27,657 nucleotides of DNA, from positions 1 through 27,657 of IMG/VR virus record IMGVR_UViG_3300042884_000347. One strand, written 5' to 3'. The notes below the pieces were generated by a model. It was not told the origin of the DNA. It was given only the letters and a program-made list of their open reading frames with translations, and ran no database searches. The position numbers and the translations under genes were made by a program. Shown here piece by piece: positions 1 to 27,657 of the stretch (the first letter of the stretch is position 1; each line of letters begins with the position of its first letter). Origin of the DNA: a virus.

Positions 1-607
1 CTTCTGCGTCGGTTTCTTTCAAAGAGCCACCTTCTGCGCATTTTTTAATGCTGCCACCTTTTTTACGCATGAGGGGTGAACCTACAGGCGGTAAACCTGC
101 TGCGCTTGGGTCTTGTGAAATCAACTCACCTTGCTGTGCTGGTCCGAGGTATTTCTTGGCGCGCGCCATCTTTTCCATCATGCGACGCTTTTCCAATTCA
201 GACATTTGACCTTGAGCTGCTGATGGTGCGTTTGCCATAGGACCCGCTGCGGCTGGGCCAGTCATACCACCCATTTGCATTTTTTTAACTTTAAACTTTT
301 TAGCGCCTTCAATTCTTTTGATGTCGGCATCGGTTTTTTTAGCGCTGTATTCGCCGCTTGCCTTGTCAAACTTCTTAACTGTGCCGTTTGCTTTTTTAGC
401 ACGGCCGCCATTCTTTAATTTTAATTCTGTCTTTGGTTGACCTTTATGTAGGCTTGACTCGTGCTGGCTAACGCCTTTTTTGACTAAAGACTTATCTTGT
501 GCCATGTCAGACTTCATCTCTTCTTTATGCCCTTTACGGGACGCATACTTTACCTGCCCGCCTTCTTTATAGCATTGCATCTTAGCGTTTGATTTAAAGT
601 CTTCCAT
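1..607 (-). CDS. Lys-rich protein with repeated GG motifs (partial, runs off left edge)
   Basis: The frame is open from ATG at 607 to the left edge (about 202 codons), with an AGGAA ribosome site before the ATG and promoter A upstream at 660-688. I do not recognise the family. The visible part is very basic (many KK pairs). It carries a short motif of the form aromatic/Cys-x-x-G-G-x-hydrophobic-K: YKEGGQVK near residue 13, LKNGGRAK near 65, and two copies near the edge (RKKGGSIK, CAEGGSLK). A charged helical stretch (SELEKRRMMEKMARAKK) lies in the middle. The same GG motif occurs in the 206-residue protein at 18829-19449, so the two may share a partner. Expression from its own late-type promoter after the lysis genes suggests a late, possibly virion or DNA-binding role; this is inference. 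Confidence 0.75.
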   Translation of the reverse strand, partial: MEDFKSNAKMQCYKEGGQVKYASRKGHKEEMKSDMAQDKSLVKKGVSQHESSLHKGQPKTELKLKNGGRAKKANGTVKKFDKASGEYSAKKTDADIKRIEGAKKFKVKKMQMGGMTGPAAAGPMANAPSAAQGQMSELEKRRMMEKMARAKKYLGPAQQGELISQDPSAAGLPPVGSPLMRKKGGSIKKCAEGGSLKETDAE

Positions 608-659
608 GGTGTTTCCTATAGGTTAATTGGGGTCAAAAGGATGATCAGTCCTATATATA

Positions 660-688
660 ATAATACAAATAAACGGGTCTTTACGCCC
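660..688 (-). promoter_or_regulatory. Late-type promoter A (GGGCGT-17-TATTAT)
   Basis: On the minus strand GGGCGT (683-688) is followed by a 17-bp spacer ending in TTTG (666-669) and TATTAT (660-665). It begins directly after the lysozyme stop codon (689-691). It drives the partial gene starting at 607 with a leader of roughly 45 nt containing an AGGAA site. It is one of five copies with identical spacing; this one has T in place of the last G of the upstream box. Confidence 0.65.
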
Positions 689-1213
689 TTAAATACCGCT
701 TAAAAACAGCTCACGCTCGCGTTTGCGGCGCTTTACTAACTCGGGAGGCTTGTTCCACATCAAGATGGCATCTGCCGCGCCTTGCATGTCACCTTCGTTG
801 ATCCTACGCACCACGGTAGATCGTTTAAAGGCAGTGCCTCCAATATTGAAGCAGAGGCTGTATAAGGCGTCAAATTGGGCCTGTGTAAGGGGTACCCTCA
901 CCGAGCTCTCTACGGCCTCGCTACACCACTTTAAATCGCTTCTAAGAAGCTCTTCTACTTCATCGTCTGTTAGGGAGGCGTGGATAAGGTGCTGCTCATC
1001 TGGTTTGATGAGGTGCCCCACACCAATGGTCCAAAGCCCTTTAGAGTCCTTGTATGCCTTGTTGCGCTTACCCTCTTCTTCGATAATATATTCTAAAGTA
1101 GATTTTGTAATTGCCATGATGTTTTCTTCGATGTGGGTATATCTGTTCGTAACGTGGATGACAGACATAATGCTGGCAATCCACATTAACGCTACTACTA
1201 TTCGTTTTTTCAT
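689..1213 (-). CDS. Signal-anchor (SAR-like) endolysin, lysozyme of the T4-type GH24 family
   Basis: A muramidase that cleaves the MurNAc-GlcNAc bond of peptidoglycan to lyse the host. The T4-lysozyme triad is intact: Glu in IEEEGKRNKAYKD, Asp of YKD, and Thr of WTIGVGHL. The C-terminal lysozyme core (QAQFDALYSLCFNIGGTAF) is also present. I start it at 1213 because ATG is preceded by AAGGAG at ideal spacing; a 10-codon longer start has no such site. This start gives 174 residues and a basic N-terminus followed by a hydrophobic segment of about 18 residues (IVVALMWIASIMSVIHVT). That is typical of a signal-anchor-release or secreted endolysin, which reaches the periplasm through Sec rather than through a large holin hole. 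An internal ATG (MAITKST, about 1117) would give a cytosolic form. It ends the lysis cassette, downstream of holin and i-spanin. Confidence 0.93.
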   Translation of the reverse strand: MKKRIVVALMWIASIMSVIHVTNRYTHIEENIMAITKSTLEYIIEEEGKRNKAYKDSKGLWTIGVGHLIKPDEQHLIHASLTDDEVEELLRSDLKWCSEAVESSVRVPLTQAQFDALYSLCFNIGGTAFKRSTVVRRINEGDMQGAADAILMWNKPPELVKRRKRERELFLSGI

Positions 1214-1260
1214 CTTTGCTCCTTGCTCTGTGCAACATCGCACAAACTGGGGATTATATA

Positions 1261-1674
1261 CTACTTGGCGTTAAATAGGCCAATCTGTTCGTTTAGCCAA
1301 CCTTGCAACGATACGAGTTGCTGGGTTGTTATTGCGCATTTTTCAATAAATTGAGGGTCGGTGGGGGTGCCATCAGTGCTGCTGGCGGGTTTGGAAACTG
1401 TGCCTGCTTGATTGGCGTCGGGGAGGCGCATCCCACCATAAGTACGCTTAATAAGAGCGATACGATTTTCATAGTCATTTTTTACCTTTTCGTTCACTTG
1501 AGCCGCTTCTTTTGCCTTGTACTCATTCTTGAGCTCTTGCTCCTTGGCGGCCAGTTCTACCTTGGAGACGTAGGCATCGTACTTAGCTGATTGGTATTTA
1601 CCGTAGCCTAGGCCAGCTAGGGCGGCTACAGACAGCGCAATCATAATGTACGATGAGATTGGAAGCGGAAACAT
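1261..1674 (-). CDS. Rz-like i-spanin
   Basis: 137 residues with an N-terminal membrane segment (about residues 8-24) followed by a long charged, Lys/Glu/Ala-rich coiled coil (about 30-78). This is the layout of Rz-type inner-membrane spanins, which fuse inner and outer membranes in the last step of lysis. A cysteine near the C-terminus (EKCAITTQQL) could link subunits. The start overlaps the stop of the upstream gene by one base (TAATG), so translation is probably coupled. It lies between the membrane/holin genes and the lysozyme, the usual spanin position. I saw no separate or embedded Rz1 lipoprotein gene. The assignment rests on topology and position, not on a family-specific motif. Confidence 0.7.
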   Translation of the reverse strand: MFPLPISSYIMIALSVAALAGLGYGKYQSAKYDAYVSKVELAAKEQELKNEYKAKEAAQVNEKVKNDYENRIALIKRTYGGMRLPDANQAGTVSKPASSTDGTPTDPQFIEKCAITTQQLVSLQGWLNEQIGLFNAK

Positions 1675-2228
1675 TAATAGTCAACAAGGCGCGGGGAAAA
1701 CGCAAACGTTGCTGGGTAGTCGGCAATAAAGGCTGCGTTTACAGGGTCGTTAATATATGCTGGGTCAACCAAGGCGCGGATATTCCAGCCCAAGTTAAGG
1801 TAAAAACACTTACCAAAAATATGTTTGAATAGGACATATTGGAACAAACCCTGACCCTTAACAAGCAAGTGTCCGGGGTTTTGTTCGTTGCAATTCAAGT
1901 CGCCAGACCAGCTCATGCCACCAGTGCCGTGCAGATACTTAACAGCAAAGCCGTAGAATGGGTTACGCCATAGCCATTGAACCCTAGACCACCAAGAGTG
2001 ACTGTGTTTTGCTTCCCAAGGGTAATCACCATTTAATGAGTTATCGGGTGTTTGAAACCATGATAAAAATGAGAATAACCGTGGGCCAACACCCCATACA
2101 GTTCCGTTATAGTTCCAACCCTCTTTGTCTTTTTTAAATAGAACAAGTAGAAAAGCCAATGGGAATGTAAGAATAGTTCCGATTAGGTTGATTGGTACTA
2201 AAACTAAAGCGTATAAAAAGTAGATCAT
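1674..2228 (-). CDS. Membrane-anchored phage protein of unknown function in the lysis cassette
   Basis: 184 residues. The N-terminus (about 1-31) is strongly hydrophobic (MIYFLYALVLVPINLIGTIL then PLAFLLVLF), probably one long or two short membrane helices. The rest is a soluble domain rich in Trp, Gly and aromatic residues (YNGTVWGVGPRLFSFLSWF, QTPDNSLNGDYPWE, HSHSWWSRVQWLWRNPFYGF). Proteins of this type occur in many phages without known function. It overlaps the holin gene by ATGA and the spanin gene by one base, so the cassette is tightly coupled. A role in lysis or in modifying the host envelope is inferred from position only. The His/Trp-rich segment (KHSHSWW) could bind a metal, but I see no classical catalytic motif. 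Confidence 0.8.
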   Translation of the reverse strand: MIYFLYALVLVPINLIGTILTFPLAFLLVLFKKDKEGWNYNGTVWGVGPRLFSFLSWFQTPDNSLNGDYPWEAKHSHSWWSRVQWLWRNPFYGFAVKYLHGTGGMSWSGDLNCNEQNPGHLLVKGQGLFQYVLFKHIFGKCFYLNLGWNIRALVDPAYINDPVNAAFIADYPATFAFSPRLVDY

Positions 2229-2449
2229 CTATCGTCCAATGAGGTGGTTGTCACAAATCTAAGCACAGCAACAACAATACCAATAAAAATAAAAAGTACG
2301 CCGTACAGACGAGGGTCAATAATATTTTGAACGTAGCTAAAATTATCATAGACAACCCCCAGTATGACCAGCGCTAGGGAGAACCACATTGTGCGGCTGT
2401 GCATCATGCCGCTAGTGCGGCTGCGCTTTCTACTGCGGGTGCGTGTCAC
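2225..2449 (-). CDS. Putative holin with two membrane helices
   Basis: 74 residues. A very basic N-terminus (TRTRSRKRSRTS) precedes a first membrane helix (about 20-36, MWFSLALVILGVVY), a short polar turn and a second helix (about 48-66, YGVLFIFIGIVVAVLRFV). Small size, two helices, a charged N-terminus and a place directly before spanin and lysozyme fit a class II holin or pinholin, which would time lysis by collapsing the membrane potential and releasing the signal-anchor lysozyme. It overlaps both neighbours by ATGA. The neighbouring 77-residue membrane protein is the alternative candidate. Confidence 0.65.
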   Translation of the reverse strand: MTRTRSRKRSRTSGMMHSRTMWFSLALVILGVVYDNFSYVQNIIDPRLYGVLFIFIGIVVAVLRFVTTTSLDDR

Positions 2450-2679
2450 TTGTCTACCTTGGCGTCCAACTTGTTCTCAATCCGGTGGAGAGATTTAAGC
2501 ACCTCATTCCAGCGGTCAGAGAAGTCGTCCTTGGAGACATACCGAGTAGGCAGCTCTTCACGCAGCTTAGCCAAGTCGGTTTTGAGCTCTTGAACCGCAG
2601 TCCAAAGCTCACGACAGAACCAACCGAGAACTCCGCAAATGATTGGGATGGCGATGTTAAATAGTTCTTGCATGTCCAT
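2446..2679 (-). CDS. Single-helix membrane protein with coiled coil, possible holin partner
   Basis: 77 residues with one N-terminal hydrophobic segment (about 6-21, LFNIAIPIICGVLGWF), followed by a charged amphipathic helix (about 25-43, AVQELKTDLAKLREEL) and a second helix at the C-terminus (SLHRIENKLDAKV). It is the first gene of the lysis cassette and overlaps the holin gene by ATGA. Similar small proteins lie beside phage holins and are often annotated as holin or antiholin, but no motif here proves either. It could also tether a lysis factor to the membrane. Confidence 0.65.
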   Translation of the reverse strand: MDMQELFNIAIPIICGVLGWFCRELWTAVQELKTDLAKLREELPTRYVSKDDFSDRWNEVLKSLHRIENKLDAKVDK

Positions 2680-2681
2680 AA

Positions 2682-3746
2682 TTATGCTGTGTATGTGCCG
2701 GATGTTGTGAAGGTGTGGATTGTGTTGCCACCGGATGATGTAACTGTTCCGCCGGTGCCGCGCTGAGCGCCTGCGTAAGAAAGAATTACAATGCCCGATC
2801 CACCGGCCCCCGAAGTTGCTGTTCCAAACCCAGCTCCACCACCACCTGAACCAGAATTGATTGTGGCACTTGATCCACCTACGTTAGTGCCCGCACCACC
2901 CGCACCGCCGCCGCCTGAACCTCCAGCCCCGGCTCGCCCCGACTGGTCAGAACCGCCACCGCCGCCGCCTGCGTAAGTTACAGAAGCACCACTTATGGAA
3001 GAGGCAGTACCAGCACCACCAACGCCGGCGTTAACTCCTGCGTTAGCACCCAGACCACCCGAGCCCCCACCACCGCCGGCGGTATAATACGCACCAGCAC
3101 CGGGGGCTGCGCCTGTACCACCAGCAAATCCTTGACCTGAAGTTGCAGAGCCCCCTACAGTAGAATACCCTCCGTTACCACCACCACCAGAGCCACCTGA
3201 TTGGCCTACAATGTTGCCACCAGAACCCGATCCCCCGCCTGAAGTAGAAGCAATAGCTCCGAATGATGAATTTGATCCGGGACTGTACGTTGTTGAGTAG
3301 CCAGTTGCAGTGATACCCGCCCCTCCTGCCCCCACCGTAATAGCATACGCCGTTCCCGGAGTTAAATTTGTTGTTCCTGATAATAAGCCACCAGCGCCGC
3401 CACCGCCACCACCATAGCCCGGACCACCACCAGCGCCACCGCCAGCAACTACTAGATAGTTAGTAGCGTATCCAGAACCTGATGCTAAAACAACCCAACC
3501 TATTAAAGCGCCAGTAAAAACTTCAAGTTCAGTTTCTGTTGTATTCCAACGAATTTGACCCGCAACGGGTGTTGCTGGACGCTGAGCTGTTGTGCCCGTT
3601 GGTACAGTGAGTGCGCCGGTTACGTTGGCCATGGTGACAAGGCCGCTGGTAGCTTGGAGCTCCAGTGTGCCGCTGCTGTCTGCGCTGCTTTTTAGTCCAG
3701 CAGACCCGGATATTGCTCCGCTATCTGCGTTAATGATTGATGGCAT
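2682..3746 (-). CDS. Glycine-rich tail fibre/adhesin protein, paralogue 1
   Basis: 354 residues. Residues about 1-50 are Ser/Gly/Ala-rich. Then comes a module TTAQRPATP..GQIRWNTT..ELEVFTGALIGW (about 52-88) shared with the other fibre proteins here. Next is YLVVAGGGAGGG and about 200 residues dominated by GGGG, GGSG and GAGG runs. The gene ends with GIVILSYAGAQRGTGG and HTFTTSGTYTA. Long glycine-rich stretches of this kind form packed polyglycine-II sheets in the tip adhesin gp38 of phage S16, which binds the host receptor. The layout fits a distal adhesin or short fibre, made late and assembled on the virion tail. The ribosome site is AGGAA. Its last roughly 110 bp are nearly repeated in the next gene upstream, a sign of duplication or gene conversion. 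Confidence 0.8.
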   Translation of the reverse strand: MPSIINADSGAISGSAGLKSSADSSGTLELQATSGLVTMANVTGALTVPTGTTAQRPATPVAGQIRWNTTETELEVFTGALIGWVVLASGSGYATNYLVVAGGGAGGGPGYGGGGGGAGGLLSGTTNLTPGTAYAITVGAGGAGITATGYSTTYSPGSNSSFGAIASTSGGGSGSGGNIVGQSGGSGGGGNGGYSTVGGSATSGQGFAGGTGAAPGAGAYYTAGGGGGSGGLGANAGVNAGVGGAGTASSISGASVTYAGGGGGGSDQSGRAGAGGSGGGGAGGAGTNVGGSSATINSGSGGGGAGFGTATSGAGGSGIVILSYAGAQRGTGGTVTSSGGNTIHTFTTSGTYTA

Positions 3747-3759
3747 AATTTAATTCCTG

Positions 3760-4932
3760 TTAAGCTGTGTATGTACCAGATGTTGTGAAGGTGTGGATAG
3801 TGTTGCCGCCGGATGATGTGATAGTACCGCCGGTACCACGTTGCGCGCCTACGTAACTGATAATGACAATACCCGAGCCACCTGTGCCGGGTGGATATAC
3901 TCCCCCTGATGCGTTAGAGCTTCCAGCACCACCACCACTTCCAGAATTTGCGGGTGCCGCGGTTGCTGCGCTTGATCCATTTGAACCATTGCCACCGCCG
4001 CCTGCGCCGCCGGTTCCTGCGGTACCTTGCCCGTTGTAAGCACTACCACCGCCGCCGCCAGCACGAGTTACAGCCGAGCCGGTTATTGATGAACTCGATC
4101 CTGCGCCGCCGTTTCCTGCCACAGTGTCGCCTGTTGCGTTACCGCCTGCACTAGCAGCTCCACCGCCGCCGCCTGTTGGGTATCCGGTTGCTGGAGTTGC
4201 TCCATTACCCCCAGCAAATCCTTGTCCTGCAGTGCCTGCGCCGCCAGCTGAGTTGTTTGCTGCCCCGCCGCCGCCTGAACCACCAGATATACCCGGTTGG
4301 CCAAATCCGGGGGCTCCCGCACCACCGCCTGTTGCTGTTACTACTGAGCTAATTGATGAATTTGCCCCTGAAGTATTGATAGCACCACCAGCTCCAATTG
4401 TGACCGTGTAAGCTACTCCTGAACTAAAAGTAGCCGAGGCAGTTAAATAACCACCTGCACCGCCGCCGCCACCACCCGCGTTTGCTTGAACTGCCGGTCC
4501 TCCACCAGCTCCACCGCCAGCAATAACTAAATAAGACGCAGTGTAGGCGCCAATAGAAGCACCCTGTGAATAGCAAATCCAACCTTGCGTTGAATCAATG
4601 TACACAATAGCAACCGCTTGTCCACTTATACCCAATACTGCGTTACTTGTACTGCCATTAATTTTTAAACCATTGGGATTAACAGTGAGTGCGTTTGTGC
4701 CCCAAGTGCGAGCGTAATCAACTAGCTGAATATACTCCCCAACAGCAGGCACGGCTGGTAGTGTGACTGTGAACGCGGCGGATGTTGTGTTGCACGCGTA
4801 CGCCTCACCAGATACAGCTGTAAATCCTGTTGTTTGAACTGATTGCCATTCTGCACCACCACTCGCGGCGGTAGCTTGTACGGATCCGTCAGGAAAGGTT
4901 ATTCCGGCGCTGCCGCTTACGATTGATGTCAT
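3760..4932 (-). CDS. Glycine-rich tail fibre/adhesin protein, paralogue 2
   Basis: 390 residues. The N-terminal part differs from its paralogues: it starts TSIVSGSAGITFPDGSVQ, then a beta-rich domain (about 30-125) with TTGFTAVSGEAYACNTTSAAFTVTLP and VGEYIQLVDYA, which resembles the generic beta domains of cyanophage fibre proteins. It lacks the TTAQRP module. From YLVIAGGGAGGG (about 134) it has about 200 residues of GGGG and GGSG runs and the same C-terminal block as paralogue 1 (GIVIISYVGAQRGTGG, HTFTTSGTYTA). The variable N-terminus and conserved tip domain suggest modular exchange. A receptor-binding role is inferred from composition and neighbours. Confidence 0.8.
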   Translation of the reverse strand: MTSIVSGSAGITFPDGSVQATAASGGAEWQSVQTTGFTAVSGEAYACNTTSAAFTVTLPAVPAVGEYIQLVDYARTWGTNALTVNPNGLKINGSTSNAVLGISGQAVAIVYIDSTQGWICYSQGASIGAYTASYLVIAGGGAGGGPAVQANAGGGGGGAGGYLTASATFSSGVAYTVTIGAGGAINTSGANSSISSVVTATGGGAGAPGFGQPGISGGSGGGGAANNSAGGAGTAGQGFAGGNGATPATGYPTGGGGGAASAGGNATGDTVAGNGGAGSSSSITGSAVTRAGGGGGSAYNGQGTAGTGGAGGGGNGSNGSSAATAAPANSGSGGGAGSSNASGGVYPPGTGGSGIVIISYVGAQRGTGGTITSSGGNTIHTFTTSGTYTA

Positions 4933-4945
4933 GACTGGTCCTTAA

Positions 4946-5251
4946 TTAGGCTGCTGGAGTCGCTTCTTCTACTGCCGGTACTTCCCACAACCATGTTGTT
5001 GTGTTGAGCGTTGCGTTATCAGCTGGCTTGGGTGCGATAAATACGTCGTTTGTGCGATCGTATGTGTAGCCAATACCAGCATAGTTACCGCGCAGTGGTG
5101 TGCCACCTAGCGTGTGCTTGTTGCCGATAGTGTTGTAAGAAGTTTGAATCCACTCACCGGGAGAAGAGTCAACGAATGTTGTAAAAAATTCAGGTTCAGC
5201 CACAATCACTTGTGATACCTTACCGTCTACTACTTTAGCGAAATGTGCCAT
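4946..5251 (-). CDS. Small phage structural protein of the MAHFAKV type
   Basis: 101 residues beginning MAHFAKVVDGKVSQVIVAEP and containing the stretch SSPGEWIQTSYNT. I recognise this as a small protein found among the tail and fibre genes of cyanophages and other aquatic phages; its function is unknown. It sits between two glycine-rich fibre genes behind a good CAGGAG ribosome site. The compact beta-strand and Tyr/Trp pattern (GNYAGIGYTYDRTNDVFIAPKP) fits a small virion or fibre-associated domain. The C-terminus (AVEEATPAA) is acidic and probably disordered. A chaperone role for the neighbouring fibres cannot be excluded. Confidence 0.8.
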   Translation of the reverse strand: MAHFAKVVDGKVSQVIVAEPEFFTTFVDSSPGEWIQTSYNTIGNKHTLGGTPLRGNYAGIGYTYDRTNDVFIAPKPADNATLNTTTWLWEVPAVEEATPAA

Positions 5252-5285
5252 GTTTATTGCTCCTGTTGAAAAAATCGTTTGTTAA

Positions 5286-6314
5286 TTAGGCAGTGTAGGT
5301 GCCTGAAGTTGTAAATGTGTGGTATGTGAAGCCGCCTGATGAAGAAATCGTTCCGCCGGTACCACGCTGAGCGCCAGAATATCTAATAATTGCAACGCCG
5401 GAACCGCCTGTTGAAGAACCGCCTTGCCCAACACCAATAGCGCCACCGCCACCGCCAGTATTTGCTCCTCCTGCTGTTGCGGTGTTTCCGTTTAAGGAAG
5501 AAGCGCCATTACCACCGCCTCCCGCACCACCAGCTCCTGAACCGGGATTTGCTGTGCTTCCATTAAAAGTTGATCCACCACCACCACCAGCATAAAAAAT
5601 TCCGAGAGATTGCCAATTTGACCCAGAGCCGCCTACACCGCCAGCACTTGTTGCTGATGCTGCCCCTGATGCACCAGCACCACCACCGCCACCGCCTGCA
5701 TTACCTCCAGTACCTGTGCCTCCTGAATTTCCTTGACCGATAGTTGCCGATCCGCCAGCGCCACCGTTTTCGCCTCCGCCGCCGCCAGAGCCGCCCGAAC
5801 TTCCGGCGTTGGTAGTGGCAATGCCTCCCCGACCCCCTCCAATTGCGGTTTGCGAAAATCCCGCTGAATTATTTCCATTGGCATTTGCCGAACTTCCAGC
5901 GCCAATAGTAATTGTGTACGCAGTAGAAGGTATTACTGTAGTGCTTGCAGAAATATAACCACCAGCTCCACCACCACCAGCTCCCCCATTAGCGCCGCCG
6001 GAACCACCCGCTCCGCCGCCAGCAACAATTAAATAATCTATAGCATAGCCGGCTCCATTGGCAATTACTACCCAGCCAATTAAAGCGCCTGTATAAACTT
6101 CCATGGCACTTAACGTTGTATTCCAGCGTTGTGTTCCCACAGTCGGAGTGCCGGGGCGTTGGGCTGTAGTTCCTGTTGGCATAACTAAACCACCTGTTGT
6201 GCCGGTTGCTGCATCAATAACACCGCTGTCGGCAGTTAAAACAATATTGCCGGTTGTGTCGCCAGTTGAAACTAGCGCTGTAGTAGAAGTTGTGCCTGCG
6301 CGAATAGTACTCAT
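5286..6314 (-). CDS. Glycine-rich tail fibre/adhesin protein, paralogue 3
   Basis: 342 residues. The N-terminal region (about 1-45) has the motif TGNIVLTADSGVIDAATGTTGG. It is followed by the shared TTAQRPGTP..GTQRWNTT..AMEVYTGALIGW module (about 49-85). YLIVAGGGAGGSGG opens a glycine-rich domain of about 200 residues, and the C-terminal block is the same as in paralogues 1 and 2 (GVAIIRYSGAQRGTGG, HTFTTSGTYTA). Paralogues 1 and 3 therefore share head, body and end, while paralogue 2 has a different head. The upstream ribosome site is AAAGG. A polyglycine-II adhesin is the best guess; no enzyme motif is visible. Confidence 0.8.
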   Translation of the reverse strand: MSTIRAGTTSTTALVSTGDTTGNIVLTADSGVIDAATGTTGGLVMPTGTTAQRPGTPTVGTQRWNTTLSAMEVYTGALIGWVVIANGAGYAIDYLIVAGGGAGGSGGANGGAGGGGAGGYISASTTVIPSTAYTITIGAGSSANANGNNSAGFSQTAIGGGRGGIATTNAGSSGGSGGGGGENGGAGGSATIGQGNSGGTGTGGNAGGGGGGAGASGAASATSAGGVGGSGSNWQSLGIFYAGGGGGSTFNGSTANPGSGAGGAGGGGNGASSLNGNTATAGGANTGGGGGAIGVGQGGSSTGGSGVAIIRYSGAQRGTGGTISSSGGFTYHTFTTSGTYTA

Positions 6315-6323
6315 GTTTTACCT

Positions 6324-6836
6324 TTAAATAATAACCCAACGTGAGTCGGTTGCTACTGTAATCGTTACGCCTGAGGCGATTGTTATTGGACCAACAGAAA
6401 AACCATTCTGTAGTGTTGTAATTGTGTAGCTTGATGATGCTTGTTTGGTGTTGGTGATAATTGCACCACCAGCCTGAGCACCACCAATGCCACCCCAAAC
6501 AGAACCATTATAACCCTCAAACTGGCCGCTTGTGGTGTTAAACCGCAGCATACCAGAAGCTGGTGTTGCTGGCTGCTGTGCTGTGTTACCAACGGGCACT
6601 TTTAACGAGCCTGTTGAGTCAACAGTTAGTGTCTGGTTAGCCTCGTTCCAACTTAGGTGGGAAGCCAACACGCCTTCAGCTAAAACTTGAACAACACCCG
6701 TACTATCTTTGTAGTACAAAATGCCGTCGTTGGTGTTAAGTGCTAACTCACCGGCAATTAAGTTAATTGCTAACGGCGCTGCACTTGCTGTTGCGCTGTG
6801 GTACAGCTGGATTGGGGTTGATCCACCTGCTGCCAT
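6324..6836 (-). CDS. Fibre-related protein with GELALNTNDG and SVGPIT end motifs
   Basis: 170 residues. The N-terminus has the phage fibre motif AGELALNTNDGILYYKDSTG (about 27-46). The middle has the PATP..G.LRFNTT..QFEGYNGSVW module (about 89-115) also seen in the glycine-rich paralogues and the 934-residue fibre. The C-terminus (FSVGPITIASGVTITVATDS) closely matches the end of the 934-residue fibre. It looks like a short fibre built from the same cassettes but without the glycine-rich or collagen-like body, perhaps a trimer cap or adaptor. It starts two bases downstream of the stop-adjacent end of the large fibre gene, consistent with joint translation. Confidence 0.75.
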   Translation of the reverse strand: MAAGGSTPIQLYHSATASAAPLAINLIAGELALNTNDGILYYKDSTGVVQVLAEGVLASHLSWNEANQTLTVDSTGSLKVPVGNTAQQPATPASGMLRFNTTSGQFEGYNGSVWGGIGGAQAGGAIITNTKQASSSYTITTLQNGFSVGPITIASGVTITVATDSRWVII

Positions 6837-6837
6837 G

Positions 6838-9642
6838 TTACACCACCAACCAGCGTTGACCCGACGATACTGTTACTGTTGCACCGCTTGCTACTGTGAT
6901 TGGTCCTACTGACATGGCGTTTGTTCCTGCAGCAATTGTGTAGCTTGTTGACACTGTAGTGCCGTTTACAATCAAGCCGTTACTTGCGACAACCTCAGGA
7001 GCTACTAACTCACCAGTGGATGGTGTGTAGAGGTACTTGGCGTTGCCGGTGTAGATTGTTGAAGCAGAGCCTGATGTTGCTGTAGCAAAGAGCGGATACA
7101 GCGCAGTTGCTGTAGTCGTGTCGTTTGCAATTGTCACGCCGCCAGCTGGAGTTGTCCAAGACAGTGTGGTGCCGTTGGATGTTAACACCTGACCGTTTGT
7201 ACCAACCACTGTCAGTCCAGTACCGCCGTTCGTTGTTGCCAACGTGCCAGATAATGTTACGGCGCCGGATGTTGCTGTGCTTGGTGTAAAGCCTGTAGTG
7301 CCTGCACTAAATGTTGTTACACCACTCGCTGGAGCCGCGCCCCAAGCTGGAACGCCAGCTGTTACTGTCAGCAGTTGACCTGCTGTACCAATTGGCAACT
7401 TAGACAATGTATTGGCTGCAGAAGCATACAAAATGTCGCCGGTGGTGTATGTTGTTTGGTTTGTGCCGCCGCTGGTCTCGCCCAGTGTGCCAGCCAAAGT
7501 CACAGCGCCTGTTGTGGCTGTGCTTGGTGTCAATCCAGCCAGTGATGTCTGGAATGTTGTTACACCGCCGGGCGCGCCGTTTGCTGCTGCAGTAATACGA
7601 CCCTGAGCATCAATCGTGATGTTGGCGTTGGTGTAAGCACCGGCTGTTACGGCTGTATTGGCTAGTGCAATAGTTACCGCAGCAGAGCCGTTGTAGCTTG
7701 TGCCATCTAAGCCTGTACCAATAGTCAGCGCATTGGTTGCTGTCGCTGTTACGGTAGTAGAGCCGCCCAAACTGACAGAGCTGCCGTTAATAGTGATTGC
7801 GCTGTTTGTCAATCCACTGTTAGGGATTGTGGCATTGATCTGGCTTGGTGCAATGCTAATTGTAGTATTGCTTGCAGCTGTTAATTGACCCTGAGCGTTA
7901 ACTGTGTATGTTGGTACTGAACTTGCAGAACCATAAGCACCAGCTGTTACCGCTGTGTTGGCAATGCTAAATTGCGTGCCAGTTAATGATAAGCCCGTGC
8001 CAGCTGAGTAAATTTGAGCTGCACTAATTTGGACAAATGTAATATTAGTTGTGCCAAAGACAATCGGGCCAATTGTGTTGCAGGTATATGTCTCGCCCGC
8101 GCCCGTGGCTCCTTGCTGAACAAAGAATGTTGAACCTTCGCTTAGTGTAGTTGGGCCAGCAAATCCGTACGTATCGGTGTCAGAAGAACGGGTTAAAACC
8201 CAGTTTGTTGAGCCAGATCCCACGTCTGTAACAACGTATACGCCGTTTTGAGTTTGTGTTGTTTGTGTGTAGACCAAAACGCGGTCATTAACCGCAACGG
8301 TAACACCGTCAATTACCAAGACGGCCTGTGTACCTGCGTTGGTTAATGTTGCACCCACACCTACGCCAGCGCCGCCGGGTTGGTTGTATGTTGCGTTTAA
8401 ATTAATTGGTGACTCAACACGCACGGGTGCATGAAAATGAATTCCAGAAGATACCAAAGTGTCAACGTACTGCTTGGTTGCTAACTGGAAGTTCGATACC
8501 GGGTCTTGCGTTACTGTAACGCTTGTCAAACCGGCTGGTGCTAGTTCTGTGCCGCCCAGCGCAATGTTAGTAGTACCTAACGTAATTGAGCTGTTTGTCA
8601 GCGAGCTGTTAGCAATGTTGCTTAGTGTGTTTGTTGAGCCGTTAATGGATACGCTTGTTAACGTGCCGCCGGTTACTGTCTTGCCAGTAAATGTCAATGC
8701 TGTTGGTAGGCTTAATGTTACCGCAGTGCCTACCGTGGTTGCAGTAATTTCGTTAGCTGTACCGCTAACTGCGCTAATTGCGCCGATGCTGCTTGGTGTG
8801 ATGCTTACGTTAGCCGCTGCAGTAAGTTGTCCCTGAGCGTTAACTGTGAATGTTGGTACAGCTGATGATGAGCCGTAGCTGCCTGCAGTAACTGCCGTGT
8901 TGGCAATACTGATTGTGCCGGTAGAAATAATTGGACCGCCAGTAAGGCCGGTTCCAGTTCCTACAGAAGTTACACCTGAACCTAAAGCAAACGCTGTCCA
9001 AAATCCAGCGGAGTAGCCTTCAAATAATCCGGTATCTGTGTTGTAACGGAAAAGACCGTTTACTGGTCCAATTGCAGAGCGCTCTAGTGTAGTCCCCTTT
9101 GGAACTAAAACGGCGCCAGTTCCGGGAAGAACCGGGTCTGATGCAATCGAAATAACCGGCGCTGTTGATCCGTTTGTTACAACAATTTGGTTTGCCGTGC
9201 CAGCTACAACAGACAAGTAAGTTGGGAGTGTATCCCAAGTTGTGTCAAAGTTAGTGCTTGACGCTTTCTTTAAATACTGACCGGCTGTTCCGCCTGCTGC
9301 TACGCCGGGGCCTGTTGCACCGGTTGCGCCTGTAGCTCCAGTTGCACCTACGTCACCGCGTGGAATGACAAAGTCAAACATGGCTGTTTGTAGTGAGCCA
9401 ACGTTTGTTACACTTGCATTTGTGCCGGGTGCACCAGTTACTGTGGAGTTAACTTGGATTGTTGCGCCGGGACCTGTTGGGCCTGTTGGGCCTTGAGGAC
9501 CAACGGGGCCCGCTGGACCGCCTAGGTTAGCAATGTCTTGTAACTGGGTCTGCTTGGTAACGCCGTTTTGAACAACAACCGTAAGCTCATCGCCTGTTAG
9601 CGCTGTTGCCACTCCTAGTTGTGATATACTTTGATCGGCCAT
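6838..9642 (-). CDS. Large collagen-like tail fibre
   Basis: 934 residues, the largest fibre. The N-terminal segment (MADQSISQLGVATALTGDEL, to about 42) resembles the start of the 199-residue neighbour and is probably the virion anchor. Collagen-like Gly-X-Y repeats follow at about 43-58 (GPAGPVGPQGPTGPTGPG) and about 95-112 (GDVGATGATGATGATGPG), suited to a trimeric shaft. A cassette FRYNTDTGLFEGYSAGFW lies near 200. The segment AVTAG(S/A)YGS with PT(F/Y)TVNAQGQLTAA recurs, with a variant AVTAGAYTNANITIDAQGRITAAAN. A globular domain of about 150 residues in the middle (ATKQYVDTLVSSGIHFHAPV, NDRVLVYTQTTQTQNGVYVV) is typical of phage fibres. The C-terminus (MSVGPITVASGATVTVSSGQ) resembles a trimerisation tip. 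The role is host attachment. Confidence 0.88.
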   Translation of the reverse strand: MADQSISQLGVATALTGDELTVVVQNGVTKQTQLQDIANLGGPAGPVGPQGPTGPTGPGATIQVNSTVTGAPGTNASVTNVGSLQTAMFDFVIPRGDVGATGATGATGATGPGVAAGGTAGQYLKKASSTNFDTTWDTLPTYLSVVAGTANQIVVTNGSTAPVISIASDPVLPGTGAVLVPKGTTLERSAIGPVNGLFRYNTDTGLFEGYSAGFWTAFALGSGVTSVGTGTGLTGGPIISTGTISIANTAVTAGSYGSSSAVPTFTVNAQGQLTAAANVSITPSSIGAISAVSGTANEITATTVGTAVTLSLPTALTFTGKTVTGGTLTSVSINGSTNTLSNIANSSLTNSSITLGTTNIALGGTELAPAGLTSVTVTQDPVSNFQLATKQYVDTLVSSGIHFHAPVRVESPINLNATYNQPGGAGVGVGATLTNAGTQAVLVIDGVTVAVNDRVLVYTQTTQTQNGVYVVTDVGSGSTNWVLTRSSDTDTYGFAGPTTLSEGSTFFVQQGATGAGETYTCNTIGPIVFGTTNITFVQISAAQIYSAGTGLSLTGTQFSIANTAVTAGAYGSASSVPTYTVNAQGQLTAASNTTISIAPSQINATIPNSGLTNSAITINGSSVSLGGSTTVTATATNALTIGTGLDGTSYNGSAAVTIALANTAVTAGAYTNANITIDAQGRITAAANGAPGGVTTFQTSLAGLTPSTATTGAVTLAGTLGETSGGTNQTTYTTGDILYASAANTLSKLPIGTAGQLLTVTAGVPAWGAAPASGVTTFSAGTTGFTPSTATSGAVTLSGTLATTNGGTGLTVVGTNGQVLTSNGTTLSWTTPAGGVTIANDTTTATALYPLFATATSGSASTIYTGNAKYLYTPSTGELVAPEVVASNGLIVNGTTVSTSYTIAAGTNAMSVGPITVASGATVTVSSGQRWLVV

Positions 9643-9646
9643 AGTC

Positions 9647-10045
9647 TTATATAATTATGTCGCCAGATTCGCCGGCGGTTGTTGACTGTTGCTGGTCCCG
9701 AGTAATAAATATTGAATTTCTTCTCGGGTTGTTTGGTTTGCGTACAAGCTCTCCGGGGGGACTATCAATCGGTCCCTCTGGAGCTTGCGCTGTTACGACT
9801 TGTTGTCCTGATATTGGGCCAGTTGCAATAGACACATCTGGGCGCGGAAAGCGCAGTGCAATGTTTTCTGTTTGAATAGCGGGAAGACGCCAAGGATCAA
9901 AATTATCCTTATCTGCCGCACATACACGCATACCCGGAAAGTTCGGGTCGGGCATTAAATCTGTATACGCAAATTTCCGACTGCAGCGATCGCAGATCGC
10001 CACAGACAGGACTGAATTACCTCGAGTATCAAGGTATACTGGCAT
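9647..10045 (-). CDS. Zinc-ribbon-like phage protein lacking one cysteine
   Basis: 132 residues. The N-terminal part has CDRC (Cys18, Cys21), then FAYTDLMPDPNFPGMRVC (Cys42) and DPWRLPAIQTE. Proteins of this layout lie among virion genes in many phages and normally close a metal site with a second CxxC. Here the second pair reads C42-A-A-D45, so the fourth ligand is Asp or absent. The C-terminal half is Pro/Ser/Thr/Gln-rich and probably disordered. It sits between the 199-residue protein and the large fibre gene, suggesting a virion or fibre-assembly role. Function is unknown. Confidence 0.75.
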   Translation of the reverse strand: MPVYLDTRGNSVLSVAICDRCSRKFAYTDLMPDPNFPGMRVCAADKDNFDPWRLPAIQTENIALRFPRPDVSIATGPISGQQVVTAQAPEGPIDSPPGELVRKPNNPRRNSIFITRDQQQSTTAGESGDIII

Positions 10046-10046
10046 C

Positions 10047-10646
10047 TTAGCCTACCTGAATAACTGACAAGATAACGCCAGCGGCCGCTGGATGGATTGG
10101 TGTTGTAAGGCTGGCTGGGTATGTTACAACTTTGGCATTTCCAGAAACATTGTGCCAATTAAATTCAAAGTAATCGCCAGCCGCAAATTGATATGTGTAT
10201 TGCACCGCCAAGATTGCTAGACCGTTAATGTTGCCTTTTTTCTCCGGGACATTAATAAGACTTGCAGAATTAGCTGGGGCAGTTCCATTAATTACAGGCC
10301 ATAAGGTGAAATTATCGTAGTTAGCGGAGGGGTTGGTCAACTGCAAACTAATTATAATGCTGTAAACCCCGGCGTTTGTTAACGTGATTCTGCTTCCTGC
10401 TCTGGTAACACCTTGCGTAAAGTCAGTTGTATCAATTCTAAGTAATGTAACGGTGTTCGACGCCGCTGTTTGGTCTGCACCTAAGTCTTGAAAAGCGCCG
10501 TAGTTGGCCAAGGTGTTTATTGCGTATTCACCAAAGTTTGCAATTGTTGATTTAACATTAACGCCGTCTTGCACCAACGGAACTAATTCTGCGCCTGTTA
10601 GAGGCGTTGTTGCGTTCGGCATTGCCGATATTTTTGTGTCTGCCAT
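10047..10646 (-). CDS. Virion protein with fibre-type N-terminus and jelly-roll-like C-terminus
   Basis: 199 residues. The N-terminus (MADTKISAMPNATTPLTGAE, then LVPLVQDGVNVKST) is the same kind of motif that starts the 934-residue fibre, so both may dock at one site. The rest alternates beta strands (AGSRITLTNAGVYSIIISLQ, then YQFAAGDYFEFNWHN) in a pattern resembling the C1q/TNF-like jelly rolls of phage fibres and decoration proteins. No catalytic motif is seen. A small fibre or head/tail decoration subunit is the likeliest role. The fold is inferred from strand pattern only. Confidence 0.75.
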   Translation of the reverse strand: MADTKISAMPNATTPLTGAELVPLVQDGVNVKSTIANFGEYAINTLANYGAFQDLGADQTAASNTVTLLRIDTTDFTQGVTRAGSRITLTNAGVYSIIISLQLTNPSANYDNFTLWPVINGTAPANSASLINVPEKKGNINGLAILAVQYTYQFAAGDYFEFNWHNVSGNAKVVTYPASLTTPIHPAAAGVILSVIQVG

Positions 10647-10647
10647 A

Positions 10648-10890
10648 TTAGCCTACCTCTAATTGAATTTTGGAATCATTTTGCTCAAGCACGTAGCCTG
10701 AGTCTTCCATTAGTATAAAACTGTAAACTGTTGGTGCGCCGCTGTGGTATAAATCTACAACACCACCGTCGCCTACATCTAAACCAAATTGGCCTTCTGC
10801 TGCGGGGTCGTTTTGAGCGCCAACACCGAGGGCGAACCCATCGGTGGTGTTTGCTTGATTTGCTACGCCAGAGAATCCAACGTATGGCAT
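10648..10890 (-). CDS. Small virion-region protein, unknown
   Basis: 80 residues, acidic, with strands such as FGLDVGDGGVVDLYHSGAPT and a C-terminus QNDSKIQLEV. I do not recognise a family. It follows the 102-residue gene by one base and precedes the 199-residue gene by one base, so the three are probably translated together. Position among the head and fibre genes suggests a small structural or accessory protein. Confidence 0.65.
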   Translation of the reverse strand: MPYVGFSGVANQANTTDGFALGVGAQNDPAAEGQFGLDVGDGGVVDLYHSGAPTVYSFILMEDSGYVLEQNDSKIQLEVG

Positions 10891-10891
10891 A

Positions 10892-11200
10892 TTAGGCGAT
10901 ACCGGCTTGAATTACTGTCAGTGTGGCTGTGCCCGTGCCGGCAGTAACCGCAACTTTAATTGCTGCTACTGGAAAGGCATAGTTACCGTCTGCGTTAGCG
11001 TCTTCAGCAGCAACCGTCGGGTGGTCAAACCAAGTTGGGCTTGCAGTAGTCCATGGATTATCAAATGTGTGTTGAACGGTATAGGTTACTGTGCCAGTTA
11101 CAACAACACCAAAACCGACGTTAAATGGAGTTGAATCCAAATTCATCGGGATGGCGGCGCTGGAACCAACTCCGGTTTTTGATACTACTTGCTGTCTCAT
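10892..11200 (-). CDS. Small beta-rich virion protein, unknown
   Basis: 102 residues starting MRQQVVSKTGVGSSAAIPMN behind an AGGAG ribosome site. Strands with Thr/Val alternation (VVVTGTVTYTVQHTFDNP, then VAAIKVAVTAGTGTATLTVI) suggest an all-beta fold. The pattern resembles small structural proteins found next to major capsid genes in phages of aquatic bacteria, possibly a capsid decoration or head-tail joining subunit. No family is recognised with confidence. A hairpin at 11224-11239 separates it from the upstream gene and may adjust its level. Confidence 0.65.
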   Translation of the reverse strand: MRQQVVSKTGVGSSAAIPMNLDSTPFNVGFGVVVTGTVTYTVQHTFDNPWTTASPTWFDHPTVAAEDANADGNYAFPVAAIKVAVTAGTGTATLTVIQAGIA

Positions 11201-11223
11201 AATTTCTCCTAGACGGTGAAAGA

Positions 11224-11239
11224 GGCGGGTTTCCCCGCC
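11224..11239 (-). terminator. GAAA-capped GC hairpin between two virion genes
   Basis: On the minus strand GGCGGG-GAAA-CCCGCC forms a perfect 6-bp GC stem closed by a GNRA tetraloop, followed by TCTTTC. It lies in the 46-nt gap after the stop of the 153-residue gene. The U-tract is short, so it could be a weak terminator or a 3'-end stabiliser that lowers expression of the downstream genes. Confidence 0.5.
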
Positions 11240-11246
11240 ATCTTAA

Positions 11247-11708
11247 TTAGTTATTTGTATAACCAGAACCGTAGGCAGTAATTGTACCGTCAGTGTTGCG
11301 GCCAGTGTACTGAATCGACAGTGTGCCAGCAGAAGCAGCCTCGGAGGCTAACGTGATGGTGCAGTCATAAGGACCAACGTTAGCTAAGAGGTTAGCTACA
11401 GCAGCGGAGGCTGTGAAAGCAACTTCTACACGGCCAAGGGCTGTGGTTGTCAGCGTGCCGACAGCGGTTGTTACACCGTTTACGGTCAAGCTAACTGCGC
11501 GTGAGGCTGCGCCAACTACGTTTAAGTAGCCAGTAATCGAGTGAATGATGGAACCAGCTGGGATGACGTCGGTTGCGGCTGCGCCTGCTACAATAGCGCG
11601 CTGCTGTGAAATCATTGCTGCACCAGTGTTTTCGGCAGAGATTGTGCCGTCGTTGCTGGTAGTTTGACGCGTATTTAAACGCAGGGGTACTGTAAATGTG
11701 CTTGACAT
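11247..11708 (-). CDS. Beta-rich capsid-associated or decoration protein
   Basis: 153 residues rich in Ala, Thr, Ser and Val with regular strands (VIPAGSIIHSITGYLNVVG, SLTVNGVTTAVGTLTTTALG, DCTITLASEAASAGTLSIQY). It is the first gene after the major capsid gene in transcription order. It has its own terminator-plus-promoter boundary (11808-11870) and a leader of about 90 nt, which points to high-level separate expression. A capsid decoration or head-fibre protein fits this position and fold. I see no diagnostic motif, so the role is inferred. Confidence 0.75.
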   Translation of the reverse strand: MSSTFTVPLRLNTRQTTSNDGTISAENTGAAMISQQRAIVAGAAATDVIPAGSIIHSITGYLNVVGAASRAVSLTVNGVTTAVGTLTTTALGRVEVAFTASAAVANLLANVGPYDCTITLASEAASAGTLSIQYTGRNTDGTITAYGSGYTNN

Positions 11709-11807
11709 TGTATATTTCCATTTCTTAGTGGGTATCCCAAGCTGTCTCTAAGTCGTCTTACCGGGAAGTGTCGGCAGTCAGAATGGGATTAATCTTCCTT
11801 ATATATA

Positions 11808-11836
11808 ATAATACAAAAGAATCAACTAAACCGCCC
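11808..11836 (-). promoter_or_regulatory. Late-type promoter B (GGGCGG-17-TATTAT)
   Basis: Minus strand: GGGCGG (831-836 of the 11-kb block), a 17-bp spacer ending TTTG (11814-11817), then TATTAT (11808-11813), followed by TATATAAGG. It lies just downstream of the terminator after the capsid gene and serves the 153-residue gene. It is the only one of the five copies that lacks a small hairpin within the element. Confidence 0.7.
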
Positions 11837-11843
11837 TAAAATG

Positions 11844-11870
11844 CAAAAAGACCACCCTTTTGGGGTGGCC
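11844..11870 (-). terminator. Rho-independent terminator after the major capsid gene
   Basis: On the minus strand GGCCACCCC-AAAA-GGGTGGTC is followed by TTTTTG: a strong GC stem with a U-run. It lies about 30 nt after the capsid stop codon and ends 8 bp before promoter B. It should stop most capsid transcripts and isolate the downstream unit. Confidence 0.9.
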
Positions 11871-11899
11871 TTCTTGACTTTTACTACTGGGTGCTTCGA

Positions 11900-12817
11900 T
11901 TACAAACCTGCAGTACCATAAATGTTACGTGCATCGTGCCAGCCGGTCGCATAGCGCTCGGTAGCCTTGTAACGCATGCTGTCTGTCTCGAAATCGCCTT
12001 CCATGGACTTCTCCATTGGACGACGCATAACGAGCATTAAGCCGTTTTCTGCATCAGTCTGAACCCACCAAGCCTTGCTGGAGCTCAAACGAGTCACAAC
12101 ATGGGTACCCTTAGGCAACATGCCTGTGGATTTGATTGGGTTGAGGTCATTATCAGCTGTACCCGAACGCAGTACGGATTTCAAGATAACTTCAGCTTGG
12201 AATTCGAGTGCAGGAGGTACTACCAATTGCTCAGCCTTGAGACGAATACGCTTACCATTGTTGTCAATAGCGCCACGGATTTGAATCAACATCTGCTCAA
12301 CAGAAGTTTGGCTCAAAGAAGCAGCTGTAGACAATTGGTTAGAGTAAGTCTGACCGTTTGCGATTGGGTGTGCTGTGTTGATCAAAGTTACGCCATCGCC
12401 ACCAACATAGCCAGCTGTGAACGCAAAGTTCAACAGGTTAGCACAGAGGGTTTCCTTGGTTTCAATCATGGATTGAGCCAAGTGCTTAGCGAAAGTGCTG
12501 CCGATACGGATGTGATCGCCGTCTTCCATCAATACTTTGGTCAAAGCATAAGCCAAGCCATAGATTTGATAGATGAAACGGGTGATGTACAAAGTACCAC
12601 CTTGATCGTAGCTAACTGGAGTGCCGTCAGGCATTGCAGGAGCTGCGTTCATACCGAAGAGCATTACTTCTTCGTGGTAGTTACGTGGAATACCTTGGAT
12701 CTGTTCTACAAATCCTTTCCACTCGTCGGCACGCTGTTCGTAAACACCGTCAAAGACTTCGTTGATAATCGGTTCGACTACCGCACGAAAGTCCGTACTA
12801 CGCATTGGAGTTGCCAT
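11900..12817 (-). CDS. Major capsid protein, HK97-fold type
   Basis: 305 residues forming the procapsid shell. The sequence has the features of HK97-fold phage capsid proteins. There is an N-terminal helical region (FRAVVEPIINEVFDGVYEQ) and a long spine-helix-like stretch (HIRIGSTFAKHLAQSMIETKE). A P-domain follows (SVEQMLIQIRGAIDNNGKRI, then LVVPPALEFQAEVILKS), and the C-terminal part includes NGLMLVMRRPMEKSMEGDFE and RYATGWHDARNIYG. It is followed by a strong terminator and preceded by the scaffold-like and structural genes, the usual head-module place. Length is normal for a small-capsid type without the cleaved delta domain. Confidence 0.92.
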   Translation of the reverse strand: MATPMRSTDFRAVVEPIINEVFDGVYEQRADEWKGFVEQIQGIPRNYHEEVMLFGMNAAPAMPDGTPVSYDQGGTLYITRFIYQIYGLAYALTKVLMEDGDHIRIGSTFAKHLAQSMIETKETLCANLLNFAFTAGYVGGDGVTLINTAHPIANGQTYSNQLSTAASLSQTSVEQMLIQIRGAIDNNGKRIRLKAEQLVVPPALEFQAEVILKSVLRSGTADNDLNPIKSTGMLPKGTHVVTRLSSSKAWWVQTDAENGLMLVMRRPMEKSMEGDFETDSMRYKATERYATGWHDARNIYGTAGL

Positions 12818-12841
12818 TGCTTATTACCTTTCTTTCGTTAA

Positions 12842-13504
12842 TTAAACCGAGACCTTAGGAGCCAAGAATGTGTTATTGGCGATCTGGACTTGTACAATCG
12901 TGAAAGCGTCACCCCAGCTGTTTAATTCGCCAGCTGGATATGCTACTTCACGGCCTAAACCGACTACACGTACTTGTCCTTGAGCGCCAGAAGCAGCTGC
13001 ACTAGCAGCCAAAGCTGTAGTAGAGAAGCCAGCGCCACCAACACCGATTACATAACCGTCAGCGGTTGTGTTACCAGCAGTTGCGGAGAAGTTGTACTGT
13101 GAGCCAATAGCTGCAGAAGTTACTGGACCAGCTGCTTGGATTTCGTATACGAGTGATGGGTCTTGGAAGATCCAAAATACGATAGAAGTAGCAGCGTCTA
13201 AAGTAGCTTTAGAAGCGTTTTTACCTACTGTACGACGGCCTTCAGCGGTTGTATATTCTACACCGTCAAATACACCGTATACAGGGCTTGTTGCAGCTGC
13301 GGTAGCAGCGATTGTTAATTGACCTGAAGCTGTGATCCCAACTGGTTGATACTGGAAGAAAGACTGACCAGATGTCAAAGAGTAAGGGGCACTGTATGAC
13401 ACACCAGTGATAAAACTGTTCGTACCAGCGAATGGTACCGAACGGTCTAGGCCGCTTGGGTGAAATGCAGGCTTCATGCCAAAGGGACGAAATGTTGTGG
13501 ACAT
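12842..13504 (-). CDS. Head structural protein upstream of the capsid gene
   Basis: 220 residues starting MSTTFRPFGMKPAFHPSG, with a compositionally simple Ala/Thr/Ser/Gly-rich body (GQLTIAATAAATSPVYGVFD, then AASAAASGAQGQVRVVGLGR). The gene lies 24 nt upstream of the major capsid gene within one operon. Proteins of similar size and composition next to capsid genes in phages are usually virion components, such as decoration or minor capsid proteins. No named family is recognised with confidence. The abundance of short residues and its location argue for a shell-bound role. Confidence 0.8.
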   Translation of the reverse strand: MSTTFRPFGMKPAFHPSGLDRSVPFAGTNSFITGVSYSAPYSLTSGQSFFQYQPVGITASGQLTIAATAAATSPVYGVFDGVEYTTAEGRRTVGKNASKATLDAATSIVFWIFQDPSLVYEIQAAGPVTSAAIGSQYNFSATAGNTTADGYVIGVGGAGFSTTALAASAAASGAQGQVRVVGLGREVAYPAGELNSWGDAFTIVQVQIANNTFLAPKVSV

Positions 13505-13539
13505 TTAGTTTATTTCCTTTGTTTTATTTTTGAAGAATG

Positions 13540-14097
13540 TTATTGAAAACGAACATTTTTATTATTCGCTCTTGCGGTATCCTTTTCCATTTCCAAAAGA
13601 CCACCCTCAAGAACCGAACGACCACCTTTATTACCCTGCGCTGTGTCGCGAACCTGCGCGGTAATGTTACGTTGGTGTTCAAGCGGATCCTCCAAGTGGA
13701 GCATGCGCATTACTTCTTGATAGACGTCCTCAGGTAATTTGAAGAGTACCATTTCGTTACAACTAACACAGCCTTCAAACTTGCCTGAGCTCATTTTGCC
13801 TAGTCCTTCAAAGCCTTTACCTAATTCCGAGGCTTTAACTGGCTCATAACCCAATGCCATACGTTTGTCGATACTGTCGTAAGTATTGGTTGTTGACAAC
13901 CAACACAAGTGCATCCCGGGAATGATCCCACCGGGAAGATCGGGCAACGCACTATTTGCCCACTTGTCTCTAAACGCATCAAGGCGTTCACGACGTGCAA
14001 TGTCATCTGGATTGGCGCTATTTGAGCGCTCAATCACCTCTTGGGCACGATCGGCCATGCGATCATCTAAGTCCCGTTTAATTCTTGTATTTGCCAT
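13540..14097 (-). CDS. Conserved phage protein between scaffold and head genes, unknown
   Basis: 185 residues. The N-terminal half is charged and helical (RIKRDLDDRMADRAQEVIER, then ARRERLDAFRDKWANS). A middle domain has PGGIIPGMHLCWLSTTNTYD and a Cys pair (FEGCVSCNEMVLFKLPEDVY). The C-terminus is Gly/Glu/Asn-rich. I do not recognise the family. The gene follows the scaffold-like gene behind an AAGGA ribosome site and precedes the head protein genes, so it may be an assembly or internal head protein. The two cysteines three apart (CVSC) could be redox-active or metal-binding but lack a second pair. Confidence 0.75.
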   Translation of the reverse strand: MANTRIKRDLDDRMADRAQEVIERSNSANPDDIARRERLDAFRDKWANSALPDLPGGIIPGMHLCWLSTTNTYDSIDKRMALGYEPVKASELGKGFEGLGKMSSGKFEGCVSCNEMVLFKLPEDVYQEVMRMLHLEDPLEHQRNITAQVRDTAQGNKGGRSVLEGGLLEMEKDTARANNKNVRFQ

Positions 14098-14102
14098 TTT
14101 AA

Positions 14103-15104
14103 TTATCCTTTATTAGCGCGATCATACGAAGCGTATGCGCGGATCATTTTATTTCGTTTTTCTACATCGTCCCACGAACCAGCGTCTTTAATTGCCTGAA
14201 CACGTTCACGGCTTAATGTGATTGTTCCGGGCTTAGAGCTATTTGCGTTTGCTACTCTGCTTGAGGCTGTTGGTCCGGGTGCTGACGAGCGCCTGTTTGT
14301 TGTGCCTTTTGCTGTGTAGCGGTGTGGTAAACGCGCAGATAATCGACTATCTAACTCATCCCAGTACTCAGAATCACTTGGATCCCAACCATCTGCGGCG
14401 AGTTCTTGATCAATAACCTTGGCAATTCTACTATCTGTATCTCGAGCTTGCGGATCGTACCAAGAGTTTTTCTTTAACCAACGTGTTGCATTTTGTTGGA
14501 CCTCATTGGACATCTCACTAGGCACATTCTGCTTAGGAGATTTTGCAGCTTCGAGCTGTTGTTTCTTGTAATGCTGCACTTGCTGCAGACGCTGTTTAGC
14601 TTCTGTTAATTGCTCTAAGTACTCCATTTGAGCATTTACATCGTTAGCTTGGGCTGCTTGCAACATCTTCATTTTGGCGTATTCAACACGGGTGGCTTCA
14701 TCTTCCACGGCCTTGTCAATCTGCGCAAATTGATATGATGCTGCTGTGTTTTCCACTGCAGCCAAGCGACGGGCTAAATCTTCGTTACGCTTTTCAAGTG
14801 CACTAATCTTGTGCTTAGCGGACGCCTCACGTTGTTTAGCTAGTTCTTTCTTTAGCTTGCGCTCTTCACGACGCGCCTCACGGATTGCTTCACGCTCTGC
14901 TTCTGTTTCGTCATCCTGTTCGTCAGAGTCTTGATCTTCATCATTTTGCTCTTCTTCATCAGCATGATCTTCGTCGGCGGCTTCTACTTTGCCGCTTTCT
15001 TTTTGCTCTTCCTCGTCGTCAAACCCTTCTGGGGCTTCTACACGGGCTAATACCGAGCCGTCTTCTTGTTCCTTAATGGGAACGTCTTTATCATTGTCTG
15101 CCAT
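14103..15104 (-). CDS. Probable capsid scaffolding protein
   Basis: 333 residues and highly charged. Residues about 10-75 are strongly acidic (runs of Glu and Asp such as EDHADEEEQNDEDQDSDEQD). Residues about 75-190 form a long Lys/Arg/Glu/Gln-rich coiled coil (REAIREARREERKLKKELAK, then ALEKRNEDLARRLAAVEN). The C-terminal third is Ser/Arg/Lys-rich and ends with a basic helix (SRERVQAIKDAGSWDDVEKR). Acidic, coiled-coil proteins between portal and capsid genes are usually scaffolds that guide shell assembly and leave before DNA packaging; a basic C-terminal helix typically contacts the capsid protein. Function is inferred from composition and place. Confidence 0.8.
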   Translation of the reverse strand: MADNDKDVPIKEQEDGSVLARVEAPEGFDDEEEQKESGKVEAADEDHADEEEQNDEDQDSDEQDDETEAEREAIREARREERKLKKELAKQREASAKHKISALEKRNEDLARRLAAVENTAASYQFAQIDKAVEDEATRVEYAKMKMLQAAQANDVNAQMEYLEQLTEAKQRLQQVQHYKKQQLEAAKSPKQNVPSEMSNEVQQNATRWLKKNSWYDPQARDTDSRIAKVIDQELAADGWDPSDSEYWDELDSRLSARLPHRYTAKGTTNRRSSAPGPTASSRVANANSSKPGTITLSRERVQAIKDAGSWDDVEKRNKMIRAYASYDRANKG

Positions 15105-15120
15105 ACTTTTCTTTCAAAAG

Positions 15121-15561
15121 TTAATCTATAAACGCTTTCATCTTCTGCGCATACTCAAACGACTTAATGCGAGAGATGATTTCACGAGCTTGCAGTGTGA
15201 TGAATACAACGGGAGAACCATCATCATCTGGCTGCACAACAAAACGGTCACCGCCGTACTTGATAGTACGTACTAGATCGCCTTCTTTACACCAAGGGCC
15301 TTCTGGCCATGGAGATAAATCTGCGTCTAGGTTACGGTATGCCAGTGGTCCAACCTGCACCACTTTTGCAACTGTTTCGTTAAATCGTAACGTTTGTCTG
15401 GTCTCATCAACTAGGATGATTCCACCTTTACTGGTTGACTTCTCGCGCCTTAGCTGTACTAAAACACGGTCTCCAGCTACCTCAATACCGGTGTCGATTG
15501 GGGGAAAACATTCTTCCTCTGATCGTGTATCCGGCTCTTCATTGCCTTTTATATCAAACAC
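15121..15561 (-). CDS. GroES-like co-chaperonin
   Basis: 146 residues. After an acidic 25-residue extension the Cpn10 fold is recognisable: GDRVLVQLRREKSTSKGGII (about 30-49) matches the GroES start and its mobile loop, which contacts GroEL through a Gly-Gly-hydrophobic triplet (here GGIIL). ETVAKVVQVGP matches the central strand, and WCKEGDLVRTIKYGGDRFVV matches the later strands. Phage co-chaperonins such as T4 gp31 replace host GroES so that GroEL can fold the large capsid protein. Placement between portal and scaffold/capsid genes supports that role. It is longer than GroES (about 97 residues) because of extensions at both ends and an insert around YRNLDADLSPWPEG. Confidence 0.82.
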   Translation of the reverse strand: MFDIKGNEEPDTRSEEECFPPIDTGIEVAGDRVLVQLRREKSTSKGGIILVDETRQTLRFNETVAKVVQVGPLAYRNLDADLSPWPEGPWCKEGDLVRTIKYGGDRFVVQPDDDGSPVVFITLQAREIISRIKSFEYAQKMKAFID

Positions 15562-15581
15562 TGTCCAGTGCTCCTTGACCT

Positions 15582-15773
15582 CTACAGGTCTTCTTCGTCT
15601 TCCCTCAAAATTTCATTAATAATGTCTAATACTGCTTTAAAACCTTCGTAGCGACCAACTAATCGTTGGTAATCGTCAAAGTTATTGACATTACTTCCAG
15701 CGGTGAGGGTTTCCGCCAATTTTGCCTGCTCATCTCTCGTTCGAGAAATAATTTCAGAAATAAAGTCTTTCAT
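15582..15773 (-). CDS. Small helical phage protein, unknown
   Basis: 63 residues from ATG at 15773: MKDFISEIISRTRDEQAKLA, then NNFDDYQRLVGRYEGFKAVL and an acidic end. I recognise the YQRLVGRYEG-type pattern from small phage proteins in head modules, function unknown. A longer start (TTG, 15812) would read through promoter C and give nonsense (GRIFPHLCIII), so 15773 is preferred. The ATG follows the -10 box of promoter C by 7 bp with no Shine-Dalgarno sequence, so the transcript should be leaderless or nearly so. The gene leads into the co-chaperonin gene 20 nt downstream. Confidence 0.8.
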   Translation of the reverse strand: MKDFISEIISRTRDEQAKLAETLTAGSNVNNFDDYQRLVGRYEGFKAVLDIINEILREDEEDL

Positions 15774-15780
15774 ACTTATA

Positions 15781-15809
15781 ATAATACAAAGGTGCGGAAA
15801 AATCCGCCC
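15781..15809 (-). promoter_or_regulatory. Late-type promoter C, also a hairpin
   Basis: Minus strand: GGGCGG (15804-15809), 17-bp spacer ending TTTG (15787-15790), TATTAT (15781-15786). The -35 box can pair with the spacer as GGGCGGA-TTTT-TCCGC(A)CC (one bulged A), followed by the T-rich -10 region. The same DNA could therefore terminate upstream transcripts weakly and start new ones. The start codon at 15773 lies 7 bp after the -10 box. Confidence 0.7.
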
Positions 15810-15815
15810 CAAAGA

Positions 15816-16025
15816 TTAATAAAAATTGCCGCCGCCGATGTCTTTTAGGTTCTTATCTGGGCCTACTTTGCTTGAACGGGCTGGCTTGCCTTTAACGGCG
15901 TTGTTAGGACGCTTGGAACCAGAAGCTCCTGTGTCCAGCTTTTTATTCTCTGGGCCGCCGCCTGAAGACAGCTTACCAGTTTCTTGGTATGTTTGACGAA
16001 AGCCTTGTAAGTTGTTATCGGCCAT
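15816..16025 (-). CDS. Small basic, disordered phage protein
   Basis: 69 residues (MADNNLQGFRQTYQETGKLS to NLKDIGGGNFY), rich in Gly, Lys, Ser and Asn and probably unfolded. Its start overlaps the portal stop by one base (TAATG), so it is likely made by coupled translation. I recognise no family. The position directly after the portal suggests a small internal or connector-associated protein. Confidence 0.65.
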   Translation of the reverse strand: MADNNLQGFRQTYQETGKLSSGGGPENKKLDTGASGSKRPNNAVKGKPARSSKVGPDKNLKDIGGGNFY

Positions 16026-18829
16026 TATATTGCTCCTGTTGGTTTGATGGGTTGTGCTGCTAATTGTTGTAATGTTTGTTGATGCATTTGGTCGTTTTGC
16101 TGCATTTTTGCTGCGTGGTCTAGTTGAAACTTAGTCTGTTCTGCTTGTTGCATAAACGCCTGCCTTTCAATTTCCAACCCATGTTGCGTTAATTCTTTTT
16201 GTGCTGCTTGTGAGGCTTGCATTGCCGTTTGGTTTTGTTCGTGGACCAAGGCCATCTGGTCGGCTGTTAGGCCGGCTTGAGCGGCTATAGCTGCCACGCG
16301 CTCACGCGATGAGTTGTTGATGTCGGCCAGAGCAATTTGTGTCGCATTTTTGTTGGAGTCAATATCCGACTGGGTGCTGTACTTGGTTTCCAATTCAGCC
16401 ACTTGGCGCTGCAATTCTGCAATACGCAGCTGGTAGTCTTGCTTAGACTTCTCAGTGTCAATCTGCATACGTGCCTGTGACTCAGCTTGTTTACGCTGTG
16501 TCTCAGCCATTTGAGTCTTGAGGATAACTTGAGCAGTTGGATCAGACTCAGCCATTTGCTGCTGCCGGGCTTGTTGTGCTTGCTGTACTTTTTGCGCCAG
16601 CTGTTGGATCTCTGGTAAAAACGCCTGCATGGACTGCTGTGAGTCTTGGGTTACCATGTCCGAAGCCAATGCCAACGCCTGTTGCGCTTCAATATCCAGC
16701 GGCTTTTCTTGGTTCAATTCCAAAGCATCGCGCCCGCCTGCTGCCTGTGCTACGTACGCGCGCATGGATTGCAAGTAGTGTAATGTTAAGTGTTGTTTGA
16801 TGTGCTCTAATGCGTGTGGGGCAAAAGACGGGCCAATAACCGGGCTGTTACCATACGCAGGATCTCTAGCATAGGCTAGGTGAATCTTAATGTGCGATAT
16901 GTGATCTTGGTCTGGGTACGCAGCTGCTGGGCGGCCCATAGTCATGGAGACGTTCTCTAGCGCAGGGTTAGACTCTTTAGCACCCAATGGGTTTGGTAAA
17001 ACCTCATCAATTGCAGGGATCTTTAACTGGGTCAATACACGGCGATACACTGCTCTAGCATCAAACATGCCCGGAGGCGCTGAGGTAGCCATCTGTAAGA
17101 GGGCTTGGTTCTGAGCAACACGCTGTGTCTCAGAGAAAATGTTTGGATCTGATACTGGGCGTACGTCGTTGTTATAAGCAAAGTCACGAACTTGGATTTC
17201 AGAGCCGGACTGGTTGTCCATCTCGTCTAAGTACCAGTGATTTAAGCGAGATACGATTGCCAGTGATTTGGCTTGGCTGCGATGCAGGCGTGCATGGATT
17301 GCTGAGAATACCTTAGCACCTTGCTCAATCAATGCCTGCGCTGTACCAACAGGCATGTTGTTATTTGCTTGGCCAATCTTTTCTTCGGCTGTGCTAACTA
17401 CGCCTTTTGCTGCGTCTGTCAACCAACCGAGTAAGTTAAACAATACAGAAGATGGTTGGTTAAACGGCATTGGCATTGCCAACTTACGGACGTCGTCTAC
17501 TCCGGGCGCGCCTTCAATCTCAATTACTTGTGTCGGCTCGATTCGGTCAGATTGTCCACCAATTCGTCCACCTTTGAGTTTAAGAAGTGTTTGGCTGTTA
17601 TTAATGTGAGCAGCATCCAATAGGGCGCGCAAAGAACCAGTAAGAGCAGCGGAGAGACCACCAATAAGGTGAGGTAGCCCAATTGCGTAAGCACCCCGCC
17701 AAGGAATGAATTTGAATTCAACATACCATTCGAGTTTTGTGAGTTTTTCATCATTGCACTCCCAGTTACGATACAGCGCCAAAACTTCAGACGTTGTTTC
17801 GTCAATAGTCAGGATGTATGGCGCGCGGGCACCATCAGTCTCGTTGTCCTCATCGAGGCGTAAGAAACAAGTGATCTCATAAATACGGCGCATTCCATCA
17901 ACGTTTGTAGATGGATCTTCTTTGCCTTCAATTTTGTTGTTGGCTTTTTGTGCGCCAGTTTGGTCTGTAAGCGGCGCGTCAGATGTGTATGTGCTGTCAA
18001 TGTCGCGGTAAATACCAGCGGCAACACGCTGCAGGAACGTGTCTTCTGTAATGTCTTGAACTTCAGTTACACGCTGCGAGGTGTAGAAGTTAGTAGACGA
18101 GTAAGGTAAGAGGATGTTGTCAATTGGTACCCACTCGCAAGTAGGACGCTTTTGCTCTGAATCAAAACGCCACTTCAGGAACTGCGAACCACCTAGCGGT
18201 AGTTGTGTGAGTAACTGCTCCATCTCATCGCGGTACTCTGCAATCTGTTCTGTAAGCTGCCAGTTAAGGAAGTCAACCTTACGAGCTGCAGTTTCTTCTT
18301 TAAGACGATCTGCTTGGCCCTTAACGTTAGAGCGAACAATGCCATCGGGTGGCAGTAATTCTTTAGAGGAAGACGCAGCGAAGTCAACGCATGCCTCTGC
18401 CATAATAGGGTGGACGACTTTGGAAGCTCCGTCGAACGTGGCTCCTCCGGGCGCGTCCTTGCCGAGTCCAGTGCGACGAAGACCTTCTTCGTACTGTTTG
18501 TCTCGTTGTTTGCGCGATTCCTTATCAACATCAATAAGGTCTAAATATTCGTTGGCTAAAGAACTGAGGATGTCTTCATCAAACTCTTCGGCCAAGTTAG
18601 CATAAAATTCTGGCGCTTCTTTAGGTGATGCCTTTGGTATGTAGTTAACAACCACAGAGCCATCTTCTTGCTCAATGATCTCTTCTTCTACATCTCCGGG
18701 TTCTAAACCCAAAGCCTCTTCGTAATAATCCATCTCCGCATCTTGTTGTGCGGCGTCTTTTAAATCCTCGTCTCTTTCGAGACCGGGTAAATTAGCGCCC
18801 ATTTGCGTTGGTAATATTGGATTTGCCAT
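16025..18829 (-). CDS. Portal protein
   Basis: 934 residues. The portal forms the dodecameric ring through which TerL pumps DNA and to which the tail attaches. It directly follows TerL and one small gene and overlaps it by TAATG. After an acidic N-terminus (about 1-80), the body has features of the large podovirus-type portals: FDGASKVVHPIMAEACVDFA, PLGGSQFLKWRF, TSQRVTEVQDITEDTFLQRV, FKFIPWRGAYAIGLPHLIGG and LLDAAHINNSQTLLKLKGGR. From about residue 700 the protein is a Gln/Ala-rich coiled coil (ALASDMVTQDSQQSMQAFLP, RIAELQRQVAELETKYSTQ) that resembles the barrel extension of long portals. Confidence 0.9.
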   Translation of the reverse strand: MANPILPTQMGANLPGLERDEDLKDAAQQDAEMDYYEEALGLEPGDVEEEIIEQEDGSVVVNYIPKASPKEAPEFYANLAEEFDEDILSSLANEYLDLIDVDKESRKQRDKQYEEGLRRTGLGKDAPGGATFDGASKVVHPIMAEACVDFAASSSKELLPPDGIVRSNVKGQADRLKEETAARKVDFLNWQLTEQIAEYRDEMEQLLTQLPLGGSQFLKWRFDSEQKRPTCEWVPIDNILLPYSSTNFYTSQRVTEVQDITEDTFLQRVAAGIYRDIDSTYTSDAPLTDQTGAQKANNKIEGKEDPSTNVDGMRRIYEITCFLRLDEDNETDGARAPYILTIDETTSEVLALYRNWECNDEKLTKLEWYVEFKFIPWRGAYAIGLPHLIGGLSAALTGSLRALLDAAHINNSQTLLKLKGGRIGGQSDRIEPTQVIEIEGAPGVDDVRKLAMPMPFNQPSSVLFNLLGWLTDAAKGVVSTAEEKIGQANNNMPVGTAQALIEQGAKVFSAIHARLHRSQAKSLAIVSRLNHWYLDEMDNQSGSEIQVRDFAYNNDVRPVSDPNIFSETQRVAQNQALLQMATSAPPGMFDARAVYRRVLTQLKIPAIDEVLPNPLGAKESNPALENVSMTMGRPAAAYPDQDHISHIKIHLAYARDPAYGNSPVIGPSFAPHALEHIKQHLTLHYLQSMRAYVAQAAGGRDALELNQEKPLDIEAQQALALASDMVTQDSQQSMQAFLPEIQQLAQKVQQAQQARQQQMAESDPTAQVILKTQMAETQRKQAESQARMQIDTEKSKQDYQLRIAELQRQVAELETKYSTQSDIDSNKNATQIALADINNSSRERVAAIAAQAGLTADQMALVHEQNQTAMQASQAAQKELTQHGLEIERQAFMQQAEQTKFQLDHAAKMQQNDQMHQQTLQQLAAQPIKPTGAI

Positions 18830-19449
18830 TATTTACGTTTAATCTTTTTAATAATTTGTTTAACGGGCTTCACAAACGGAAGTGTTCCTAATCCTGCAGC
18901 TCCTACTGTAATCCCCGCACCAAGTGTGTTTCCTTGGTTTAAAGAACTAGCTGCTGCCGGAAAAGCGTCAAGTGTTTCGGTTACCGCACTAACTGGGTTT
19001 AAAAATTGAAGCGGTAGGTATTCTGTTTTTTGACCTTCTGATCCGGTTCCAAATAATCTATCGGCTGGCTTTTCTCCAATAGCGGAGGCAAACTTGTCTC
19101 TCATCCAGCTGGTCGCTGTTACGGGTTGCGCCTGAAAAGTTGGCTCTGGTGGCATGTCACCACCGTAAATTTGTTGGGAGTATAATCTGTCTAACAGCTC
19201 AGCGAATTCAGGGCTCATCGTTTCTGCCTGACCGCCTTTAGCAAAGTGTTCTGGTTCGCGGTTGTTAATAAACAACTCAGCCAGCATATCTTGTGGTGAC
19301 ATCTCAACGCGCCCGCCGTCAGCAAAACTAGGCATGATGCCAGACTCGTTCATTAACATTTGCTGGGGCGTGTTCACCATCCCGGGCGATGCCGGAACAG
19401 CGCCTGCCTCTTCGAGCAGCTTTTGTTGGGGTGTCTTTAAAATGTTCAT
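18829..19449 (-). CDS. Virion-region protein with (T/S)PQQ repeats and GG motifs
   Basis: 206 residues between TerL and portal. Residues 5-90 contain four related units starting TPQQKLLEEAG (6-16), TPQQMLMNESG (27-37), SPQDMLAELF (51-60) and SPEFAELLDRLY (79-90). These alternate with FADGGRVE (42-49) and FAKGGQAE (69-76), the GG motif also seen in the partial left-edge protein. The C-terminal third has a glycine-rich hydrophobic stretch (GAGITVGAAGLGTLPF) followed by a basic end (KQIIKKIKRK), which could insert in membrane or bind DNA. I recognise no family. The ATG at 19449 has no clear ribosome site and lies 10 bp from the -10 of promoter D. Confidence 0.75.
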   Translation of the reverse strand: MNILKTPQQKLLEEAGAVPASPGMVNTPQQMLMNESGIMPSFADGGRVEMSPQDMLAELFINNREPEHFAKGGQAETMSPEFAELLDRLYSQQIYGGDMPPEPTFQAQPVTATSWMRDKFASAIGEKPADRLFGTGSEGQKTEYLPLQFLNPVSAVTETLDAFPAAASSLNQGNTLGAGITVGAAGLGTLPFVKPVKQIIKKIKRK

Positions 19450-19459
19450 TCTAATTATA

Positions 19460-19488
19460 ATAATACAAGAATAGGTGCGTTTCCGCCC
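19460..19488 (-). promoter_or_regulatory. Late-type promoter D, also a hairpin
   Basis: Minus strand: GGGCGG (19483-19488, directly after the TerL stop), 17-bp spacer ending CTTG (19466-19469), TATTAT (19460-19465). The -35 box folds with the spacer as GGGCG-GAAA-CGC(A)CC, with the same bulged A as promoter C and a GNRA loop. The next ATG is 10 bp after the -10 box, so the leader would be only a few nucleotides. Confidence 0.68.
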
Positions 19489-20931
19489 TTATTGGCTATA
19501 TGGGTTACTAAACTTCCTAGAAGCGTCATCATCTGCGTAATCATAGTCCCTTGCAGGCAATAGATCAAGCTGCAACCATCCAGAGTCCCTCAGAACGCGT
19601 AGGGCTTGGCTGAGGCTGTCTACGTAGTCGTCATGACCCCCAGCCTCAGGAAACGAACAAACCTGCCTCATGAACCGTTTAGTCCAGTCAGCAAACTCAC
19701 CGTTTTTAGAAGCGTCTTCCGGAATAAACACTTTACCTTTGGCAACTAAAGGGGCCACAATGTTGATACGCTGGATTTTATCAGCTCTTCCCGGGTTGTA
19801 TCCACGGACCGGAACGCCAGCTCCCTGCAACTCTTGGATCAGGGAAATACCAGCGGACTTATCTTCCATGAGTATCAGGTCGGCCTTTTTGCCTTTACCG
19901 AACTCATTGTCCGCACCGTAGACTACTTCTTTAAAATCATCAATTACTTTGCGGCGCAGCTCTGGGTACGATAAATGCGAGTCCCATGCATCTAACAGGA
20001 TTACCGCAGTGCCCGCGTCGGTTCTTTCAAACACACCCCAGACCGTACAAGCCGTAGGGTCATTGACTGTCTTTTCGCTGGTCGCCGGGTCATACGAGGC
20101 AATCACGTATTCCAGTGTCGGGGTTGGTTTGTCTGCCGGCCACATCTTAAACATCTTGCGCTTGATGATACCCGCGGCTTCCGGGTCAAGGATCTGACCA
20201 TAAATCTCTTGGCTGCCAATGTCGGTGCCTTCATACGTCTCAAGCTGCTTAAAGAACGTCTCTGAGAGGTTGGCCCGGTTGTCATAGGAGCTGGCGTTGG
20301 CTACATAGACATCGCCACCTACCTTGCCTTCGTTGAGGTCAACGATAAGCTCTTTGGGTTTTGGTGTGGTGGTAATAATCTGTTGCACTCGAGGGATTCT
20401 CGGGTCCTTAAGACGGAGGGTAAACTGTACTCCGTCGTAGGCATCGTCGATGTAATCAAACGCACACAGCTCGTCAAACCAAGCCCCATGGTATTGCTTA
20501 CCACGATAGCGTTCTGGCTCTGAGGCTGGGATTCCTTGGATGATAGATCCGTTGGTGAGGGTAATCTCAAAGAGGGACTTGTTGTAATCTCGGATAAGTG
20601 ACGAGGGGATGATATTGAGAAGTCCACTGTCTCCCTCAAAACAAGTTGCACGTATATCATTTGAGGTAGGGGCTGTGACCAACCAACGAGTGTTATCGTA
20701 CTTCCAAGCACGAATGCCAATCCAATGACTAGCCGTATGCGTCTTGCCCGATCCTCGACCAGCCAACATAAGAAACGTATCATATTCTCCATCGTCTGGC
20801 TCTCTTTGGTGTGGGAGTGCCTGTAATTGCCATTTGACCTGCCATATGGCAGCGTCAAGTTGTTGTTTAGGCCAGTGTTTGTGTGATTCTGCAAACTTCT
20901 TTAAAGTTAGCTCTTGTTTTGGTGTTAGCAT
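19489..20931 (-). CDS. terL: Terminase large subunit (TerL)
   Basis: 480 residues, an ATP-driven DNA packaging motor with a nuclease that cuts concatemers. Walker A is AGRGSGKT (57-64), Walker B is GAWFDEL (149-155), and ITTTPKP is the following coupling motif. The RNase H-like nuclease domain starts at ASYDPATSEKTVNDPTACTV (first Asp), continues with LILMEDKSAG and ends with the motif GGHDDYVDSLSQAL. Length and motif order are normal, so the protein looks complete and uninterrupted. The start ATG overlaps the last codons of the Hint gene by 7 nt (ACATGCTAACA), which suggests coupling. A small terminase subunit is not evident; the unknown gene at 21880-22188 is the only upstream candidate. 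Confidence 0.96.
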   Translation of the reverse strand: MLTPKQELTLKKFAESHKHWPKQQLDAAIWQVKWQLQALPHQREPDDGEYDTFLMLAGRGSGKTHTASHWIGIRAWKYDNTRWLVTAPTSNDIRATCFEGDSGLLNIIPSSLIRDYNKSLFEITLTNGSIIQGIPASEPERYRGKQYHGAWFDELCAFDYIDDAYDGVQFTLRLKDPRIPRVQQIITTTPKPKELIVDLNEGKVGGDVYVANASSYDNRANLSETFFKQLETYEGTDIGSQEIYGQILDPEAAGIIKRKMFKMWPADKPTPTLEYVIASYDPATSEKTVNDPTACTVWGVFERTDAGTAVILLDAWDSHLSYPELRRKVIDDFKEVVYGADNEFGKGKKADLILMEDKSAGISLIQELQGAGVPVRGYNPGRADKIQRINIVAPLVAKGKVFIPEDASKNGEFADWTKRFMRQVCSFPEAGGHDDYVDSLSQALRVLRDSGWLQLDLLPARDYDYADDDASRKFSNPYSQ

Positions 20932-21917
20932 GTTGGTATGAAGCCCTCTCCTACAAGGATTGTGTTATCAAGGGCCGTTGTTTCAATATGGATACACAAT
21001 TGGGCTGGAATTGGACTGACTTTAGTAACATACCTGCGGCCGTATTGGATTTTTACGGGCGGAGAGAACTGATTTGGGATTAAAGGCAGCCGGGACTTAA
21101 AGAAAACAGTGTAGTCCTTCTTGTGTGCGTCGCTAATCAGCTGGGTTTTACATCCAATCGACTCCGCTAGGAGCTGAACACGGCGCGTAGTGTCATAATT
21201 TCTGGAAGAAAACCTAAAAGTGTCCCGTTTTTTGTTGTACTGCCTTGATTTTGAACACATTATTCCAGAAAGTAACTCTTGACGCTGCTCCGGGGAGGCA
21301 AGTAGGTAGTTATTCGGGATATTTTTGGGGATGTTTGGTACGAGCTGCCGGGAAATGCTAGGCTCAATACTAAAATCACGCTCGCCTGTGGTTAACAAAG
21401 AGCCGGGTATAACCTTGTACCCATGGTCTCTAAACTTTTCGTGCACAAAATCCGATGTGCCGGGCGCGGCGGCCAGTCTTCCAGTTGATCTACGGGCAAA
21501 AAACCACAGACCGAATAGGAATGGGGGCACTGGTAGGTCTTTGTGGGGGAGTTGCAGGGGGTGCGCCGTGGGGACAGAGATAGTCTTGCGGTTCCTTTTG
21601 TTAAGGAGCGGGGTATCTCTTAGCTCTTCCGCAGTAAGGGGTTTTAGTGGGCGCCTAAACTGAAGTTTGCTTTTGTACGATTGAAGTCGGCTACGGTACT
21701 TAGCCGTCTCTACAGGCAAACAGAGCATGGCATCGCCAGTAACAGTGAGGTAATCATTGAACATGACCTCATAGCACTGTATGCCTTGATATGCCTGCGC
21801 CATTTTAACCTGAACAATGTTTCCTGTCTGGTCAAATACATAGTCACCCACTTCTAGCTTTGATGCGGGTTTCCAATAGTCAAGCGTTAGTATCTTTGTA
21901 TCTGCGGTTATCGCCAT
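20925..21917 (-). CDS. Degenerate stand-alone intein-like (Hint + LAGLIDADG) protein
   Basis: 330 residues with the full layout of an intein. Block A is AITADTKILTLDYWKPASKL, with Ala where the splicing nucleophile Cys/Ser belongs. Block B is VTGDAMLCL (Ala63 for the usual His). Endonuclease motif 1, PFLFGLWFFARRS (132-144), and motif 2, LLSGIMCSKS (215-224), have both lost their acidic residues. The final block, CIHIETT..ILVGEGFIPTC, has Cys-stop in place of His-Asn. It therefore cannot splice or cut DNA by the known mechanisms, yet the frame is unbroken. It overlaps the upstream gene by 38 nt and terL by 7 nt. It may be a domesticated intein relic; what it does now is unknown. Confidence 0.82.
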   Translation of the reverse strand: MAITADTKILTLDYWKPASKLEVGDYVFDQTGNIVQVKMAQAYQGIQCYEVMFNDYLTVTGDAMLCLPVETAKYRSRLQSYKSKLQFRRPLKPLTAEELRDTPLLNKRNRKTISVPTAHPLQLPHKDLPVPPFLFGLWFFARRSTGRLAAAPGTSDFVHEKFRDHGYKVIPGSLLTTGERDFSIEPSISRQLVPNIPKNIPNNYLLASPEQRQELLSGIMCSKSRQYNKKRDTFRFSSRNYDTTRRVQLLAESIGCKTQLISDAHKKDYTVFFKSRLPLIPNQFSPPVKIQYGRRYVTKVSPIPAQLCIHIETTALDNTILVGEGFIPTC

Positions 21918-22188
21918 AAAAATTATCTAGGACCCAGTGGTCCAGCCATCTCCCTAACGGAGCGCGTATTTTGTTTTGGATTTCATAAGGCATCTTGGCT
22001 ATGTTGACCGTTTCCGCCGTAATGGAAAGTCTGAACTGGAGATACCTAGCTGTCTCAGAATCCAGTACCTCTACAGGTACATCAACAGAATCTAAGTTAT
22101 CCACGTTACATACCAGTACTCGAAGCCCTAGAAGTTTACCATGCTTATCTTCTAGCGCGCCTTGTATTTGGTAGACGTATTTGTTCAT
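21880..22188 (-). CDS. Unknown protein at the head of the late region
   Basis: 102 residues from the ATG at 22188 (MNKYVYQIQGALEDKHGKLL). An ATG two codons earlier (22194) lies upstream of the likely transcription start of promoter E and is less plausible. The protein has mixed alpha/beta character (VPVEVLDSETARYLQFRLSI, then APLGRWLDHWVLDNFYGD); no family is recognised. As the first gene of the rightmost late operon it could be a small terminase or regulator, but I see no helix-turn-helix motif. Its 3' end overlaps the Hint gene by 38 nt in another frame, an unusually long overlap for this phage. Confidence 0.7.
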   Translation of the reverse strand: MNKYVYQIQGALEDKHGKLLGLRVLVCNVDNLDSVDVPVEVLDSETARYLQFRLSITAETVNIAKMPYEIQNKIRAPLGRWLDHWVLDNFYGDNRRYKDTNA

Positions 22189-22195
22189 ACTCATA

Positions 22196-22224
22196 TTAAT
22201 ACAAAAATAACAGGGTCACCGCCC
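22196..22224 (-). promoter_or_regulatory. Late-type promoter E (GGGCGG-17-TATTAA)
   Basis: Minus strand: GGGCGG (22219-22224), 17-bp spacer ending TTTG (22202-22205), TATTAA (22196-22201), then TATGAGT and ATG at 22188. Its downstream arrangement copies promoter C (TATAAGT then ATG). It is the rightmost copy and should launch the TerL operon toward the left. A short GGG/CCC stem is possible in the spacer. Confidence 0.7.
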
Positions 22225-22249
22225 GTTCCAATGTAAATAAACACTATTT

Positions 22250-22363
22250 TGACAGGGTGTACAGGGTTGCGAGGCTTATTTAGTCTTTCCATACTTTATT
22301 TATTTTTTTTAAAAAAAATATAAAAAAGAGTAAAAAGGGGTGACAACCCTGTACACCCTGTCA
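22250..22363. repeat. Perfect 20-bp inverted repeat around an AT-rich core
   Basis: TGACAGGGTGTACAGGGTTG at 22250-22269 is exactly reverse-complemented at 22344-22363. The 74-bp spacer contains TATTTTTTTTAAAAAAAATA and further A-runs. Each arm itself repeats ACAGGGT twice. The arrangement suggests paired protein-binding sites beside a DNA-unwinding element, or a large cruciform/transcript hairpin. Confidence 0.85.
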
Positions 22364-22386
22364 TTCTAGTGATTTTGTGACCCCTA

Positions 22387-22404
22387 CCTACTAGATGTAG
22401 TAGG
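22387..22404. repeat. Palindrome CCTACT-6-AGTAGG
   Basis: Perfect 6-bp arms separated by AGATGT. It lies 23 bp from the 20-bp inverted repeat and may belong to the same control region. Confidence 0.6.
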
Positions 22405-22561
22405 TCCTCTCCGCCCCAACTTTTAAAAAAAATTTTAGGGGGCCGTCTTTTTTGTTTCTGGAAAAATTTCACAAACTTGAGGTTTGGCATGGGGCCACCG
22501 GGCCGCCCCGCCACAGGACCCAAATTGGGTGACGTGGTTTTTAAACAACGCCCCTATTCCG

Positions 22562-22671
22562 CATTGTGAGATTGCATTTCACATTGTGAAATCAATAGGG
22601 ATATACCCTATGTGTTGCGTTAGCACAACAGTCAATAGGTACATACCCTATGTGTTGTGTGCATACAACAC
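22562..22671. repeat. Iteron-like repeat cluster
   Basis: CATTGTGA occurs at 22562-22569 and 22582-22589; the second lies in the perfect palindrome TTTCACA-T-TGTGAAA (22577-22591). Two 26-bp repeats starting TCAATAGG and ending CCCTATGTGTTG (22592-22617, 22632-22657) match at 24 of 26 positions; the first contains ATAGGG-ATATA-CCCTAT arms. The second runs into a perfect hairpin GTGTTGT-GTGCAT-ACAACAC (22652-22671). A further CATTGTGG lies near 23038. Spaced repeats of this kind bind replication or repressor proteins. Confidence 0.7.
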
Positions 22672-22712
22672 TGTGGTATAGATACAACGTAACAACGTGA
22701 CACAAAGGCAAC

Positions 22713-22759
22713 GCACCAATGTGGTGCATGGGCGCAGAGGCGTGCACCAATGTGGTGCA
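22713..22759. repeat. Two identical palindromes spaced 31 bp
   Basis: GCACCA-ATG-TGGTGC occurs at 22713-22727 and again at 22744-22758 (extendable by one base pair on each side in the second copy). The 31-bp period is close to three helical turns, so bound dimers would lie on the same DNA face. This is a typical operator or initiator-site arrangement. Confidence 0.7.
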
Positions 22760-23140
22760 TAGGCTAAGTGAGTGTGTGCTAACGTGGCTATTAGGGTAAA
22801 CACCTATTGACGCATAGGACGCACGAGAAGGGGCCTAGGAGACGCGCAGGCAGTTTGCCTCACTGGTGCATTACCCACTGTGCGATCGTGGCGCTATGGG
22901 CTCGACGTCCAGCCAGTAAGGCTATGCGGGCGCGAGGGAGAAACAGCAGGGTGGGCGAGAAAACGCTAATGTTCGGGACACTCGCCACCCCACCAAACCA
23001 GCTCAAAACTATGTTAGTGAACACTCCGAACTATCTCACATTGTGGTATGAAATTGTGCATATACATATTGTGTTCGTGTACCAGTTGACTACAATGGAG
23101 GGGTAGCAACGCAGTTCGGTAGTTCTAGTCGCAGTGCAGA

Positions 23141-23342
23141 GTTGACGGGATGTCAACGACACGCAGACCAATTACCACGGCCTAGCCCCACGACACGGGG
23201 CCCGAGGTGACTAAGTACCAGCCTCGTTAAACGTGTGGCGATCCCTAGATATGTACCCACAGAGACTAGGCGCTGGATAAGAGGCAATGCTCGAGACCAG
23301 CACATCAGATAGTAATGCTCAGAGCGCGTTATGAGGGCGCTC
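23141..23342 (+). promoter_or_regulatory. Hairpin-rich leader before the plus-strand genes
   Basis: A chain of possible stems in RNA sense: GTTGAC/GTCAAC (23141-23157, perfect 6 bp), GCCCC/GGGGC (23185-23201), CGAGG/CCTCG (23203-23226), CCTAG/CTAGG (23244-23270), GCTGG/CCAGC (23272-23301) and GAGCGC/GCGCTC (23322-23342, perfect 6 bp). The last contains GTTATG, also found in stem I loops of two hammerheads. No known riboswitch or ribozyme core was recognised. It would form the 5' leader of the early mRNA if transcription begins upstream. Confidence 0.4.
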
Positions 23343-23373
23343 GAGGCAGTACTAACCAACAGGAGATAACACC

Positions 23374-23655
23374 ATGTCACGTTTTGAACTAGAAGTCGCT
23401 AAACGCTGGGTTAATACAGACGGCCGCACCGCATCGGTATACGGTTCGTGCCCGTATGTATCAGACGCAGACAAAGCAAACTGGACGATCGTTAACGTCG
23501 GATACACCATCCGCGATAACAGGACAAACACAGTGGGTATGGGATGCAAACCATACGAATCCAAATACGATGCGGCATTGATCGTGACCAACCTCAATAC
23601 CTTAGTTGAACAAGGTAAACCAGCAGTAATCAACCCAGCATGGTTACAAGGGTAA
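23374..23655 (+). CDS. First gene of the plus-strand array, unknown
   Basis: 93 residues: MSRFELEVAKRWVNTDGRTA, then WTIVNVGYTIRDNRTNTVGM. It is a compact mixed alpha/beta protein of unrecognised family with a strong CAGGAG ribosome site. It opens the plus-strand unit, and its stop codon is followed after 3 nt by hammerhead 1. Small unrecognised proteins at the start of the early region of phages often modify or block host functions; that is inference here. Confidence 0.75.
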   Translation: MSRFELEVAKRWVNTDGRTASVYGSCPYVSDADKANWTIVNVGYTIRDNRTNTVGMGCKPYESKYDAALIVTNLNTLVEQGKPAVINPAWLQG

Positions 23656-23658
23656 GCA

Positions 23659-23711
23659 GGTCGAAACAGTCGAGAGACTGTATGTACGTTATGCGTGCAC
23701 TGATGATGACC
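23659..23711 (+). ncRNA. Type II hammerhead ribozyme 1
   Basis: Order: stem II strand GGUC (23659-23662), GAA (23663-23665), stem III A-CAGUC-GAGA-GACUG-U (23666-23681), A17 (23682), stem I UGUACG-UUAUG-CGUGCA (23683-23699), CUGAUGA (23700-23706), one extra U (23707), closing strand GACC (23708-23711). Both ends lie in stem II, so the form is type II. Predicted cleavage is after GUA at 23682. It lies 3 nt after a stop codon. The extra U next to stem II departs from the consensus and may slow it. Confidence 0.85.
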
Positions 23712-23733
23712 AACACCAAACAGGAGATACACC

Positions 23734-23931
23734 ATGTCAAACGAATTCACTCAAAAAGAGCGCGACCTCCACGACCTTATGTGGGAGGCTGACGCGCTGG
23801 CCACCCAGCTATTGGAGGCAACACGCAACACGCAGGGTTTTTATGACACCATGCACCCACTGGCAGGCACCGTGGGCGCCTTAGCATCACGCATCGACGA
23901 TATGCTCGAGCGTATGCAGTTGTCCAAGTAA
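23734..23931 (+). CDS. Small helical protein, unknown
   Basis: 65 residues (MSNEFTQKERDLHDLMWEAD to SRIDDMLERMQLSK), almost fully helical and amphipathic, probably a coiled-coil or helical-bundle protein. No family is recognised. The ribosome site is CAGGAG. It is flanked by hammerhead 1 upstream and hammerhead 2, which begins 4 nt after its stop. Predicted cleavage would give it its own mRNA with a structured 5' end. Confidence 0.75.
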   Translation: MSNEFTQKERDLHDLMWEADALATQLLEATRNTQGFYDTMHPLAGTVGALASRIDDMLERMQLSK

Positions 23932-23935
23932 TACA

Positions 23936-23985
23936 GATCGAAACCGCCTCGGCGGTCTGCCAGTCGTGCTGGCACTGATGAGATC
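23936..23985 (+). ncRNA. Type II hammerhead ribozyme 2
   Basis: Stem II GAUC (23936-23939) pairs with GAUC (23982-23985). GAA is at 23940-23942; stem III A-CCGC-CUCG-GCGG-U spans 23943-23956; C17 is 23957; stem I UGCCAG-UCGUG-CUGGCA spans 23958-23974; CUGAUGA is 23975-23981. All core bases are canonical with the classic GUC cleavage triplet (cut after 23957). Every stem differs in sequence from the other copies while pairing is kept. Confidence 0.92.
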
Positions 23986-24005
23986 AACCCACTAGGAGAT
24001 ATATC

Positions 24006-24149
24006 TTGGACATCCAAGCTAAACAAAAAGTAATCGAACAAGCCCGTGAACTAATCCGCTCAGTATGGACGGATGACCTCGACAAAGATACCCAGCGTGA
24101 GATCGAGCGTATATACGACGACTTACAATATATTTTTGACGAAGAGTAG
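24006..24149 (+). CDS. Very small acidic protein with TTG start
   Basis: 47 residues from TTG at 24006 behind TAGGAG: (M)DIQAKQKVIEQARELIRSV, then DTQREIERIYDDLQYIFDEE. Charged and helical; no family recognised. The strong ribosome site, clean frame and placement between hammerheads 2 and 3, with the stop 4 nt before hammerhead 3, support it as a real gene despite its size and rare start codon. Confidence 0.75.
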   Translation: MDIQAKQKVIEQARELIRSVWTDDLDKDTQREIERIYDDLQYIFDEE

Positions 24150-24153
24150 TACA

Positions 24154-24205
24154 GGTCGAAACCAGCTCAGGCTGGTCTGCACGTTATGCGTGCACTGATG
24201 AGATC
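24154..24205 (+). ncRNA. Type II hammerhead ribozyme 3
   Basis: Stem II GGUC (24154-24157) pairs with GAUC (24202-24205; one G-U pair). GAA 24158-24160; stem III A-CCAGC-UCAG-GCUGG-U 24161-24176; C17 24177; stem I UGCACG-UUAUG-CGUGCA 24178-24194; CUGAUGA 24195-24201. The core is canonical with a GUC triplet, cleavage predicted after 24177. It begins 4 nt after the TAG of the preceding gene. Confidence 0.92.
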
Positions 24206-24229
24206 ACACACAACACACAGGAGGTTATT

Positions 24230-24388
24230 TTGAACGAACGCAAATCAGTAGCAATATGGTGGCATGAGGTAGACCTCATGGGCAATTTTAGATGGGCGCT
24301 GGAGTACAAACTAACGTGGTCTGAATACTTAGAGTATTCCAAAAGCGTAAGCGGTGAGGGCAATAAATGGAAAGCGGTGATCATATGA
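24230..24388 (+). CDS. Small Trp/Tyr-rich protein with TTG start
   Basis: 52 residues from TTG at 24230 with an ideal AGGAGG ribosome site: (M)NERKSVAIWWHEVDLMGNF, then WALEYKLTWSEYLEYSKSVS. No family recognised. The stop overlaps the next gene's ATG (ATGA at 24385), so the two are probably translated together. It follows hammerhead 3, whose cleavage would create the 5' end of this two-gene mRNA. Confidence 0.75.
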   Translation: MNERKSVAIWWHEVDLMGNFRWALEYKLTWSEYLEYSKSVSGEGNKWKAVII

Positions 24389-24606
24389 TCACCACAGGCA
24401 AAACAGAGTACAGCGTGCAACTGAGCTGGAAGACGTACGAGACCCTTGGCAACAAGGGCACGCTGGCACTCAAGCGTGAGCACAACTTCAAAGAGCGCAC
24501 GTTCAGAGCCAAGGCAAAGGCAGAGCAGTTTGCAGAGGCCGAGCGTGAGCGCACGGGGCTGGAGATCAGGGTGCAGGAATGCACACCGATCTATGGCTTA
24601 CTGTAG
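24385..24606 (+). CDS. Small basic helical protein, unknown
   Basis: 73 residues: MITTGKTEYSVQLSWKTYET, then FRAKAKAEQFAEAERERTGL, ending IYGLL. I chose the ATG overlapping the previous stop (ATGA), a pattern repeated in this array. A start six codons upstream (24367) has a GTGAGG site and is a fair alternative. Early strands, a long charged helix and a final strand suggest a compact alpha/beta fold. No family is recognised. Hammerhead 4 begins 4 nt after its stop. Confidence 0.72.
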   Translation: MITTGKTEYSVQLSWKTYETLGNKGTLALKREHNFKERTFRAKAKAEQFAEAERERTGLEIRVQECTPIYGLL

Positions 24607-24610
24607 TACA

Positions 24611-24663
24611 GGTCGAAACAGCCGAGAGGCTGTATGCACGTTAGGCGTGCACTGATGATGACC
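24611..24663 (+). ncRNA. Type II hammerhead ribozyme 4
   Basis: Stem II GGUC (24611-24614)/GACC (24660-24663); GAA 24615-24617; stem III A-CAGCC-GAGA-GGCUG-U 24618-24633; A17 24634; stem I UGCACG-UUAGG-CGUGCA 24635-24651; CUGAUGA 24652-24658; extra U 24659. It matches ribozyme 1 in the GUA triplet, GAGA loop and extra U, with compensatory changes in stems I and III. Predicted cleavage after 24634. Confidence 0.85.
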
Positions 24664-24683
24664 AACCAATAGGAGGCAACACC

Positions 24684-24899
24684 ATGAAACACATAGACAT
24701 GTTCCCAAGTGCAAAAACATTACTTAAAGGAAAAAGATACCGCGCAACATACCGCGACCCAGTAGACGGCACAATAACCCATTACTGGGAGTTTGTAGAC
24801 AACAACATGCGTCAAGCTAGAAACCGCGCCCAAGACAGCAGATTGCAACGTCGGGACGGCCTTGTTGACGTGCTAGACAAAGTGGAGGAGTTGACATGA
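24684..24899 (+). CDS. Small basic protein, unknown
   Basis: 71 residues: MKHIDMFPSAKTLLKGKRYR, then ITHYWEFVDNNMRQARNRAQ. Basic with a beta N-terminal half and a helical C-terminal half; no family recognised. It is the last gene led by a hammerhead (ribozyme 4); the ribosome site is TAGGAGG. From here on the genes are joined by ATGA overlaps instead. Its stop overlaps the next start at 24896. Confidence 0.75.
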   Translation: MKHIDMFPSAKTLLKGKRYRATYRDPVDGTITHYWEFVDNNMRQARNRAQDSRLQRRDGLVDVLDKVEELT

Positions 24900-25096
24900 T
24901 GACAGCAGACCAAATGATGGCCGAGTCCGAGGCCATTCAACGCCGCATTATTAACGGCGAAGTGCCAAAGGGTAGTATCCCTGATCAAGTAGCACGGGCG
25001 CAGAGCCTAAACTTGCAGGCCATTGCATTATGGCGCGCCGAAGACCGCGCGACAGAGTATGCACTTTTAATCAACGAACTGGAGTACAACAAATGA
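24896..25096 (+). CDS. Small helical protein, unknown
   Basis: 66 residues (MMTADQMMAESEAIQRRIIN, then DQVARAQSLNLQAIALWRAE), largely helical. No family recognised. It overlaps both neighbours by ATGA, and a GGAGG site lies in the end of the previous gene, which supports strict translational coupling. Confidence 0.72.
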   Translation: MMTADQMMAESEAIQRRIINGEVPKGSIPDQVARAQSLNLQAIALWRAEDRATEYALLINELEYNK

Positions 25097-25266
25097 TCAA
25101 CGAACACCAAAAGAAAATTGCCTACGCCGAGGGCTACCATGCCGGCATGATCGGCGAGCAGTTCGACAACCCGTACGAGGACTTTGACCTGCGCGTGCAG
25201 TTCAACTACGGGTTCCGCACTGCCACCGACCGCATCGATTCACTAATTGAGAGGGAGTGCGCATAA
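25093..25266 (+). CDS. Small acidic protein, unknown
   Basis: 57 residues from the ATG that overlaps the previous stop: MINEHQKKIAYAEGYHAGMI, then NPYEDFDLRVQFNYGFRTAT. A longer in-frame start (25030) lies deep in the previous gene without a ribosome site and is less likely; GGAG precedes the chosen ATG. The AYAEGYHAG..N.YE....Y.F..G-like layout recalls small ribosome-modulation-factor-like or phage proteins that begin with a helix around A-x-x-x-G, but this is only a resemblance. Confidence 0.7.
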   Translation: MINEHQKKIAYAEGYHAGMIGEQFDNPYEDFDLRVQFNYGFRTATDRIDSLIERECA

Positions 25267-25436
25267 TGCAAATTACACTACACCAACGGGGCCAGTACGG
25301 CTGGGCCCCAGTTAAGACCCTGCCAAGTGACTCCCCTCAGTGGGATAAGATTGACAAGGAGTGGATCGACGAGCTGTTTCATTGCTGTACTGAGGTGATC
25401 ACCATCGGTGACACCATGTACGAACTCAAATACTAA
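25266..25436 (+). CDS. Small protein, unknown
   Basis: 56 residues: MQITLHQRGQYGWAPVKTLP, then WDKIDKEWIDELFHCCTEVI, ending TMYELKY. The start overlaps the previous stop (TAATG) with GGGAG upstream. A Cys pair (HCCTE) is present but isolated. No family recognised; the fold looks like strand-helix-strand. Confidence 0.68.
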   Translation: MQITLHQRGQYGWAPVKTLPSDSPQWDKIDKEWIDELFHCCTEVITIGDTMYELKY

Positions 25437-25449
25437 AAGGATCAAAACC

Positions 25450-25860
25450 ATGGCATACATGAACCAAGACAAAAAGAAAGTTATCAAGGCCAACCTTGAC
25501 AAAGTGCTCAAGCCACTGGGCATCAAGTACAGCCTGCGCGTTGAGAACCACATGGCGATCAACTGCACCATCAAATCGGGCTCAGTGGACTTCATTCAAA
25601 ACATGCGCGACATGCTCAAGGGCGACCAGTTTAAGCTCACCACAGACCGCGGCTACGTGCAGGTGAACCCATACTGGTATAACGAGCACTTTACGGGTGA
25701 GCCACGCGCCATCATTAACCAAGTAATTGACGCGCTCAAGAGTGCGAACTACTATGACCGCAGTGACGCGCAGGTGGATTACTTTGACACCGCGTACTAC
25801 ATGCACCTAAACATCGGTGACTGGGATAAGCCATATCAAATAACAGGAGCTACAAAATGA
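25450..25860 (+). CDS. LPD29-like protein (polyvalent-protein-associated domain family)
   Basis: 136 residues starting MAYMNQDKKKVIKANLDKVL behind AAGGA; a longer in-frame start (25408) lies inside the previous gene. The order of motifs (MNQDKK, then LRVENHMAINCTIKSGSVDF, YVQVNPYWYNEHFTG, and DYFDTAYYMHLNIGDWDKPY) matches the LPD29 family as I know it. That family occurs in phages and conjugative plasmids, often fused into large polyvalent proteins thought to act on entry into a new host, and also as a stand-alone gene. Its biochemical role is unknown. This is the most recognisable gene of the plus-strand array. Confidence 0.72.
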   Translation: MAYMNQDKKKVIKANLDKVLKPLGIKYSLRVENHMAINCTIKSGSVDFIQNMRDMLKGDQFKLTTDRGYVQVNPYWYNEHFTGEPRAIINQVIDALKSANYYDRSDAQVDYFDTAYYMHLNIGDWDKPYQITGATK

Positions 25861-26132
25861 ACACAATTACCATCACAATCGAGCAGTACAACAAAATTAA
25901 AAGTCTTGCGAATTTTGCCCAGTGGTACGTGGAAGAGCACGAGGGCGCGTCGGGCAGTAAAGAGGGGATCGAGCAGTGGGAATCAGATCGAGACGAGGTA
26001 GAGCGCGGTATCAACACCATCAAATACCTTGATCAAGAGATCGACTGGCAGATTGAACAAGCCAAGAGATCAGAGCGTACCGACGCGTGGATCAAACAAG
26101 CCAACAAGGAAATCAGGGAGGGCAACGTATGA
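25857..26132 (+). CDS. Acidic helical protein, unknown
   Basis: 91 residues: MNTITITIEQYNKIKSLANF, then SKEGIEQWESDRDEVERGIN, ending NKEIREGNV. Starts with a short strand and continues as a charged coiled coil. CAGGAG precedes the ATG, which overlaps the LPD29 stop (ATGA). No family recognised. Confidence 0.72.
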   Translation: MNTITITIEQYNKIKSLANFAQWYVEEHEGASGSKEGIEQWESDRDEVERGINTIKYLDQEIDWQIEQAKRSERTDAWIKQANKEIREGNV

Positions 26133-26266
26133 TCAAGATCGCGCATCAGCCTAGCTGGGGTTTTTGGGAGGTGCTCAAGGTAGTATCTTCCACGCGCACC
26201 GTATCGATCGGTATATTCGACAGCGAGGCCAAAGCAGAGACCTACGCAAAACAACTTAAAGGATAA
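26129..26266 (+). CDS. Very small strand-helix protein, unknown
   Basis: 45 residues: MIKIAHQPSWGFWEVLKVVS, then FDSEAKAETYAKQLKG. The ATG overlaps the previous stop (ATGA) and follows GGAGG. The pattern of two strands and a helix with AETYAKQL resembles many tiny phage proteins of unknown role. It is supported by coupling and codon-level integrity rather than homology. Confidence 0.68.
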   Translation: MIKIAHQPSWGFWEVLKVVSSTRTVSIGIFDSEAKAETYAKQLKG

Positions 26267-26271
26267 ACAAC

Positions 26272-26445
26272 GTGAAAACATATACGGCATACGCAACCAT
26301 CACTTACGATCTCAAGTACACCTTTGAGCTGGAGGACGATGAGGACGCATGGGATTACGCTAGAGACCTTGACGGCGGTGAGTTCAAGGAGATACCCGAC
26401 TCGGGTGAATGGCATATCTACGAAGTGCAGGAAGAGACAAAATAA
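26272..26445 (+). CDS. Small acidic protein with GTG start
   Basis: 57 residues from GTG at 26272 behind AAAGGA: (M)KTYTAYATITYDLKYTFEL, then DEDAWDYARDLDGGEFKEIP, ending in strands (EWHIYEV). Acidic, beta-alpha-beta pattern. Very acidic small proteins of early phage regions sometimes mimic DNA or bind host enzymes; that is speculation. It closes the coupled gene run before the promoter-like site at 26482. Confidence 0.68.
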   Translation: MKTYTAYATITYDLKYTFELEDDEDAWDYARDLDGGEFKEIPDSGEWHIYEVQEETK

Positions 26446-26455
26446 TTATTCACGA

Positions 26456-26487
26456 GCTCACGCTATGAGCCTGTGACCCACTATAAT
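26456..26487 (+). promoter_or_regulatory. TATAAT box with upstream hairpin
   Basis: TATAAT at 26482-26487 precedes the gene at 26514 by 26 bp. No good -35 lies 16-18 bp upstream (best CACGCT). An inverted repeat GCTCA-CGCTA-TGAGC (26456-26470) covers the -35 area, and GTGACC lies next to the box as in the promoter at 27512. It may need an activator, or the stem may end the upstream transcript. Confidence 0.5.
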
Positions 26488-26513
26488 AGCTATATCAACA
26501 CAACGGAGGACTT

Positions 26514-26825
26514 ATGAGCACTTTTTACACCACCATCGACATCAACTTCGAAAACCTTAAACGCAAGCCAAGCCGTGCCGTTATCATGCGCACGCTGGCC
26601 GAGTACCTCAAACAGGGCGGCAAGGCTTTTAACCTCATATGGGGCGAGAACTGCATCAGCCTAGACTACCACCCCAGCCACCAGCAATGGTACGGCTATG
26701 GCTGGATTAAAGAGATTGGCGGCGATGATATTGCCAAAGAGCTCAACGAGATCCGCAAGCAGGCTCTTGCCGAGATCAAGCAGTTTAAGGCAGACCATTT
26801 TCAATTCATTCACATCGGAGGCTAA
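26514..26825 (+). CDS. Unknown early-region protein
   Basis: 103 residues: MSTFYTTIDINFENLKRKPS, then YLKQGGKAFNLIWGENCISL, ending HFQFIHIGG. Mixed alpha/beta with a charged helical second half (KELNEIRKQALAEIKQF). No family recognised. CGGAGG precedes the ATG, and the promoter-like TATAAT at 26482 suggests it starts a new transcript. Confidence 0.75.
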   Translation: MSTFYTTIDINFENLKRKPSRAVIMRTLAEYLKQGGKAFNLIWGENCISLDYHPSHQQWYGYGWIKEIGGDDIAKELNEIRKQALAEIKQFKADHFQFIHIGG

Positions 26826-26826
26826 T

Positions 26827-27009
26827 ATGATGACACTGGAAGAGCGCCAAGCAATCAACACCGAGCTGGACTGCAACTTAGAAAGCATACCGTCCGCAGT
26901 TGCGTTTTTAATCTACGACCTGCGTACTTTTCACGATTACAAGCCAAGCAAGAGAAAAGCGATTCTCGAGCGTGCCATTAACATGTTAAATGAGGGAGTA
27001 AATAAATGA
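26827..27009 (+). CDS. Small helical protein, unknown
   Basis: 60 residues: MMTLEERQAINTELDCNLES, then KPSKRKAILERAINMLNEGV. The CGGAGG site lies in the end of the previous gene. Longer in-frame starts lie inside that gene and are shadows. Its stop overlaps the next ATG (ATGA). No family recognised. Confidence 0.72.
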   Translation: MMTLEERQAINTELDCNLESIPSAVAFLIYDLRTFHDYKPSKRKAILERAINMLNEGVNK

Positions 27010-27275
27010 AAAGAAACCACAGACTGGCATTCAACGCACTCAAAAAAATTGGGTGCCCAGTGTACGAGCGCAGTGACATTGAGAATTTTCAGATCAGCGC
27101 CGAGGGTATTTACGGTGACTACAACCGTGACATCTGCTGGGCGGACTACTACGATGGGCGCAACATACCTGACTGGGAGTTTGGTGTTAACCCACTGATC
27201 ACCGACACCCTGCGCAAGTACGGCCTGCACGCAGAGTGGATCAACGCAGGCGAGATCGGTGTTTACGAAGACTAA
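27006..27275 (+). CDS. Conserved small phage/plasmid-type protein, unknown
   Basis: 89 residues: MKRNHRLAFNALKKIGCPVY, then FQISAEGIYGDYNRDICWAD, ending HAEWINAGEIGVYED. The layout (short helix, ISAE..GDY, a proline-rich middle and a terminal EW.N.G..G.YE) recalls small proteins of betaproteobacterial phages and plasmids without known function. It overlaps the previous gene by ATGA with GGGAG upstream. Confidence 0.74.
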   Translation: MKRNHRLAFNALKKIGCPVYERSDIENFQISAEGIYGDYNRDICWADYYDGRNIPDWEFGVNPLITDTLRKYGLHAEWINAGEIGVYED

Positions 27276-27286
27276 TAGGAGGATGT

Positions 27287-27508
27287 ATGGTAAATAAATT
27301 TGAGATCGGGCTCACAACCCGTCAAGGGCAGTTAATGGAGTACGCCCTCAGGGCGCACCTTAAAGAACTCGTAGAGCTCGCAGACTGCGCCCATGCGCGT
27401 GGTGATGATACGCTCGCTCTCGAGTGTGAGAGCAGTGCCAATGTAGTGCGCAACACCTTGGCGCAGGTCAAGGACGGCCTGTACGGGCTGGCCAAGTGGG
27501 AGAAATAA
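27287..27508 (+). CDS. Small helical protein, unknown
   Basis: 73 residues from the ATG at 27287 behind TAGGAGG: MVNKFEIGLTTRQGQLMEYA, then HARGDDTLALECESSANVVR, ending YGLAKWEK. A longer frame (27236) starts inside the previous gene and gives an Arg-rich start, so it is rejected. Mostly helical, no family recognised. The consensus promoter lies right after its stop. Confidence 0.74.
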   Translation: MVNKFEIGLTTRQGQLMEYALRAHLKELVELADCAHARGDDTLALECESSANVVRNTLAQVKDGLYGLAKWEK

Positions 27509-27511
27509 ATA

Positions 27512-27540
27512 TTGACGGTGACCGCGAAGGTCACTATAAT
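27512..27540 (+). promoter_or_regulatory. Near-consensus sigma70 promoter with palindromic spacer
   Basis: TTGACG (27512-27517), exactly 17 bp, TATAAT (27535-27540). The spacer is wholly filled by a perfect inverted repeat GTGACC-GCGAA-GGTCAC. This should be read by host RNA polymerase early in infection. The palindrome could be an operator for a phage or host repressor; bound protein would block both boxes. Confidence 0.85.
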
Positions 27541-27566
27541 GTACAGACTAACGGAGGAATTACACC

Positions 27567-27657
27567 ATGAAAGAAACATTAAACCAATACAAAAGCCGCG
27601 TAGCAATGGAAGACGACGCAATGAGCCGTGGTTTTAGGCACGATGAAGAGGTGCAAG
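27567..27657 (+). CDS. Start of a further small early gene (partial, right edge)
   Basis: About 30 codons are visible from the ATG at 27567: MKETLNQYKSRVAMEDDAMS, then RGFRHDEEV. GGAGG precedes the ATG and the sigma70 promoter lies 26 bp upstream of it. Charged and helical so far; too short to assign. Confidence 0.7.
   Translation, partial: MKETLNQYKSRVAMEDDAMSRGFRHDEEVQ

Follow-up and report, generated by a model that had tools for sequence, protein, structure and literature searches.

Type II hammerhead ribozymes are known to form arrays that flank genes in prophages (Perreault et al., 2011; PMC3088659). The described arrays include a triple array in Agrobacterium tumefaciens and those of Azorhizobium and Clostridium scindens; three arrays were cut efficiently in vitro, with all of their ribozymes active, and one was cut in E. 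coli (PMC3088659). A dedicated processing of long phage RNAs into mRNAs of single-gene or operon length was already proposed in 2011, and a pseudoknot between loop I and the 3′ tail was found in many type II hammerheads (PMC3088659). In the case of HHphage, a hammerhead of the haloviruses HF1 and HF2, the 5′ end of a transcript was mapped within three nucleotides of the cut site (PMC3088659). A review published in 2017 regarded the role of prokaryotic hammerheads as open and described them as flanking small, non-conserved, phage-linked ORFs (PMC6155905).

The DNA analysed here (the window) is an IMG/VR virus record, IMGVR_UViG_3300042884_000347, of 27,657 bases from a freshwater phage. Its structural genes read leftward, and a block of small genes, in whose first gaps four hammerheads are located, reads rightward from 23374. 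The features are as follows; in the hammerheads, the slash marks the predicted cleavage point, and lower-case letters mark loops or the extra U.

689-1243, leftward: endolysin
11900-12817, leftward: major head protein
15121-15561, leftward: GroES-like protein
16025-18829, leftward: portal
19489-20931, leftward: terminase large subunit
23374-23655, plus strand: gene 1 of the rightward operon, 93 aa
23659-23711, plus strand: hammerhead copy 1, GGTC GAAA CAGTC-gaga-GACTG TA / TGTACG-ttatg-CGTGCA CTGATGA u GACC, predicted cleavage after 23682
23734-23931, plus strand: gene separating copies 1 and 2, 65 aa
23936-23985, plus strand: hammerhead copy 2, GATC GAAA CCGC-ctcg-GCGG TC / TGCCAG-tcgtg-CTGGCA CTGATGA GATC, predicted cleavage after 23957
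24006-24149, plus strand: gene separating copies 2 and 3, 47 aa, TTG start
24154-24205, plus strand: hammerhead copy 3, GGTC GAAA CCAGC-tcag-GCTGG TC / TGCACG-ttatg-CGTGCA CTGATGA GATC, predicted cleavage after 24177
24230-24388, plus strand: first of two genes separating copies 3 and 4, 52 aa, TTG start
24385-24606, plus strand: second of two genes separating copies 3 and 4, 73 aa, overlapping the preceding gene via ATGA
24611-24663, plus strand: hammerhead copy 4, GGTC GAAA CAGCC-gaga-GGCTG TA / TGCACG-ttagg-CGTGCA CTGATGA u GACC, predicted cleavage after 24634
24684-24899, plus strand: gene directly behind copy 4, 71 aa

The genes downstream of the 71-aa gene are mostly tightly spaced and have no hammerhead between them. 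The operon is probably an early one, as judged from the gene order and from a sigma-70-like protein (Sigma70_r2, 5e-8) to which it runs on in relatives; the window stops short of this gene. Several other features of the record were observed. A separate minus-strand ORF (20925-21917), directly before and overlapping the terminase gene, matches only intein-containing terminase profiles (phrog_15, E 2.6e-11), and its counterpart in relatives is likewise a separate gene. The noncoding divergent region of 1.1 kb contains an inverted repeat at 22250-22362 with arms of about 19 nt (GACAGGGTGTACAGGGTTG). On the minus strand, 2682-9642 contains several large ORFs, glycine-rich or collagen-like, which have related C-termini (GTGGT..SSGG..HTFTTSGTYTA) and are probably tail fibre genes.

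The locus resembles the prophage arrays in that several hammerheads flank single genes or short blocks of genes whose identities are not constant (PMC3088659), and several ribozymes lie between the genes of one operon on its sense strand, which is the arrangement that marks a phage hammerhead array. Unlike the prophage arrays, the present ones belong to a whole clade of free freshwater phages and occupy one syntenic place, where they use only the first gaps of the operon, keep nearly fixed distances from the stop codon and to the next start codon, lack the pseudoknot, optionally carry an extra U after A9 and are accompanied by a second conserved leader hairpin. The window copies share with the Rfam family RF02276 (Hammerhead_II) the permutation open at stem II, the core and the order of parts, but differ from it by a short, fixed stem I with a 5-nt loop, a stem II of four pairs (GGTC/GACC), the missing pseudoknot and, in two copies, the extra U. 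HHphage is similarly placed close upstream of the start codon of an early gene, but it is a single copy with core insertions near C3, has an archaeal host and forms no intergenic array. The array arrangement itself is already known from other phages; here it recurs with unusual regularity across a clade.

An earlier, sequence-only reading proposed that the four elements are type II hammerhead ribozymes; their core, fold and covariation and their conserved position in related phages give this proposal strong support. A structural descriptor consisting of stem II, GAAA, stem III closed by A15.1-U16.1, UH, stem I, CUGANGA and stem II′ matched the four copies and nothing more on both strands of the window, and gave no match in 50 mononucleotide shuffles of it. 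The order stem II, GAAA, stem III, NUH, stem I, CUGANGA, stem II′ is found in all four copies, with stems I and III closed by loops and stem II open, and the minimum-energy fold of each copy alone is the three-stem hammerhead secondary structure. The cleavage triplet is GUA in copies 1 and 4 and GUC in copies 2 and 3. In copies 1 and 4, A9 is separated from the first pair of stem II by an additional U (CUGAUGA-U-GACC), which the earlier reading had not mentioned.

A covariance model built from the relatives alone, with the window sequences excluded, gave 71.8, 63.2, 67.1 and 75.5 bits for copies 1, 2, 3 and 4 (E from 5e-18 to 9e-15), and the next-best match in the window reached 11.6 bits. Descriptor, folds and covariance model agree with the coordinates, parts and cleavage points originally assigned to the four hammerheads, and the distances, read as 3-4 nt after a stop codon and 20-24 nt before a start codon, were measured as 3, 4, 4 and 4 nt for copies 1-4 and as 20-24 nt, two of the starts being TTG. 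A search with the Rfam type II model, suggested in the same reading, had a divided outcome: no match to RF02276 was obtained in the window at the gathering score (37 bits), which is a curated threshold and not a chemical definition, and at E≤10 copy 2 was the sole match (31.9 bits, E=0.0013, full model aligned). Other copies of the clade likewise score merely 28-32 bits, and the window copies fall below the Rfam threshold because they diverge from the RF02276 consensus, the core being present. The lack of a covariance-model hit in any copy had been named as an outcome that would speak against the assignment; the model built from relatives matches all four.

By terminase, at least 434 relatives of the phage are present in IMG/VR, and the best 80 were fetched. 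Examination of 82 terminase loci gave 53 hammerheads in 27 of them, with one to four in each phage at one syntenic place, and all 53 are on the early strand, opposite to the terminase gene and 2.2-3.9 kb upstream of its start. No hammerhead was found outside this place in the 23 full contigs searched. When the core letters alone were demanded and pairing was ignored, the early strand gave 54 matches, 53 of which also pass the full descriptor, and the opposite strand gave none. Many terminase relatives are wholly without a hammerhead. Of the 36 loci whose upstream DNA exceeds 4.5 kb, 19 carry hammerheads; the hammerhead-free loci of this group, which mostly open the operon with different genes, show no trace by a loose descriptor or a covariance model. 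Among named phages, the closest by terminase (Caulobacter phage RW, MW202545) are distant, being 43-54% identical, and have no hammerheads. Neither the early region nor a ribozyme segment has nucleotide similarity to any of 50,697 phage records. Three contigs from one beta-proteobacterial MAG bin (L340, L341 and L342) encode terminases 86% identical to that of the window phage and have no hammerheads; a beta-proteobacterial host for the window phage is only hinted at by this bin.

Among 42 distinct copies of the clade, the catalytic core letters are invariant, H17 is C (34 copies) or A (8) and N7 is U (35) or C (7), and the extra U is present in 15. Stem III occurs in 18 versions, four of them in the window, and is always fully matched; stem I occurs in 13 versions, which are fully matched save for single wobbles in a few copies. 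In an alignment of 37 distinct copies, 99.7% of the pair cells form standard pairs and double changes are found at 11 of the 16 pairs, 97 cells in total. The number of doubly compensated cells was equalled in none of 500 shuffles, and sliding the partner strand by one column abolishes the signal.

The pseudoknot between loop I and the 3′ tail is a majority feature of type II hammerheads that speeds many of them and is not required. In the clade, the mean best loop I-tail pairing is 2.53 bp, compared with 2.55 for shuffled partners; in a wider set of at least 356 non-redundant phage hammerheads, a non-random sample from pattern scans aimed in part at the clade, the pairing is in excess (4.16 versus 3.87 when shuffled, sd 0.05). 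Single-nucleotide inserts after A9 in the wider set are U in 62 of 62 cases. Both the first base of loop I (U) and the first base behind stem II (A) are constant in 37 of 37 clade copies, and these two may perhaps form a non-canonical contact. The missing pseudoknot, the extra U in the core and the GUA triplet of copies 1 and 4 imply that cutting may be slow.

The placement of the ribozymes is nearly uniform. The ribozyme begins 2-4 nt past a stop codon in 51 of the 53 clade copies; the distance from its end to a start codon was measured for 51 copies and is 12-25 nt in 49 of them. Ribozyme-bearing gaps have a median length of 73 nt (quartiles 71-76, n=49), whereas the later, ribozyme-free gaps of the same operons have a median of -1 nt (n=317), that is, the genes overlap. 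Hammerheads are confined to gaps 1-5 in operons with up to 29 genes in view. In the wider, non-random set, 266 of the at least 356 hammerheads begin -5 to +6 nt from a stop codon; for intergenic positions drawn at random from the same strand, the proportion is 9.1%. The terminating ribosome occupies about a dozen nucleotides beyond the stop codon, so it would mask GAAA and the 5′ strand of stem II while it terminates, and translation could, on this model, gate cutting by the ribozyme.

The genes separated by the ribozymes are small and different in each phage, and their proteins have no credible match in Pfam or PHROG, save phrog_11722 in one relative. Relatives of the 65-aa gene between copies 1 and 2 adjoin hammerheads in other phages. 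Members of another family, c2 (about 102 aa), immediately follow a ribozyme in only some of the phages; because the same gene occurs with or without a preceding ribozyme among related phages, no individual gene depends on processing.

On the basis of these sequence features, cis-cleaving type II hammerheads in the promoter-proximal gaps probably process the RNA of the early operon into short mRNAs. The operon would be transcribed straight through the four ribozymes; the 20-24 nt behind each ribozyme are too short for a promoter, so that the sites would have to be read through from upstream. Each ribozyme would fold on emergence of its 3′ strand and then cut after H17. From the geometry of the window gaps, in which 26-28 nt separate the stop codon from the cut and 48-52 nt separate the cut from the next start codon, the upstream piece would acquire a 3′ end 26-28 nt past its stop codon, carrying the stem III hairpin and a 2′,3′-cyclic phosphate, and the downstream piece would begin with a 5′-OH and the stem I hairpin 48-52 nt ahead of its start codon, and the ribosome site would follow closely after this hairpin. 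The first few genes would end up on short mRNAs that have structured ends and are no longer coupled to one another, and the remaining operon would persist as one densely packed message. Hairpin-bearing ends may protect the mRNAs from RNase E, and the lifetime, translation and output of the separated messages may be altered. The interpretation given in the sequence-only reading is partly supported: the proposed cutting of a polycistronic RNA into units fits both the anatomy of the locus and the published precedent (PMC3088659).

The same regular spacing could suit ribozymes that are real and were selected as insulators, that is, as structured spacers that break coupling and give the ribosome site a constant context, with cleavage slow or incidental, similar to the synthetic ribozyme insulators such as RiboJ. 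The constant 73-nt ribozyme gaps in operons whose other gaps mostly overlap (median -1 nt) would be expected of such spacers, and the features that may slow cutting, namely the missing pseudoknot, the extra U and GUA in two copies, point the same way. However, CUGANGA, GAAA and H17 would be superfluous for a mere spacer, and in the 42 distinct copies it is the core that is invariant, with H17 just A or C, while stem III is free to vary; this explanation is unlikely. Preservation of the ribozymes as relics, once active and retained by chance or descent, is extremely improbable: the Rfam score lies under the gathering threshold, but degenerate copies were not found in the array-less relatives, where hammerheads are either intact or absent, and heavy compensatory change has occurred alongside an invariant core.

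Selection at the level of DNA has also to be considered, because the content of genes between the ribozymes varies while the position stays, and seven pairs of copies are nearly identical although both neighbouring genes differ. The ribozyme repeats could thus be boundaries for the exchange of small early genes by homologous recombination. The compensatory changes in the stems reveal selection on RNA, however, and the copies within one phage are not homogenised, as the four stem III sequences of the window illustrate. No clean end of a cassette is visible either, because ribozyme similarity correlates to about the same degree with the gene upstream and the gene downstream. A role as recombination boundaries is very unlikely. 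The processing of early RNA by cis-cleavage is open to comparison and to reporters, since genes occur with and without a ribozyme, at fixed spacing and in promoter-proximal gaps only; the clade, whose dozens of related phages have between 0 and 4 ribozymes in this operon, constitutes an unusually clean test case.

Upstream of gene 1, the leader of the operon contains two further hairpins, as follows.

about 23203-23239, plus strand: leader hairpin X, CGAGG-TGACTAAGTACCAG-CCTCG plus GTGTGGC
23308-23355, plus strand: leader hairpin L, irregular, 18 nt ahead of the first start codon

Both are conserved structured RNAs without an Rfam match that are associated with hammerhead operons. The pattern of L was found in 56 stretches of viral contigs in a completed scan, usually 13-27 nt ahead of a start codon; among 45 distinct contexts, only one with more than 2 kb of downstream room is without same-strand hammerheads. 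L covaries, with 98.7% of cells paired and double changes at seven pairs (0 of 500 shuffles), and its internal loop is nearly constant, being AUGCUCA/GAGGCAG in most. One relative, L325, has two copies of L, at 7657-7706 and 7888-7937. The second copy lies between genes 1 and 2, with a stop codon within its first bases and the next start codon 15 nt behind it, and occupies the slot that is used by a hammerhead elsewhere. X, likewise in the leader of the operon, has a constant loop (UGACUAAGUACCAG) and stems that change in a compensated way (for example, L215 at 1912 and L222 at 4909), and has a conserved GUGGC segment behind it. In 8 of 48 relatives, compared with 0.2 expected, a near-consensus sigma-70 promoter precedes L by 125-225 nt, which would place L and X of those relatives in the 5′ leader; the window's own leader has no sigma-70 promoter above chance.

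L and X could serve as processing signals, antitermination RNAs or protein-binding sites, or could be new ribozymes. A bolder reading is that each of the first genes carries an interchangeable RNA processing module close ahead of its ribosome site, in which scheme hammerheads serve the later genes, L, as a new self-cleaving RNA or RNase signal, serves gene 1 and in L325 also gene 2, and X is a second new leader RNA; this is a tentative and rather doubtful suggestion. The twister sister, pistol and hatchet ribozyme classes were discovered via such neighbourhoods, and for this reason L and X merit a test of their own. A search for known ribozymes and riboswitches in the leader gave no plausible Rfam match, at E≤10 in the window and at E≤1 in ten relatives; the Rfam microRNA matches obtained correspond to long inverted repeats of the window and the relatives and are false. 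The leaders look like mosaics of exchangeable structured RNAs. In L209, L216, L264 and others, alternative leader modules are located directly upstream of the leader hairpin; these include a multibranch element of about 150 nt with a closing stem of about 19 pairs and a GGGGGAGC..CAGAACC element.
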